From Myxococcales bacterium (GTDB lineage Bacteria > Myxococcota_A > Polyangia > Polyangiales > Polyangiaceae), in assembly GCA_004193285.1 (NCBI GenBank), contig SECP01000001.1, positions 248,001 to 312,000 on the forward strand: a DNA stretch of 64,000 bases, read 5' to 3'. The notes under the pieces are model-generated. The model did no database searches. It was not told where the DNA came from and saw only the letters and a program-made list of their open reading frames with translations. The position numbers and the translations under genes are program-made. This document shows positions 1 to 64,000 of the stretch, piece after piece. Positions within the stretch are counted from its first letter, which is position 1, and the number at the start of each line of letters is the position of its first letter.

Positions 1-1
1 T

Positions 2-2152
2 AACGTGGTCTCGGGCGACGGCTGCAGCGCGACCTGCAAGGTGGAGTCCGGCTACGAGTGCAAGGTGACGCCGACGAGCATGGTCTTGCCGATGACCATT
101 CGCGACTTCATCGGCTGGTGCCCCACGAGCTACGACACCGCCACGAGCAACGCGGCCTGTGACAACAACCTCACCGCCGACCCGATGGGTCACTTCGACT
201 TCGAGATTCAGCCGAGCGGCACCCAGATCGACGGGACCGTGAACGCGCAGTTGGACGCGGCCGGAAAGCCCGTGAACGCACACGGCAACGGCTTCATCAC
301 GCCCAGCGACGCGAATGGCTGGACCACCGGGCAGAACAATTTCCAATGGTGGTACCGGGATAATTCCAAGTACAACAAGACGCTCCGCACCTTCATCACG
401 CTGGTGGAGACTCCGGCGGGCTCCGGCAACTTCGTGTACACGCGCAACCCCTGGTGGCCGCTGGACACGACCCCAACCCCGGCTACGGACCCGAAGCTGC
501 AGAGCTTGACGGTCACGGGCGCGGAGAAGACGCAGGACTCCGGCCACAACTTCTACTTCACGAGCGAGACTCGGTACTGGTTCCAGTACAAGCCGGATAC
601 GAACGGGGCGGACCCTCGGCTGGAGTTCTTCGGCGACGATGACGTGTGGGTGTTCATCAAGAACACGCTCACCGCGGACATCGGCGGCATCCACGGTCAG
701 GTTCGGGAGAGCGTGACCATCAAGGATGACGGCGACGCCACCGTCACGCGCGCCAACAACACCACGTACAACGTGGACCTGAACCTGGTCCCGAACAGCG
801 TGTACGAGATCGTGGTGTTCCAAGCCGAGCGCCACGTCACCGGCTCGAACTACCAGCTCACGCTGCAAGGCTTCAGCGCCGGTACCTCCACCTGCTCTTC
901 CAAGTGCGGCAACGGTATCGTCACCGCGGACGAAGAGTGCGACGACGGCGCGGGCAACGTGGCCAACCCCGGCTACGGGCAGTGCCAGACCAATACCTGC
1001 CTTCTCGGCGGTTATTGTGGCGACGCGGTCAAGAACGGCCCCGAGACCTGCGACAACGGGACCAACACCAGCAGCTACGGCGATACGGCCGCGAACGCTT
1101 GCGCCGCTGGCTGCGTGAAGCCGCACATCTGCGGTGACACCAAGGTGGACCCGCCGAGCGAGGAGTGCGACCTCGGCGGTAACAACTCGCAGAGCGGATA
1201 CGCCGGCTGCACGCTCACGTGCCAATCCGGCCCGTACTGCGGCGACAGCATCAAGAACGGCAACGAGTCGTGCGACGACGGCTTGAACGACGGCACCTAC
1301 GGCACCTGCGGCGCTGGCTGCACGCCTCCGCCGCGCTGCGGCGACAACCTCGTCCAAAAGGACTGGGGCGAGGAGTGCGACAACGCCGCGGACGCCAACT
1401 GCAAGAACTGCAAGCTGGGCGCGCAGTGCGGCAACGGCGTGAAGGACGCCGGTGAAGAGTGCGACGACGGCTCGAACAACGGCGGCTACGACCAATGCTG
1501 GCCGATGTGCAAGCTGGGGCCGCGCTGCGGCGACATGGTCGTTCAGATCGACGACGGCGAAGAGTGCGACCTCGGGCCAGGCAACAACACCGGCGCCTAC
1601 GGCGGCTGCACCGCGGAGTGCTTGAACGGCCCGTACTGCGGCGACGGCGTGAAGAACGGCACGGAGACGTGCGACGACGGCGTGAACGACGGCCTCTACG
1701 GCAGCTGCACCCCGGACTGCAAGCCGGCCGCCAGCTGCGGCGACGGCATCCTGCAAGAGGAGTGGGGCGAGGTCTGCGACGACAAGCTGCAGCCCGACGT
1801 CTGCAAGCTCTGCAAATTGGCTGCGTGCGGCAACAACATCAAAGAGCCCGAGCTGGGCGAGGAGTGCGATAACGGGAAGAACCTTGGCGGGTACGGCGAG
1901 TGCTGGCCGGGATGCAAGTGGGGCCCACGCTGCGGCGACGGCATCAAGCAAGAGCAAGAGCAGTGCGACGACGGCAAGAGCAAGGCCGACACCACCGTGA
2001 AGTACGGCGAATGCACGAACACCTGCGTCCTCGGCCCCTACTGCGGTGACGGCAAGGTGCAGAAGCCGTACGAAGAGTGCGACGACGCCAACAAGAAGAG
2101 CGGCGACGGCTGCACGCCTTCCTGCAAGAAAGAAGTCAGCGTTCCGAAGTGA
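2..2152 (+). CDS. Fibro-slime domain, cysteine-rich (DUF4215) repeat surface protein, 5' truncated by window edge
   Basis: The reading frame is open from base 2 and the first residues (NVVSGDGCSATC) are already inside a DUF4215-type cysteine repeat, so the true start lies outside the window. Residues about 30-300 hold a fibro-slime/PA14-like beta domain. Its hallmark is the acidic FFGDDDVWVFI stretch near residue 210, followed by GGIHG. After about residue 300 there is a run of roughly eleven repeats of the form CGDGxxxxxEECDDGxxN...YGxCxxxC, rich in paired Cys and Asp/Asn. Such modules are common in predicted exported proteins of myxobacteria, where they probably form disulfide-rich, perhaps calcium-binding, stalks. 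No membrane anchor follows the last repeat (it ends KKEVSVPK). Export and adhesion are inferred; the domain identities are fairly secure. Confidence 0.88.
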   Translation, partial: NVVSGDGCSATCKVESGYECKVTPTSMVLPMTIRDFIGWCPTSYDTATSNAACDNNLTADPMGHFDFEIQPSGTQIDGTVNAQLDAAGKPVNAHGNGFITPSDANGWTTGQNNFQWWYRDNSKYNKTLRTFITLVETPAGSGNFVYTRNPWWPLDTTPTPATDPKLQSLTVTGAEKTQDSGHNFYFTSETRYWFQYKPDTNGADPRLEFFGDDDVWVFIKNTLTADIGGIHGQVRESVTIKDDGDATVTRANNTTYNVDLNLVPNSVYEIVVFQAERHVTGSNYQLTLQGFSAGTSTCSSKCGNGIVTADEECDDGAGNVANPGYGQCQTNTCLLGGYCGDAVKNGPETCDNGTNTSSYGDTAANACAAGCVKPHICGDTKVDPPSEECDLGGNNSQSGYAGCTLTCQSGPYCGDSIKNGNESCDDGLNDGTYGTCGAGCTPPPRCGDNLVQKDWGEECDNAADANCKNCKLGAQCGNGVKDAGEECDDGSNNGGYDQCWPMCKLGPRCGDMVVQIDDGEECDLGPGNNTGAYGGCTAECLNGPYCGDGVKNGTETCDDGVNDGLYGSCTPDCKPAASCGDGILQEEWGEVCDDKLQPDVCKLCKLAACGNNIKEPELGEECDNGKNLGGYGECWPGCKWGPRCGDGIKQEQEQCDDGKSKADTTVKYGECTNTCVLGPYCGDGKVQKPYEECDDANKKSGDGCTPSCKKEVSVPK

Positions 2153-2169
2153 AGCGAGCCTGACGAGGG

Positions 2170-2191
2170 CGGCGAGTCGCAAGGCTCGCCG
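2170..2191 (+). terminator. Hairpin just after the cysteine-rich protein gene
   Basis: Arms CGGCGAG and CTCGCCG (7 bp) enclose an 8-nt loop starting 18 nt after the stop codon. There is no T-run after it, so it is either a weak intrinsic terminator or an mRNA 3'-end stabiliser. Confidence 0.4.
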
Positions 2192-2299
2192 TCCGGTGCC
2201 GGAGATCATTCGGACGCGCCCGCTTCGCCGCGCGATGTAACGGACCCAAGTCGGCCCTGCGTCTGATCGGCGCTGTTAGGCTCTGGCTCAGCGCTGATC

Positions 2300-2338
2300 C
2301 GGCTCTGATCCGACGATGCTCGGCTCTGATCCGGCGAT
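2300..2338. repeat. Short 21-bp tandem direct repeat in the non-coding gap
   Basis: CGGCTCTGATCCGRCGAT occurs at 2300-2317 and again at 2321-2338, a period of 21 bp. A partial copy (GCTGATCCG) precedes it near 2293. No coding role is visible. Confidence 0.6.
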
Positions 2339-2441
2339 CTTAGCCGCAGCCTCGGAAGTCACTTTGCCGACCGCCCGCCAACGTAAGCTTCCGTACTAAA
2401 TTTCCTGAATCATTTCGCGGCGGATTTTGCTTCGGAGCGCC

Positions 2442-2518
2442 ATGTACCGAACCGTACATCGACCGTCACCCCGCTGATTCGGTACATCGGCCAAAAATCG
2501 ATTTCGCCCCGCGAAATC
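2442..2518. repeat. Inverted repeats in the non-coding gap
   Basis: ATGTACCGAA (2442-2451) is perfectly complementary to TTCGGTACAT (2478-2487), and a third related GTACATCG lies at 2454-2461. Immediately downstream, GATTTCG (2500-2506) and CGAAATC (2512-2518) form a 7-bp hairpin with a 5-nt loop. The stretch 2153-2854 holds no convincing gene; these repeats and the tandem array at 2693-2841 are what can be seen in it. Confidence 0.6.
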
Positions 2519-2692
2519 ATTGACGAAATCTAGTGCGATTCCGCACGTCGACGCGAGGCGAGCTCAACCGTCGCGGCGCTATCGCTGTGGTTGTCGTTAT
2601 GGCTATGGCTGTCGCTATGGCAGTGGCAGTGGCTGCCGCTGCCGAGCAGTGCCTTGCGCTCGCTCGCCCCTAACGAAGCGCCCTCGCTCGCC

Positions 2693-2841
2693 TCGACGAG
2701 TGCGGTTGAGTGTGTCGACGGGTGCGGTTGAGTGTGTCGACGGGTGCGGTTGAGTGTGTCGACGGGTGCGGTTGAGTGGTGTCGACGGGTGCGGTTGAGT
2801 GGTGTCGACGGGTGCGGTTGAGTGTGTCGACGGGTGCGGTT
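2693..2841. repeat. 22-bp tandem repeat array (VNTR-like), about seven copies
   Basis: The unit TCGACGGGTGCGGTTGAGTG plus TG (22 bp) starts at 2693, 2715, 2737, 2759, 2782, 2805 and 2827. Two copies have one extra G (23 bp). The first copy differs by one base (ACGAG for ACGGG) and the last is partial. Each unit carries a GTCGAC palindrome or near-palindrome. The array ends 13 bp from the stop codon of tyrS, so it lies in the 3' region of the tyrS transcript. The period is not a multiple of three, which argues against a coding repeat. Confidence 0.9.
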
Positions 2842-2854
2842 AGAGCTTGGACGT

Positions 2855-4126
2855 TTATTGAAACCGCACGATGTGCCAGTTCTTCTTGCCGCGGCGCACG
2901 AGGAGCACCGTCTCGTGGAGGAGCCAGCTTGCGGTGGCTCGCTCTTCCAACGTGACGGTTCGGCCGTTCATCAAGATGGCGCCGCTGCTCAGGAACTCGC
3001 GCGCCTCACGCTTGCTCTTCACGACCGCCGCATCGACCAAGAGGTCCACCACGGGGTAGCCGTCGCCCTCGAGCTTTTCCTTCGGCAGGTTGCTGGCAGG
3101 AGCGGTGGCGAATAGCTCGGCGATGGTCGCCGCGGGCAAATCCGAGACGTTGCCGGAAAATAGCGCCTCCGTCGCCTTTTGCGCCTGGACCAGGCCTTCC
3201 GGGCCGTGCAGCAGCTCGGTCATGTGCTGGGCGAGGGCGCGGTGGGCGGCGCGGGCGCCTGGGTTTTGCGCGTGCTCGGCCTCCAGGCGCAAGATCTCTT
3301 CGTGGGAGAAGAAGGTGTAGGCGCGGAGGAACTTGGACACGTCCGCATCCGCGCTGTTCACCCAGAATTGATAAAACGCGTAAGGGGACGTGCGCTCGGC
3401 GGTGAGCCAGATCGCGCCCGTCTCGGTCTTGCCGAACTTTCCGCCGTCCGCCTTGGTGATGAGGGGCGTGGTGAGGCCGAACGCTTCCTTGTGTTGGGTG
3501 CGCCGAATCAAATCCACGCCAGCGACGATGTTGCCCCACTGGTCGGAGCCGGAGGATTGCACGGTGACGCCGTGGTGCTGCATCAAGTACGAAAAGTCGT
3601 ACGCCTGCAGCAGCATGTACGAAAACTCCGTGTAGCTGATGCCCTGGTCGCGATTGTGGAGCCGCTCGCGCACGCTGTCCTTCTGGATCATCATGTTGAT
3701 CGAGAAGTGCTTGCCGATATCACGCAGGGCCTCGATGAAGCCGAGCTTGGTGAGCCACGCCGCGTTGTCCAGGATTTGCGCCGCGTTCGGGCCGTTGAAA
3801 TCGAGCAGGCGTTCGAAGCAGACCCGCTGCCCGTCTACGTTCTTTTGCACCTGCTCGGGGGTGAGGATCTGGCGCTCCGCCTCTTTGCCGGAGGGGTCGC
3901 CAATCATGCCCGTGCCTCCGCCCACGACCACCACCGGCGTGTGGCCCGCGGCTTGGAACCGCCGCAGCAGCAGGATTTGCACCAAGTTGCCGATCGTGAG
4001 CGAGTCCTTGGTGGGGTCGAAGCCGCAATAGACTTTGCGCGGCGTCGCGAGGTGCTCGCGTAGCCCGTTCAAATCGGTCGTTTGGTAGAGCTGGCCGCGA
4101 AACTCGAGATCAGCGAGGAGGTCCAT
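2855..4126 (-). CDS. tyrS: Tyrosyl-tRNA synthetase
   Basis: Class I aminoacyl-tRNA synthetase that charges tRNA-Tyr in the cytoplasm. The Rossmann core carries the HIGH-type signature as SLTIGNL near residue 42, the tyrosine-pocket and tRNA-synthetase core through residue 320, and the KMSKS loop as KFGKT near residue 225, the form found in the TyrS group of E. coli. The C-terminal about 65 residues form an S4-like RNA-binding domain (SKREAREFLSSGAILMNG). The length of 423 residues matches the family. The start at MDLLADLEF is chosen because homologous proteins begin close to it; an ATG seven codons upstream would add an unrelated stretch. The start overlaps the end of the upstream lipoprotein gene by 17 bp, implying translational coupling. 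Confidence 0.96.
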   Translation of the reverse strand: MDLLADLEFRGQLYQTTDLNGLREHLATPRKVYCGFDPTKDSLTIGNLVQILLLRRFQAAGHTPVVVVGGGTGMIGDPSGKEAERQILTPEQVQKNVDGQRVCFERLLDFNGPNAAQILDNAAWLTKLGFIEALRDIGKHFSINMMIQKDSVRERLHNRDQGISYTEFSYMLLQAYDFSYLMQHHGVTVQSSGSDQWGNIVAGVDLIRRTQHKEAFGLTTPLITKADGGKFGKTETGAIWLTAERTSPYAFYQFWVNSADADVSKFLRAYTFFSHEEILRLEAEHAQNPGARAAHRALAQHMTELLHGPEGLVQAQKATEALFSGNVSDLPAATIAELFATAPASNLPKEKLEGDGYPVVDLLVDAAVVKSKREAREFLSSGAILMNGRTVTLEERATASWLLHETVLLVRRGKKNWHIVRFQ

Positions 4127-5684
4127 CGGGGGGCGGCAGCCTAGCATCGACCCAATGAAGTGGGCCCTCGATCACGCTGCCTGCTCCTTCCGAGCTGCCC
4201 GTCAGCACGAAGCCTTCCGCCGTGAGCGCGAGGGGCCGCTCCGGGCTGGTGAACGCGGGGCCGGAGGCGGAGGTGACCAAGAACGGACTGAGGAGCACCG
4301 CCCCGCCGGCTCGGAGCAACTCCGGAGTCTTCCAGACTCCGTGAACCAGCCGTTCCTCGCGCTTGGCCTGCGCGTCGTAGCGGTAGAGATCGCTGTCTCG
4401 CCAGATGAGCGCGAACGGGCCTTGCGTCGCGAGCACGCGCGAGCCGGCGGGGAGAGGCAGCAGCTCTCGGCGCTCCAGGTCCACCAGGTTTGCCTCGCTG
4501 CCCGGGTACAGCGGCACCAGGCGCGCACCGAGCTCCGCCCCGCGATCGACCGCTGTTTCGTACAGCTCGCGATGCAGGTCGAGCGCTAGGCCGGGCCCGA
4601 ACAGCCACACCTCGCGTTTGCCGGTGGGAGGCGGTAGTGGCTTGCCCTTGACGCGTTTTGGCGGCGGCGGGGCGCACGCCGCGAGCACCAACTGGCGCTC
4701 GGCGTCCGTGAAGAGCGCGCGCGCGGCGCAGCTGGCCGGCGCGAGGGGCGTGCGCTTGCCGCCTTGGTCCAGCACAAGCGCACCGTCCGCAGCCCGCAGC
4801 AGCAAGGCCGCCCCCAAGGTCGTGACGAGCTCTGGCACGTCGCGCATCGCGCCGTCCGCCAGCCGGAGCACGCCGCGCGTTGCCACGTCCCCTCGGCCTT
4901 GGTACGAAAAGCTGCGGAAGCGCAGCGGCGGCTTGCCGCACGGCCCTTTTCTCGGCGCTTCTTCCGGGGCGGGCCAGTCGTAGCGGCCGTTCTTGTTCGT
5001 GTCTTCGCGAATGGCCTCGAACGTGACGTAGCGCGCGTCCGCGCTGAGCTCGAGCCGGAGCAACTCGCCCGGGCCGAGCGAGAAGGAGCGCTCGGTCCCC
5101 GCCTCGAGGTCGCGCACGACGAGCTGAGTCGGCGCGCCACTCTGCCGCCTCGAGTAGGCGAGGTACTGCCCCGAAGCATCGAAGCTGAGCGCCCGATGCG
5201 CGGCGTAGTCGGCGCGGATTCGTCGCACGTCCGCGCCCATCTGGCGCAGGTTGACGCGGGAGCCTTTGGCGGCGTCCACCAGCTGCGCGCCCTCACCATC
5301 TGCCACGACGACGTAGCGGCCGCGCGCGTCTTCCGCGAGCAGCTCGTCCACGACCTCGCCGGGTCCGGAGCCGACCACCAAGCGGGCTCTTCGTTCGCTG
5401 TCGCACAAGGCCACCCACGCGCCGCTGCTGGAGCTGCTGAGCACCTCCACGGGCCCCGCAAGGCCGATATCACCCAGCGAGATCGCAGGCAGCGAGCCGG
5501 GAGGAGACTCCGGCAATGCCGGCAGAGGCCCGGGCGGCGCGGGGAGCTTCGATGTGACGCGTGCGGGAGCGGGAGCGATGAGCCGCGCCGGAACCGGGTA
5601 GGTGGGCAGGGGCTCGAGCGGCGCGCCCGACGCGCAAGACAGCAGTAGAAGCGCGAGCGCGCCGGTACGAAGCGCTAAAGCCAA
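4110..5684 (-). CDS. Predicted lipoprotein with beta-propeller-like (TolB/WD40-like) repeats
   Basis: The N-terminus is a short hydrophobic signal ending in a lipobox (LLLLSC, Cys at residue 17), followed by a Pro/Ala-rich linker to about residue 60. The rest is repetitive beta-rich sequence resembling a TolB/DPP-type propeller, with strands such as GQYLAYSRR and ARYVTFEAI. A calcium-loop-like DTNKNGRYDW lies near residue 230. The only usable start in frame is TTG at 5684, only two bases behind an AAGGAG Shine-Dalgarno sequence, so initiation may be weak. The gene begins 7 bp after the upstream gene and overlaps tyrS. Function is not recognised. Confidence 0.7.
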   Translation of the reverse strand: MALALRTGALALLLLSCASGAPLEPLPTYPVPARLIAPAPARVTSKLPAPPGPLPALPESPPGSLPAISLGDIGLAGPVEVLSSSSSGAWVALCDSERRARLVVGSGPGEVVDELLAEDARGRYVVVADGEGAQLVDAAKGSRVNLRQMGADVRRIRADYAAHRALSFDASGQYLAYSRRQSGAPTQLVVRDLEAGTERSFSLGPGELLRLELSADARYVTFEAIREDTNKNGRYDWPAPEEAPRKGPCGKPPLRFRSFSYQGRGDVATRGVLRLADGAMRDVPELVTTLGAALLLRAADGALVLDQGGKRTPLAPASCAARALFTDAERQLVLAACAPPPPKRVKGKPLPPPTGKREVWLFGPGLALDLHRELYETAVDRGAELGARLVPLYPGSEANLVDLERRELLPLPAGSRVLATQGPFALIWRDSDLYRYDAQAKREERLVHGVWKTPELLRAGGAVLLSPFLVTSASGPAFTSPERPLALTAEGFVLTGSSEGAGSVIEGPLHWVDARLPPPDGPPR

Positions 5685-5691
5685 TGCTCCT

Positions 5692-6636
5692 TCAGCCCTT
5701 GCTGCGGCGTCGCTCCGTAGGTGTGCGGTCCGCCGCGCTCTCGGCAGAGACCGCGCGCGATGCCACCGGCTGAACCTCGGACGTGCGCTCGGTGGGAAGG
5801 CGCTCGGTGGGAGGGCGCTCGGAGAGGGGAGCGCGCGAGGCGACGGCTTGAACCTCGGAAGGGCGCTCGCTCCCGGGCGGCTTGTCTTCTGGCGGTAGCC
5901 AGCTCTTGGGCAGGTTCGGCACCCGCGGCGGCGGCGGGTAAGACGGCAGCCGGTGCGAAGACAAGATGCGCTCTACCTCCTCGCTCAGCGAAGGGGGGCG
6001 AACTGATTGAGCGGTGCGGCGCACGGAGGGGGGCGGTAGCTCGCTCTCGCGCCGGGCCGGTGCCTCCGAGCGCTGATAAGCCACGCTGAGGGTGGCGCGA
6101 TCCGCGAGCAAGTCCGAGCTGAGCTTCATGCCGGCGCCTTCACGGGCGCTGCGCTCCGCCGCGCTCACCGCGCCCACGGCCAGGTGCTTCAGCACGCGGG
6201 TGGCGCGCGGGCGACCGACGACGCCGACGAGGAGCGAAAACCCGCGATCAGTACGCCGCAGCTCGAACAGGGTGGGCGTGTCCACGAAGGGGTGGTCCAA
6301 GAAGGCCTGCAGACGCGCGACCGTTCCTTGCAGATCCCCGAGCTTGGCTACGCCGCCTTGGCCAAGCGCCTTGGCTGCCAAATCTTGCCCAATTGCCTCC
6401 AGCACGCGGCCTCCCCCGTCGCCAAGGAGCGAGTCGATGAAGAGGAGGAGCTCCTCGCCGTCGTCCAACGACAGGGTGTCGAGCGCCGCGCTGGTGCGCA
6501 GCCGCTCCAGTGAGGCGTGGGGCAGCAGCCGCCGCGGTACTTTTGCAGTGAGGAGGGACAGAGCGGCCGAGCCGTACTGGCGCTCTAGCGCTTCCAGCAC
6601 TCCTCGCAAAAACCAGCTTCTGAGACGGTGAGTCAC
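5692..6636 (-). CDS. Uncharacterised protein, possibly DUF2378-like, with Pro/Ser/Arg-rich tail
   Basis: Residues 1-185 are predicted alpha/beta and Leu/Ala-rich, with a central segment (DGEELLLFIDSLLGDGG, about 58-74) and a segment reading SLLVGVVGRPRATR. The overall layout recalls the myxobacterial paralogous family DUF2378/TIGR02265, but I cannot confirm that. Residues after 200 form a disordered tail with repeated SERPPTER / SEVQ(A/P)VASRA units. The start codon is GTG. There is no signal peptide, so it is probably cytoplasmic. It shares a strand and near-abutting ends with the lipoprotein gene and tyrS, suggesting one transcript. Confidence 0.55.
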   Translation of the reverse strand: MTHRLRSWFLRGVLEALERQYGSAALSLLTAKVPRRLLPHASLERLRTSAALDTLSLDDGEELLLFIDSLLGDGGGRVLEAIGQDLAAKALGQGGVAKLGDLQGTVARLQAFLDHPFVDTPTLFELRRTDRGFSLLVGVVGRPRATRVLKHLAVGAVSAAERSAREGAGMKLSSDLLADRATLSVAYQRSEAPARRESELPPPSVRRTAQSVRPPSLSEEVERILSSHRLPSYPPPPRVPNLPKSWLPPEDKPPGSERPSEVQAVASRAPLSERPPTERLPTERTSEVQPVASRAVSAESAADRTPTERRRSKG

Positions 6637-6791
6637 GCTCTTGATCCCCTAAGGCGTTCCCTGCTCCTCACCGTAGCTCGGCTCGTGACCAAGCGCGAGC
6701 ACAATGTGGGTGGCTATGCGCCTCAGTCGCGTTGCGTCTCGTCGCGATGCGTCGCGCCCCCGCGTTTTGACGAGCGACGCCGCGCACTGGG

Positions 6792-7991
6792 TCAGGCTTG
6801 GCTCAGCGCGTTCAGCAGATCCGCGACCAAGTCGTCCGTGTCCTCGATGCCGACCGAGAGGCGTATCAAAGCGGGATTGATGCCGATTTTACCGAGCTCG
6901 TCGTCACCCAGCTCGAAGAAGCTCATGATCGCGGGCTGCTCGATCAGGCTCTCTACGCCGCCGAGCGACGCCGCAATCTGCGGGATTCGCGCCGCGTCCA
7001 CCACGCGTGACGCAGCGGCGCGACCGCCGCGAACGACGAAGCTCACCACCGCGCCTCCGCCGCGCATTTGGCTCGTCGCGACCGCGTACGACGGGTGACT
7101 CTCCAGCCACGGGTAGTGCACGCTCTCCACGTTCGGGTGCCGCTCGAAGGCTTTGGCGAGCGCGAGCGCGCTGGCGTTCTGGCGCTCCACCCGCAAGGCG
7201 AGCGTCTTGAGCCCGCGCATGATGAGGAAGGCCGCGTGGGGGTCCAGCACCGAGCCAACGATGCCGCGGGTGTCGCGCAGCAGCGAGATGAGGTGCGAGG
7301 GCCCCGCGACGACGCCACCGAGCACGTCGTTGTGCCCGGAGAGGTACTTCGTCGCGCTGTGCAGCACGAGGTCGATGCCGAGCGAGAGCGGCAGCGAGTT
7401 GATGGGCGTGGCGAAAGTGGAGTCCACGAGGGTACGAATGCGCCCCTTGCTCTTCACGATCGCGGCGAGCTTCTCCAGGTCCACACAGAAGTTGAGCGGG
7501 TTGGTGGGGGACTCGGTCACGACCAGGCGCGTGTTCGGGCGGATCGCGGCTTCCATGGCCGCCAGATCACCGGCGGCCACGACGGTGTGCTCGATGCCGA
7601 AGCGCAGCAGAGTTTGGGTCACGAACTGACGCGTCCGGCGGTAGCAATCACGGAACAGCACCACGTGATCGCCGGCCTTCAGCAGCGACAAGAGCGCGCT
7701 GCTCGTCGCGGCCATGCCGCTCGGAAACGCGACCGCGTCCTCCGCGCCCTCCAGCGCTGCGACGCGCCGCTCCAGCTCGCGCACGGTGGGGTTGCCGTAG
7801 CGGCCGTACTCCTCGCGCTCGGGATCCGGGTCTTCGCCGCGCATGTAGCGCTCTAGCGTGGCCGTGTTCTCGAACGTGTACGTGGCCGTCTGCGCGATGG
7901 AGGGGGTCAGGGTGTGGTGCGAACGCCCGCGGTCGATACCGGCGTGCACCGCGTCCGTGGACGTCGGGGTTCTGTCTTTGCGCGTGCTCAT
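6792..7991 (-). CDS. Trans-sulfuration PLP enzyme (cystathionine gamma-synthase/lyase family)
   Basis: Cys/Met metabolism PLP-dependent enzyme of 399 residues. The core has YGRYGNPTVRELE (substrate loop), FPSGMAATSSALLSL, and the lysine that forms the Schiff base in HSATKYLSGHNDV near residue 215. The C-terminal half contains the conserved GGGAVVSFV and SLGGVESLIEQP (pocket loop) segments. These residues place it in the family but do not separate cystathionine gamma-synthase, beta-lyase, gamma-lyase or O-acetylhomoserine sulfhydrylase. Its ATG overlaps the stop of proS (ATGA), so the two are cotranslated. A siroheme sulfite/nitrite reductase is encoded nearby on the other strand, which fits a sulfur-assimilation context. 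Confidence 0.9.
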   Translation of the reverse strand: MSTRKDRTPTSTDAVHAGIDRGRSHHTLTPSIAQTATYTFENTATLERYMRGEDPDPEREEYGRYGNPTVRELERRVAALEGAEDAVAFPSGMAATSSALLSLLKAGDHVVLFRDCYRRTRQFVTQTLLRFGIEHTVVAAGDLAAMEAAIRPNTRLVVTESPTNPLNFCVDLEKLAAIVKSKGRIRTLVDSTFATPINSLPLSLGIDLVLHSATKYLSGHNDVLGGVVAGPSHLISLLRDTRGIVGSVLDPHAAFLIMRGLKTLALRVERQNASALALAKAFERHPNVESVHYPWLESHPSYAVATSQMRGGGAVVSFVVRGGRAAASRVVDAARIPQIAASLGGVESLIEQPAIMSFFELGDDELGKIGINPALIRLSVGIEDTDDLVADLLNALSQA

Positions 7992-9730
7992 GCTGCCTCG
8001 CTGGGTGAAGCTTCGCGGAGCGCTCGCTGCACCAGCTCTGAAACGTGTTCGGCGGCGCCTGACAGCGCCACGATTCGAGTGCGATCTTTGCCGGGCTCGC
8101 GGCGGAGCTTGAGCTCGACGCCGCCGCTCTCGAGCGACTTTTTGCCGAGGGTGAGCCGCACCGGCATGCCCAGCAAGTCCGCGTCTTTGAGCTTCACGCC
8201 CGGCCGCTCGTCTCGGTCATCCACCAAGACCTCCACGCCGAGTTGCTCGAGCGCCCGCTCCAGCTCCAGCACCGCTTGCTGCACGTCAGCTTCGCGGCCC
8301 AGCTGTACCAAGTGCACGGCGTAGGGCGCCACCGCCGCCGGCCAAATCATGCCGTCGGCGTCATGGTGCTGCTCGAGGATGGTCGCGACCAAGCGCGAAA
8401 TGCCGATGCCGTAGCAGCCCATGACCAGCGGCTGCGGGGCGCCCTGCTCGTCCAGGTACGTGGCGCTCATCGCCTCCGAGTACCTGGTCCCGAGCAAGAA
8501 GACGTGACCCGCCTCGATGCCGCGGTACGTGCCGAGCGTCGCGCCACACTCGGGGCACAAGTCGCCATCTACCACGGTGCGGACGTCTGCCACTTCGCCC
8601 TCGAAGTCGCGGCCGTGCGCCACGTGCAGGAAGTGGTAGTCGGTTTCGTTCGCGCCCGTGACGCCGTCCGAGACGGTCGCGGCGTCACGGTCCACGACCA
8701 GCCTCCCCGTGAAGCCAACCGGCCCCGCGAAGCCGACGGCCGCGTTCGTGGCCGCCCGCACCTGTTCTGCGCTGGCGAGCTTTACCTCACTCACCCCCAG
8801 AGCGCGCGCGAGCTTCACTTCGCTGACTGCGTGATCGCCTCGCACGACCGCCATCACCAGCTGCTCCCCCGCCACGTACAGCAAGCTCTTCAGGAAGCTC
8901 GTCGCGGCGATGCCCGTAAACGCGGCGACGTCCGCGATCGAGCCTTGGCCTGGCGTGTGGAGCTTTTCGCGCGGGGCGAGCTCCGAGAGCGATGGACCTC
9001 GGCGCGGGTAGGGCGGCGTCGTCGCGACCTCGAGATTGGCGGCGTACGGGCATTGCAAGCAGGCCGCGAGCTCGTCCTCACCGCTCTGCACCAGGACCTG
9101 GAACTCTTCGCTCCGGGAGCCGCCCATCGAGCCCGCGTCGGCGGCAACGATGCGGAACTTCAACCCGAAGCGCGTGAAGATGCGCTCGTAGGCGGCGCGC
9201 ATGGCCGCGTAGCTCTCGCTCGCGTGCTGCTCGTCCACGTCGAAGGAATATGCGTCCTTCATGATGAACTCACGGCCGCGCAGAAGTCCCCCGCGAGGCC
9301 GCGGCTCATCGCGAAACTTCGTCTGCACCTGGTACAGGTTCTTGGGTAAGTCCCGGTAGCTGCGGATCTCGCGTCGGGCCAAATCGGTGATGAGCTCTTC
9401 GTGGGTCGGCCCCAGGTGGTAGTCGCCGCCCTTGCGATCTCGGAGGCGAAACAGCACGTCCCCGTACTCGTCCCATCGCCCCGTCTCCTGAAAGTACTCT
9501 GCAGGGAGCAGCGCGGGTAGGAGGACCTCGAGCGCGCCCGCGCGGTCCAACTCTTCGCGCACGATCGCCTCGATCTTGCGGAGCACGCGGAGGCCGAGCG
9601 GCAAGTACGAGTAGATGCCGGCGCCGACCTTGCGCGCGTAGCCGCCGCGAATCAGAAGCACGTGGCTCGCGCTGGTGGCCTCGGCGGGGGCCTCTTTCAG
9701 CGTCGGAATCAAGGCGCGCGCGTAACGCAT
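7988..9730 (-). CDS. proS: Prolyl-tRNA synthetase (bacterial type, with editing domain)
   Basis: Class II synthetase of about 580 residues, close to the 570-residue bacterial ProS. The N-terminal catalytic part begins MRYARALIPTLKEAP with the motif ASHVLLIRGGYARKVGAGIYSYLPLG. It is followed by GPTHEELIT (motif 2 region), the INS editing insertion (about residues 225-400), VMGCYGIGISRL, and a C-terminal anticodon-binding domain ending in LKLRREPG. Initiation at 9730 is chosen because the residues upstream of it do not resemble ProS. The divergent sulfite reductase gene starts 155 bp away, so the two share a promoter region. Confidence 0.96.
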   Translation of the reverse strand: MRYARALIPTLKEAPAEATSASHVLLIRGGYARKVGAGIYSYLPLGLRVLRKIEAIVREELDRAGALEVLLPALLPAEYFQETGRWDEYGDVLFRLRDRKGGDYHLGPTHEELITDLARREIRSYRDLPKNLYQVQTKFRDEPRPRGGLLRGREFIMKDAYSFDVDEQHASESYAAMRAAYERIFTRFGLKFRIVAADAGSMGGSRSEEFQVLVQSGEDELAACLQCPYAANLEVATTPPYPRRGPSLSELAPREKLHTPGQGSIADVAAFTGIAATSFLKSLLYVAGEQLVMAVVRGDHAVSEVKLARALGVSEVKLASAEQVRAATNAAVGFAGPVGFTGRLVVDRDAATVSDGVTGANETDYHFLHVAHGRDFEGEVADVRTVVDGDLCPECGATLGTYRGIEAGHVFLLGTRYSEAMSATYLDEQGAPQPLVMGCYGIGISRLVATILEQHHDADGMIWPAAVAPYAVHLVQLGREADVQQAVLELERALEQLGVEVLVDDRDERPGVKLKDADLLGMPVRLTLGKKSLESGGVELKLRREPGKDRTRIVALSGAAEHVSELVQRALREASPSEAA

Positions 9731-9884
9731 CGGCAGGAGGCGGGTCCTAGCATGAGCGCCTCGGAGACGCATAAAGTCTCGTGATTCTGGAGGCTTGAAG
9801 ACTTGCGCCGGCGCTGGGGCCGAGCCTCGAAAGGGCATTCCCCAGTTGTCGCACCGGAAAATGGGAGTATTGTCCCCAGCCCCG

Positions 9885-12155
<2,271 letters not shown>

Positions 12156-12164
12156 GAGCTCAAG

Positions 12165-12740
12165 ATGAAATCCGAGAAGCTTCAGATCAAATTCTTTGCC
12201 AAGCCGAACCCGCACTTCGACGTGGAGCTGCTGGTGCCGGTGTTTCAGCGCTTCATCCGAGAGTCGTCTTTCGATGAGCTCCTGATCGACGTGGTGGACT
12301 ACAAGCACGTCAAGCACGGCCCCGGCGTGGTCCTCATCGGGGACGCCAACGACTACTACTTGGACGAGGGCGAGGGTCGACCGGGCCTCTTGTTCAGCCG
12401 CAAGCGTCACGGAGCGGGCCCGGAAGGGCGGCTTCGTGAAGGTTTCGCGCGGGCGGTCAGGGCCTGCGCGCTGCTGGAGGCGGCGCCGGAATTTGGCGGC
12501 AACCTGGCCTTCGCCACGACTGAAGCGCTGATTCGCCTGCCGGATCGCCTGAACGCGCCCAACGACGACGCGACCTTCACCGAGGTCTCCGCGGAGCTGG
12601 GTGTCCTTTTGGACAAGCTGTACGGCGCCGGCAACTACTCGCTCGAGCGGGGTGCCCCCGCGCCCGAAGCTTTCTCGGTGCGCGTGAAGGCGACGAAGGC
12701 TCCCGCGGTCGCCGAGTTGCTTTCGGCTCTCGGCGGCTGA
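12165..12740 (+). CDS. Uncharacterised protein encoded with the siroheme reductase
   Basis: A 191-residue soluble protein with no signal peptide or cysteine cluster. It begins KLQIKFFAKPNP and has a conserved-looking VVLIGDANDYYLDEGEGR segment near residue 60. It lies 9 bp downstream of the reductase gene on the same strand, so it is almost certainly in one operon with it and may help assemble or regulate the enzyme. I do not recognise the family; the functional link rests on context only. Confidence 0.7.
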   Translation: MKSEKLQIKFFAKPNPHFDVELLVPVFQRFIRESSFDELLIDVVDYKHVKHGPGVVLIGDANDYYLDEGEGRPGLLFSRKRHGAGPEGRLREGFARAVRACALLEAAPEFGGNLAFATTEALIRLPDRLNAPNDDATFTEVSAELGVLLDKLYGAGNYSLERGAPAPEAFSVRVKATKAPAVAELLSALGG

Positions 12741-12911
12741 GCGCGAGCGGCGGCGGCCTCGCGAAATCGATCGCCCTAGTCATCTCGACGGGGCGCTCGC
12801 GCAGAGAACGGCTGCTTTCGAGCACTTGCGAGCACTTCGCGCCTTGGGGTCGGTCGGCCCCATCGGCGCGAATCGCATTTGCCGCTGAGTTCATGTTAGG
12901 CGTGGGAGGAC

Positions 12912-15900
12912 ATGCCAAGTTACGGGCTAAGGGCTTGGGGGGCCAAGCGCTGGTTTGCCGTGCGCGCGTGCGCGCTGCTAGTGACCGCGCTCTTCGCGCT
13001 CAGCTGCGGTGAGGGGGACGGCCGCAAGAAGGCCGTCGAGTGCCAGACCACGGACGATTGCAGCGCGAGCGACCTCGGAGTTTGCGACACCGTTGCTTGT
13101 GAAGACAACCGCTGCGTGCAGTCGTCGCTGCGGGATGGCGCCCGCTGCGACGACGCGGACCCGCTGACCGGCAACGACGCGTGCTCGAAGGGCGTATGCG
13201 CCGGCACCGCCAAGACCTGCGAAGACGAGCTGGGACCGTGTTTGAAGGCTGCTTACGATCCTGAAACGGACTCGTGTAGCCCCCAGCCGGTCGAGGATGG
13301 CGCGCCGTGCGATGACGACAACGCGTGCACGCAATCAGACAGCTGTAACGGCGGCGAATGCACCGGGGCCGAGCCGAAGACGTGCGAGGCCGCCGACGAT
13401 TGTCACGACGCCGGCGAATGCGACCCTGCGACCGGGGAGTGCTCGAGTGCGGCCAAGCAAGATGGAGAGCCGTGTGACGACAGCCAAGCGTGCACGACGA
13501 ACGACGTCTGCACGGAGGGCGCTTGCGGAGGCGAAGCGGTAGTGTGCGACGACGGGCTCGCCTGCTCCGGCGACCGCTGCGACGAAGCGAGCGGCGCCTG
13601 CGCGGCCGATACCAGCAACTGTAGCTGTGAGAAGGACGCCGATTGTCAGGACGGCAACGCCTGCAACGGCCTGGAGATTTGCGACCCGACCCAGAAGCTT
13701 TGCCGGTTGGGTACGGCCGTGGTGTGTCCGACCAGCGCGGACCCGTGCCTGCAGAACTCGTGCACGCCAGAAACGGGCGCCTGCGAACCGGAGCCGGTCA
13801 AAGACGGCGCGGCTTGCGACGACAGCAACGGCTGCACGGAGGTAGACACGTGTCAGGCCGGCCAATGTGAGGGCAGCGCCCCCGTCGTTTGTATGGCGCT
13901 CAGCCAGTGCCACCTCGCGGGGACGTGCGAACCGAGCACCGGCCAGTGCTCGAACCCCGAGAAGCCGAACAAGAGCGCTTGCAACGACGGCAACGCCTGC
14001 ACTCTGACCGATTCTTGCCAGGCGGGCTCGTGCCTCGGCAGCGCACCCACCGTGTGCGCGGCGACGGACCAATGTCACGACGCGGGGGCGTGCAACACCG
14101 CTACCGGCGTGTGCAGTAAGCCGAACAAGTCCAACGGGGTGAAGTGCAACGACGGCAACGCCTGCAGCAGCGGGGACGCTTGCCAAAACGGCGTGTGCTC
14201 GCCAACCAGCCAGGTGACGTGTACCGCCCTGAGCAGCTGCCACTCCGTGGGCACGTGCAACGCATCGACCGGCCTGTGCACGAACCCGCTGAAGGCGAAC
14301 GGGACCGCGTGCGACGACGGCAAGCTCTGCACCACCGCCGACAAATGCAGCGCGGGCGTGTGCGCGGGCACCGCGCAGGTGTGTAACGATGGCATCAGCT
14401 GCACCGTAGACAGCTGCTCGGAGCAGCTGGGCGGCTGCACCACGAGCTCCGCGGCGTGCGCTTGCCAAACCAGCGCGGACTGCAATGACGGCAACCCCTG
14501 CAACGGCATCGAGACCTGCAACCTGCAGACGCTGCAGTGCCAGGCCGGCACCGCCGTCAGCTGTACCGGGCTGAACGACGCGTGCAACGTGGGGACGTGC
14601 AGCGCCGCCACCGGTAAGTGTGAGGCGACGCCCAAGGCAAACGGGACGACCTGCGACGACGCTAACGCCTGCACCCAAGCTTCCAGCTGTCAGGCGGGCG
14701 TATGCCAGGGGCAAAGCCCGGTCGTGTGCGCCGCGAGCGACCAGTGCCACAGCGCCGGCACTTGCAATCCGAGCACGGGCGCGTGCACCAACCCGAGCAA
14801 GGCCAACGGCGCCGCCTGCAACGACGGCAACGCATGCACCAAGACGGACAGTTGCCAGAGCGGCGTGTGCTCCGGTAGCAGCGCGGTCGTGTGCGCGGCG
14901 AGCGACCAGTGCCACAGCGCCGGCACTTGCAATCCGAGCACCGGCGCGTGCTCGGAGCCGGCCAAGCCGAACGGCACCGCCTGCAGCGACGGCACGCTGT
15001 GCACGCAGACCGACACGTGTCAGGGCGGGACGTGCGTGGGAGCGAGCCCCGTGACTTGCGCCGCGAGTGACCAGTGCCACGGAGCAGGCAGCTGCGACAG
15101 CGCGACCGGCAAATGCAGTAACCCCGCCAAAGTCGACGGCACCGCCTGCGAGGACGGCTCGCTCTGTACGCAAAAGGACTCGTGTCAGGCGGGAACCTGC
15201 AAAGCGGGCGCCCCCGTGACTTGCACCGCGAGCGACCAATGCCACGGCGCCGGCACCTGCGACGGGGCGAGCGGCAAGTGCAGTAACCCGAACAAGGCGA
15301 ACGGCACCGCTTGCAACGACAGCAGCGCCTGCACGAAGACCGACACGTGCCAGGCCGGCGCGTGCGTCGGGGCTAGCCCGGTGACTTGCACCGCCAGCGA
15401 CCAGTGCCACGACGCAGGAACCTGTAACCCGTCCACCGGCGTTTGTAGTAGCCCGAACAAGGCCGACAGCACCCCTTGCGGGGACGGCAAGGCGTGCACG
15501 GGCGGGGACGTCTGCAAAGCCGGCGCGTGCGTGGGCGCCGCGGTGACGTGCGACGACAAGATCGCCTGCACCGCGGACAGCTGCGCCGAGCCGGGGGGCT
15601 GCTTCTTCGATCAGAGCAAGTGCGGCTGCGCCAAGGACGCGGACTGCAACGACGGAAACGCCTGCAACGGCGTGGAGAAGTGCAACCTTCAGACGCTGAG
15701 CTGCGTCGCCGGCACCGCGGTGAGCTGCGCCAGCCTGGACGACGCGTGCAATGTCGGAACCTGCGACGGAAAGACCGGCGCCTGCTCGGCGGTGCCGCGC
15801 AAAGACGGCACGGCCTGCGACGACGGCAACGCTTGCACGAAGACGGACGGCTGCGCGGCGGGCAAATGCGCCGGCACGAACGCGGTGACGTGTACGGCCA

Positions 15901-18212
15901 GTGACCCATGCCACAGCGTGGGCGTGTGCGACACGAAGACGGGCGCCTGCTCTAGCCCCAGCAAGCCAGACGGCGCCGCCTGCAACGACGGGAACCCGTG
16001 CACGCAGGCGGACAGCTGCCAGGCCGGCGCGTGCGTCGGCGCGAGCCCGGTATCGTGCGCGCCGAGCGACCAGTGCCACACCGCCGGCACGTGCGACTCC
16101 AAGACGGGGCAGTGCTCGAACCCCATCAAGACCGGCGCCTGCGACGACGGTGACAAGTGCACGCAGACGGACACGTGCCAAAACGGCGCGTGCGTGGGCG
16201 GCAACCCGAAGGTGTGCACCGCGAGCGACCAGTGCCACGAAGTCGGGGCGTGCGTGAAGGCGACCGGGGTGTGCTCGAATCCGAGCAAGGCGGACGGCAC
16301 GCTGTGCGACGACGGCAATCAGTGCACCCAGAGCGACGCTTGCCAAACCGGCAGCTGCGCCGGCACCAAGCCGGTCGTTTGCCAGCCGCTGGGCGCTTGC
16401 TTCTCGGCCGGCACCTGCGACGTCAAGACCGGTATCTGCTCGAACCCGCCGGCGGGGGCCGGCACCTCGTGCACGGACGGCAACGCCTGCACGACCGGAG
16501 AAACGTGCGACGGCAAGGGCGCTTGCAACGGCGGCGGCGCGGTGATCTGCACGCCCGCGAGCGTCTGCAAGACCGCCAGCTGCAACGCGTCGAGCGGCTG
16601 CCAATCCGGTAACCAGCCCAATGGCACGCCTTGCAACGACGGCAGCCAGTGCACGCAGACGGACTCGTGCAGCAACGGAGCGTGCACGGGCGGGGACAAG
16701 CTCTTGAACGGCCGAGGCGATTGGGCAGACGACCCCGGCAGTCGCGCCGGCGGTCCAACCAGCGTGGATCTGTTCACGGACAAGGCGGGCCGCGCTCACG
16801 TGGTCGGCACCTACCTTGCTACCGTCGCTTTCAACGACAAGGAAGACCCCAAGACCGCCACGAACTTGGCGCTGCCGCAGACGCAGACCGTTGGTATCTA
16901 CTGGGCGGTCTACAGCGAAGCGGGCGTGGTGCTCAACGTCGCCAACCTGGGCGGCTTGGATTTGAAGGGCGGCACGCTCACGGTGGCGGATGCGGCGATC
17001 GCGCCGGACGGCACGTTCACGCTGCTCGGTACCCTGCGCGGCAACGGCATGTTCGGGCTGGACGGCAAGACCCAGGACGTGACCGCTTCGCAGCCGCGCG
17101 TGTTCGTCGCCAAGTACTCCGCGAGCGGCAATTTGAGCTGGCTCGCGCTGTTCGCGCCCAGCGCGGAGGCCGGCTACACCGCGGACTCGGTGTCGATGTA
17201 CGACGACGGCGCAGTCGTTGCCATCGGCACCGTCACGGCCTCGATAACGTTCAGCGACGTCAACGGCAAGCCGTTCGCATCGACGCAGAAGCCTGGAGTG
17301 TGGGCGGCGCGGTTGGACGCGGACGGAGTGGGAGCTTGGGGGCAGACCGTCGTGACCGGCGGTAGCTCGCTGCTAGCGACGGCGGTGGCGACGCACGAGA
17401 GGGGCGATGACGGCGCTTCTTTGACCGGCGGCTTCGCGGGCGAGGCCGCGCTGGGGCCGAATGGCGAGATCAAAGTGAGCACCTCCGTGGCCGAGCGCCC
17501 GCGCGACATCTGGTACCAGAAGCTGGACGCCAAAGGCGCGATCCGTTTCGGCGGCCGCGTGGGCGGTCCCGGTGCGGCGGACGTGCCGGGCGACGTCGCT
17601 CGAATCAAGGGCGGCGGCGCACTGCTGCTGGCCAACACCTCGGGTCCTTCGCCCACCGCGAGCGACGCGAAGAGTACCCAGCAGCTGCACGCGGCCCCGA
17701 GCGGCCTCCAGGCTCACCTGCTCGTCATCGACCCGGAAGGCACGATGCAGGGGGACGCGCTGGTGACGAACAAAGAAACGGGCGCCTCGCAGGGCTACCG
17801 GCTGGAGCTGGACTCGAGCGGCTACTACGCGGTCGCGGGCAGATTCGCCGGCTCTACCAGCTTCTGGAGCAAGGTAGGCTTCGGCGCGGGGGCGCCCAGC
17901 ACGGGCGCGGACTTCGCGGTGAAGAGCGCCCTCGCGACGCCGGGAGCGAGCACCCTGTTCGTCGCGCGCGTGGACGCCAAGTCCGTGTTCGGCTGGGCCG
18001 TGCAGGCGGGTGGTGACGGCAGCGGTATGGCCACCGCGCCGTGGGACATCGTGCTCGCGGCGCATCCTTCTCACTCGACCACGGTGGCGGGCCTGTTCAA
18101 CAGCACCGCCATCTTCGGCGATCAGGTGACGGAGACGCTGCAGGCCATAGGCACCAGCAACGCTTTCGTGGTGCACCTGAACTCCGAGGCCGAGTACGAC
18201 TACTGCAAGTAG
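12912..18212 (+). CDS. Giant cysteine-rich repeat lipoprotein with C-terminal propeller-like domain
   Basis: A 1766-residue predicted outer-surface lipoprotein. The signal peptide ends in a lipobox (LFALSC, Cys near residue 32). Residues about 45-1260 are roughly twenty cysteine-rich modules. The dominant module is 55 residues: ASDQCHxAGTCNxxTGxC, then SNPxKxNGxxCNDG, then NACTxTDSCQAGxCxG. Interspersed are CTDC-like units (DDKIACTADSC) and a longer unit (CNDGNACNGVEKCNLQT) that recurs about every 10 repeats, suggesting a higher-order duplication. Residues about 1270-1766 lack cysteines until the final YDYCK and read as repeated beta strands (GTFTLLGTLRG, DDGAVVAIGTVT), similar to SBBP-type beta-propellers of myxobacteria. 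The stop overlaps the convergent MOSC gene by 13 bp. A surface adhesin or stalk role is inferred. Confidence 0.85.
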   Translation: MPSYGLRAWGAKRWFAVRACALLVTALFALSCGEGDGRKKAVECQTTDDCSASDLGVCDTVACEDNRCVQSSLRDGARCDDADPLTGNDACSKGVCAGTAKTCEDELGPCLKAAYDPETDSCSPQPVEDGAPCDDDNACTQSDSCNGGECTGAEPKTCEAADDCHDAGECDPATGECSSAAKQDGEPCDDSQACTTNDVCTEGACGGEAVVCDDGLACSGDRCDEASGACAADTSNCSCEKDADCQDGNACNGLEICDPTQKLCRLGTAVVCPTSADPCLQNSCTPETGACEPEPVKDGAACDDSNGCTEVDTCQAGQCEGSAPVVCMALSQCHLAGTCEPSTGQCSNPEKPNKSACNDGNACTLTDSCQAGSCLGSAPTVCAATDQCHDAGACNTATGVCSKPNKSNGVKCNDGNACSSGDACQNGVCSPTSQVTCTALSSCHSVGTCNASTGLCTNPLKANGTACDDGKLCTTADKCSAGVCAGTAQVCNDGISCTVDSCSEQLGGCTTSSAACACQTSADCNDGNPCNGIETCNLQTLQCQAGTAVSCTGLNDACNVGTCSAATGKCEATPKANGTTCDDANACTQASSCQAGVCQGQSPVVCAASDQCHSAGTCNPSTGACTNPSKANGAACNDGNACTKTDSCQSGVCSGSSAVVCAASDQCHSAGTCNPSTGACSEPAKPNGTACSDGTLCTQTDTCQGGTCVGASPVTCAASDQCHGAGSCDSATGKCSNPAKVDGTACEDGSLCTQKDSCQAGTCKAGAPVTCTASDQCHGAGTCDGASGKCSNPNKANGTACNDSSACTKTDTCQAGACVGASPVTCTASDQCHDAGTCNPSTGVCSSPNKADSTPCGDGKACTGGDVCKAGACVGAAVTCDDKIACTADSCAEPGGCFFDQSKCGCAKDADCNDGNACNGVEKCNLQTLSCVAGTAVSCASLDDACNVGTCDGKTGACSAVPRKDGTACDDGNACTKTDGCAAGKCAGTNAVTCTASDPCHSVGVCDTKTGACSSPSKPDGAACNDGNPCTQADSCQAGACVGASPVSCAPSDQCHTAGTCDSKTGQCSNPIKTGACDDGDKCTQTDTCQNGACVGGNPKVCTASDQCHEVGACVKATGVCSNPSKADGTLCDDGNQCTQSDACQTGSCAGTKPVVCQPLGACFSAGTCDVKTGICSNPPAGAGTSCTDGNACTTGETCDGKGACNGGGAVICTPASVCKTASCNASSGCQSGNQPNGTPCNDGSQCTQTDSCSNGACTGGDKLLNGRGDWADDPGSRAGGPTSVDLFTDKAGRAHVVGTYLATVAFNDKEDPKTATNLALPQTQTVGIYWAVYSEAGVVLNVANLGGLDLKGGTLTVADAAIAPDGTFTLLGTLRGNGMFGLDGKTQDVTASQPRVFVAKYSASGNLSWLALFAPSAEAGYTADSVSMYDDGAVVAIGTVTASITFSDVNGKPFASTQKPGVWAARLDADGVGAWGQTVVTGGSSLLATAVATHERGDDGASLTGGFAGEAALGPNGEIKVSTSVAERPRDIWYQKLDAKGAIRFGGRVGGPGAADVPGDVARIKGGGALLLANTSGPSPTASDAKSTQQLHAAPSGLQAHLLVIDPEGTMQGDALVTNKETGASQGYRLELDSSGYYAVAGRFAGSTSFWSKVGFGAGAPSTGADFAVKSALATPGASTLFVARVDAKSVFGWAVQAGGDGSGMATAPWDIVLAAHPSHSTTVAGLFNSTAIFGDQVTETLQAIGTSNAFVVHLNSEAEYDYCK
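13390..16700 (+). repeat. 165-bp tandem coding repeats within the giant lipoprotein gene
   Basis: The 55-residue modules give a 165-bp DNA period. Adjacent copies can be nearly identical: GTCGTGTGCG...GCGCGTGC at 14721-14786 recurs at 14886-14951 with two differences. Copy number could change by slippage or recombination. Confidence 0.85.
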
Positions 18213-18991
18213 ACTTCGTCACCCAGGCGGAGAGTGCCAGGGCCGTCGTGGATGAGGTTCATGCCGAACCACACTTTTCCCTCGCGCAATCGGTACTTGG
18301 CGAGGGTGCGGAGGGGCTCTTTACCTCCTTCGCCGGTCTCCGGGTCTAGCGTGGTGATCACGCAGCGCTCGCAGCGCTTGACCCCACGGAACGAAACCTC
18401 CCCGATCCGCAGGCTCGTAAAAGTGTCCTCCGCGTAAGGGTCACAGCCGGAAACCACGAGGTTCGGTCGAAACCGCTGCATTTCCAGCGGGCGCTCCAGC
18501 CGACTATTCAGCTCTTGGAGCGACGCTTCCGAGATGAGCAGCAGCGGGTAGCCGTCTGCAAAGCTCACGATGTCCTCCGGCCGCGCGCGCTTGGGGCTGA
18601 CCGCCCGTCGCTCGCTGTCCGGCATGTACAGCAGACTGACCTCCGCCTGCAGGAATTCCGAGAACCAGCGGCTGCCCTCCGGTTCGCGCAGCGCGCGCCC
18701 TTCGCTCTCCCAGACGCGGTAGGGCCGCGGCTCGAGCCCGACGCCTTCGAGCTCTCGCGGCAAGCCGAGGGGGGCGGCGCCGGGCGCGGTGGCGCGCAGC
18801 CGCTCGCCCTCGAAGGCGACTTTGACCTGGCACAGGCGCGGCTCTTCGCGCTGGCTGACGAACCTACCCGTTCGGTCCACGAGCATGTAGCGGCGGTCCG
18901 ACGCGAGCCCGCGCTCGGCCACCTCGCTCTCCGTGAGCGAGATGCCTCCGCAAGACTTGATCGGGTAAACGAAGATGCCGGAGAGCCGCAC
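18200..18991 (-). CDS. MOSC domain protein (YcbX/mARC-like)
   Basis: The N-terminal half (MRLSGIFVYPIKSCGG) is a MOSC N-terminal beta-barrel. The C-terminal half is a MOSC domain with RFRPNLVVSGC and the conserved GVKRCERCVITTLDPETG, where the second Cys of CERC is the expected molybdenum-cofactor sulfur ligand. Length (263 residues) fits the YcbX group without its ferredoxin domain. Such proteins bind molybdenum cofactor and reduce N-hydroxylated compounds or handle sulfur transfer. The start codon is GTG. It converges on the giant lipoprotein gene, with a 13-bp overlap of the coding ends. Confidence 0.9.
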   Translation of the reverse strand: MRLSGIFVYPIKSCGGISLTESEVAERGLASDRRYMLVDRTGRFVSQREEPRLCQVKVAFEGERLRATAPGAAPLGLPRELEGVGLEPRPYRVWESEGRALREPEGSRWFSEFLQAEVSLLYMPDSERRAVSPKRARPEDIVSFADGYPLLLISEASLQELNSRLERPLEMQRFRPNLVVSGCDPYAEDTFTSLRIGEVSFRGVKRCERCVITTLDPETGEGGKEPLRTLAKYRLREGKVWFGMNLIHDGPGTLRLGDEVYLQ

Positions 18992-19006
18992 CCGACGACT
19001 ATACGC

Positions 19007-19963
19007 TCAATCCCGCGCGCTTTGCCGGACGCGATCCAGCGTCATGGCGACCACGATGATGGCGCCGGTCAGGATTTCTTGGATCCAATTGGGCATCCCC
19101 AGGTGGGTGCAACCGGCCTTGATCACGGTGAGCAAGAGCGCGCCAATCAAGGTGCCGGCGACGGAGCCTTGCCCGCCCGAGAGCGAGCCGCCGCCGATGA
19201 CGACGGCTGCGATCGCCTCCAGCTCCAGACCCACCGAATCGGTCGGATCGCCGACAGTCAACGTAGAAAACTCCAAGACTCCGGCGACGCCAGCCAGGAG
19301 GCCGCCCAGCGCGTAAATGGCGAGCCTGACCCGCGTTACGGGCACGCCGCACAAGCGCGCGGTGTGCTCGTTCGAGCCGACCGCGACCGCGTGACGCCCG
19401 AGCTTCGTGTAGCCGAGTAGGAGCGCGCACAGCACCGCGGCCAGGAGCGCGATCCAAACGCCGTGGGGAACCATTCGCTCGCCAGGGATGACCGCCATCC
19501 ACTCGTCGATGCCGCGCGCAGGCGCGTCGATCTTCTGCTCGTCCGCTAACCCTTTGGCGATGCCGCGCAGCGCGCTCATGGTGCCGAGGGTGGCGATGAA
19601 CGGCGCTATCCGTAGCCCGACGACGAGCAGCCCGTTGCATGCCCCGGCGGCCGCCCCGAGGGCGAGCGAGGTGAGCACGGTTGCGCCAGGACCCATGCCG
19701 CTCTGCAAGCACTTGGCGGCCACGACCGTCGTGAGCGCTACCGTCGAGCCGACCGATAGATCGATGCCGCCGTGCACGATGATGAGCGCCATCCCGATCG
19801 CGGCGATGGAGACCACCACGGTTTGGCGCAGCATGGTGACGAGGTTCAGGGTGCGCAGGAAAGTATCCGGCGTGAGCGCCGCGAACAGCGCGTAGACCAC
19901 CGCCAGGGCCACGAGCGGGCCGAACCACGGCGTTTTTAGCCACTTGCTGAACGTTTTGGTCAT
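19007..19963 (-). CDS. Sugar ABC transporter permease (RbsC family)
   Basis: A 318-residue inner-membrane permease with about eight to ten hydrophobic segments. It carries the family signature ALGGLLAGVAGVLEFS and AAVVIGGGSLSGGQGS near the C-terminus, typical of ribose/xylose-type permeases. Its start overlaps the ATPase gene stop (ATGA at 19960-19963). It is the last gene of the transporter operon. Substrate is not evident because no catabolic enzyme is adjacent. Confidence 0.93.
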   Translation of the reverse strand: MTKTFSKWLKTPWFGPLVALAVVYALFAALTPDTFLRTLNLVTMLRQTVVVSIAAIGMALIIVHGGIDLSVGSTVALTTVVAAKCLQSGMGPGATVLTSLALGAAAGACNGLLVVGLRIAPFIATLGTMSALRGIAKGLADEQKIDAPARGIDEWMAVIPGERMVPHGVWIALLAAVLCALLLGYTKLGRHAVAVGSNEHTARLCGVPVTRVRLAIYALGGLLAGVAGVLEFSTLTVGDPTDSVGLELEAIAAVVIGGGSLSGGQGSVAGTLIGALLLTVIKAGCTHLGMPNWIQEILTGAIIVVAMTLDRVRQSARD

Positions 19964-21441
19964 CCCGTCGCCTCGAGTAGCAGCGCGTGCTCACTCAGCT
20001 CGGTAGCCGGGCGCGCCGGACCTAGCTTGCCGCGCACCATGACCGCGATGCGGTCGCACACGCCCATGAGCTCCGGCATGTAGCTGGAGACGAGCAGCAC
20101 CGCCTTGCCCCGGACCGCCAAGTCGTCGATGAGCCGGTAGATGTCAGCGCGGCTTCCGACGTCGATGCCCCGCGTCGGCTCGTCGAGCAACAGCACGTCC
20201 ACGTCTTGCTCGAGGAGCCGAGCTAGTGCCACTTTTTGCTGATTGCCGCCGGATAGAGCGCGCGCACGCTGCTCGGGGCCGCGGCAGCGGATGCCGAGCT
20301 GCTCAATCCATCGCTGCGCCGCGCGGGTGCTTCGAGCCGGGAGGGCGAGCCCCCCAGGGCCGAGCTTGCCGCGGCCGGAGAGCGTGACGTTCTCCGCGAT
20401 CGAGAGGCTCTCCGCGAGGCCCTCACCCTTGCGGTCTTCGGAGAGGAGCCCGACCTTGCGCGCCGCGAGCGCGACCGGCGCTGCCGCGACGGCCACACCA
20501 CCCACCGTGACGACGCCCGAGCGGCGCGGATCCAAGCCAAAAATAGCGCGCAGGAGCTCGGTTCGCCCGGAGCCAACCAGGCCCGCGATGCCTACGACCT
20601 CGCCGCGCCGCACCTGCAAGTCGACGTGGGTCGGCAAGCGCCGGCCGGACACGCCTCGGAGCTCCAGCGCGACCTCACCGGGCGTGCGCGCGCTGCGCGG
20701 GAAGAGCTCCGTGACGGCGCGGCCAGCCATCAGCGAGACGAGCTCGGTGCGACTCGTGTCGGCAACGCGGCCAGTCGCCACCGAGCGGCCATCACGCAGC
20801 ACCGTGTACTGGGTTGCGATGCGCTCGACCTCTTCCAAGAAGTGCGAGATGTAAAGGACGGTGACGCCGCCAGCCGACAACTTGCGAACGATGTCGAACA
20901 GCCGCTCCGTGTCCGCCCCGGTGAGCGCGCTGGTAGGCTCGTCCAAGATGAGCACCTTGCAGTCGTCGTTCGCGAGCGCTCGCGCGATGCTCACCAGCTG
21001 TCGATCAGCGGGGGAGAGGCTACGGAGGGGGGCGTCCAGATCGAAGCTCCGCGCGACCCCGACGTGGGTGAGCGCGCGCGCGGCCTTCTCGGTTGCACCG
21101 CGCCGGTCGATGAGACCGTAGTGAGTCGGCTCGCTTCCGAGCAAGATGTTCTCGCGGACGCTCAAATCGGCGCAAAAGAGCGGTTCTTGGTAGACGATGG
21201 CGACCCCGGCACGCCGAGCGTCTTCGGGGCTCTTGGGGGCGAAGGCCGCGCCGTCCAGCTCCATCTGCCCGGCGTCCGCGCGCTCGGCGCCGGAGAGCAG
21301 CTTCATGAGCGTGCTCTTGCCGGCTCCGTTCTCACCCAGTATCGCGTGAACCTCGCCGGGCGAAGCAGACAGGCTGACGCCCGCCAGCGCGCGAGCGGGG
21401 CCGAAAGCTTTGGCGAGACCGCGAAGCTCCAGCCGCATCAC
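19960..21441 (-). CDS. Sugar ABC transporter ATP-binding protein (RbsA/MglA type, duplicated ATPase)
   Basis: A 493-residue protein with two fused ABC ATPase domains. The N-terminal copy has Walker A GENGAGKST (near residue 36), the signature SLSPADRQLVSIARAL and Walker B KVLILDEPTSAL. The C-terminal copy has a degenerate Walker A (GLVGSGRTE), the signature LSGGNQQKV and Walker B VLLLDEPTRGID. This asymmetry is normal for RbsA/XylG proteins. It overlaps the binding-protein gene and the permease gene by 4 bp each, so all three are translated together. Confidence 0.95.
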   Translation of the reverse strand: MMRLELRGLAKAFGPARALAGVSLSASPGEVHAILGENGAGKSTLMKLLSGAERADAGQMELDGAAFAPKSPEDARRAGVAIVYQEPLFCADLSVRENILLGSEPTHYGLIDRRGATEKAARALTHVGVARSFDLDAPLRSLSPADRQLVSIARALANDDCKVLILDEPTSALTGADTERLFDIVRKLSAGGVTVLYISHFLEEVERIATQYTVLRDGRSVATGRVADTSRTELVSLMAGRAVTELFPRSARTPGEVALELRGVSGRRLPTHVDLQVRRGEVVGIAGLVGSGRTELLRAIFGLDPRRSGVVTVGGVAVAAAPVALAARKVGLLSEDRKGEGLAESLSIAENVTLSGRGKLGPGGLALPARSTRAAQRWIEQLGIRCRGPEQRARALSGGNQQKVALARLLEQDVDVLLLDEPTRGIDVGSRADIYRLIDDLAVRGKAVLLVSSYMPELMGVCDRIAVMVRGKLGPARPATELSEHALLLEATG

Positions 21442-22421
21442 GGGGGAGAGGGCGGTGAGAGCAGCGCCTTCATCTCCGGCTCGTCGATGTTCTGCTTGTC
21501 GACCAGCGCGGCGCCGGTGTCGATGCGAGCCTCCACCTTCTCCTTCTTGAGGTGAGCGACGATGGTCTTGACGGCGAGGTAGCCCATGTTGAACGGATTC
21601 TGCAGGACCAGCCCGGAGAGCTTGCCGGCGCGAACGCCCTCCACGAGCTTGGCGGACGAGTCGAAGCCGATGAAGCGCAGCTTACCAGCCAGCCCGGCCT
21701 TCTCGAGCGCGAGCAGCATACCGAACGTGGTGGACTCGTTCGGGCAGAAGACGCCCTGAACCTGGCCTTTGCCGGCGTTTTGCGCGAGTAGCAGGTTCTC
21801 GCTCGCGGCGAACGCGCTCTCGGTGGTGGCGCCGCCGTACTGGTTGTCGCTCAGCAGCTTCACCCCTTCGAACTTGCGAATGGCCTCCAAGAAGCCCTCT
21901 TCGCGATGGTTGGTGCTCGCCGAGCCCTCCTGATAGCGGAGCAGCACGACGTTGCCCTTGCCGCCCAGGAGCGCGCCCAGCTTTTCCCCCGCGAGCCGAC
22001 CCGCCGCGCGATTGTCGGTAGCCACGAAGCTTGCTTGATCGCCGCCCTTCAGATCCGAGTCGAAAATCACGACCGGCACTCCGGACTTGACCGCGGCGCG
22101 GACCGGCGCGACCAGCGCCGTATCGTTGAGCGGGGCCAGGACCATGCCCGACACCCCCTGCGCCGTGAAGCTCTGCACCAAGTCCACCTGTGACTTGAGA
22201 TCGTCCTCTTTCAGCGGCCCTTTCCAGATGATGTCGACCGAGAGCTCTTGGGCGGCTTTGGCGGCACCGGCGTGGACCGCCTTCCAGAACTCGTGGGTCG
22301 TACCCTTCGGCACGACCGCGATGCGCAGCTTGCTCGGAGCGCCGCCGGTCTCCGACTTTTTGCAGGCCCAAGGTAGCGCGCACAGCACGCCGAGCGTGTG
22401 GAGTAGATCCCTTCGCAGCAC
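21438..22421 (-). CDS. Sugar ABC transporter substrate-binding lipoprotein (RbsB family)
   Basis: Periplasmic-binding-protein type 1 fold of 327 residues. The N-terminus (MLRRDLL...LPWACKK) is a signal with a lipobox-like LPWAC. The body has the family pattern THEFWKAVHAGAAKAA, QGVSGMVLAPLND, VVIFDSDL and FIGFDSS. It is the first gene of a three-gene import system. The start codon is GTG. Lipid anchoring is predicted, which is unusual for RbsB of enteric bacteria but plausible in this lineage. Ligand unknown. Confidence 0.9.
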   Translation of the reverse strand: MLRRDLLHTLGVLCALPWACKKSETGGAPSKLRIAVVPKGTTHEFWKAVHAGAAKAAQELSVDIIWKGPLKEDDLKSQVDLVQSFTAQGVSGMVLAPLNDTALVAPVRAAVKSGVPVVIFDSDLKGGDQASFVATDNRAAGRLAGEKLGALLGGKGNVVLLRYQEGSASTNHREEGFLEAIRKFEGVKLLSDNQYGGATTESAFAASENLLLAQNAGKGQVQGVFCPNESTTFGMLLALEKAGLAGKLRFIGFDSSAKLVEGVRAGKLSGLVLQNPFNMGYLAVKTIVAHLKKEKVEARIDTGAALVDKQNIDEPEMKALLSPPSPP

Positions 22422-22460
22422 GACCGGAGATGCTAGCCGCCGCGCCGGGCGCAGGGCAAG

Positions 22461-23363
22461 TCACGGGGCCGGCGCAAAACGGCCCGGAAACGCGTCCGCG
22501 GAGTCGCGACGACGGAGCTCGCGGTCCGTCCAAGGGTAGCTCGAGCCGCGTTCTTGGAACACGGCGACTCCGATCACGCCCACGTTGCGGTCGCTCCCGC
22601 GCTTGGCCGCGTAGGAGTCGCGCACCCGCCCGAAGCGGAAGGCCGCGACTTCCTCTTCAGTGCGCCGAAAGCCGTCGATCTCTACGGTGGACCAAGGCTG
22701 CACCAGGTACCCGCGCTTCTCGAACGAGCCGGGCTGGCCGTCGATCACGTCCAGACCATCCACCGTGGCGACCGCCTCGAAACGCGCGCCGGTCTGGTTC
22801 TCGATGCGAATCGAGTACCGCTGCCCGTCATTGCCCATCACGTAGCTGCGGCCGCCGGCCGAAAAGGTCGGCAGGGGCGAGCCGCCCTCGTCCACCACGC
22901 GGACCGTGATCGCGCCGCGCGCGGCGCTCACGCCGTCGGTACGACGATCCCAGTAGCGCGAGCCGAGCGCGGCGCGGACGCCGGATTCGTCGTTGTAAGC
23001 GAAGCTGGTCGCCGAGACCGGGTGGTCACCGTCCGCGCGCTCGAAAGGCGCGGAGGAGACGCGGCTCTGACGAGTCTCGCCCCACTCGGTTCCTAGACCC
23101 GGACGGTCGTCCTTGGGCGCCGGTGACGGCTCGAAGGCCCCGTCCGCCGACGCACCTTCACTGCGCGCGGCGGGAGCTGCCGGCAAGGCGCCGCTCTGGC
23201 GCGCTGAGAGGCTGCTGCCTTCGGCCAGGGCCCCACCAGGGCGCGCGGCGGAGACAGGAGCTTCGCTGTGGTAGCTGGGAGAGGCGGCCTTGCCGCAGGC
23301 GGTGGTGCCAAGCGCAACGAGACCGAGGAGCGGCAGGGCCAAGGACGAGACCAGGTGCTTCAT
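22461..23363 (-). CDS. Uncharacterised lipoprotein
   Basis: The signal peptide ends in the lipobox LGTTAC (Cys at residue 23). A Ser/Ala/Pro-rich linker follows to about residue 110. The C-terminal 150 residues form a compact beta-rich domain with RYSIRIENQTGARFEAVATVD, DGLDVIDGQPGSFEKRGY and FRFGRVRDSY, a pattern I recall from conserved hypothetical proteins of several Proteobacteria but cannot name. It lies 39 bp upstream of the sugar-binding gene on the same strand. Function unknown. Confidence 0.7.
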   Translation of the reverse strand: MKHLVSSLALPLLGLVALGTTACGKAASPSYHSEAPVSAARPGGALAEGSSLSARQSGALPAAPAARSEGASADGAFEPSPAPKDDRPGLGTEWGETRQSRVSSAPFERADGDHPVSATSFAYNDESGVRAALGSRYWDRRTDGVSAARGAITVRVVDEGGSPLPTFSAGGRSYVMGNDGQRYSIRIENQTGARFEAVATVDGLDVIDGQPGSFEKRGYLVQPWSTVEIDGFRRTEEEVAAFRFGRVRDSYAAKRGSDRNVGVIGVAVFQERGSSYPWTDRELRRRDSADAFPGRFAPAP

Positions 23364-23469
23364 GGGGTAGCCTTTCGGGGAGGTACCCCTCGAAACGTGG
23401 CTACCGGAGCGGCCTTACAGCGCGGAAACGAGGCCGCTCACATTTCGCCAATCGTGAGCTTGCGCGGGC

Positions 23470-24018
23470 TCATAGCGGACTCAGGCTGTCGTCTGCGTCC
23501 ACGTAGCCGCTCTGGCGCGGGCTCTTCACGTACACACGGAGTCGTACATCGTCGCTCTCGGGCAGGCTTCGACGGACGAGCACCAGCTCCACACTGCCGC
23601 TCTCCGGGTCCACGCGCTCCACCGCGAGCCGCGCCAGCTCGGGCAGCGACGCAAGCTTCACGTCCTCCAAGTCGAACAGGTTGTCGGCGAGCTGCCCTTT
23701 GCCGCGCAGCGTGGCGTGCTCCGCCTCCGAGACCTTGCCGTCCCGGTAGTGCAGCTCCACGACGCTGCCCGCATTGCTGGGGTCTTCTGCCTGCATCACG
23801 ACCTCGCGAGGGCCGATCTCCAGCCGAAGGACCTTGGTGCCGCCCTTTTCGCGGAGCTGGGCGAGCGCGGGCTTGAGCCGCTCCTGCGAAAACAACGACG
23901 GCCCGCTCATCTCTTGGCTAGCGCTGGCCACCGCGTCCGTCCGTGAATGGCTGGACTTGTCCGCGCGCTGCCCGCATGACGCGACGCCAAGCGATAGCAG
24001 CAAGGCTAGGTGCTTCAT
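23470..24018 (-). CDS. Small uncharacterised lipoprotein
   Basis: A 182-residue protein starting MKHLALLLSLGVASCGQ, a signal with a lipobox (Cys at residue 15). This ATG is preferred over one 24 codons upstream because it has a GGAG sequence at proper distance, overlaps the dapE stop as ATGA, and gives a proper signal peptide. The mature part is charged with a duplicated-looking (R/K)LEIGPREVVMQ ... LVLVRRSLPES beta pattern. Function unknown; position suggests cotranscription with dapE and dapD. Confidence 0.65.
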   Translation of the reverse strand: MKHLALLLSLGVASCGQRADKSSHSRTDAVASASQEMSGPSLFSQERLKPALAQLREKGGTKVLRLEIGPREVVMQAEDPSNAGSVVELHYRDGKVSEAEHATLRGKGQLADNLFDLEDVKLASLPELARLAVERVDPESGSVELVLVRRSLPESDDVRLRVYVKSPRQSGYVDADDSLSPL

Positions 24019-25076
24019 GGAGCTCCGATTCGGGTGAGCCAAGTGTGGAGGACGGCATAGCCGACTTCCAGCTGGGGGAGCAGGGTCCACTCATTTCGCT
24101 GGTGGGCTTGGGCTTGCACTCCCGGCCCGAAGTTGACGGCCGGCACGCCGAGCGCGGCGAAACGAGCCACGTCGGTCCAGGCCTGCTTGGGCTCGACCGC
24201 GAGGGCGCCGCTGTCCGCGAGCGCCGCGACCAGCGGGTGATGCCGAAGGGGCGGCGCCGAAGGCGAAATGTCCACGAGCTCCACCTCTGCCTCGCCTTGT
24301 ACGAGGCTCAGCACGTTTTGCTCGGCCTGCTGCACGCTGGTGCTCGGCCCGAAGCGATGGTTCAGATTGAGCTCGAAGACGTCGGGGATGATGTTTCGGG
24401 CGCGGCCGCCGCTGGCCATCGTCGCGCTGATGACGTTCTTCCAGGTGAGCCCATCGCGCTCGTCCGTCGTGGGCTGGAGCGCGGACAGGCGCTGGAGGAG
24501 CGCCGCGCTTTGGTGGATGGCGTTGTCACCCTGCCAGGGCCGCGCGCTGTGCGCAGTGCGCCCGCGGAAGCGAACGTTGGCGTGCAGCGAGCCACCACAA
24601 CCGAGCTGGAGCTTGTTGTCGCTCGGCTCCAGCATGACCGCGATGCTCGCTCCGGTGAGCTCGGGATCGGCGGCAAGCACCGGGCCCAGCTCGTTCTCGG
24701 CGTAGGGCCCTTCCTCGCGCGCATAGAAGACGAGCGTGACGTCGACCCCTGGTGGAAGCGGCCGCTGGGCGAGCGCGAGCATGAGGCACAGCCCGCTCTT
24801 CATGTCGGCCGCGCCCGGCGCGTAGAGGCGCTCACCTTCGATGCGCGGCGGACCGTCGTGCTCGGTGCGCACCACGTCCAAATGACCGCCGAGCACCACG
24901 TGAGGCCCGCCGCTGCCGCGCGAGAGCGGCACGACGATGGAGTCGCCATAGCGGCGAATTCCCGCGCCCTGCGCGCGGCCCGCGAGGCGGGCCTGGACGG
25001 CGTCACACAGGGCTCTTTCCTCGCCAATGAGCGAAGGAATCGTGCAGAGCCAGAGCAGGTCCTCGGCGAGGCTCAT
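24015..25076 (-). CDS. dapE: Succinyl-diaminopimelate desuccinylase (M20 peptidase family)
   Basis: Hydrolyses N-succinyl-LL-diaminopimelate to LL-diaminopimelate and succinate in lysine and peptidoglycan precursor synthesis. M20-family zinc residues are visible: GGHLDVV (His, Asp), the bridging Asp in GAADMKSG, the catalytic Glu pair in AREEGPYAE, and the late NFGPG segment. The dimerisation insert is present (GSLHANVRFRGRTAHSARP). The start at MSLAEDLL is chosen; an ATG eight codons upstream would overlap dapD. The neighbouring dapD gene makes the succinylated substrate branch, which supports DapE over other M20 peptidases. Confidence 0.9.
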   Translation of the reverse strand: MSLAEDLLWLCTIPSLIGEERALCDAVQARLAGRAQGAGIRRYGDSIVVPLSRGSGGPHVVLGGHLDVVRTEHDGPPRIEGERLYAPGAADMKSGLCLMLALAQRPLPPGVDVTLVFYAREEGPYAENELGPVLAADPELTGASIAVMLEPSDNKLQLGCGGSLHANVRFRGRTAHSARPWQGDNAIHQSAALLQRLSALQPTTDERDGLTWKNVISATMASGGRARNIIPDVFELNLNHRFGPSTSVQQAEQNVLSLVQGEAEVELVDISPSAPPLRHHPLVAALADSGALAVEPKQAWTDVARFAALGVPAVNFGPGVQAQAHQRNEWTLLPQLEVGYAVLHTWLTRIGAP

Positions 25077-25083
25077 GCCCGAA

Positions 25084-25908
25084 TCAGACCGAGACGCCAA
25101 AGTCGCGCAGGGCCGAGTTCAGGCTCGTCTTCTTGTCCGTGCTCTCCTTGCGCTGACCGATGATGAGCGCGCACGGAATCTGAAACTCGCCCGCCGGAAA
25201 CTTGCGAGCGCGCGTGCCGGGGATGACGACGCTACGCGCGGGGATGCGTCCGCGGATTTCTACCGGTGCGGTGCCGGTCACGTCCAGGATGAGCGTGGAA
25301 GCGGTGAGGGCTACGCCCGCGCCGATGACCGCCTCTCGCTCGATCATCATGCCCTCCACGATGATGGCGCGAGAGCCGATGAAGCAGCCGTCTTCGATGA
25401 TGACGGGCTGGGCGCCCGGCGGCTCCAGGACTCCTCCGATGCCGACGCCGCCCGAGAGGTGACAGTCTTTGCCGACCTGCGCGCAGGAGCCAACGGTGGC
25501 CCAAGTGTCCACCATCGTGCCGCTCCCCACGTACGCCCCGATGTTGACGTAACCCGGCATGACGATCGCGCCCTTCTCGATGAAGGACCCGTAGCGCACG
25601 GTGCCAGGCGGAACGACGCGGACGCCGAACTCGTCCAGGTTCTTCTTGAGCGGGATCTTGTCGTAAAACTCGAACGGGCCGACGTTCATCTTCTCCATCG
25701 GCACGACCCCGAAATACAGCAGCACGGCTTGCTTGATCCAAGCGTGCGTCGTCCACTTGCCGGGCTCGTCTTGAGTGGCGACCCGCAGCTTGCCCTGATC
25801 CAAGAGCGCCACGACGTCCAGCACCGCTTGCTTCGTGGCGGGGTCGGACAAGAGCGAACGGTCGGCGAAGGCGGCTTCCACCTTCGACTTCAAGTCGGCG
25901 TATTCCAT
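25084..25908 (-). CDS. dapD: 2,3,4,5-tetrahydropyridine-2,6-dicarboxylate N-succinyltransferase
   Basis: A 274-residue left-handed beta-helix acyltransferase that succinylates tetrahydrodipicolinate using succinyl-CoA. The N-terminal helical domain is followed by hexapeptide repeats from about residue 110, with RYGSFIEKGAIVMPGYVNIG, the signature MVDTWATVGSCAQVGKDCHLSGG and GVLEPPGAQPVIIEDG. Size matches E. coli DapD. It lies 7 bp upstream of dapE in the same orientation, forming a lysine/DAP unit. Confidence 0.96.
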   Translation of the reverse strand: MEYADLKSKVEAAFADRSLLSDPATKQAVLDVVALLDQGKLRVATQDEPGKWTTHAWIKQAVLLYFGVVPMEKMNVGPFEFYDKIPLKKNLDEFGVRVVPPGTVRYGSFIEKGAIVMPGYVNIGAYVGSGTMVDTWATVGSCAQVGKDCHLSGGVGIGGVLEPPGAQPVIIEDGCFIGSRAIIVEGMMIEREAVIGAGVALTASTLILDVTGTAPVEIRGRIPARSVVIPGTRARKFPAGEFQIPCALIIGQRKESTDKKTSLNSALRDFGVSV

Positions 25909-25954
25909 GCCGCTTGGTAGCTACGCTTTAGAGCCGCAGCAAGCCGGATGATGG

Positions 25955-26839
25955 TCAGCCCGCTTCGCCCGCCACGCGCCCCGAAAAGACTTTGCTGAAA
26001 GCGAGCGCGAAGCGACCAAGCTCGGGATCGAACTCGAGCAAAGCTCCGTTGGCGCGCGCAGCCGCCGTCACGACCGGAACCGTGGGGGGGATGACGCCGC
26101 GTCGGAGGAGCATCAAGTCCTCGCCCGCGCCGTCCGCGCGTCGCTCGACGACGATGGAGCAGCCGCTCTCGGTGGGGGTCACGCGGATGTTGGGAATCCG
26201 TGTGGCGTCCTTCGGGTCCGCGACGAGCTCGACTCCTAGCGCGATCAGCGCGGTCGTCGCGCGGGGATTCACCTCCACCTCGAGGCCGCTGTCGTCGCCG
26301 CTCAAGGTGGCGACGAGCGTCTCCCGAGGCCAGCTTCCGCCGCTCGGCGGACCCGAGAAGCTCTGCCGGGAGAGCTCCAGCACGTCCAGCCGCATCGCGC
26401 TGCCGGCGATGGAGTCAGCGAGCAAATCGAACAAGCCGCGCGCTGTGTCCAGCTCTTGGGAGAGCCGCGTGACTCGCTCCTCCAGCGACAGCCGCATCTT
26501 CACGCTCAGCGGCCGCTGCGCGGCTTCCGTCAGCGCCGCCTCCAGCTCGCCGAGCCGCGGCGCCACGTATTGCTGCAGGCTGCTCGTGGCCGGGCTCTCC
26601 CCGAGCGCGCTCTGCGCAGCGGCGAGAATCTGGCTCATCGCGTGGCGGAGCGGATCGCAGGCGTCGCGCGCGTCCGGCAGCATGTTGCTCAGGGGGCGCG
26701 AGCCCACCCGGAGTGAGTGCAAGAGCTGCGCGAGGTTTCGCAAGCCGCCCAAGCTCTCGCGCAACGTGCCGCGCTCGATGTCCAGCCCGACCGGGCGACG
26801 AGCGAACGCGTGCGACGAGGGCGGGAGGCCGCTCTTCAT
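25955..26839 (-). CDS. Uncharacterised protein, possibly histidine-kinase-like ATPase fold without catalytic motifs
   Basis: About 294 residues, soluble, no signal. Residues 1-160 are helical (coiled-coil-like EERVTRLSQELDTARGLFDLL). The C-terminal part (ATTALIALGVELVADPKD ... VVTAAARANGALLEFD) has the strand-helix order of a GHKL ATPase but lacks recognisable N, G1 and G2 boxes. I infer a degenerate sensor-kinase-like scaffold, with low certainty. A GTG two codons upstream is an alternative start; the ATG has GGGGGG at good spacing. Confidence 0.55.
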   Translation of the reverse strand: MKSGLPPSSHAFARRPVGLDIERGTLRESLGGLRNLAQLLHSLRVGSRPLSNMLPDARDACDPLRHAMSQILAAAQSALGESPATSSLQQYVAPRLGELEAALTEAAQRPLSVKMRLSLEERVTRLSQELDTARGLFDLLADSIAGSAMRLDVLELSRQSFSGPPSGGSWPRETLVATLSGDDSGLEVEVNPRATTALIALGVELVADPKDATRIPNIRVTPTESGCSIVVERRADGAGEDLMLLRRGVIPPTVPVVTAAARANGALLEFDPELGRFALAFSKVFSGRVAGEAG

Positions 26840-26936
26840 AACCACCCCCCGACTCTATCAGCCACGCCGCAGGCGCGCGAACATCGCCTGCGGTAGGTTC
26901 CGAATTTCTACGACCGATTGGCGAGCCGGTTGGGGC

Positions 26937-27356
26937 TCAACCGAGCTCCGAGCCCTGAAAGTAGTAAGCGCACTCGATGCGACCGTTCTCGACCGAGTCC
27001 GACCCGTGCACCGCGTTTTCACCCAAGCTCGCTCCGTAGAGCTTGCGGATCGTTCCCGCGTCCGCCTTGGCTGGATCCGTCGCGCCGATGACCTTGCGCC
27101 AATGCGCTACGGCGTCCTCGCGCTCCAGCGCGATCACGACCACGGGGCCACTGGTCATGAATTGACACAAATCTTTGAAGAAGGGGCGCTCGCGATGGAT
27201 CGCGTAAAATCCCTCGGCCTCTTTTTGCGAGAGCTGGCGCTGGCGCATGCCGAGCACGTTGAAGCCCTCTTCGAGGATGTGTTGAAGGATCGCTCCGCTC
27301 TTACGCTTGGCGACTGCGTCCGGCTTGATGATGCACAGGGTTCGCTCGATAGACAT
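26937..27356 (-). CDS. ndk: Nucleoside diphosphate kinase
   Basis: A 139-residue enzyme that transfers the gamma phosphate between nucleoside triphosphates and diphosphates. The starting strand RTLCIIKPDAV, the central SGPVVVIALER and the active-site motif NAVHGSDS (phosphohistidine at residue 117) are all intact. Standard bacterial length. It stands as a single gene between an unknown gene and a TetR regulator on the same strand. Confidence 0.97.
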   Translation of the reverse strand: MSIERTLCIIKPDAVAKRKSGAILQHILEEGFNVLGMRQRQLSQKEAEGFYAIHRERPFFKDLCQFMTSGPVVVIALEREDAVAHWRKVIGATDPAKADAGTIRKLYGASLGENAVHGSDSVENGRIECAYYFQGSELG

Positions 27357-27437
27357 GGCTTTGATGGCCGCGCTCTTAGCACAGCCGCCGCCCCTTGCTG
27401 CGTTGCAGGCTCAATCTGACGGGGGCTGAACGTGCTT

Positions 27438-28055
27438 TCAGGTTCCGCTAGGAGGGCACGCCTGAACCGCGCCCGCGAGCGTGTTCACGAGGTCCGAGAT
27501 GAACACGCCGCGCGGAATGTCCACCCCGTTGTGGAGCAGGCGCAGGTAGTCACCGAGGGAGCCGTAGATGAGACTCGCAAGTCGGGTCGTGCGCACCACC
27601 CGCACCATCGGCGGCACTTCCGGCCCGCGTCCTGCGATGCGCCTCGTGATGTCTTGCGCCTCCGCGGTGTTCGCGATGCGCATACCCATCAGCGGAAAGG
27701 AGCGGCTACTCACGAGCTCCGCGCACAGCTCCAGATACGAGCGGCCGCCGTCCGCGTCTTCGATCTTCGCGGCGAGCGGCCTCACCACTGCTTCCAGCAA
27801 GGCGTGCAGGCTCACGGGTTGCTGCGCGTCCTGCTCGAGCAGAGGCCTCCACGAGCTTTGCATCGGGAGCGAGTGGCGCTCCAAGATGGCCTCGATGAGC
27901 TCACGCTTGCTGCCGAAGTGATAGGTCGCCGCCGAGACATTGCGCTGCCCGGCGGCGATCGCTATCTCGCGCAGCGACACGCGATCCACTCCCTGCTGTG
28001 CGAATAGCTGCTCCGCGGCTCGCATCAACGCGAGCCGCGTGTCGAAGCGCGGCAA
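27438..28055 (-). CDS. TetR/AcrR family transcriptional regulator
   Basis: A 205-residue regulator. The N-terminal helix-turn-helix is clear: AAEQLFAQQGVDRVSLREIA, then GQRNVSAATYHFGSKRELIEAIL (residues about 12-60). The C-terminal 140 residues form the variable ligand-binding/dimer domain. Its start lies only 22 bp after the stop of sucD, with both on the minus strand, so it may be cotranscribed with sucD-sucC-mdh or have its own promoter inside sucD. Ligand and targets unknown. Confidence 0.9.
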   Translation of the reverse strand: MPRFDTRLALMRAAEQLFAQQGVDRVSLREIAIAAGQRNVSAATYHFGSKRELIEAILERHSLPMQSSWRPLLEQDAQQPVSLHALLEAVVRPLAAKIEDADGGRSYLELCAELVSSRSFPLMGMRIANTAEAQDITRRIAGRGPEVPPMVRVVRTTRLASLIYGSLGDYLRLLHNGVDIPRGVFISDLVNTLAGAVQACPPSGT

Positions 28056-28077
28056 TCGAAACCTCCGAAGGACGACT

Positions 28078-28971
28078 TTAAAGCAGACTCTTTAACGTCA
28101 CGCCCATCTCCGCGGGCGACGGAGACATACGTACACCAGCTGCCGTCAGCGCGGCGATTTTGTCTTTCGCCGTGCCTTTTCCACCGGAAATAATCGCACC
28201 GGCGTGGCCCATGCGCTTCCCCGGGGGCGCCGTGGCACCGGCGATGAAGCCCGCAACCGGCTTCTTCATGTGGCTCTTGATGTACTCGGCCGCGCGCTCT
28301 TCGGCGTTGCCGCCGATCTCGCCCATCATCATGACGGCCTGAGTCTCGGGGTCTTCGTTGAAGAGCGTCAGAACGTCCACGAAGTCCAGACCTGCGACGG
28401 GGTCACCGCCGATGCCGACGCACGTGGACTGACCCAAGCCGAGCGCCGTCAGCTGCCCGACCGCCTCGTAGGTCAACGTGCCGGAGCGCGATACCACGCC
28501 GATCTTGCCTTCACGGTGGATGTGGCCGGGCATGATGCCGATCTTGCACTGCCCCGGCGTGATGACGCCTGGGCAATTGGGACCGACGAGCCGCACCGGC
28601 TTGCCTTCGATGGAGCGGCGCACGCGGATCATGTCCGTCACCGGGATGCCCTCGGTGATGCAGATGACCAGCTGGCAGCCGGCGTCGACCGCTTCGAGGA
28701 TCGCGTCGGCCGCGCCGAGCGCGGGCACGAAGATGCAGCTCGTGTCCGCCCCGGTCTGCTTCACGGCCTCCGCGACCGTATCGAACACCGGAATGCTCAC
28801 GGCCTTGCCGCCCGGGCCTTCTGCGCTGAACGTTTCTCCGCCGCGGTTCGGCGTGCAGCCCGCGACCACCTGGGTGCCGTACGCCAGGCACTGCTTGGCG
28901 TGGAACGAGCCCGCGGAGCCGGTGATGCCCTGGACCAGGACTTTCGTGCTTTTGTTTACGAGAATCGACAT
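28078..28971 (-). CDS. sucD: Succinyl-CoA synthetase alpha subunit
   Basis: The ADP/GDP-forming succinate-CoA ligase alpha chain (297 residues). It has the N-terminal CoA-binding Rossmann fold ([22 protein letters not shown]), [20 protein letters not shown], and the phosphohistidine loop [14 protein letters not shown] near residue 255. Together with SucC it interconverts succinyl-CoA and succinate in the TCA cycle. AGGAAGAGG precedes the ATG. It follows sucC by 17 bp. Confidence 0.97.
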
Positions 28972-28988
28972 CGTCTAAGTCCTCTTCC

Positions 28989-30188
28989 TCACGCAGCCTT
29001 GGTCGCAGCGACGATCTTCTTGGCGCCGTCAGCCATGCTGTCCGCCGGTTGAATGGCGAGCCCGCTGTCGCGCAGGATTTGCTTGCCCAGCTCGACATTG
29101 GTGCCCTCGAGCCGCACCACGAGCGGCACCTTGAGGCCGAGCTCGCGCGTCGCGGCCACGACGCCCTCGGCGATGACGTCGCACTTCATGATGCCGCCGA
29201 AGATATTGACGAAGATGCCCTTCACCTTGGGGCTGGAGAGGATCATCGTGAAGGCCTTGGTGACCTGCTCCTTGGTGGCGCCGCCTCCCACGTCCAGGAA
29301 GTTCGCGGGGCTTCCGCCGTGGTGTTTGATGATGTCCATGGTGGCCATGGCCAAGCCGGCGCCGTTCACCAGGCAGCCGATGTCGCCGTCTAGCGAGACG
29401 TAAGAGAGGCCCGCGTCTTTCGCCTCGAGCTCGACCGGATCTTCTTCGTCCTTGTCCAGCAGGCTCTCCCACTCTTTGTGGCGGCCGCCGGCGTTGTCGT
29501 CGAAGTTGATCTTGGAGTCCCCCGCGATCACCTTGCCTTGCTTGGTGATGATGAGCGGGTTCACCTCGCACAGCGAGCAGTCCTCCTTCTCGAACAAGGT
29601 GGCCAGCTTGGTGACGAGCTTCACGAAGTCGGTCACGGTGTCCTTCGGGCTCGGCGTGCCTTCGCCGACCTTGAGGCCGTATGCGAGCTTGCGAGCCTGA
29701 TAGCCGCTGAGCCCGACCGTAGGATCCACGAACTCGATGAGGATTTTTTCCGGGCTTTCTTCCGCGACCTTCTCGATTTCGACGCCGCCCTCGGTGGAGG
29801 CCATGACCGCGATCTTGCGCGTCTCACGATCGACGACCAGGCCGAGGTACAGCTCGCGCGCGATCTCGATGCCTTGCTCCACGTAGAGGCGCTTCACCTT
29901 CTGGCCCTCGGGGCCGGTCTGGTGCGTGATGAGCTGCATGCCGAGGATCTTCTCGGCCACCGTGCGCGCTTCCTTCGGGCCGCCTTTGACGACCTTTACG
30001 CCGCCGCCCTTGCCGCGGCCACCAGCATGAATCTGCGCCTTGACGACGACGACCGCAGCGCCGGTCTCGGCCATGACTTGCTCCGCCGCCTTCTCGGCTT
30101 CGTCCACCGTGAAGCAGGCCACGCCCTTCGGCACGGCGATGCCGTACTTCGCGAACAGCTGCTTGCCTTGGTACTCGTGAATCTTCAT
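28989..30188 (-). CDS. sucC: Succinyl-CoA synthetase beta subunit
   Basis: A 399-residue ATP-grasp subunit that binds the nucleotide and partners SucD. The N-terminus [17 protein letters not shown] is diagnostic, followed by [19 protein letters not shown], the CEVNPL motif, [12 protein letters not shown] and [14 protein letters not shown]. It starts 4 bp after the mdh stop, so mdh-sucC-sucD is one operon covering successive TCA-cycle steps. Confidence 0.97.
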
Positions 30189-30192
30189 CGGT

Positions 30193-31131
30193 TCAGGCCT
30201 TTGCTTTCACGATGTCCACGACCTTCTGCACGCTCTCGGCGCTGGTCTTGAGCATCGCGGTTTCCTCGGCAGAGAGCTCGACGTCCAGGATCTTTTCGAC
30301 CCCGCCCGCTCCGATGACGACCGGAACGCCCAGGTACAGATCCTTGTAGCCGTACTCGCCGTCCAGGTAAGCGGCCGCGGGCAGAACGCGCTTCTGGTCC
30401 AGCAGGTAGGCCTCGGCCATCACCACTGCGCTGTAGGCCGGCGCGTAGTAGGCGCTCGTACCCATGAGGCCGACGATTTCCCCGCCGCCCTTGCGGGTGC
30501 GGTCCACGAGGCTTGCGAGCTTTTCGGCCGGGATGAGCTGCTTCACCGGGATGCCGTTGATGGTGCAGTAGGAGAGCACCGGCACCATGTCGTCGCCGTG
30601 GCCGCCGAGCACCATGGCCCGGACATCCTTGATGCTCGCGCCCGTCTCGCGTGCGAGGAAGAGCGAGAAGCGCGCGCTGTCCAGCACGCCCGCCATGCCG
30701 ACGACCTTCTCGCGTGGCGCGCCCACGCGGCGCTTGTATTCGTAGACCATCGCGTCCAGCGGGTTGCTGATCACGATCACGAACGCGTCCGGGCAGTGTT
30801 TCTTCGCGTTGTCGGCTACGTTTTGGATGATGGGGAGGTTCACGCCCACCAGGTCGTCACGCGACTGGCCCGGCTTGCGCGGGATACCGGCGGTGATGAT
30901 CAGCACGTCCGAGCCGGCTAGATCCTCCCAGTTGGAGGTGCCGGTGATCTTCGCGTCCGCGCCCGAGCAGGCCGAGGATTGCTCGAGGTCCAGCGCCTTA
31001 CCTTTGGCGAAGCTCTCTTTGGCGGGGATGTCGAACAGCACGACGTCGCCGAGCTGCTTGCTCTGGAGCAGGTTGGCGAGCTCGCCGCCGATGTTGCCCG
31101 CGCCGATCAGACCGATTTTCTTTCTTGCCAT
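30193..31131 (-). CDS. mdh: Malate dehydrogenase (LDH-like type)
   Basis: A 312-residue NAD-dependent malate dehydrogenase of the lactate-dehydrogenase-like group. Visible are the dinucleotide loop [26 protein letters not shown], the substrate-loop [19 protein letters not shown], the catalytic His in [11 protein letters not shown], and [11 protein letters not shown] Gln-free, Arg-bearing loop (PRKPGQSR) supports malate rather than lactate. GGAGAAAAG lies just upstream of the ATG. First gene of mdh-sucC-sucD. Confidence 0.96.
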
Positions 31132-31284
31132 TCGCTTTTCTCCGGCTCCGAATTCTCGAAAAACCCGGCGTAGACCAGCATTTCAGCGCCCGCAACTCCG
31201 CCCCGACCAGCACAGGTGCCGGCGGCCACCCCCGGTGCGGGCGCTCGGGTCCAATCGCGCCACTTTCCTCGATTTTGACGAGCG

Positions 31285-32463
31285 TCAGCCGCCCCAGCCC
31301 GCTGTGGGGAAAGGTCGTCCAGGGCGAGCGAAAAGGTAGCCCTGGAGCAGGTCGCAGCCGAGCGCCACCACGCAGTCGCGCTCGGCCCGGGTCTCGATGC
31401 CCTCCGCCACGACCAAGAAGCCCATGTCTTTGCAGAGCGCGGTCATCGAGGCGACGAGCTTCTGCTTCACCGGGCTCTGGTCGATGTCCCGCAGCAGGGA
31501 GACGTCCAGCTTGACGATCTCTGGCTCGAGCAGCGCGAAGCTGGAGAGCCCCGCGTAGCCGGCGCCCAGGTCGTCCACCGCGATGCGGAAGCCGTGCTCG
31601 CGGAGCTGATGAACGCGCTTCTCGACTCCTTCTACCTCTTCGATGGCCGCACGCTCGGTCACCTCCAGCACCACCCGATGAGCGAGGTGCGAGAGCGACG
31701 ACGTCTTTTCGTAGAGCTCGGGATCGGAGAGGTCCAGGGGATGCAAGTTGATGAACAAGCACGCGTCGGGCGCGGCCTCGCTCATGGCAGCGGCGGCCAG
31801 CGCCCGCACGCGCCGGCCGAGGCGCGGTAAGACGCCGAGGCGCTCCGCCGCGTCCACCACCAAGTCTGGACGAATCAGGGTCGGCTCCTCCGTGCGGAGT
31901 AGGGCCTCGTAGCCGAACACGCTGCAATCGCTGGCGCGCACGATGGGCTGGAACGCCATCCACAGCGAAGCGAGCGCCGAATCGAAGCTGGCCTCGAGCC
32001 CGGCGCGATCCGCCGAGATCGCATTGGCGCCCAGCAGCTTCAGCGCCTCGCGCTTCATGCGGGCCAGCCGGTACAGCTTGCGCGCGCGGTCGACCGTGTT
32101 TTTGAGCTCTTCCGGCTCGAACGGCTTGACGATGTACTTGAACGCGCCGTACTCGACCGCGTCCGTGGCGCTCTCGATCGCGGGTAAACCGGTGACGAGC
32201 ACGACGGGTAGGTCCGCGTCGTGCTCACGGATGGTGCGCAGCAGCTCCACCCCCGTCATCTCCGGCATGGAGATGTCGCTGACGACGACGTGAACGCCGC
32301 CAGCAGCGACGCGCTTCACCGCGTCCCGAGCGTCCCCGAACGCCTCTACTTGGTACCCCGCGCTTCGGAGGGTGCGCTGGAACGCGCGCAGCGCCTCCGG
32401 CTCGTCATCGACGAGCACGATCGTGCCTGGCCGCCCAGGCGCCGGCAAAAGCTCGGACGCCAT
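31285..32463 (-). CDS. Response regulator with EAL (cyclic-di-GMP phosphodiesterase) output
   Basis: Residues 14-130 are a CheY-like receiver with acidic pair D19/D20, phosphoacceptor D63 (VVSDISMPEMTG), and the Thr/Lys switch residues (VTG, KYIVKPFE). Residues 160-390 are an EAL domain with the signature FGYEALLR (E196), INLHP, LEVTERAAI, AVDDLGAGYAGL, VKLD, VVAEGIET and LLQGYLFARP. All metal- and substrate-binding residues I can check are present, so it is probably an active c-di-GMP phosphodiesterase. No kinase gene is adjacent. The gene is monocistronic-looking, with 153 bp between its stop and the start of the next gene, mdh, on the same strand. Confidence 0.93.
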   Translation of the reverse strand: MASELLPAPGRPGTIVLVDDEPEALRAFQRTLRSAGYQVEAFGDARDAVKRVAAGGVHVVVSDISMPEMTGVELLRTIREHDADLPVVLVTGLPAIESATDAVEYGAFKYIVKPFEPEELKNTVDRARKLYRLARMKREALKLLGANAISADRAGLEASFDSALASLWMAFQPIVRASDCSVFGYEALLRTEEPTLIRPDLVVDAAERLGVLPRLGRRVRALAAAAMSEAAPDACLFINLHPLDLSDPELYEKTSSLSHLAHRVVLEVTERAAIEEVEGVEKRVHQLREHGFRIAVDDLGAGYAGLSSFALLEPEIVKLDVSLLRDIDQSPVKQKLVASMTALCKDMGFLVVAEGIETRAERDCVVALGCDLLQGYLFARPGRPFPTAGWGG

Positions 32464-32557
32464 TGGACGAACCTAGCGCAGGTAACGCGAGACGGCACTC
32501 CCCCAACAGCGAGGCAAAACTGCGCGCGAGCGGCGGCGCTGGGCTAGAGTGCACCGC

Positions 32558-33282
32558 GTGACGGCTCCCCGGCGCACCGTAACCATGGCTTGGATCTTGG
32601 CGGCTGCGGCGTGCGGCGCTCCGCCCATCTCCGGTCAGCCCAGTAGCAGCACGGTCAATGCGCCCATCCCGGCGGAGCCGACCGGGCGCCGGGCGGCCTT
32701 GCCGGATGAGTGTGAGCAGCAGCCCGGCCAGCCGCCGCCGGAGCCGCTACGTGTGCCTTACGAGGGCGTGGCGAAGGCCGCTCGCTGTCAGCGCGAGGTG
32801 TACACGATCATGGGCGGCGTCACGCATTTCCTCGGCGTTCAGTGCAAGCATTGCCACGCGGAGCCGGACTACGCGGCCGACACCCACAACAAGCAGGTTG
32901 CCAACTGGATGGCGCGCGAGCTGGTTCCGCGCCTCCGCCAGCGCGTCTCCCAAGCGGGAGGCGAGCGCGAGGTCTGGTGCAAGGACTGCCACGCCGGCAG
33001 GCCCAAGTTGCTCGGCAACCCGCGCCGGCGGACCTGGCCATCGACTGGATGACCAGCCACCTCGTGGAAGACTTTTCGACGCTCTCGGGCAAGCCTCCGA
33101 AATGCAAGGAATGTCACGGGGGAGACGTGGGCTCGCCGGAATTTCGCGCCAAGGTGATCCTGGAGGGCCCGCTCGGCCTTCCGGGGCCGACGCCTCCCGC
33201 CACGGCAAGCAGCATAGAGCCGCCGAGCCCGCTGTCCGCGCCCTCGGCGTCCCCGCCTGTGCCAGACTTCGGCAAACGCTGA
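32558..33282 (+). pseudogene. Multiheme cytochrome c lipoprotein with apparent -1 frameshift
   Basis: The first frame encodes a signal with lipobox LAAAAC, then YTIMGGVTHFLGVQCKHCH and WCKDCH. It resembles the cytochrome c subunit family of photosynthetic reaction centres (here presumably a non-photosynthetic electron carrier). That frame stops at 33052. The overlapping -1 frame continues with DLAIDWMTSHLVEDFS and a third heme site CKECH, and ends TGATG at 33280-33284, overlapping the start of the AraC gene. The continuity of domain and of operon architecture shows the two halves were one gene. A one-base deletion (or a sequencing error) lies in about 32990-33045. Start at GTG 32558 is a choice; GTG 32549 and ATG 32585 are alternatives. 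Confidence 0.75.
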
Positions 33283-34184
33283 TGCAGAGCGGTATCAAGC
33301 GCGCCCTGTTCGAGCACGTGCGGCACGATCGCGATCTCGGCATCTTGTTCCGGGACGTAACCGGGTCAGCGCTGCAGTTTCCTTGGCACTTTCACCCTGA
33401 GCTCGAGCTCACGCACATCGTGCGCGGCGCCGGCCGCCGCTACGTCGGCGACAGCATCGAGCCGTTCGATGCCGGGGACCTGTGCCTCGTCGGCGCGCAC
33501 ACTCCGCACTGCTGGCTCACCGAGCAAGGTGACCCCGGTCCGGTGCAGGCCCGCGTCATCCAATTCTTGCCCGAGTCGATCGGCGTGTCCCTAACCGAGA
33601 CGGCGACGTTCCGTCCCCTCGTCAAGCTGTTCGAGCGCGCGCGGCGCGGCGTGCTCGTGACCGGGCCGTCGCAGGCCCGCGTCGCGGAGACCATGCGCGA
33701 GCTGTTCACGGAGCGCACCCGTCCGCTCGACCGTTACGTCGGCCTGCTCTCGATGCTCACCGAGCTCTCCGAAAGCGAGCAACTCCGGGAGCTGGCGCTG
33801 CTGGATACTCCGCCTCCCCAGGACGCTCAGACCACGGAGGTTGCGGGTAGGCTGCTCGGGTTCTTGCATCAGCACGCCACCGACGCGGAGCTCTCGTTCA
33901 ATCAAGTGGCGCGAGCCGTCGGCATGTCGCGCGCCAGCTTGGGCCGAGCTTTTCCGAAGCTGTTCGGTCGTACCTTTGCCAAGTACCTGGCGGAGGTGCG
34001 CGTGGTCAAAGCCTGCGCTTTGCTGAGCGAAACGGACAAGAGCGTCGCGGAGGTGGCCGTAGAAACGGGCTTCGGCAGCGTCTCCAACTTCAATCGCCGC
34101 TTCCTCGCGCTCAAGGGAACGAGCCCGCTTCGCTACAGAAAGACCGCGCAATCGCGGGCGGTGCGCGCCCGGGCCGCTTCTTGA
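33282..34184 (+). CDS. AraC family transcriptional regulator
   Basis: A 300-residue regulator. The N-terminal cupin-type sensor domain has FPWHFHPELELTHIVRGAGRRYVGD and a metal-binding-like HTPHCW. The C-terminal about 100 residues hold two helix-turn-helices: LSFNQVARAVGMSRASLGRAF, then the conserved SVAEVAVETGFGSVSNFNRRF with SPLRYR. The start ATG at 33282 shares its A with the stop of the cytochrome frame (TGATG), so it depends on upstream translation. Target genes unknown; the sensor resembles those that bind sugars or small carboxylates. Confidence 0.9.
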   Translation: MQSGIKRALFEHVRHDRDLGILFRDVTGSALQFPWHFHPELELTHIVRGAGRRYVGDSIEPFDAGDLCLVGAHTPHCWLTEQGDPGPVQARVIQFLPESIGVSLTETATFRPLVKLFERARRGVLVTGPSQARVAETMRELFTERTRPLDRYVGLLSMLTELSESEQLRELALLDTPPPQDAQTTEVAGRLLGFLHQHATDAELSFNQVARAVGMSRASLGRAFPKLFGRTFAKYLAEVRVVKACALLSETDKSVAEVAVETGFGSVSNFNRRFLALKGTSPLRYRKTAQSRAVRARAAS

Positions 34185-34240
34185 CCGAGCAGATCGCGGA
34201 TGCTAGCTCCAAAGGTGCGTTGTCCTCGGTGGTAGGCTCT

Positions 34241-35212
34241 ATGCGCGTGCGGGGTTGGGCCTGGGCTGCCGGCGTGATCCTCGCCGTCGGCTGCGGAGAT
34301 AAATTCTTCGCCGCAGAATCCTCTCATGGTGGCGAGGCAGGGGCCGCGGGCGCCGAGCCGGGGCCTGAAGAGGGCGGCGCGCCGGACGGCGGCACGACGC
34401 CGGCAGGCGGCGGCAGCGTGGGCGGAGCTTCGCCAGGCGGCGGCAGGCCCAGCGGCGGAGCGCCCGGGGGCGGCTTAGGCGGTGGCTTACCGCTCGGAGG
34501 CGGAGGCGGCTCCGGCGGAGTCATCATCGCCCCGTCGATTCCGGCGGACGGGCTCGAGCTGTGGTTCGACGCGCTCGTCGGTGTCACCCAAGAGGACGGC
34601 GGAGTGGCCGAGTGGCAAGACCGGTCGCCCCACGCGCGGCACGCCTTTCAAGAAGAAGTGAGCCAACGACCTCTGCTAGCGGCAGAGGCGCTCAACGGCA
34701 AGCCGTCGGTCGTCTTCGACGGGGACGACGACCTGCTGCAGGTGCCCACCCTCCCGGGGGACTTCACGGCCGGCGTTACCATCTTCACGGTGGCCCGGAC
34801 GGACAGCAACACGCAGTGCATGGCCTACTTCGAGGCCTCCAACGGCTCGGAGCAGGAAGACGTGCACCTCGGCTTCTATCAAGCGCACTACCTGTACGAG
34901 GTCGCTGACCCGTTCTTGGAGGTGAAGGTGGATCAGGTGCTCCACCTGCCGGAGGTGGTCGTCGGCGTGCAGCAGGCCATCGGGGACGTCGAGGTGCGCC
35001 GGAATGGCAAGAGCATCGGCTCGAGTAAGTTCGACCTACCAGTGCTCACCCCTCGTGAGCACGTCTTCCTGGGCAACACCGAGTATGGCGGCTGCACCGT
35101 GCTGGACGGCCGCATCAGCGAGCTGTTGGTCTACAGCCGTGGGCTGAGCCCAGACGAGGTAAGCCGGGTCGAGGCTTACCTCCAACAGAAGTGGGCTTGC
35201 TGCGCGGACTAG
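34241..35212 (+). CDS. LamG-like (concanavalin-fold) lipoprotein with Gly-rich linker
   Basis: The signal peptide starting MRVRGWAWAAGV ends in lipobox LAVGC. A long Gly/Pro-rich spacer (about residues 25-105) follows. The C-terminal 200 residues are a LamG/concanavalin-type beta sandwich as seen in myxobacterial surface proteins: LELWFDALVGVTQEDGGVAEWQDRS, KPSVVFDGDDDLL, ISELLVYSRGLSPDEV. It probably binds a carbohydrate or protein at the cell surface. It converges on the GH5 cellulase gene, 7 bp apart. An ATG 20 codons upstream is less likely because it would precede the signal peptide with an acidic stretch. Confidence 0.8.
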   Translation: MRVRGWAWAAGVILAVGCGDKFFAAESSHGGEAGAAGAEPGPEEGGAPDGGTTPAGGGSVGGASPGGGRPSGGAPGGGLGGGLPLGGGGGSGGVIIAPSIPADGLELWFDALVGVTQEDGGVAEWQDRSPHARHAFQEEVSQRPLLAAEALNGKPSVVFDGDDDLLQVPTLPGDFTAGVTIFTVARTDSNTQCMAYFEASNGSEQEDVHLGFYQAHYLYEVADPFLEVKVDQVLHLPEVVVGVQQAIGDVEVRRNGKSIGSSKFDLPVLTPREHVFLGNTEYGGCTVLDGRISELLVYSRGLSPDEVSRVEAYLQQKWACCAD

Positions 35213-35219
35213 CCGCGGC

Positions 35220-36272
35220 TCACTTTTGCATGCGGCCGCGCACGAACGCGCCGTGACCGTTCAGGTACTGGTTGGTCCACCCGCCGTCCTTCGGGGCGCC
35301 GCCCTGGAGGAGGCAGCTAGAATCCGTACAGCCGTCCAGCTTCCAAGCCGACCAGCTGATTTTGCGGATGTTCATCCAGTCGTCCCACAGCTGCGCTTCG
35401 TCCGCGCAAACGATCCCATCCAGCCCGCCGTCCGCATGGGTAGCGCCCCACTCCGTCACGAACAGCGCGATGCCGTTCGCCAGCGCCGCATCGCCCTTTT
35501 GACGGAGCCAGGCCGTGTGCGTGCACGCATAGTAGTGGAGCGTGTACATCAGGTTCGTACCCGCGACTTGGTCTTGGGCCGCGAGGTCCACGTTCTGCGA
35601 GTAGTTCGGGGTGCCCAGGATGATGACGGCTTCCTCGTCCTTGGCCCGGATCGCAGCCACCACGGCCTCGTGGTACTGCTTCAGCGCCGGCCAGGCGATC
35701 TCGATCGGCTCGTTGAACGTCTCGTAAATGACGTTGGGGGAGCCCGCGTACTTTTCGGCCACCTCGGAGAAAAACGCGACTGCTGCGTCCTGATTCTCGT
35801 AGGCCTTGTGCGCGTGGTAGTCGACGATCACGTAAACGCCGGCGGCGATGGCATTGTCGACGACCTGAAAGACCTGCTCTTTGGCCACGTCCGGGAAGGC
35901 GAGGAAGGCGTTGTCCGGCTCCACGCCCATTGCCGCGCGAATCACCTTGAGATTCCAGTTGTTACGCATCCAGCGCAGGGCCGTGAGGCTCTCGGCGTAG
36001 CCGTCCTCCTCCCAGTTCAGCCACATGCTGCTGGCGCCCTTGAGCTGAACGGCCTCGCCCGCCTCGTTCCGGAGCTGGCCTTCGGCCACGTGCAGGTGCC
36101 CGTTCTGCTCGACGACGGTCGGACCGAGGTCCTCGTCGGCGCTGATGTCCGTATCCATGCCTTGGTCGGTCGGGTCGCCTTTTTCGGGCGGGAGCGATGT
36201 CGTACCTGCGTCGCAGGCTGAGGAAAAAATCCCAAAAACGAGTGCGAGCAGGGAGAGCGGCCGACCAACCAT
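35220..36272 (-). CDS. Lipid-anchored GH5 family endoglucanase (cellulase)
   Basis: Hydrolyses beta-1,4-glucans, probably at the outer cell surface. The signal ends in a lipobox (SSAC, Cys20). The catalytic (beta/alpha)8 barrel of GH5 occupies residues about 55-345: LKGASSMWLNW, RAAMGVE, the acid/base Glu188 in ETFNEP, Tyr/His in HYYACTHTAW, and the nucleophile Glu284 in FVTEWGA. About 33 residues of acidic linker separate anchor and enzyme. It is divergent from the guanidine-transport operon and convergent with the LamG-like lipoprotein gene. Confidence 0.92.
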   Translation of the reverse strand: MVGRPLSLLALVFGIFSSACDAGTTSLPPEKGDPTDQGMDTDISADEDLGPTVVEQNGHLHVAEGQLRNEAGEAVQLKGASSMWLNWEEDGYAESLTALRWMRNNWNLKVIRAAMGVEPDNAFLAFPDVAKEQVFQVVDNAIAAGVYVIVDYHAHKAYENQDAAVAFFSEVAEKYAGSPNVIYETFNEPIEIAWPALKQYHEAVVAAIRAKDEEAVIILGTPNYSQNVDLAAQDQVAGTNLMYTLHYYACTHTAWLRQKGDAALANGIALFVTEWGATHADGGLDGIVCADEAQLWDDWMNIRKISWSAWKLDGCTDSSCLLQGGAPKDGGWTNQYLNGHGAFVRGRMQK

Positions 36273-36323
36273 GGTGGACTTAGTGGCCTAGTTGTAAAAA
36301 ATGCTCAACCAGAACCAGCTCTA

Positions 36324-36337
36324 AATTTGCGCAAATT
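36324..36337. promoter_or_regulatory. 14-bp perfect palindrome in the divergent intergenic region
   Basis: AATTTGCGCAAATT lies 119 bp upstream of the binding-protein gene and 52 bp upstream of the cellulase gene. In this GC-rich genome an AT-rich perfect palindrome in a shared promoter region is a good candidate operator. The regulator is unknown. Confidence 0.45.
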
Positions 36338-36455
36338 CGCTCATGCCGGGTCCACGCGAGAAAGCTTCTGGAGAAACGGCTTCGAAAACAGGATGAAACG
36401 TCCGACCGGGATACTCAGCATCGCTTCGTAGGCTCACCGGGCGAAAGGTCTCTCT

Positions 36456-37550
36456 ATGAACCCGATCGTTCGGCTCATCGGTATTGCGGCGCTGTCGCTC
36501 GTAGCGACGGCATGTAACAAGTCAGAGGCTCCCAAGCCGACGGCGGCAGATGCGCCCGCCCCGGCAGCGTCTGCAGCAACTGCGGATGCTCCCTCCGCCA
36601 ACGCTGCGGCTGCTCCCTCGGCAGCGCCAGCGGGGTCGGGTGGGGGACTAAAAATCGCTTACAGCGACTGGCCCGGTTGGGTGGCGTGGGAAATCGCCAT
36701 TCAAAAGGGTTGGTTCAAGGAAGCGGGCGTGGACGTCGAATTCAAGTGGTTCGACTACGTCCCGTCGATGGAAGCGTTTTCGGCCGGCAAGGTCGACGCG
36801 GTGTGTATGACGAACGGCGACGCGCTCGTCACCGGGGCGACCGGCGGCAAGAGCGTCTCCATCATCATCAACGACTACAGCGACGGCAATGACATGATCA
36901 TTGCCAAGCCCGGCATCGCCTCCGTGGCTCAGCTGAAGGGCAAGACGGTCGGTGTGGAGGTTGGCTTCGTGGACCACCTGCTGCTCCTCCACGCCCTCAA
37001 GGCGGCGAACCTGAAGGAGAGCGACGTCAAGCTCAAGAACGTCAAGACCGACGAGACGCCGCAAGCGCTCAAGTCGGGTGACGTGGACGCGGTCGGCGCC
37101 TGGCAGCCGAGCAGCGGCGCGGCCCTGAAAGAGGTTCCGGGCAGCAAGGCGATCTTCACCAGCCACGACGTGCCCGGTCTCATCTACGACATGCTCGCGG
37201 TCAACCCCAAGAGCCTGGCCGAGCACAAGGCCGAGTGGATCAAGGTAGCCAAGGTCTGGGACCGCGTTGCCCTGTTCGTGAACGACGAAAAGAACTTGGA
37301 CGAGTCGGCCAAGATCATGAGCGCGCGCGTCGGCCTCACCCCTGACGCTTACAAGGCGATCATGAAGGGCACTCACATCATGGGCCTGACGGAGGCGAAG
37401 AAGCATTGGGCCAAGGCGGACAGCCTGACCTCGGTGTTCGGCTCCAACAAAGTGGTGGACGAGTTCAACGTGAAGAACACCGTCTACAAGGCTCCGGAAA
37501 AGGTCGAAGAGTACCTAGATCCGGCGATCTCCGAGGAAGCGGCCAAGTGA
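36456..37550 (+). CDS. ABC transporter substrate-binding lipoprotein (NitT/TauT, urea-carboxylase-associated; probable guanidine binder)
   Basis: Type-2 periplasmic binding protein of the NMT1/TauA group. Signal with lipobox LVATAC, then an Ala/Pro linker to residue 65, then [23 protein letters not shown] and [22 protein letters not shown]. The rest ends [16 protein letters not shown]. Such proteins are linked to urea-carboxylase operons, and the riboswitch downstream suggests the true ligand is guanidine. AAAGG lies 7 bases before the ATG. First gene of a seven-gene operon; the permease start overlaps its stop. Confidence 0.9.
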
Positions 37551-38722
37551 CGGACGGGCCAGAACGGATCCAAGCGCAAATGTCGAGCCTCAAACCTCGC
37601 CGGCGGCTCTTGGCCGTTCGTGCACCTCTGCCACCTCGTGCGAGCGTGGTGGCGGGGGTGCTGGCCTTCGTTCTTCCTTTTCTGGCCTGGTGCATCGTCA
37701 GCTACGTCCCGTTCATTTGGCACCCTCTGGTGCACGTGCGGGACGCCGGTGACGTCAATGTTCCGGGCGAATACAGCTACGTCGCGGTCGACCAGCTCAT
37801 CGAGCTGGACGTGTTCGAGAAGCGCAATCAAGAGCTGGCCAAGGCCCACGCCAAGCCGGTCGTCGGCGAGCGCGCCAACCCGGTCTTCCTGCCGGCTCCG
37901 CACGAGGTGGCGCGCGCCTTCTACACCGCGTTCACCACGCCGCCCCTCCGCAAGGGTGACTTCTGGCTGCACGAGAGCTTGCTGCAAAGCTGCCAGGTCA
38001 TCTTCTGGGGCTTCACGTACTCGGCGATCTTCGGGCTGCCGCTCGGCATCCTGTGCGGCACCTTCCCGCTGTTTTCTCGGCTCTCCGAGCCGTTCGTGGA
38101 CTTCGTGCGTTACATGCCAGCGCCCGTCTTCGGCGCGCTCGCGGTGGCGGTGCTCGGTCTGGGCAACGAGCCCAAGATCACCATCATTTTCATCGGCACC
38201 TTCTTCCAGATGGTGCTCATCGTAGCGAACACCACGCGCTCGGTGGACGGCGCGCTCCTGCAAGCGGCGCAAACCCTTGGCGCCGGTCGCTTTCAGCTAC
38301 TCAAGAACGTCGTCATCCCCGCGGCGATCCCCAACCTTTATCGCGACATGCGCATCTTGCTCGGCTGGGCGTGGACCTACTTGGTCGTCGCCGAGCTGAT
38401 CGGCGAAAAATCCGGCATCAGCGCGTTCCTCTACCAAGAGCAGCGCTACCGTCACTTCGACAACGTGTACGCCGGCATCGTCATGATCGGCATCATCGGT
38501 CTGGTGACGGACCAAGCGCTGAGCTTCGTCGGTCGGTTCCTGTTCCCGTGGGAAACCGGCAACAACGCGCTCTTCCGCGTGCTTTCCCAGGTGAAGCTCG
38601 CTTTCTCGTCTCGCGGCGCTGCCCCGCCGGAGGCGGACCCCATCAACGACTCTCAAGTGCTGGAGCGCATGCCCGTCGCCCCCATCGGGGACGCTCCGGA
38701 GGAAGAAGCCCATGTCGGTTGA
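37547..38722 (+). CDS. ABC transporter permease (NitT/TauT type)
   Basis: Inner-membrane permease with about six hydrophobic segments, ending in a charged tail. It contains the conserved EAA-like loop [36 protein letters not shown] periplasmic insert (about residues 50-110, [20 protein letters not shown]) is longer than in SsuC/TauC. I chose GTG at 37547, which overlaps the upstream stop as GTGA and has GAGGA 9 bases before it; ATG at 37580 is the alternative. Confidence 0.9.
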
Positions 38723-39602
38723 CGATCGTCTCGAGCTGCCGGACTACCTCCACCACACCGAGGAGGTCTCCAAGCGCTTTGCGGAGATCCGCAAGCAGCC
38801 GGTGGTGATGAGCCTCTCTGCCGTGTCACGGCAGTTCGAGAGCGCGCAGGGCCCCGTCCTCGCGCTCAACAAGGTGAGCTTCGACGTGCGCAAGCGCGAG
38901 TTCATCAGCGTGATCGGGCCATCTGGCTGCGGTAAGTCCACGCTGATTCGGATCGTGGCGGGCCTGGAGACCTGCACCGGCGGGTCGATCACGATCGACG
39001 GCAAGGAAGTCGGCGAGCCCGCCGCGGACCGCGGCATGGTCTTTCAGGGGTACACGCTGTTCCCTTGGCTGAACGTGAAGCAAAACGTCATGTTCGGGCC
39101 GAAGATGAAGGGCATGCCGAAGGCCAAGGCCGAACGCACGGCCATGGATTGGCTGGACGTGGTCGACCTGACCAAGTTCGCCAACCACTACCCGGCGCAG
39201 CTCTCGGGCGGCATGAAGCAGCGCGTCGCCATCGCCCGGGCGCTGGCCAACGAACCCCGCATCCTGCTCATGGACGAGCCTTTTGGCGCGCTGGACGCGC
39301 AAACACGCGCGAGCATGCAGGCGCACTTGCTCAAGATCTGGGAAACGGTGGACGTGACCATCCTGTTCATCACCCACGACTTGGACGAGGCCATCTACTT
39401 GTCGGACCGCATCGTGGTCCTCGGAGCCCACCCGGGCCGCATCCTGGAGATCATCGACGTGCCGGTGGCGCGTGCGAGGACGGTGGACCAGTTCCTGTCC
39501 GGGCACTTCCTCGCGACGAAAAAACGGCTCGAGCAATTGATTCACCATCGTGAAACCTCCCCGAAACATGGCGCGGGCAAACTAGGTGTCGTTGCGGCCT
39601 AA
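38712..39602 (+). CDS. ABC transporter ATP-binding protein (NitT/TauT type)
   Basis: ATPase of the import system, 296 residues. Walker [10 protein letters not shown] (near residue 69), Q-loop [11 protein letters not shown], signature [15 protein letters not shown], Walker [13 protein letters not shown] and switch His in FITHDLDEA are all intact. It starts 11 bp before the permease stop, with GGAGGAAGAA upstream. The stop lies 24 bp before the guanidine-II hairpins. Confidence 0.95.
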
Positions 39603-39625
39603 ATCCGCGACAAATCACCAAGCCT

Positions 39626-39678
39626 GAGCCGGGACGACCCGGTTCGCGACGGGCCACAATGCCGGGACGACCCGGCAC
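39626..39678 (+). ncRNA. Guanidine-II riboswitch (mini-ykkC), two tandem ACGA hairpins
   Basis: Hairpin 1: core CCGGGACGACCCGG at 39630-39643, stem extended by G-U, A-U, G-C and U-G pairs to 39626-39647. Hairpin 2: GCCGGGACGACCCGGC at 39662-39677, plus a U-A pair. Both stems are CCGGG/CCCGG with the loop ACGA. Two tandem hairpins with ACGR loops are the diagnostic and nearly complete description of mini-ykkC RNAs, which bind guanidine. A third hairpin (CCGGT-CGGC-ACCGG at 39698-39711) and the Shine-Dalgarno sequence GAGGAGAAGG (about 39743) follow, before the DUF1989 gene at 39762. Control of translation or RNA stability of the degradation genes is inferred. Confidence 0.88.
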
Positions 39679-39761
39679 TGAAGTCCCTTCCAGGGTCCGG
39701 TCGGCACCGGGCGCGAGCGCTGCTCTACGTCGACCTTCCCTGTGAGGAGAAGGCACGACGA

Positions 39762-40481
39762 ATGAACGAGCTTATCCTGGAAGACGCGCTGCGCAGCGGG
39801 CAGATGTGGTCGCGGGTGCTGCAGCGCGGGCAAACCCTCAGGCTGACGGACGTAGAAGGCGGCGCGAGCGTCGCGGCGCTGTTCTACAACGCCGACGACA
39901 AGAGCGAGCGCTACAACATGCCGGACACGCTGAAGGCGCAGCACGTCGCGCGCCTCACCGCCGGCTTCGTCTTGTACTCGGACATGGGGCGGGTGCTCTG
40001 CTCGATCACGGAAGATAGCGTCGGCTGGCACGACGCGATCACGGGGCACGGCAACGCCAAGCACAACCTCGCCAAGTTCGGCGAGGGCACGTACCAGAAG
40101 CTCCGCAACGATTGGTACCGCAACACTCACGACAATTTCCTGGTCGAGCTCGGTAAGTACGACCTCGGCAAGCGAGACATCGTGGCCAACGTGAACTTCT
40201 TCGTGAAGGTCGTCGCGGATGAGCAGGGCGCGCTGTCCTTCGTGCCCAAGCATTCCCAGCCCGGCGGCTACGTTCAGCTCCGCGCCGAGATGAACACCTT
40301 GGTCGTGCTCTCGAACACGCCCCACCCGCTGGACCCGAGCACCACGTACGCTCCCAAGCCGGTCGCGATCGGCATTCGCAGCGGCGTGCCCGCGGGGAAG
40401 GACGACCCGTGCCGCCTTTCGCGTCCGGAGAATGGCCGCGGGTTCGAGCTCACCGAGAGCTACTTCGCGGGGAGGACCTGA
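39762..40481 (+). CDS. DUF1989 protein, urea-carboxylase-associated type 1; probable carboxyguanidine deiminase subunit
   Basis: A 239-residue DUF1989 protein. It shows [58 protein letters not shown] and [18 protein letters not shown], matching the UAAP1 pattern as I recall it. These paired DUF1989 proteins are established as the two-subunit carboxyguanidine deiminase (CgdA/CgdB) that works between guanidine carboxylase and allophanate hydrolase; which name fits which subunit I leave open. It is the first gene after the riboswitch. Confidence 0.85.
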
Positions 40482-40482
40482 T

Positions 40483-41133
40483 ATGTCGCTCTTGGAAAGC
40501 AAGCTCCGACCCGAAGACGCGGTGTTCGACCAGGTCGTGCTCGCGGGGGATGGCTTCACCCACGTGGTGAAGAAAGGCCAAACCTGCCGCATCGTGGACA
40601 TGGAAGGAAACCAGGCGGCGGACACGTTGTTTTACGACGCGCACGACCCGAGCAACCGCTACAGCGCGGTAGATACCGTGCGCGAGCAGGGCAACATTTA
40701 CCTGACGACCGGCACGAAGCTGCTCTCCACGGAAGGAGACGTGCTGATGACGATCGTCGCGGACACCTGCGGTCGGCACGACACCTTGGGCGGCGCCTGC
40801 GCCGCCGAGTCCAACCAGGTGCGCTACGCGATCGACAAGAAGTACATGCACGCTTGCCGTGACACCTTCTTGCTCGTGGCCGCGTGCTGCACGAAGGACC
40901 TTTCGAAGCGGGACATCACCGCCAACGTGAACTTCTTCATGAACGTGCCGGTCACGCCGCAAGGCAAGCTCACGTTCGAAGACGGCGTCTCCGGTCCAGG
41001 GCGCTACGTGGAGCTGCAGGCGGAGCGCGACGTGCGCGTCCTCATCTCGAATTGCCCGCAGCTGAACAACCCTTGCAACGGCTACAACCCCACCCCGATC
41101 CGTGTCCTGATTTGGGACGGAGGTGCCGGCTGA
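40483..41133 (+). CDS. DUF1989 protein, urea-carboxylase-associated type 2; probable carboxyguanidine deiminase subunit
   Basis: A 216-residue paralogue of the preceding protein. It has [40 protein letters not shown], and [20 protein letters not shown]. The His/Cys/Asp-rich segments are candidate metal or catalytic residues. The ATG is two bases after the previous stop with GGAGG at good distance, which rejects an upstream ATG at 40432. The two subunits are probably made in equal amounts by coupling. Confidence 0.86.
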
Positions 41134-41197
41134 GCAAAGTCATCTGAAACCCATCCAGACCTCGCCAACTCTCAACTGAAAGCTACTCTTCATAACC

Positions 41198-41326
41198 CGA
41201 AGAATCCGGAAGCCCGAGGGCCCGGGCCAATCTTGGAGGATCAGGATTGAGCCCCTGGTTTGCCAACAACACTGAACCGGTGATGTCTACGAAGCGGTTC
41301 GGGTCCTCTGGCTTCCTGATTCTTCG
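41198..41326 (+). other. Structured leader before the carboxylase gene (long closing inverted repeat)
   Basis: CGAAGAATCCGGAAGCC (41198-41214) pairs with GGCTTCCTGATTCTTCG (41310-41326), 16 of 17 bases complementary, and the pairing continues inward (GAGG with CCTC). Inside is a 6-bp hairpin, GAACCG (41274-41279) with CGGTTC (41295-41300). The 211-nt gap from 41134 to 41344 holds no gene. The element ends 18 nt before the carboxylase ATG, so it could block or expose its ribosome-binding region. It does not match the guanidine-I or -III consensus I know. Confidence 0.55.
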
Positions 41327-41344
41327 CGTTAAACGGCGCTCGCC

Positions 41345-44300
41345 ATGTTCGACACCGTTCTGATCGCCAATCGCGGCGAAATTGCTTGCCGCGTCATCCG
41401 CACCCTCAAACGCTTGGGGGTCCGCTCGGTCGCCGTCTATTCGGAGGCCGATCGTCACTCCAAGCACGTGCTCGACGCCGACGTGGCCGTTTGCGTCGGC
41501 CCGGCTGCGGCCAAACAGAGCTACCTCAACGTGGAGGCAGTCCTGGAGGCCGCGCGCAAGACGGGCGCGCAAGCCATTCACCCCGGCTACGGCTTCCTCA
41601 GCGAAAATACGCGCTTCGCGGAGGCCGCGGAGGCCCTCGGCATCGCGTTCGTGGGGCCGACCTCCGAGCAGATCTCGAAGTTCGGGCTGAAGCACACCGC
41701 GCGCGCGCTCGCCAAAGCCGCAGGCGTTCCGCTCCTGCCCGGCAGCGAGCTGCTCGCGAGCTTGGAGGAAGCGCAGACCGAAGCCGCTCGCATCGGCTTC
41801 CCGGTCATGCTCAAGAGCTCGGCCGGCGGCGGCGGCATCGGCATGTCGCTGTGCCGCAGCGCCGCGGAGCTCGCGAGCGCCTACGAGACGGTCAAGCGCC
41901 TGTCGCAGAACAACTTCGGCGACGCCAGCGTGTACCTGGAGCGATTCGTAGAACGAGCGCGCCACATCGAGGTCCAGCTGTTCGGGGACGGCAAGGGCGA
42001 CGTCATCGCTCTCGGCGAGCGGGACTGCTCGGCGCAGCGTCGCAATCAAAAGGTGATCGAAGAGACGCCGGCGCCCAACTTGGAGCCTTCGCTACGCCGC
42101 TCGCTGCACGAAGCGGCGGTGGTGCTCGGCAAGAGCGTCGGCTACCGCTCGGCGGGGACGGTGGAGTTCGTCTTCGACGCGGATCGCCGGGAATTCTATT
42201 TCTTGGAGGTCAACACGCGCCTGCAGGTCGAGCACGGCGTGACCGAGCTGGTGATGGGCGTGGACTTGGTGGAGTGGATGATCCGCACCGCCGCGGGTGA
42301 GCCGCCGGACCTGAGCCAGTACCGCGGTCGGGAGCCCCAAGGGCACGCGATCCAGGTCCGCGTCTACGCGGAGGATCCCGCGCGCGATTTCAAGCCGAGC
42401 TCCGGCTTGCTCACCGAGGTGAAGCTGCCGGACGCGCGGGTGGACACCTGGATCGAGACCGGCACGGAGGTCTCACCGTTTTACGATCCGCTGCTCGCCA
42501 AGATCATGGTGCACGGCGCGGATCGCACGCAAGCACTGGAGAAGCTCCGCACCGCGATCGACGAGACGCGCATCGGCGGCATCGAGACGAACCTGAGCTA
42601 CCTGGCTCGGCTCGCGGTGGACCCGGTGTTCGTCGCCGGCGAGACCATCACCGCTCACCTCAAGTCCGTGCGCTTCGCGACCGAGAGCATCGAAGTTCTC
42701 TCGCCGGGCACGTTCAGCATCGTCGTGGAGCATCCCGGCCGGCTCGGCTATTGGGACGTGGGCATTCCGCCTTCCGGTCCGATGGACGCCCTGGGCATGC
42801 AGCTCGCGAACCGGGTCGTGGGCAACGCCGCCGGCGCTCCGGGGCTCGAGCTCACGATGGTCGGCCCTACGCTGAAATTCGCGACGGACGCGGTCGTGGC
42901 GCTCGCGGGCGCGGCGATGAGCGCGAGTCTGGACGACGCGCCGGTGGCCGCTTTCGAGCCGATCTCGATCAAGGCCGGTCAAACGCTGAAGCTCGGCAGC
43001 ATCCCCGAGGCGGGCGCGCGCGCCTACCTGGCGGTTCGCGGCGGGTTGAACGTGCCGGAGTACCTCGGCAGCCGAACCACGTTCACGCTGGGCGGCTTCG
43101 GAGGCCACGGCGGCCGCGTGCTGCGGCGAGGCGATATCTTGCATCTGGGCAGCGCGGCCGCCAAAGACGAGCCGCGCGCGCTGGCTCCCTCGCTGCGGCC
43201 GAGCATCGGTCGCAGTTGGCAGCTCGGCGTGCTCTACGGCCCCCACGGCGCGCCCGACTTCTTCACCCCGAGCGACATCGAAACGCTGTACTCGAGCGAT
43301 TGGGAGGTGCACTACAACTCCAACCGCACCGGGGTGCGTTTGGTTGGCCCCAAGCCGGAGTGGGCGCGGCCGGACGGCGGCGAGGCCGGCCTCCACCCGT
43401 CGAACATTCACGACGTCGCTTACGCCATCGGCGCGATCGACTTCACCGGTGACATGCCGATCCTGCTCGGGCCAGACGGTCCGAGCCTGGGCGGCTTCGT
43501 GTGCCCCGGCGTGGTGGCGACGGCCGAGCTTTGGAAGATGGGCCAGCTGCGTCCGGGCGACAAAGTCCGGCTGGTGCCGCTCTCCGAGGAACAAGCCTGC
43601 GCCCTAGAATCAGCGCAGTTGCAGCTTATTGAGCGGCGCGAGGCAGAGCCAACCCCGCTGTTGGTGCAGGTGCCACCCAGTGGTGCGGTGTTGCTGGAGA
43701 GGCCGGAAACCCCGCAAAGAGTGCGAGTCGTCTACCGGCGCGCGGGGGACCGCTACTTGCTCGTGGAGTACGGACCGCTGGTGCTGGACCTGCGGCTGCG
43801 CTTCCGCGTCCACGCGCTGATGACCTGGCTCAAGGAAACGAAGCTCTCCGGCATCGTGGACCTCACGCCGGGCGTGCGCTCGTTGCAGATCCATTTCGAT
43901 CCGCACGTGCTCTCGTCGACGAAGCTGCGCGAAGCGCTGGAGCGCGCGGAAGAAGAGCTCGCCAGCATCGACGACGTAGCGGTACCAACCCGCACCGTGC
44001 ACCTCCCGCTCTCCTGGGACGACCCGCAAACTCAGCTGGCGATCCAGAAGTACACCACCTCGGTTCGGCCGGATGCGCCGTGGTGCCCGAGCAACATCGA
44101 GTTCATCCGCCGTATCAACGGCCTGGAATCGATTCAGGACGTCTACGACACGGTGTTCGGTGCAAGCTACCTGGTGCTCGGCTTGGGCGACGTTTACTTG
44201 GGCGCGCCCGTCGCCACCCCGGTGGATCCGAGGCACCGCCTCGTTACGACGAAGTACAACCCGGCGCGCACGTGGACGCCGGAGAACGCGGTCGGCATCG

Positions 44301-44953
44301 GCGGCGCCTACATGTGCATTTACGGCATGGAGGGGCCGGGCGGTTACCAGTTCGTCGGGCGTACCCTGCAGGTTTACAACCGCTTCCGCTCGACGCCGCA
44401 GTTTGCTCCCGGAACTCCCTGGCTCCTGCGCTTCTTCGACCAGATTCGTTTCTTCCCGATTTCGGCGGAGGAGCTGCTCGAGCAGCGTGAGGCCTTCCCG
44501 TACGGCAAGGTCGACATTCGCATCGAAGAGGGCACCTTCAAGCTGCGTGATTACGAGCGATTTCTCGCCGAAAATCAGACGTCCATCGGCTCGTTCAAGC
44601 AGCAGCAGCAAGCCGCATTCGAAGCCGAGCGTCAGCGCTGGATCGAAAACGGACAGCTCAGCTTCAGCAGTGACGCGCAGAGCGGAGCCGGCAGCGGGGC
44701 GGACGTTGCGGCCCTTCCGCCGGGCACGGAGCCGGTGGAGTCCCATGTCCCCGGTAGCGTGTGGAAGCTGGAGGTCAAAGCCGGTGAGCGCGTCAAACGC
44801 GGTCAAACTTTGCTAGTGGTCGAGTCGATGAAGATGGAAATCGCAGTCGAGTCCCCCGCGGACGGCGTGATCGTCGAGCTGCTGGTCGGAGAGGGGCGCG
44901 CGGTCGCTCCGGGCCAGCGCGTGGCGGTGCTACGCGGCGAGGCCGCGCCATGA
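41345..44953 (+). CDS. Biotin-dependent urea carboxylase-type enzyme (probable guanidine carboxylase)
   Basis: A 1202-residue single-chain enzyme. Residues 1-450 are a biotin carboxylase (ATP-grasp) with MFDTVLIANRGEIACRVIRT, the glycine-rich SSAGGGGIGMS loop, HIEVQLFGDGKG, and FLEVNTRLQVEHGVTE. Residues about 460-770 resemble the AHS2/KipA half of the carboxyltransferase, and about 790-1010 the AHS1/KipI half. Residues about 1120-1202 are a biotinyl domain with the lysine in ESMKME (K1163). The enzyme adds CO2 to guanidine (or urea), using ATP. The guanidine riboswitch and the paired DUF1989 genes argue for guanidine as preferred substrate. Its stop overlaps the allophanate hydrolase start (ATGA). 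Confidence 0.95.
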   Translation: MFDTVLIANRGEIACRVIRTLKRLGVRSVAVYSEADRHSKHVLDADVAVCVGPAAAKQSYLNVEAVLEAARKTGAQAIHPGYGFLSENTRFAEAAEALGIAFVGPTSEQISKFGLKHTARALAKAAGVPLLPGSELLASLEEAQTEAARIGFPVMLKSSAGGGGIGMSLCRSAAELASAYETVKRLSQNNFGDASVYLERFVERARHIEVQLFGDGKGDVIALGERDCSAQRRNQKVIEETPAPNLEPSLRRSLHEAAVVLGKSVGYRSAGTVEFVFDADRREFYFLEVNTRLQVEHGVTELVMGVDLVEWMIRTAAGEPPDLSQYRGREPQGHAIQVRVYAEDPARDFKPSSGLLTEVKLPDARVDTWIETGTEVSPFYDPLLAKIMVHGADRTQALEKLRTAIDETRIGGIETNLSYLARLAVDPVFVAGETITAHLKSVRFATESIEVLSPGTFSIVVEHPGRLGYWDVGIPPSGPMDALGMQLANRVVGNAAGAPGLELTMVGPTLKFATDAVVALAGAAMSASLDDAPVAAFEPISIKAGQTLKLGSIPEAGARAYLAVRGGLNVPEYLGSRTTFTLGGFGGHGGRVLRRGDILHLGSAAAKDEPRALAPSLRPSIGRSWQLGVLYGPHGAPDFFTPSDIETLYSSDWEVHYNSNRTGVRLVGPKPEWARPDGGEAGLHPSNIHDVAYAIGAIDFTGDMPILLGPDGPSLGGFVCPGVVATAELWKMGQLRPGDKVRLVPLSEEQACALESAQLQLIERREAEPTPLLVQVPPSGAVLLERPETPQRVRVVYRRAGDRYLLVEYGPLVLDLRLRFRVHALMTWLKETKLSGIVDLTPGVRSLQIHFDPHVLSSTKLREALERAEEELASIDDVAVPTRTVHLPLSWDDPQTQLAIQKYTTSVRPDAPWCPSNIEFIRRINGLESIQDVYDTVFGASYLVLGLGDVYLGAPVATPVDPRHRLVTTKYNPARTWTPENAVGIGGAYMCIYGMEGPGGYQFVGRTLQVYNRFRSTPQFAPGTPWLLRFFDQIRFFPISAEELLEQREAFPYGKVDIRIEEGTFKLRDYERFLAENQTSIGSFKQQQQAAFEAERQRWIENGQLSFSSDAQSGAGSGADVAALPPGTEPVESHVPGSVWKLEVKAGERVKRGQTLLVVESMKMEIAVESPADGVIVELLVGEGRAVAPGQRVAVLRGEAAP

Positions 44954-46677
44954 GCGAGTCCCTCGCCGAGCTGTCGGCAGCTTATCGCGAGGGGCGTCGG
45001 AACGCGGCGGAGGAGCTCTCGGCGTTGGTCCGCCGCATCGACTCCGCCGGTAACGAGCCGGTTTGGATCTCGCGCTTCAGTGAGCAGCAGGTGCTAGCCC
45101 AGCTGGAGGCGGCGGACACCGCGGGCCCGCTCTACGGTGTGCCTTTCGCGGTCAAAGACAACATCGACGTCGCGGGGCTGCCGACCACGGCTGCTTGCCC
45201 CGAGTTCTCCTACTTGCCCGCCCGCCACGCTCATGTGGTGGAGCGGCTCGTTCAAGCGGGCGCGATCGTGATCGGCAAGACGAACCTGGACCAGTTCGCC
45301 ACCGGTTTGGTCGGCACGCGCACGCCCTACGGCATCTGCAGCTCCGTCTTCGACGAGCGCTACGTCTCGGGCGGCTCCAGCTCCGGCTCGGCGGTGGCGG
45401 TGGCGAGCGGCTTGGTCGCGTTCTCGCTGGGCACGGACACCGCTGGCTCCGGCCGCATCCCCGCCGCCTTCAACGCGCTCGTCGGGCTGAAGCCTACCCG
45501 GGGCGTGCTCAGCACGCGCGGGGTGGTGCCGGCCTGTCGCTCGCTGGACTGCGTGTCGATCTTCGCGAAGACCCTTGCGGACGCGGAGTTGCTCTTCGAG
45601 CTCGGCGCCGGCTTCGACGCGGATGACTCCTTCTCGCGACCGCGCGAAGCGGTGAGCGCCTTGGGTGACGCGCGCCCACGCCTGGCCGTGCCTCGCGCCG
45701 AAGACTTGGAGTTCTTCGGCGACGACGAGAGCGCGGAGCTCTTTTTGGCCGCGGTCGAGCGCGCCAAGGGCCTGGGCGCGGAGATCGTGCGCTTCGATCT
45801 GGCGCCCTTTCGCGAAGCGGCGCTCCTGCTCTACGCGGGGCCGTGGGTCGCGGAGCGCACCACCACCGTCACGGAACTGCTCGCCCAAAAGCCGGAAGCC
45901 ATCCACCCCGTGGTGCGCGGCATCGTCGAGGGGGGACGCAAGTACAGCGCGGTGGACGCGTTCGAAGCCCAGTACCGCTTGGGTGAGCTGCGGCTCGCGG
46001 CCGCGCGCGTGCTGGCTGGATGTGACGCGCTGCTGCTCCCCACCGCGCCCACTCACTACACGATTCGAGAAGTCCTCGAGAACCCGCTCGAGCTCAACGC
46101 TCGCCTCGGTACGTACACGAACTTCGTCAACCTCCTGGATCTAGCCGCACTCGCCGTGCCGGCGGGGCGCAAGAAGTCGGGCTTGCCGTTCGGGATCACG
46201 TTCATGGCCCCCGCGTTCCACGACAGCCGGCTCCTGGAGCTTGGGCGCAGCTTCGTGGACGAGCCTGCTCTGAAGCCGCAGCCGGCCCACGAATGTGTTT
46301 GGCTGGCAGTGGCAGGCGCGCACCTGTCGGGGCAGCCGCTCAACCACGAGCTCACCTCGCGCGGAGCTCACCGCGTCCGCACGACGAAAACCGCGCCGGA
46401 GTACCGACTCTACGCGCTAGATACGGTGCCGCCCAAGCCGGGCCTGGTGCACGCGCCGGACGAATCCGCCCACGCGATCGAGGTCGAAATCTGGGAGCTC
46501 ACCCGTGAGGCGTTCGGCTCGTTCGTCGCGAACATCCCCGCACCGATGACGATCGGGATGACCAAGCTCTCGGACGGCTCGTTGGTCAAAGGCTTCTCCT
46601 GCGAGCCCCACGCGCTGCAGGGAGCGCGAGAGATCAGCCAGTTCGGCAGCTGGCGCGCCTTTCGCGCGAGCGCGTAA
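44950..46677 (+). CDS. atzF: Allophanate hydrolase (amidase signature family)
   Basis: A 575-residue amidase-signature enzyme that converts allophanate to ammonia and CO2, the last step of the pathway. The catalytic Lys is in PFAVKDNIDVAG, the cis-Ser in SGGSSSGSAVAVASG, and the nucleophile Ser in TDTAGSGRIPAAFN. A C-terminal domain of about 130 residues (residue 445 on, ECVWLAVAGAHLSGQPLN) is the accessory allophanate-hydrolase domain. Length is in the usual range. Gene order and overlap place it at the operon end. Confidence 0.94.
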   Translation: MSESLAELSAAYREGRRNAAEELSALVRRIDSAGNEPVWISRFSEQQVLAQLEAADTAGPLYGVPFAVKDNIDVAGLPTTAACPEFSYLPARHAHVVERLVQAGAIVIGKTNLDQFATGLVGTRTPYGICSSVFDERYVSGGSSSGSAVAVASGLVAFSLGTDTAGSGRIPAAFNALVGLKPTRGVLSTRGVVPACRSLDCVSIFAKTLADAELLFELGAGFDADDSFSRPREAVSALGDARPRLAVPRAEDLEFFGDDESAELFLAAVERAKGLGAEIVRFDLAPFREAALLLYAGPWVAERTTTVTELLAQKPEAIHPVVRGIVEGGRKYSAVDAFEAQYRLGELRLAAARVLAGCDALLLPTAPTHYTIREVLENPLELNARLGTYTNFVNLLDLAALAVPAGRKKSGLPFGITFMAPAFHDSRLLELGRSFVDEPALKPQPAHECVWLAVAGAHLSGQPLNHELTSRGAHRVRTTKTAPEYRLYALDTVPPKPGLVHAPDESAHAIEVEIWELTREAFGSFVANIPAPMTIGMTKLSDGSLVKGFSCEPHALQGAREISQFGSWRAFRASA

Positions 46678-46704
46678 ATTCGCAGTATCAGACCACTAGA
46701 TATA

Positions 46705-46859
46705 CCGAGACCAGCTCTCGGATCGTCAGCACCGGCAGCAGGAACTGCTGGAAAGCATTGAATAATGCTCTCCGGCAGGTACGGAATCAGCAGTTTCTAC
46801 TGTGGCGGCTGCGCGCGACTTGATGTAGCTATGAAACTGGTTCCAGGTTTTCGGACCTG
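46705..46859 (+). other. Cluster of four small hairpins between the guanidine operon and the GH6 cellulase gene
   Basis: CCGAGA-CCAGC-TCTCGG (46705-46721), CAGCAG-GAA-CTGCTG (46736-46750), AGCATT-GAAT-AATGCT (46754-46769) and CAGGT-TTTCGG-ACCTG (46844-46859) are all perfect stems. The first could end transcription of the operon, though no T-run follows. The others lie in the 211-bp leader of the cellulase gene. The region holds no gene. Confidence 0.5.
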
Positions 46860-46888
46860 TCGCGCGTATCACCCAGGAATTAGTTGCC

Positions 46889-47959
46889 ATGAGCCTGCTC
46901 CATCGGATCGGTCTGTTCTCGTGTCTCGCCCTGTCCATCGCCGCGTGCGGTGGCTCTCAGCAGGAAGCCTCCGCCCCTGCCGCTGACCCCGGCCCCTCCT
47001 CTTCACCGGCCAGCAGCGCCGCCAAGGAAGAGCCGCTGACGGAAGCCCCCAAGCCGCCCAAGGCGGAGGGCAACCCGTTCAAGAACATGAAGCTCTGGGT
47101 GGACCCGGACTCGCTCTCGATGCTGACCGCGAACTCGCTTCGCAAGAAGGATCCGGAGAAGGCGAAGATCCTCGACAAGATCGCGCAGCAGCCGCAGGCC
47201 CTGTGGGTCGGCCACTGGAACAAAGACGTCAAGCGTTACATGGAGTACATCATCGGCAAGACCAAGGCCGACGGCGCGGCTCCGATCTTCATCCTGTACA
47301 ACGTGCCGGGGCGCGACTGCGGCCAGCACTCCTCCGCGGGCGCGATCGAGACGGGTGACGAGTACCGTCGCTGGATCCGCAAGATCGCGGCTGGCGTCGG
47401 CCAGGAGAAGGTCGTGTTCGTGCTCGAGCCGGACGCGCTCGGCTTGCTCGACAAGAACGAGAACGGCGCGACGTGTTTGACGCCAGAGAAGCAGGAAGAA
47501 CGCCTCGCCATCATCTGGGACGCGGTCAAGGTCCTGCGCCAAAACCCGAACGCGGCCGTCTATCTGGACGCCGGTCACGCGCACTGGGCCCCCGCCGCGG
47601 TCATGGCCGACCGCCTGAAGCGCGCCGGCATCGAGGACGCGAACGGCTTTTCGCTCAACACCTCCAACTACGTTTGGGACAAGGAGAACATCCCGTACGG
47701 TCACGAGGTCTCCAAGCTCGTCGGGGGCGCTCCGTTCATCTTGGACACCAGCCGCAACGGCAACGGTCAAGATCCGAAGCTGCAGTGGTGCAACCCGCCG
47801 GGCCGCAAGATCGGCAAGCTGCCGACGACCGAGACGGGCGATCCGCTGATCCAGGCCTTCCTGTGGCTCAAGCGCCCCGGTGAGTCGGACGGTGAGTGCA
47901 ACGGTGGACCCAAGGCCGGCGCCTTCTGGCTGGACCAGGCCATCGACCTCGCCAAGTAA
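46889..47959 (+). CDS. Lipid-anchored GH6 family cellulase
   Basis: A 356-residue lipoprotein: signal with lipobox SIAAC (Cys20), Ala/Pro linker to about 60, then a GH6 catalytic domain. Family hallmarks are FILYNVPGRDCG (Asp143), VLEPDALGLL (catalytic acid Asp182), YLDAGHAHW, ILDTSRNGNG and the C-terminal WLKRPGESDGECNGG. It releases cellobiose or cleaves internally; exo versus endo cannot be told from sequence alone. AGGAA lies nine bases before the ATG. It is monocistronic, bounded downstream by a strong terminator. Confidence 0.94.
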   Translation: MSLLHRIGLFSCLALSIAACGGSQQEASAPAADPGPSSSPASSAAKEEPLTEAPKPPKAEGNPFKNMKLWVDPDSLSMLTANSLRKKDPEKAKILDKIAQQPQALWVGHWNKDVKRYMEYIIGKTKADGAAPIFILYNVPGRDCGQHSSAGAIETGDEYRRWIRKIAAGVGQEKVVFVLEPDALGLLDKNENGATCLTPEKQEERLAIIWDAVKVLRQNPNAAVYLDAGHAHWAPAAVMADRLKRAGIEDANGFSLNTSNYVWDKENIPYGHEVSKLVGGAPFILDTSRNGNGQDPKLQWCNPPGRKIGKLPTTETGDPLIQAFLWLKRPGESDGECNGGPKAGAFWLDQAIDLAK

Positions 47960-47982
47960 TCCTCCCAGGTATTGGCCCCAAG

Positions 47983-48015
47983 ACGGCGGTCGCGCTCCGG
48001 CACGACCGCCGTTTT
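47983..48015 (+). terminator. Intrinsic terminator after the GH6 cellulase gene
   Basis: ACGGCGGTCG (47983-47992) and CGACCGCCGT (48003-48012) form a perfect 10-bp stem with a 10-nt loop, followed by TTTT. It starts 23 bp after the stop codon. The same stem may also help stop the convergent operon that ends at 48051, though without a T-run on that side. Confidence 0.9.
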
Positions 48016-48050
48016 CCATTTGGCTCGTGCGGGAGCCAGCGATGGGAGCG

Positions 48051-48872
48051 CTAGCGGGGTAGGGGAAGCTCGGGCTCGGCTTCCAGCACGCTGATGTTGT
48101 GAGACAGATTCGGCAGCTGGGGGTTGAGGCGCTCGGCGGTGCGGTAGCTGCCACGAGCCTCGGCGCGGCGGCCGAGCAGGTGCAACACCGCCCCCAAGCT
48201 CGCGTGCGCCTCCGCGAAATCCGGAAAGTGCCGCACCGCGCGCTCGTAAGCCGAGCTCGCCGCCTCGATGCGTCGCTCGCGCCGCTGCTGGTTGCCGACG
48301 TTGTACTCGATGACGCCGAGCGTCTCCTCGAGGCTCAACGGGCGTCCGTACTCGTGGCTCGTTCCTGCCGGCGCGGGGAAGCGGGTCCGGTACCACTCGT
48401 CTGGCATGACCTCGCCTCGCCGCAGAAGCTCGACGTTGGTGTGCGCGCCGCCGTGCTCCAGGCGAACGTAGAAGTGACCCGGCCTGAGCACGCCATGTGC
48501 CGTGACGCCCAACGCCTCCGTCATCGCCAAGTAGAGCGAGCTCAAGCCGACGCAGCCACCGCGCCGATCGCGGAGCACGCTGGGCAGCAGAGTGAAGCGT
48601 ACGTCCGTGTCGTCCACTTCCCGAACGAATCCGCGTCGCTCGAAGATCAGCTGCCGTAGCGCGACCGCGAGGGCCGGGCCCGGCATGTCCGCACTGGCGC
48701 GCAGCGGGGCAGCGAGTCGCTCGAGCTCACGCCAGTAGGAGCGCTCCGCCGCGGCCCCCAGCAGGGCGGCGGAGCGGGCGACCGCGAGCGCGGACTCGGA
48801 GAAGGGGCGGGGCGCAGGCGCCGCGCCGCAAGCGCAACTGCCCGCGCCGAGCAAGAACGCCCGCCGCTTCAT
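48051..48872 (-). CDS. Transglutaminase-like protein with TPR repeats, predicted exported
   Basis: A 273-residue protein starting MKRRAFLLGAGSCACG, a signal with a possible lipobox or twin-arginine-like KRRAF. Residues about 95-160 hold a transglutaminase-like (SirB1-type) core with the putative catalytic Cys in RGGCVGLSSLYLAM and His in RPGHFYVRL. The last 80 residues contain two TPR motifs (AASSAYERAVRHFPDFAEAH). The start is chosen for its ATGA overlap with the upstream gene. It is the last gene of the 12-gene polysaccharide operon. Confidence 0.8.
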   Translation of the reverse strand: MKRRAFLLGAGSCACGAAPAPRPFSESALAVARSAALLGAAAERSYWRELERLAAPLRASADMPGPALAVALRQLIFERRGFVREVDDTDVRFTLLPSVLRDRRGGCVGLSSLYLAMTEALGVTAHGVLRPGHFYVRLEHGGAHTNVELLRRGEVMPDEWYRTRFPAPAGTSHEYGRPLSLEETLGVIEYNVGNQQRRERRIEAASSAYERAVRHFPDFAEAHASLGAVLHLLGRRAEARGSYRTAERLNPQLPNLSHNISVLEAEPELPLPR

Positions 48873-50908
48873 GGTTTCTTCAGCGGCTCCCAATCCTCCC
48901 AGTAGTTGTACAAATCACGCGCGGTCATGAGCCAGATCACCAGCTTCTTGGCGGCCAGCGCCTCACGGCCGCGGCGCATCAGCTTCTGGCGAACGTTGGG
49001 GCCACCGCCGTAGCTCATCACCAGATCGAGCGGGTAGGAGACGCCCCGAGACACGTGCGCCGAGACGCCCGCGTGCTCGGCATCCGTCAGCTGGTACACG
49101 CCGCCGAAGCTGTCGCTGAGGAGCACGATGGGGCTGTCCGCGTCGTCGTCGTAAGGCTCGTGATTGGGACCAATGATCTGGTGGGCCAGCAGGGTTTCGG
49201 GCGAGTACTTCTTTTGCTCGGCTTCCGGGAGCCGGGACTGCAGGTCGCCGAAGCGCGTGAACTTCGTCTCCCGCTGAGTGAACGTCTGCTTTTGTCGCGC
49301 GAGCGCCGGATACCACGGGTATCTTTTGATGCGCTCACTCAGCCGCTCCGCGGCGATCCGTAGCCCTCGATCCGTCCAGTGGGTGTCTTGCCGCTGAAAC
49401 AGCAGCTGTTCGTCGCCACCGCCCTTGACTGCCTTGGCTTCCAGAAACCCGGGAAGCAGGTCCACCACCTCTACGCCGGCCTTGGAGAGGCTGAGCAAGA
49501 ACTTGCGAAAGTAGGGGTTGACGATCGCTTGGTCGAGCTCCTTGACGCCGAGCTTTTCCGGATAAACCTCGACCTTCGTCGGCACGGGGACGAACAGGAA
49601 ATCCACTCCTAGCTCTTCCAGCTCGCGCTTGAATTCGACGATGACGGGAAGAGGGTTCTTACCCCGACGCTGCTGCTCCAGATCGCCGCCCGTGACGTAC
49701 TCCAAGCTGTTTCGGTAAAAGAGGAAGCCGTCTTCCCCCGAGAGCGCCTTGACCTTGCGCGGCATGGCGCCCACCCGCTTCTTGATCGCTCCTCGGAAGC
49801 CGGCGAGCTGCGAGGACCACTCGGACCACGAGCCCTTGCCGTGGGTGCGGAGCTCTTGCTCCAGTTGCAGCCTCGCGCTCTTGGTTTCGGGGCTGGGCTC
49901 CGTCTTCGGCAACCGTAGCGTCGGCGCAGCTGCCTTGGCCGGACCCTCGGTGGTGCCCCGCTGGGCTCCGCCGACGAGGATGACATTGTAAGTCGGCTTG
50001 CCCAGCGGCTTGCCGCGGAGAACGACAGCGGGCGACTCGAACTCACGGCCTCCGAGCTCTTGCTTGATTTCTGGCTCGGTCTGCTCGTCGGGCCAACGAG
50101 GGCCGATGGGAATCAGATCGGTATTGAACGACGGGTACCAATAAGAAGAGAGCTGATTGGCCCAAGCCTTGATCTCGGCGGGGCCGAGCACCGGCAGGAC
50201 ATACTCCTTGCGGATCGCTTCGAGCAGCGCCGGGTTCGCCGCGCTAGAGGCGACGCGGCCGTAGAGCTCGGGGAAGCCGTCCCCATCCTGGTCTGGCAGG
50301 CCCGCCAAGGGCGTGAGCCAGGGCTGGATCTCGACTTTGGCCCAGAGCTCACCGGGGCCGGAAGCGGGAGTATGTAGAAACAGCTCGCTCATCAGCTGCC
50401 CGGCGGTGCCCGCGGGCAGCGAAAGTCCCCACTTCTCCTCGCGCACCGCCGAGGCAACGTCGGCCAACTCGGCCGCGCCTTCCACCTTTCGTCCTTGCAA
50501 GAACTCGGAGAGCGGCGCGAACGCGAGGGGCTGTCGCTGCTCCGCATCCGTGAGCGGCGTCTTGCCGATGTCGCTGGTGAGCGTCGCCTCCTCCAGCTTG
50601 CCGGCGAAAGGGTGCGCGGTCTTCGCCGCCTCCCCAGCCGGGAGCGGGGACTCGGGCGGAGGGTCCGCGATCATGAAGTTGGCGTGATAAGCCGCGTAAT
50701 CCAGCAAGGCGCGGGTGGGGCGCGCGACCTCTCGAACCCAGACCTGCGAACGGGTCCTCTCGTATTTGGGGCTCAGGGTACGCACCTCCGCGTGCTCGAT
50801 GGCGGCTGTCTTGGCCGCGTCACCCCAGGGGTACTTGGCGGAGGTGGTCTGGCACGCCAGGGCGAGCAGGCCCGCGGAGGCGAAGGCCCGAGCTTTACGA
50901 AGCCGCAT
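48869..50908 (-). CDS. AlgX/AlgJ-like SGNH-family polysaccharide O-acetylation lipoprotein
   Basis: A 679-residue lipoprotein (lipobox ALAC, Cys19). Residues about 385-610 resemble the SGNH acetyltransferase domain of AlgX/AlgJ: GEDGFLFYRNSLEYVTGG, KVEVYPEKL, the Asp-His pair in RQDTHWTD (D508, H510), and the serine in VLLSDSFGG. Residues 30-380 are an extra domain I do not recognise, with YWYPSFNTDLIPIGPRW. In alginate systems AlgX moves acetyl groups onto the polymer. It overlaps the glycosyltransferase gene by 14 bp. Confidence 0.82.
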   Translation of the reverse strand: MRLRKARAFASAGLLALACQTTSAKYPWGDAAKTAAIEHAEVRTLSPKYERTRSQVWVREVARPTRALLDYAAYHANFMIADPPPESPLPAGEAAKTAHPFAGKLEEATLTSDIGKTPLTDAEQRQPLAFAPLSEFLQGRKVEGAAELADVASAVREEKWGLSLPAGTAGQLMSELFLHTPASGPGELWAKVEIQPWLTPLAGLPDQDGDGFPELYGRVASSAANPALLEAIRKEYVLPVLGPAEIKAWANQLSSYWYPSFNTDLIPIGPRWPDEQTEPEIKQELGGREFESPAVVLRGKPLGKPTYNVILVGGAQRGTTEGPAKAAAPTLRLPKTEPSPETKSARLQLEQELRTHGKGSWSEWSSQLAGFRGAIKKRVGAMPRKVKALSGEDGFLFYRNSLEYVTGGDLEQQRRGKNPLPVIVEFKRELEELGVDFLFVPVPTKVEVYPEKLGVKELDQAIVNPYFRKFLLSLSKAGVEVVDLLPGFLEAKAVKGGGDEQLLFQRQDTHWTDRGLRIAAERLSERIKRYPWYPALARQKQTFTQRETKFTRFGDLQSRLPEAEQKKYSPETLLAHQIIGPNHEPYDDDADSPIVLLSDSFGGVYQLTDAEHAGVSAHVSRGVSYPLDLVMSYGGGPNVRQKLMRRGREALAAKKLVIWLMTARDLYNYWEDWEPLKKP

Positions 50909-51614
50909 AGTTCCCCCGGCGGTAGTTCCACATCACCCGGAGGGCGCGCAGCCCATACGTGAGCGGATTCAGATGGGAGACCTCGTCTCCGTAGTGAGTG
51001 CGGATCGGCTCCTCGCCGACCGAAAGCCCCCGCGCACGCGCTGACGCGATGACCTCCAGATCAAAATCGAAGCTGTCCGAAAGGCTCCGAAACGGGAGGC
51101 CCAGCGCGGCAGAGCCGTACACCAGGTAGCCGCTGTGGTAGTCGCTCATGCCAAGCTCGAGAGTGTGGTTTTCGACGCGATTGAGCAGCGCATTCGCGAC
51201 GTATTTGTAGAGAGGCATGCCGCCGGCGAGGGCGGTGCCGGAGGCGATGCGGGAGCCTTGTAGCAAGTCCAAACCGCGCCGCGCGCGCGCGCGGCATAGT
51301 GCCGGCAGCTCCTCCGGGCTGTACTGGCCGTCCGCGTGGATGCAGGCGACGGCCGAGGGAGACTCGGCGCGCGCCGCCTCCAGCCCGTCCTTCATGGCCG
51401 CGCCGTAGCCGCCGTTGCTCTGTCTTTGGATGAGGGTCAGCGGCGCCCGGTCGAAACCTGAAGCGCGAACCCGCTGGGCGGTGTCGTCCACGCTGCCATC
51501 GTCCACCACGATCACTCGCGAAAGCTCGCAGCCCACGACGCCCGCGAGGCGCTGCAGGACGCCCTCCACGTGGGCGCCGGCGTTGTAAGCCGGTATGACG
51601 ACGACCAGGCTCAT
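50895..51614 (-). CDS. Family 2 glycosyltransferase (DPM1-like)
   Basis: A 239-residue GT-A fold enzyme: LVVVIPAYNAGAHVEGVL, the VVDDGSVDDT loop, and the DXD-like HADGQYSP. Its size and NGGYGAAMKDGLEAA segment resemble dolichyl/polyprenyl-phosphate sugar transferases, but without the C-terminal membrane helices of some. It overlaps the SDR gene (ATGA). Confidence 0.9.
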   Translation of the reverse strand: MSLVVVIPAYNAGAHVEGVLQRLAGVVGCELSRVIVVDDGSVDDTAQRVRASGFDRAPLTLIQRQSNGGYGAAMKDGLEAARAESPSAVACIHADGQYSPEELPALCRARARRGLDLLQGSRIASGTALAGGMPLYKYVANALLNRVENHTLELGMSDYHSGYLVYGSAALGLPFRSLSDSFDFDLEVIASARARGLSVGEEPIRTHYGDEVSHLNPLTYGLRALRVMWNYRRGNYAAS

Positions 51615-52693
51615 GCAACCCTTTCCGGCTCGCGCTCGAAGCGCGACGTTCGGCTTGCCACGCGGCCCGCATAGCGCTCCAGGTAGTCGCCGAGGATAGC
51701 GGGTAGCATCTCGCTGAGGCTCACGCGCGGCTCCCAGCCCAAGAGGCTCCGGGCCTTGCCAATGTCCGGCACTCGTTGCTCGGTGTCGTCGTAGCCTTCG
51801 CCATAGAATTCGTCCGCGGTGACGTGCTCGAACCGAGCGGCGCGCGCGAGCGGCGCGAGGGCGCTGAATTCGCGGGCTAGCAGCCGCGCGAGGTCCGCGA
51901 TGCTCACTTCGTTCGCGGGGTTACCCAGGTTGACGATCTGGCCCCGACACGGCCCGCGCCGCTCGACCATCCGGCACACTGCCTCGACCATGTCCGCTAC
52001 GTCCATGAACGCGCGACGTTGCCGACCTCCACCGACGAGGCTCAGCGGCTCGCCGCGCAGCAGCTGGTCGATGAAGCAGGCGAGCACCCGCGGGATGCCG
52101 TCACCATCCACGCCCGGGAGGTAGTCCATGCGCGGCCCGATCGTGTTGAACGGCCGCACGATCGAAAACTCCAGACCATGGTGCTTGCCTTGGGCCCAGA
52201 TGACCCGCTCCATCAGCTGCTTGGCGCAAGCGTACGTCCAGCGCTCGCGATGCACGGGGCCGAAGAGGGAGCACGAGTCGTCCTCGGTCATCTCCGCTGC
52301 CGGCTCGCCTGCGGCATTCATCGCGCGCCGGCCGTAGACCTCCGCCGTAGAAAAGTGAATGAGCCGCACGCGGCGCTCGGTGCAGAGTTTCACGAGCGGC
52401 AGCAGGTGAGTGAAGCTCGCGTCGATCACCTCGAGGGGAAAGGTGGAATACAGGGACGGGTTACACAGCGCCGTGAGCGAGATCACGAGGCTGGCGCGCC
52501 GAGTGACCTCTTCTACGACGCCCGCGTCCTCCACCCGGGCGCAGCGGCGATGGATGCGCGGGTCCTTGGAGACGAGCTTCTCGAAGGTCACGTCCACCGC
52601 GTCCACCTCGCAGCCGAACCGCTCCGCGAGCGCCGGCGCCAAATGCGAGCCGATGAAGCCGCCCGCCCCGAGCACGGCGATGCGAGCGGTCAC
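51611..52693 (-). CDS. NAD-dependent epimerase/dehydratase (ArnA C-terminal/UDP-glucuronate decarboxylase-like)
   Basis: An extended SDR of 360 residues. It has IAVLGAGGFIGSHL (Rossmann loop), STAEVYGRRAM, the catalytic YxxxK as YACAK, and the RERWTYACAKQLMER, RPFNTIGPRMDYLPG and VGGGRQRRAFMDVADM segments typical of ArnA-type UDP-glucuronate 4-oxidase/decarboxylase. Likely makes a UDP-4-keto-pentose or UDP-xylose for the polymer. It is coupled to both neighbours by ATGA overlaps. Confidence 0.85.
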   Translation of the reverse strand: MTARIAVLGAGGFIGSHLAPALAERFGCEVDAVDVTFEKLVSKDPRIHRRCARVEDAGVVEEVTRRASLVISLTALCNPSLYSTFPLEVIDASFTHLLPLVKLCTERRVRLIHFSTAEVYGRRAMNAAGEPAAEMTEDDSCSLFGPVHRERWTYACAKQLMERVIWAQGKHHGLEFSIVRPFNTIGPRMDYLPGVDGDGIPRVLACFIDQLLRGEPLSLVGGGRQRRAFMDVADMVEAVCRMVERRGPCRGQIVNLGNPANEVSIADLARLLAREFSALAPLARAARFEHVTADEFYGEGYDDTEQRVPDIGKARSLLGWEPRVSLSEMLPAILGDYLERYAGRVASRTSRFEREPERVA

Positions 52694-53715
52694 GGCTTTT
52701 CAGCCCCGCCGCCCAAGAAGATGTCCGGCCAGCGATCATTGGCAGAGTTGAAGGTCAGGCGCGCCGCCTTCTCCGGGGGGGAGCCTACCTCCCACAGGTA
52801 AATCTCGTAGTCCGCGGTGTCGTGATCGTGTCCGCGCTGGGTGATGCCCCAAACCAGCCATTTGCCGTCGCTCGACAGCTCGGGGAAGTATTCGTGGGAG
52901 CGCCGACCTGGCAGGTCGATGAACACCGAGTCGTCCACCGAGCTCTCCTTCGGGGCCTTGCCACCTTCGATCGGCATCCGAAGGACGCGGCTGCCTCCGT
53001 TCCCGGTGGGGTGCACCCAGTAGATGGCCGAGTGATCGGGGGTCCAGTTCACTTGGCAGCCGAGCCCCGTCTGGTTCCAAGCTTTCTTGGCGATGTCCCA
53101 AATTCCGGTCTCTCGCTTCGAGCCACGCAGCGTGATCGCGAGGTACTTGCCGTCGCTCGAGAGCTCCGGCTGCTGCAATAGCGCGCCGTCCAGCTCCGAC
53201 ACTCCCTGGCTATCCATCACCTGCGTCTCTTCCCCACCGAGCGTGCTGCGATAGATTTTGGTGCCGCGCACGTAGAGGATCTCGTTTTGCGAGATCCAAC
53301 TGCCCCAGCTCGCGTCGGTGACTACCTTCGTGGGGCTCGAGCCGTCCGTCGCCACCGTGTAGAGGTCCCACTTGTCACTGGCGTTGGCGTCGCGCTCGCT
53401 CACCCAGCCCTTCTTGCTGCGCGTGAACAAGATCTTGGCGCCGTCCGGGGAAAATCGAGGAAACCAGTCGACCTCGTCGCCCTGGGTGATCTGCTTCACG
53501 TCCGACCCATCCGTCCTCATCGTAAACAGGTCGTGATTGGCGACGCGCGAGCTGGACCAGACGATGAGGCCATCCGCTTTGCCGCCGACTTCCTTCATCA
53601 GAGCGGCATCTTCAGCCGGCGGAGTGTCGTCCGCGCCCTTGGGCGGCGCGCCGCCGACCGACGAGCAGCCGAGCGCGGCCGCGAAGACGAGAGTGGATAT
53701 CCGACTAGCACTCAT
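52690..53715 (-). CDS. TolB-like beta-propeller lipoprotein
   Basis: A 341-residue lipoprotein (MSASRISTLVFAAALGCSS, lipobox Cys17). The mature part has WD40-like (TolB/DPP) repeats: DLFTMRTDGSDVKQITQ, FPRFSPDGAKILFTR, WDLYTVATDGS, FPELSSDGKWLVWG. Such propellers bind proteins or sugars outside the cytoplasmic membrane. The start ATG at 53715 has AAGGGA upstream. It lies 14 bp after the preceding SDR gene and overlaps the next. Confidence 0.88.
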   Translation of the reverse strand: MSASRISTLVFAAALGCSSVGGAPPKGADDTPPAEDAALMKEVGGKADGLIVWSSSRVANHDLFTMRTDGSDVKQITQGDEVDWFPRFSPDGAKILFTRSKKGWVSERDANASDKWDLYTVATDGSSPTKVVTDASWGSWISQNEILYVRGTKIYRSTLGGEETQVMDSQGVSELDGALLQQPELSSDGKYLAITLRGSKRETGIWDIAKKAWNQTGLGCQVNWTPDHSAIYWVHPTGNGGSRVLRMPIEGGKAPKESSVDDSVFIDLPGRRSHEYFPELSSDGKWLVWGITQRGHDHDTADYEIYLWEVGSPPEKAARLTFNSANDRWPDIFLGGGAEKP

Positions 53716-53729
53716 TTCGCATTCCCTTT

Positions 53730-54692
53730 CTAAACATGGCGAGGGCCCCAACTGGTGGGGCCTTGCCTCGCACTGCTGCGCTCCCGCTCGAGCGGAAAGC
53801 AGCGCTGAAAACCTTCGTGAACTCCGAGCGGCCGGTAGCCGAGGTCGCGCATCGCTTCCGTCGGGTCCAGATCCGCGTCGTTGACGATGCCGGCGATGGC
53901 GCTGCTGGTGAGCGGGGGACGCGCCAGCACGAGCTTCATCAGGAAAGCCACGGCGCGGCACACCGGCACCGGAACCGGCACGAGCAGCCGTGGTCGATCG
54001 AGGTGCTCGAGCAGCAGAGCGGCCAAGTCCCGCATGCAGATCGCCTCCGCGCCGCTGAAATTGTAGGTCTTGCCCCACGTTCTTTCGTCGCCCACGAGGC
54101 GCGTGAGGCCGTCCACGACGTCCTCGGACCAGACCGGGCGCTTCAGCGCTTGCCCCGAGCCGATGAAAGGCACGACGGGAAAGCGGCGCAAGTAGTCCGC
54201 GAACATCATCAGCTCTTGCCCGCCGCCGGCCTCGTACACGAGCGTGGGCCGGACGATGGTGTGCGCCAGCTGAGGAGCCGCCTGCACGATGCGCTCCGCG
54301 GCGAGCTTGGATTCGGCGTACGCGGTTCGCCGTGGGTAGGTGACGGACGCGGACGAGACATAGATGAAGTGCCGAACGCCCGCCGCGACGGCTTGCTCCA
54401 CCAGGTTGGCGGTCCCGCGCCGATTGATGCGCTCGAAGAGGCTTGCGTCGTGAGCGATGATCACCGCGGCCAGGTGGTAAACGGTGTCGATTCCCTCGCA
54501 GAGCCCTCGGAGAGTCGTCGCGTCGCTCACGTCTCCTTCGCGAACTTCGCAACCGAGCGGATCGAGCCGCGCGCGCAGGCGGTCGCCAGGGAGCACCAAG
54601 GCGCGCACCTCATGGCCGGCTCGGCAGAGCCTCGACACCAAGCGGGAGCCCATCACCCCGGCCGCGCCCGTAACGAGGATGCGCTGCTTCAT
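53730..54692 (-). CDS. NAD(P)-dependent epimerase/reductase (extended SDR)
   Basis: A 320-residue protein: ILVTGAAGVMGSRLVSRL (Rossmann GxxGxxG), VYHLAAVIIAHD, FIYVSSASVTYPRRTAYAESK with YxxxK, and TIVRPTLVYEAGGG. Likely a nucleotide-sugar or sterol-type epimerase; substrate unresolved. Its start overlaps the O-acetyltransferase partner gene as ATGA. Confidence 0.88.
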   Translation of the reverse strand: MKQRILVTGAAGVMGSRLVSRLCRAGHEVRALVLPGDRLRARLDPLGCEVREGDVSDATTLRGLCEGIDTVYHLAAVIIAHDASLFERINRRGTANLVEQAVAAGVRHFIYVSSASVTYPRRTAYAESKLAAERIVQAAPQLAHTIVRPTLVYEAGGGQELMMFADYLRRFPVVPFIGSGQALKRPVWSEDVVDGLTRLVGDERTWGKTYNFSGAEAICMRDLAALLLEHLDRPRLLVPVPVPVCRAVAFLMKLVLARPPLTSSAIAGIVNDADLDPTEAMRDLGYRPLGVHEGFQRCFPLERERSSARQGPTSWGPRHV

Positions 54693-55984
54693 GGCGACCC
54701 CGCGCGGTTACCGACCGTGTAGTTCAGCACCTTCCAATCGCCGACGGAGAGCTCGCGGGAGGCAAATTCCCAGATGACGACCCGCTTGCCCGCGAGCCGA
54801 TCCTCGCCCGCCGCCAGCTCCCGCGCGAGCGCCTGGCGCGTCGCGAACGCGCCGGAATCATTTTGCGCGATCACGTCCAAGGGACGACCCAGGGCCAGCG
54901 CGAGGTGAGGACCCAGCCCGGCGGCGACGCCCCACCCCATTCCCTCCAGCGAAAAGATGTTCGTGAAGCTGTCGCCGAGCAGCAAGACGTCCCCCTGCGA
55001 ATCGGGCTCCCATGGGACGCCGGCTTCGCCCTGAACCTGCTCGACCGACACCGACTGCGGCCGGTACAGGAGCTGCTCATCCGGCAGCTTGAGCATGTCC
55101 ACCAAGTCACCGACCCGCGACGCGGGCTGCGGCACTACCTGAAGCGTCGGCGCCGGGACCGGCGGCAGCGTGGCGACGGCCTGAACGTAGCGTGCGAGCG
55201 CCCGCGCCTGGCGCCGCATGAAGCTGGGCGTCCAATGCGTATCTTGAGTCAGAAAGAGCGACTCGCTCGGGGGCGCGCCGAGCTCTTGACGCATGTCGAA
55301 GACCGCGACCCCCTGCTGCCGTAGCTCCGCGAGCAGCGCGTCGTAATCGGCGTTCTGCGGCCAACCTCGGACGGTGCGGCCATGCAAGTGCTGCGCGGCC
55401 AGCGCTACTTTGTCCAGCACCGGCACCAGAACGAGGCGCGCTCCCCGGCGCTCGAGCGCCCGATGAAAGCCGAGGATTGCCGGGCGCGGATCGGCCGCGA
55501 GCGGCTCTTCACCCGCGTCCAGCGCGTCTTTTCGGCGGGAGGCGTGAACGTTCGCGTCCAGCACTCCCGGGCCGCCTACGTGGAGCACTCCCGGCTTGTA
55601 GTAGAGCCAGCCATCTCGGCCGATCACGGCCAGCTTGTTGCCGACGCCACCTCGCCGCGTGAGCTCCAGCTGTAGCCGCGGCTGAACGTAGAGCTTGGCG
55701 TACGACGATTGCTCCACGTCCTTCTCCACCTGGCGCAAGTGCTCGGCAGTCGGGCGCTTTCGAAACAGCTCCACGAGCGGCGACTCTTCTTCCTCGCGGT
55801 GCTCGAGGTAGGCCTGCGACAGGGGAACGGCGGTGATGGCGAGCAAAAAGGTCGTGACCAAGAGCCACGCCGTGCGCCGCTCGATGTCCGTCTTGATGAG
55901 CCCGCGGCGCAGCTGTTCGTCGTGCGAGATGTCGGTCGGACCGCCCGGCACTACCCGACTGGAGGCTTCCAAAGTGCTCTGCAT
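54689..55984 (-). CDS. AlgJ/AlgX-like SGNH acetyltransferase with N-terminal membrane anchor
   Basis: A 431-residue protein with a single hydrophobic segment (residues about 39-58, WLLVTTFLLAITAVPL) after a cytoplasmic N-terminus, so it is a membrane-anchored periplasmic enzyme. The SGNH core has GRDGWLYYKPGVLHV, the Asp-His pair in TQDTHWTP (D248, H250), and the serine in LLLGDSFTN. It follows the MBOAT gene by 6 bp, reproducing the AlgI-AlgJ pair in which the MBOAT exports the acetyl group and the SGNH protein passes it on. Confidence 0.9.
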   Translation of the reverse strand: MQSTLEASSRVVPGGPTDISHDEQLRRGLIKTDIERRTAWLLVTTFLLAITAVPLSQAYLEHREEEESPLVELFRKRPTAEHLRQVEKDVEQSSYAKLYVQPRLQLELTRRGGVGNKLAVIGRDGWLYYKPGVLHVGGPGVLDANVHASRRKDALDAGEEPLAADPRPAILGFHRALERRGARLVLVPVLDKVALAAQHLHGRTVRGWPQNADYDALLAELRQQGVAVFDMRQELGAPPSESLFLTQDTHWTPSFMRRQARALARYVQAVATLPPVPAPTLQVVPQPASRVGDLVDMLKLPDEQLLYRPQSVSVEQVQGEAGVPWEPDSQGDVLLLGDSFTNIFSLEGMGWGVAAGLGPHLALALGRPLDVIAQNDSGAFATRQALARELAAGEDRLAGKRVVIWEFASRELSVGDWKVLNYTVGNRAGSP

Positions 55985-55990
55985 GTCTGC

Positions 55991-57448
55991 TCAGAACTGG
56001 AAGTAGAGGAAGGGGTTGGTGGTCTGCGTCCACATCAGCAAGGTGGCGAGCCCGAGTGTCACCAGCGCGTAGGCGGCGCGGGGCATCGATAGTCGATTGG
56101 TGAACTCCCACGTGTTGGGCATCCCCCACACCACGACCGCGCACAGCGCCAGAACCGCTCCGTAGTAGGGGGAGTACATCGCCCCCGCGACCACGTCCGA
56201 CGCGGGGGAAACCGGGGAAAGCCCGAACAACGAGGCGAAATAGGTGGTCGCCTGCCCGAGGGTTTTAGCGCGGAAAAACACCCACGACAGGCACACGATG
56301 ATGAACGTGCTCGCGACCTGCAAAGCCGGCGGCAGACGCTTCAGCGGGTGCCGCGGGCCGAGCTTGCGCTCCAGGGCCAGCATCGTCCCGTGGATGCCGC
56401 CCCAGATGATGAAGTTCCAGCTCGCGCCGTGCCACAAGCCGCCGAGCAGCATCACCACCATCAAGTTGACGTAGGTGCGTCGGGAGCCTTTGCGGTTGCC
56501 GCCGAGCGGAACGTACAGGTAGTCGCGGAGCCAAGTCGAGAGGCTGATGTGCCAGCGACGCCAGAACTCGGTGATGCCGTGCGACTTGTAGGGTGAGTCG
56601 AAATTCTGGATCAGCACGAAGCCGAGCATCAACGCCAGGCCGATGGCCATGTCCGAGTAGCCAGAGAAGTCGAAGTAGATTTGGAACGCGTAAGCGACGA
56701 CGCCGACCCACGCGTCGTAAAAATGCTGCGCGCCGCCGCTGAACGCGGTGTCCGCCAAGTGTCCCATCGGGTTGGCGAGCAAGATCTTCTTGCCCATACC
56801 GAAGCCGAAGAAGGCCACGCCGCGCGCGAACTTCTCCACGGTGTGCTGGCGCACCCGCATCTGCTCCTCCAGCGCGGCGTAACGGATGATGGGGCCCGCC
56901 ACCAAATCCGGGAAAAACGCCTCGAAACACATGTAATCGGTGAAGCGACGCATGGGGCGCGCCTCGCCCCGGTACACGTCGATGGCGTAGCTCATCGCTT
57001 TGAACGTGTAGAACGAGATGCCGACCGGGAGCACCAAGTGCAAGACTGGTACGACGCGTTCGCCGAGGCCCAGCATCGAGCCGAGGGCGTTGACGTTCTC
57101 CGCGACGAAGCCCGTGTACTTGAACACCGCGAGCAAGCCGAGGTTCATGACGATTGACGTCGTGAGCACCGCCTTCATCGCGGTGGTGCGCTCCACCTGG
57201 GGTCCGATCACGGGCGGAAGGCCGCCCACGTCGGGCAAGCCCGACAAACGAACCAGAGCCAGACCACAGAAGTAGTCCACGCTCGAGCCGAAAAACATGA
57301 TCACGGCCCACCAGGGGTTGGCCCAACCGTAAAACACGTAGCTGGCGAGCGCGATCAGCGCGGTGCGCCCACGAAACGGCAGCGCGTAGTACGCGAGCAG
57401 CACGAGCGGCAAAAAATAGAACAGGAAGATGTGACTGGAGAAGACCAT
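55991..57448 (-). CDS. MBOAT family O-acyltransferase (AlgI/PatA-like)
   Basis: A 485-residue polytopic membrane protein with about ten or more hydrophobic segments. The MBOAT signatures are present: PVGISFYTFKAMSYAIDVYRG, FFPDLVAGPIIRY, FWRRWHISLSTWLRDYLYVPLGG (His300), and the catalytic His340 in LLGGLWHGASWNF. It probably moves acetyl groups from acetyl-CoA across the inner membrane for modification of exported polysaccharide. Length matches AlgI. Confidence 0.95.
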   Translation of the reverse strand: MVFSSHIFLFYFLPLVLLAYYALPFRGRTALIALASYVFYGWANPWWAVIMFFGSSVDYFCGLALVRLSGLPDVGGLPPVIGPQVERTTAMKAVLTTSIVMNLGLLAVFKYTGFVAENVNALGSMLGLGERVVPVLHLVLPVGISFYTFKAMSYAIDVYRGEARPMRRFTDYMCFEAFFPDLVAGPIIRYAALEEQMRVRQHTVEKFARGVAFFGFGMGKKILLANPMGHLADTAFSGGAQHFYDAWVGVVAYAFQIYFDFSGYSDMAIGLALMLGFVLIQNFDSPYKSHGITEFWRRWHISLSTWLRDYLYVPLGGNRKGSRRTYVNLMVVMLLGGLWHGASWNFIIWGGIHGTMLALERKLGPRHPLKRLPPALQVASTFIIVCLSWVFFRAKTLGQATTYFASLFGLSPVSPASDVVAGAMYSPYYGAVLALCAVVVWGMPNTWEFTNRLSMPRAAYALVTLGLATLLMWTQTTNPFLYFQF

Positions 57449-57478
57449 GCTGGCGCTACCGGTCCTGGCCCGACCGAG

Positions 57479-58552
57479 TTACTTCCACGGAAACCAGCCC
57501 TTTTGCTGCATCGTCATGATCGCGCGCTGGGCCCATGTGCGCTGACCGTCCAAATTGAAGTGATGGTCGTCTTGCATGCCGAGGCCCTGGCACGAAACGA
57601 GGGCGGAGCTGGCTACCGTCATCGGGACCTTGGCGATCTGCGGCCGGATGGCGGTGGCTACCGCGCCGTCAGCCGCAAATTCGCCGGACCCCTCCACCTC
57701 GTAGTCGTTCATCAGCAACGGGAGGTTCGGCTCGCCCACGTCATTGCGGATCGCGGTCACGAGCGCGTTCACGCAGTTCGGAAACCCGTTCACGTCGCTC
57801 GCGGCGCCGTGCCGCTCCGTGATCCCCAGGTACATGAAGATCCCGCCGAAGGTCACGCGGCCTTTGATGGCCTTCGACGCCGCGATGAGCTCGTCGTAGT
57901 ACAGACTGCCAGGCAAAAACTGCGAGCAGTAGGCCGAGTTCTGCCCGTAACCAAGCGAGATGAAGTAGTAGTCCGGGCCCGCGACCGCGAGCGCCTCCTT
58001 GAGCAAGGACACTCCAGGACCCGCGAGCCGCTGGGTCGTGGTTCGCGCGGTGGGCTCGAGCGCCAGGGCCGGTGGATTGCCGGCGTGGTACTCGAAAGCG
58101 CGCGGGTTGGTATCTTGGAAGTGGTAGGGCGCGGACGACGCGGGGCTCACCCCGTAGCCGGCCATGTTGGAATGGCCGAGGTGAATGAAGGCGATGGCGC
58201 GCTCTTTCGGCACCGTCGCGCTACCGAGCTGGATCGTCACACCCGAGAGGGCCGGAGCGCCGCCGCCGCCACCGCCACCGCCGGCCTGCATGCTCCCGCC
58301 CATCGAAGCGCCAGCACCCCCGGACGTACCGGCAGGGATCGTTCCCCCTGCGCCCCCGGTGCCCACGACGCCCGCGCCGCCGACGCTGGTACTACCGGCG
58401 ACGGGGACGCCCCCGGAGGGTCCGAAGTCGTCGCTCGTATCCAAAGGCTGCACTTCGTGAGGATGCTCGCCGACGCCGCACGCGAGCGCGAGCGCGAGCG
58501 GCGGCAGCGAAGCGAGCACCGCGGCACGACGGCGAATGCTACGAATCTTCAT
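57479..58552 (-). CDS. SGNH/SASA-type carbohydrate esterase lipoprotein
   Basis: A 357-residue lipoprotein (lipobox ALAC, Cys25) with a Gly/Ala/Thr-rich linker (residues about 45-100). The catalytic domain begins AIAFIHLGHSNMAGYG; the HSNMAG is the GQSNMxG-type Ser motif of the sialate O-acetylesterase/CE6 group. The Asp-His pair may be in QDDHHFNLDGQ near the end. It may trim O-acetyl groups from the same polymer the operon acetylates. Confidence 0.82.
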   Translation of the reverse strand: MKIRSIRRRAAVLASLPPLALALACGVGEHPHEVQPLDTSDDFGPSGGVPVAGSTSVGGAGVVGTGGAGGTIPAGTSGGAGASMGGSMQAGGGGGGGGAPALSGVTIQLGSATVPKERAIAFIHLGHSNMAGYGVSPASSAPYHFQDTNPRAFEYHAGNPPALALEPTARTTTQRLAGPGVSLLKEALAVAGPDYYFISLGYGQNSAYCSQFLPGSLYYDELIAASKAIKGRVTFGGIFMYLGITERHGAASDVNGFPNCVNALVTAIRNDVGEPNLPLLMNDYEVEGSGEFAADGAVATAIRPQIAKVPMTVASSALVSCQGLGMQDDHHFNLDGQRTWAQRAIMTMQQKGWFPWK

Positions 58553-60531
58553 CGTTCGTTCTCCTGCAGCTGGGTCAAAAGGTCACCGGATTCGAGGTCG
58601 AAAGGGTCGACGTCGAGCGCTCTCTTCAAAAAGTCAGCGCCCTCCGCCGTCTCGCCGCGATGGAGCGCGACGCGGGCCAGCAGGTTGAGGCTCCGAACGT
58701 CGTTGTGATCCTCGACGAGGGCGCGTCTCGCCAATCGCTCGGCGCCTTCACCATCGCCGACCGCGAAGCGCAGCCGAGCTCGGAGCGCGCGGACGGTCGG
58801 ATGCTCGAGGCCGGCGAGCGCCCGCTCGGCATGCTCCAGCTCGCCCACTGCTGCGAGCATCCGACTGAGCTGCACGCGCGCCGCTGCGCGTAGCTCCAGC
58901 GAGCCGGCGTAGCGACGATCGGCTTCTGCCACGATGCGCTGGATCTGCTCGGGATCGGAGAGGTCCACGCCGTCCTGCTCAGGGAGGATGTCGGCGCGGG
59001 CGAACAGTGCCTCCGCCCCGTCCGTAAACACGAGCTTCCAGTCGGGGCTGCCGTAAACGTGGGCAATGAGGCCGAGGTAGCGGTCCGGGTAGGCGGTGGG
59101 CAAGAGCACGTAGCGGAAGCGATGACGCGCCTGAAACGCGTCGAAGCGCGACGGGGCCTCGCAAAGCCCGAGGTATTCTTGGAACTCGTCCTCCGAACGC
59201 AGCACGAGCCGCGAATCGATGTACGGCCGGAAACGCGGGTAGAGCTGCCAGCTCAGGTAGCCGCCCTGATGGTCCGCCGTGAAGACGTCACCGGGGGGCA
59301 GCGCGCGAAGCCTGCGAACGCTCTCCACCGGAGCGCGGAAGGGCGTGGGCTCCGCGAGGCTGGTCTCGCGCGCCGCCGCGACGCCCGCCGCCGCGATGAT
59401 CGCCAACAGCGCCGCGGCGTTCAGGAGGGGCAACGCCCGCCTGGCGAGCACCGGCCTTCGCTCTCGGAGCCAGCGCCGCACCGAAGGTGCCAGGTAAAGG
59501 GCCGCGATCGGCGCTCCCACCCAATAGAGCAAGAGCACGTTGCGGTTGCTCATCAGCGCGAGCGCAGCAAAGCCCAGCAGGAGCGCGGCGTGGCTCAGCC
59601 TGAGCCGGCGCCCGGCCGCGAGCATCGCCAGCGCCAAGAGCCCGATGAACCATTTGAGGTGCCAAAACTCACCGCCCGTGTACTGCTCGAGCAAGTACGG
59701 CGGAACGTTCTCGGCAACCGCCTGCGAATAGACGTTGTCAGAGCCTGGAGAGAGCCGTGACGCCAGCATGAGCGGCAACGACAGCGCGCGGGCCCCAAAC
59801 GGCGTGACGCCGCAGGCCAAGGCGCAGCCGCACAGAGCCAGCAGTAGCGCGTGGGCGTGCCGCCACGCGGGTAGGCTCTCGGGCGCTTCCCGCGCGAAGG
59901 GCCACGCCTTGCCTTCGCGTAGAGCAGCGGCGCTTGCCGCTACCGCGTAGGCGGCGACGAGCGCCGGACCGAGCGCGGACAAACCTTGAAAGTTCGCCCA
60001 CGGGATCTGCAGGAGAGGAAGCAGCCAAAGGCGGGAAAGCTTGCCTCGACGACTCACCCCCTCGAGCACGAAGACGAACACGGCCACGAAGCCCAGCGTG
60101 ACGATGACGGGGCGCAGCAGAAGCAGCGACCGAGCGCTGAAAAGGGCCGCGACGAGCAGGGTCGTGAACGCAGCGTGAGCTCCGTTGACCTTGGCGCGAG
60201 GACCGAGCGCAGCTCCGAGCACGAGCGCGCCCGCCGCCAAAAACGCGCACTTTGCCCACACCAGACCGGCGAGCCCGAACGCGCTGTGGATGCAGTACGT
60301 AGCGAGCTGAAAGAGCCAATGCACGTCTGCCCACGGACGCCCGGCTGCGCTCACCGAAAACGGATCGCTGACCAGCACACTGCCCCGCGCGAGCATCTCG
60401 CGACCCGCAGCCAGGTGCCACCAGATGTCGCCGTCCGCCGAGGGGGCTAGGCCTACGAGGGCCACGCCCGCGGCGAGCGCAGCATGGTGGCCGTAGCGGC
60501 CGAGGCTCGGGCGGATGACCGAGAAGCGCAT
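58549..60531 (-). CDS. Polytopic membrane protein with C-terminal TPR-like domain
   Basis: About 660 residues. Residues 1-430 have roughly nine to eleven hydrophobic segments. The motif DGDIWWHLAAGREMLARG in the first extracytoplasmic loop, and FTADHQGGYLSWQLYP and RPYIDSRL after the membrane part, are typical of a large family of GT-C-like membrane proteins of unknown function. The last 120 residues are TPR-like (LELRAAARVQLSRMLAAVGE). Start at MRFSVIRPS is chosen because upstream residues are unrelated Arg-rich sequence. It overlaps the esterase gene by 4 bp. Confidence 0.8.
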   Translation of the reverse strand: MRFSVIRPSLGRYGHHAALAAGVALVGLAPSADGDIWWHLAAGREMLARGSVLVSDPFSVSAAGRPWADVHWLFQLATYCIHSAFGLAGLVWAKCAFLAAGALVLGAALGPRAKVNGAHAAFTTLLVAALFSARSLLLLRPVIVTLGFVAVFVFVLEGVSRRGKLSRLWLLPLLQIPWANFQGLSALGPALVAAYAVAASAAALREGKAWPFAREAPESLPAWRHAHALLLALCGCALACGVTPFGARALSLPLMLASRLSPGSDNVYSQAVAENVPPYLLEQYTGGEFWHLKWFIGLLALAMLAAGRRLRLSHAALLLGFAALALMSNRNVLLLYWVGAPIAALYLAPSVRRWLRERRPVLARRALPLLNAAALLAIIAAAGVAAARETSLAEPTPFRAPVESVRRLRALPPGDVFTADHQGGYLSWQLYPRFRPYIDSRLVLRSEDEFQEYLGLCEAPSRFDAFQARHRFRYVLLPTAYPDRYLGLIAHVYGSPDWKLVFTDGAEALFARADILPEQDGVDLSDPEQIQRIVAEADRRYAGSLELRAAARVQLSRMLAAVGELEHAERALAGLEHPTVRALRARLRFAVGDGEGAERLARRALVEDHNDVRSLNLLARVALHRGETAEGADFLKRALDVDPFDLESGDLLTQLQENER

Positions 60532-60539
60532 GCCAGCTC

Positions 60540-61610
60540 TCAAAAAGGCGACAGCGTGAGGCCCACGCCGACCGTCCACGGTTGAAAGCCAGGTCCTTGG
60601 GCGGTGGCGACGGCGCCGCCTGGCGCGGGAGCGCCCGCCTCCCACCCGAACGGGACGGAGACGCCGCCGAGGACGGCGACCGTGTCGGTCGACCACTCGA
60701 TGGCGGCCTGCGCGGTGAGCAGCATGAGCCGCATCTGCTGCTCGAGACCGCGATCCCGATCCACGCCGAAGTAGCGCTGCAGAGTGAGCCCCAGCGACGG
60801 CACGAAAGGACCGGTGAAGTAGCCGATGTAACCGTACGCGTTGGCAAATGGCGCGCGGTAGTTGCCGAGCGCGTTTTTACCGCCGCGGTAACCGCCCGCG
60901 GCCCCGACGACGATCACGCCCCACTGCTCGTCCATCGTGTGATCCAGCGAGAGGGAGCCCGTGAGCCTACCGATGCCGAGCTGCTTCTCCTGGGAGAGGT
61001 AGTCGTTCTTGTAGGCGGCCTTGTAGGTGCCGGTTGGAAAGCCCACCGTGAGCGTCAGCGCGGTCGCCTTGATTTCGCCGAACTTCCGCGTGACGAACGC
61101 GCTCGTGTCACCCACGCCGGCGTTCGACACATCTACCGGCAATGCCTTGTAGCTTCGATAGTACTTGTAAAGGATCGGCGCAGAGACGCCGAGCGCCCAG
61201 CGCTCGGTCACCTCCCGGGAGATCTGCGTGTTGAAGGTGGCGATGTAGCCGTCGTCGAGATGGGCGTAGCTCGCCTGCGTCTGCAGGTTGAACAAGCCTC
61301 CGCTCACGCTGTGCCCAATCCACTTGAGGCCGCCGCCGCTGCTCGTGGAGGTGCCGGCGCCGCAGCCGCCGATCGTTTGCCAGCTGGCGAGCAGTCCCTC
61401 GAGCCGCTCGACGCGCAGCGATAGCTCCGTGTCGCGGGAGGCGCTCAGAGACCGAGGGCTGGGCGTGGCCCGCGCTCGGTTGACGGCGGCAGCGGCGCGA
61501 TGAGCCGCGAGCAGGCGAGCAATAGCCGGGTAAACGGCGCAGGTCGCGAACGCAGACGCAACCAACCACGCACCGACGCGTCGGCCACTTCTTCTTTCCG
61601 AGTGCTTCAT
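60540..61610 (-). CDS. Predicted outer-membrane beta-barrel protein
   Basis: A 356-residue protein with an N-terminal hydrophobic segment (RVGAWLVASAFATCAVYPAI), a short coiled coil (LSLRVERLEGLLASWQ), then alternating beta strands. These include GLFNLQTQASYAHLD, ALTLTVGFPTGTYKAAY and PSLGLTLQRYFGVDRDRG, and it ends in Phe (LTLSPF), the usual C-terminal residue of outer-membrane barrels. It may be an export channel of the operon or a structural protein. It lies 15 bp after the first gene. Confidence 0.75.
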   Translation of the reverse strand: MKHSERRSGRRVGAWLVASAFATCAVYPAIARLLAAHRAAAAVNRARATPSPRSLSASRDTELSLRVERLEGLLASWQTIGGCGAGTSTSSGGGLKWIGHSVSGGLFNLQTQASYAHLDDGYIATFNTQISREVTERWALGVSAPILYKYYRSYKALPVDVSNAGVGDTSAFVTRKFGEIKATALTLTVGFPTGTYKAAYKNDYLSQEKQLGIGRLTGSLSLDHTMDEQWGVIVVGAAGGYRGGKNALGNYRAPFANAYGYIGYFTGPFVPSLGLTLQRYFGVDRDRGLEQQMRLMLLTAQAAIEWSTDTVAVLGGVSVPFGWEAGAPAPGGAVATAQGPGFQPWTVGVGLTLSPF

Positions 61611-61625
61611 TCGCGTGAGACGAGC

Positions 61626-62072
61626 TCAGGCTGGATCGGCCTGCAGGCACCAGTAGCGCACGCTCTTCCGATCCGTCGCGGAGTACTCGTCGACCAGCGC
61701 GCCCTTCCAAATCGATTTGAGCTCCGAAGAGAGCTTCAGCTTGTGCACGTCACCCTGGCTGAAGCTGCGTAGCTTGCCGCCCACGCGCTCCTTCATCTTG
61801 TCCTTGATTTTGGAGCGCGGCTGAAGCGGCTTGTAGTGAGCGACGAGGATGAGTTGCTTGTCGAGCGGGCCGCCCTGCACTTGATAGCGCATCACGTAGG
61901 CGTAGTCGTACAGGTCATCCGGCGGCATTTTCGACGGGATTTCGACCAATTTTGCGGTTACCTCCAGCGGCGGGGCTTCGGCGTGAGCGCTGGGCAAGAG
62001 AGTGACGACGCCGAGGAGAGCCGCGGACACGAACACATGCCGACTGAAACGTGGGCGCTTGGTCTGAATCAT
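61626..62072 (-). CDS. Small exported protein of unknown function, first gene of the polysaccharide operon
   Basis: A 148-residue protein with a signal peptide (HVFVSAALLGVVTLLPSAHA, cleavage after AHA). The mature part has a PPDDLYDYAYVMRYQV segment and many Lys/Arg, then YWCLQADPA at the end. I do not recognise the fold. Start at ATG 62072 gives the signal peptide directly; an upstream ATG at 62165 adds 31 residues of no evident use. Context suggests it belongs to the O-acetylated polymer export system. Confidence 0.65.
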   Translation of the reverse strand: MIQTKRPRFSRHVFVSAALLGVVTLLPSAHAEAPPLEVTAKLVEIPSKMPPDDLYDYAYVMRYQVQGGPLDKQLILVAHYKPLQPRSKIKDKMKERVGGKLRSFSQGDVHKLKLSSELKSIWKGALVDEYSATDRKSVRYWCLQADPA

Positions 62073-62681
62073 CACTGGCAAGAACCTTCCTGAACTGGTC
62101 CGGTGGAACGAAGCGTTGCGGAAACGATTGCGCGCTTCCGAGTGCTTCGATGCTCCGCGATCCAATGTGTCTGCCTCCGCTGGATCCAGATCACGAATCC
62201 CGAAACGAAAATTTTTGAAGCCGTACTTCTCCGTCGCCGACTGCGCGCTTCGCGCGCGCTCCGTAAGCTCGTTTGGTGCAAACGCGCACGTGGGCCATGC
62301 GAGCGTCGACGCGCTTCGTACGCTCCGAACCGCGCCCGCGGGTCATGCGCTTTCGGTGCTTCGGAATACGACGAGAAGCGGTTCGCCTCGCCGTTTGTCG
62401 ACCGGTTTGACCCGTGGCGATCGACGCGTATAGCGCCGCCGTTAACGTCGAGAGTTGGGCCTCACCGGCGACGGATCGCGAAGGCTGTTTTGTAGATTCG
62501 GCGCGTCGAGCGTCGGCGCGCGAAGGCGGATGAGCGCGCCGCTCCGCGGTGGGGTGTTTTTGTCCGAGGCGACGGGGCGGTCAGCCGAACCAAACTCGTC
62601 GATGGATGCCTGCGCCGCGCGTGGCCGCGGCCACGGTATTTTAACGAGCAGGGTCGAAATCTGCAGCGTGAAGCACGCCCC
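62073..62681. other. 609-bp non-coding region between a sigma-54 activator and the polysaccharide operon
   Basis: No convincing gene, tRNA or terminator is visible. It should contain the operon promoter, but I see no clear sigma-54 (-24/-12) or sigma-70 box. A loose recurring motif YGCTTCG...GCTCCG appears at 62142-62159, 62246-62263 and 62311-62326, with a further YGCTTCG at 62356. An AT-rich spot AAAATTTTTG lies near 62209. Confidence 0.5.
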
Positions 62682-64000
62682 TCAGAGGTCGTCGGAATCG
62701 ACCTCGCCCGGCTGGGAAGAGGGCGGGGAGCTGTCGGATTTCACCATGCGCTCGAGCATCTTGCGGTGGATGCCCAGCAGGCGCGCGGCCGCGCTCTTGT
62801 TGCCTTTGGCGCTCACCAACGCCTGTTCGACCATCGCTCTTTGTATCGCGTCGAGCTTGGACGTTTCCTTGGTGCCCAGCGAGAGCAGCGTCTTGGCGAT
62901 GCGGTTCAGCTCACGCTCTACCAGGAGGCCGTCACCGCCCACGAGCTCGTCTAGCACCGGTACGTCGATCACGTCGCTCTCGGCGAGGAGTGACAGCCGC
63001 TCCACTGCGTTCCGAAGCTCACGCACGTTTCCGGCCCAGCGCCGGGCGCGCAGCCATTGGATGGCCGCGTCCGTGAAGCGAAGCCGACGCGGTTGCTCGG
63101 ACGCGAAGGCCTGAACGAGGTGAGGAATGTCTTCCTCGCGCTCGCTCAAGGGGGGTACGTCGATGGTGACGACGTTGAGGCGAAAGTACAGGTCCTCACG
63201 AAAGGTGCCGGCTTCGATGCGGCTCTCTAGGTCCACGTGGGTAGCGGCGATGATGCGCGCCTCGAGCTTGATCTCCTCCTCGGCGCCGAGCGGGCGAAAC
63301 TTGCGATCCTCGATCACGCGCAGCAGCTTGGCTTGCAGCTCGATCGGCATCTCGGCGATCTCGTCCAACATGAGGGTGCCGCCGCCCGCGAGCTCGAGCT
63401 GACCGCGCTGGCGGCGGTCCGCACCCGTGAACGCGCCGCGCTGGTGCCCGAACACGAGCGACTCGATGAGCGTGCCCGGCAAGGCCGAGCAATTGACGGC
63501 CAGCAGCGGCTCGCTGGCTCGCTTACCCGCGTAGTGAATGGCGCGCGCCACCATCTCTTTGCCGGTGCCCGTCGCCCCGCGCAGCAAAATGGGGGCGTCC
63601 GCGTCGGCCACGCGCCGCGCGAGGCGCCTCACGCGGTCCATCGCCGCGGACGCGCCGACAATCGCGGGCAGCCCTTGCTTGCGGTCGACCTGCTCGCGTA
63701 GGCGCTGCACCTCGTCGCGCAGGGCAAAGCGCTCGCGGATGCCGTCCACGATGGGCAGGATCATCTCGGCGCACAGCTCGTCTTTCAGGACGTAGTCTTG
63801 CGCGCCGTGGCGCATGGCATCGCGGATTTCCGCGAGCTCGGTCACGCCCGTCACCATCACCGCCGGCATGCTTCGACCAGTGCTGCGGACCCAGCGCAAG
63901 AAGTCCAGCCCCCCGCGGTCCGTCGCCGAATCACTCAGGCGAATGTCGAGCAGCATGGCGTCGATTTCCTGCGTCTCCATGCGGAGCCGCGCCTCGTCCA
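62682..64000 (-). CDS. NtrC-family sigma-54-dependent response regulator, N-terminus beyond the window edge
   Basis: The frame is still open at base 64000 (DEARLRMETQEIDAMLL), so the receiver domain starts outside. The visible receiver end has DAMLLDIRLSD and VMVTGVTE. The AAA+ domain follows, with Walker A GATGTGKE, the sigma-54-contact loop GAFTGADRRQ, Walker B GGTLMLDEIAEM and the RRWAGNVRELRNAVERL sensor. A FIS-type helix-turn-helix closes it (MVEQALVSAKGNKSAAARLLGIHRKML). It drives transcription from -24/-12 promoters. It is the nearest upstream gene to the 12-gene operon, a likely but unproven target. Confidence 0.93.
   Translation of the reverse strand, partial: DEARLRMETQEIDAMLLDIRLSDSATDRGGLDFLRWVRSTGRSMPAVMVTGVTELAEIRDAMRHGAQDYVLKDELCAEMILPIVDGIRERFALRDEVQRLREQVDRKQGLPAIVGASAAMDRVRRLARRVADADAPILLRGATGTGKEMVARAIHYAGKRASEPLLAVNCSALPGTLIESLVFGHQRGAFTGADRRQRGQLELAGGGTLMLDEIAEMPIELQAKLLRVIEDRKFRPLGAEEEIKLEARIIAATHVDLESRIEAGTFREDLYFRLNVVTIDVPPLSEREEDIPHLVQAFASEQPRRLRFTDAAIQWLRARRWAGNVRELRNAVERLSLLAESDVIDVPVLDELVGGDGLLVERELNRIAKTLLSLGTKETSKLDAIQRAMVEQALVSAKGNKSAAARLLGIHRKMLERMVKSDSSPPSSQPGEVDSDDL

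Follow-up and report, generated by a model that had tools for sequence, protein, structure and literature searches.

The window, the whole stretch of 64,000 nucleotides (64 kb) analysed here, contains between positions 36456 and 46677 seven genes on the forward strand, all open and co-directional (Table 1). A sequence-only reading had proposed at this place a seven-gene set for guanidine uptake and degradation, and the genes proved to be intact and to belong to the families named. The analysis was computational. The genome is a MAG with an estimated contamination of 7.8%; the contig that carries the operon is 440 kb long, and further genomes of the genus have the operon as well. The closest relatives of this MAG are themselves MAGs of Polyangiaceae, in agreement with the myxobacterial-type genome that had been assumed.

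Table 1 Genes and regulatory features of the operon (window coordinates)
Feature	Position	Strand	Remarks
Conserved SBP leader, CGCTTCGTAGGCTCACCGG(G/A)CGAAAGG, including Shine-Dalgarno-like GAAAGG	36422..36448	+	27 nt; near-identical in window, L049 and L050
ABC transporter substrate-binding lipoprotein (SBP), NMT1/SsuA type, presumed guanidine binding	36456..37550	+	Pfam/NCBIfam; specificity inferred from context
ABC permease, GTG start	37547..38722	+	BPD_transp_1; start of the longer frame without homology in relatives
ABC ATPase	38712..39602	+	ABC_tran
Guanidine-II (mini-ykkC) aptamer, two GGGACGACCC hairpins	39626..39675	+	RF01068; found also in L049 (identical) and L050
Predicted hairpin that covers the cgdA Shine-Dalgarno (GAGGAGAAGG)	39728..39760	+	-15.9 kcal/mol
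cgdA, carboxyguanidine deiminase subunit	39762..40481	+	DUF1989, TIGR03425 'UAAP1'
cgdB, carboxyguanidine deiminase subunit	40483..41133	+	DUF1989, TIGR03424 'UAAP2'
Unclassified inverted-repeat element between cgdB and gca	41193..41331	+	139 nt; 32-nt arms, 88% complementary
gca, guanidine carboxylase, annotated urea carboxylase	41345..44953	+	TIGR02712; D699 and D949 signature residues
Allophanate hydrolase	44950..46677	+	Amidase and C-terminal AH_C domains

Gene products and gene junctions

CgdA and CgdB are two distinct DUF1989 subunits encoded in tandem, each scoring above its own NCBIfam cut-off (CgdA with TIGR03425 at 326.8 bits, cut-off 205.95; CgdB with TIGR03424 at 331 bits, cut-off 284.7). 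Three cysteines retained in CgdB (in DTCGRHD, HACRD and SNCP) align with trimethylamine N-oxide demethylase, and none of them is found in CgdA, which makes it probable that the subunits are not equivalent. Gca matches the 'urea carboxylase' model TIGR02712 at 1866 bits (cut-off 1304) over profile positions 1-1200, which corresponds to the full architecture, and the allophanate hydrolase matches TIGR02713 at 780.9 bits (cut-off 511.05) and comprises the domains PF01425 (amidase) and PF21986 (AH_C). The SBP scores 147 bits with TIGR03427, below the curated cut-off of 333.9, and belongs to the wider SsuA/NMT1 group; the specificity of the importer for guanidine is presumed from the genomic context only.

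The gene junctions are tight, with overlaps of 4, 11 and 4 nt and a spacing of 1 nt between cgdA and cgdB, apart from two wide ones: the 159 nt between the ATPase gene and cgdA, holding the riboswitch, and the 211 nt between cgdB and gca, holding an unclassified element. The permease frame is open from TTG 37406; the gene probably starts at GTG 37547, in a GTGA overlap with the SBP stop codon, since the homology in relatives begins well within the longer frame (at about residues 38-75, mostly past 50).

The operon is flanked by genes for a GH5 cellulase (35220-36272, reverse strand) and a GH6 glycosyl hydrolase (46889-47959, forward strand), which together with an adjoining AraC-type regulator gene (32658-34184) give its surroundings the look of a polysaccharide-degrading neighbourhood.

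Guanidine or urea as the substrate

The library model names of the operon enzymes all say urea, just as the sequence-only reading had warned that homology alone would lead to misannotation. Taken literally, the NCBIfam names (urea carboxylase, urea amidolyase-associated proteins 1 and 2, putative urea ABC transporter) describe a urea carboxylase/urea amidolyase operon processing urea, which we consider highly improbable. Guanidine carboxylase needs aspartate at both positions 1330 and 1584 (Kluyveromyces lactis numbering), the former telling it from urea carboxylase (PMC11410670), and the same Asp/Asn difference between the two enzymes is given in a review (PMC12186494). Gca shares the carboxylase architecture of the K. 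lactis urea amidolyase (PDB 5I8I, 3VA7) in a full-length alignment of 1190 bits; however, where this urea enzyme has N1330 Gca has D699, with D949 aligned to D1584 (PDB 5I8I), and the allophanate hydrolase is encoded by a separate gene. Aspartate occupies the discriminating position in 79 of the 79 readable carboxylases from related loci, an expected count rather than an independent or unbiased control, as these proteins were gathered via their CgdB.

The urea reading is further opposed by the guanidine-II aptamer present in the operon and by the urease encoded elsewhere in the genome, which makes a second urea route unnecessary. Moreover, the genome encodes no DUF1989 proteins besides CgdA and CgdB, and no part in urea breakdown is known for such a pair. 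Because of the D699/D949 signature, the aptamer before the enzyme genes and the CgdA/CgdB pair with a separate urease, the earlier preference for guanidine over urea is upheld: the seven genes very probably constitute an operon for guanidine assimilation in a Polyangiaceae bacterium, and Gca is predicted from its signature residues to prefer guanidine.

The operon is a complete gene set for the import of guanidine and its breakdown to ammonia by an already known pathway. The ABC importer would take up guanidinium, and Gca, with ATP and biotin, would convert guanidine into carboxyguanidine, an activity ascribed to it on its signature residues. CgdA and CgdB, whose family membership is established, would deiminate carboxyguanidine to allophanate and ammonia, and allophanate hydrolase would yield two further ammonia and CO2. 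The guanidine-bound aptamer before cgdA would raise enzyme gene expression, most likely through translation.

The same operon might serve detoxification, or import a substituted guanidine (e.g. methylguanidine) as the main substrate; both variants seem to us unlikely. No SMR-family exporter was detected in the genome by Pfam, leaving degradation as the only sink found, but an importer would be counter-productive in detoxification. The guanidine-II aptamer of Vreelandella boliviensis does not discriminate guanidine from methylguanidine (PMC12508155), but MgdH/MgdL-type genes were not found within the operon described here. Guanidine assimilation, the preferred reading, corrects a urea annotation in a myxobacterial lineage and is a useful re-annotation of a known pathway.

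Guanidine-II riboswitch upstream of cgdA

The riboswitch that had been noticed in the middle of the operon was recovered as a match to RF01068 at 41.3 bits (gathering threshold 32, E 8e-5) between the ATPase gene and cgdA; it folds into two ACGR-loop hairpins and is the sole Rfam match above threshold in the 64-kb window. Matches to RF01068 call for caution in this phylum, where others in GC-rich genomes (L009, L010, L012) resemble coding GAC-GAC repeats; the match in the window does not. In the closest relative (L049, which is the same contig as L159 of G461) the aptamer shows 100% identity, against 69-78% at third codon positions of the genes next to it, and is hence under selection; a 73-74% relative likewise has it in front of cgdA. 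Judged by this conservation the match is more than chance, and the RNA at 39626-39675 is predicted to bind guanidine and to control the start of cgdA.

The aptamer ends 86 nt before the cgdA initiation codon (ATG 39762), and the stretch between them (39676-39761) is 96.5% identical to L049 and includes the predicted hairpin over the Shine-Dalgarno sequence. In published models the folded riboswitch exposes the ribosome-binding site (PMC5486947); in the folds predicted here no coupling could be recognised that would link the aptamer to the masked Shine-Dalgarno sequence across 68 nt.

The importer genes have no known guanidine riboswitch in front of them. Guanidine-I (RF00442) gave no match at gathering in the window, none at E<=1 in 35200-47400, and none at L049 or L050 either. 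Scans for sigma-70 and sigma-54 promoters before the SBP gene found nothing.

The same genome has a second guanidine-II match on genome contig C95 (12167-12214, corresponding to L003 9167-9214, reverse strand; 37.7 bits), the first half of which is almost identical to the operon riboswitch. No recognisable gene was seen within 700 nt downstream, only a 9-codon frame; this copy is perhaps a relic, or else a decoy. A further genome (G206, L020-L029) has eleven RF01068 matches, which look like repeats, tandem or overlapping, and not like riboswitches.

Two unclassified conserved elements

Two other elements, the SBP leader and the 139-nt inverted repeat between cgdB and gca, match no Rfam family and are conserved in three genomes (window, L049 and L050). 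Apart from the leader, the SBP upstream region of L050 is unalignable with that of the window. Within the leader CCGGGCGA (36437-36444) has the potential to base-pair with TCGTTCGG (36466-36473) on the other side of the start codon.

The 139-nt element lies directly before gca, the position of the guanidine-II switch in other bacteria, and contains a hairpin at 41274-41300; folding of the cgdB-gca gap gives z = -5.1 against shuffles. It is 97.8% identical between the window and L049, compared with 86% in the flank and 69-78% at third codon positions, and a diverged homologue occupies the same place in L050. When 28 pairs of the arms were compared between the window and L050, 17 showed no change, 3 were kept despite changes on both sides, 1 was kept with a change on one side, and 6 were broken, the remainder being mixed. 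Since these counts are mixed and come from only two independent sequences (the window and L049 count as nearly one), the element is not yet callable as a structured RNA. An antisense peptide within it was considered and rejected, as a 5-nt indel between the window and L050 breaks any such frame.

Both elements carry CGCTTCGT-N4/5-TCACCGG on opposite strands, and the window has no other exact copy; the copy in the 139-nt element (41277-41296, reverse strand) contains CGCTTCGTAG-N3-TCACCGG, shared with the leader. The opposite orientation of this bipartite 15-base motif provides 10+7 complementary bases in the window, and in L049 the shared stretch amounts to 13 contiguous bases, a length reached by 0 of 100 shuffles. 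In the L050 element the motif is altered at two places adjoining its first half, and a looser form is present at both element sites in all three genomes.

A pair of protein-binding sites (a shared operator) and complementary RNA segments are the main options for the two elements, and both fit. We put forward, as a tentative idea and somewhat against the odds, that these new cis elements replace guanidine-I and the gca-proximal guanidine-II, acting as an operator pair or through RNA-RNA pairing. It is doubtful, though a serious contender, that the 139-nt element is a decayed MITE or another mobile inverted repeat without function: its long terminal inverted repeats, the ends of which are TA-like (TAAC...GTTA), and its lack from the cgdB-gca gaps of several relatives would suit such an origin, but it is single-copy in the genomes searched, stands at the same position in three of them, exceeds its flank and the third codon positions in identity between the window and L049, and has the 15-base motif in common with the SBP leader. 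A search for further copies of 41193-41331 gave none in its own genome and, in relatives, only those at the same place. The regulatory reading of the two elements is a modest, real and new lead, as yet unexplained; should they prove regulatory, these bacteria control part of their guanidine response by something not yet described.

Two further schemes were rejected. A general regulon for the motif was sought with CTTCGT-N3-6-TCACCGG, which has matches elsewhere in six genomes, none with the spacers of the operon copies (AGGC, AGACA, CAGAC); three looser-pattern matches shared by both close relatives have a codon pattern that suggests coding sequence. The AraC-type protein (32658-34184) was considered as a local regulator; of the relatives, just the closest one has its gene close to the operon, the gene was not found in the stretches compared for L050 and six others, and no regulator gene is conserved beside the operon in the stretches compared.

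Comparison with known operons

The sequence-only reading had regarded the arrangement of importer, enzymes and internal riboswitch as notable in itself; this could not be sustained, since the same set has been published for V. boliviensis and for Raoultella and Klebsiella, whose operons with the same genes are experimentally characterised (PMC12508155, PMC12186494). The operon is thus a new member of an already known type, now in Polyangiaceae. Like the V. boliviensis operon (PMC12508155) it comprises an ABC importer, cgdA, cgdB, an internal guanidine-II, gca and allophanate hydrolase; in V. boliviensis, however, guanidine-I precedes the operon, guanidine-II stands between cgdB and gca, and the operon also has mgdH/mgdL, whereas the window has guanidine-II before cgdA, no guanidine-I that we could find and no mgdH/mgdL. 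The Raoultella/Klebsiella operons (PMC12186494) likewise place importer, carboxyguanidine deaminase, guanidine carboxylase and allophanate hydrolase under guanidine riboswitches, with class I for importer and deaminase and class II for carboxylase and hydrolase; the window has one class II, before the deaminase genes. The local difference from the described operons is therefore regulatory, and the position of the switch within the pathway is not fixed.

Distribution and riboswitch position in relatives

CgdB was found in 15 of the 184 genomes of the order, and about 80 loci from several phyla share the gene set. In a carboxylase tree built by a quick method, eight sequences including that of the window form a Polyangiaceae group (SH-aLRT 99); the other sequences from the order fall elsewhere, which gives the operon more than one history there. 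Five verrucomicrobial and gammaproteobacterial relatives (L070, L078, L079, L080, L086) have sigma-54-promoter-like TGGCA-N-TTGC motifs upstream of the SBP gene, hinting at nitrogen control of the importer in those bacteria; none was seen in the window.

Among the related loci, guanidine-II hairpins lie between cgdB and gca in 33 proteobacterial ones. The aptamer precedes cgdA in the window, L049, L050 and L165, and in a variant form in L129 (4687-4774, reverse strand), L160 (7793-7882) and L161 (11664-11752, reverse strand). The variants give no Rfam match at gathering and have a linker of 40-42 nt between the P1 and P2 hairpins, foldable into an extra hairpin; as guanidine-II linkers of 7-40 nt are on record (PMC7544219), they would represent the extreme of the known range with an added helix. 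In the Polyangiaceae guanidine-II RNAs a conserved GCCY...GGGC flanks P1 and could form a helix, a candidate that was set aside, the sequence being conserved and the helix statistics weak. In L160 an opposite-strand gene (6545-7965, an acyltransferase by eye) splits the importer genes from the riboswitch-cgdA unit, which suggests that there the riboswitch heads a separate unit.
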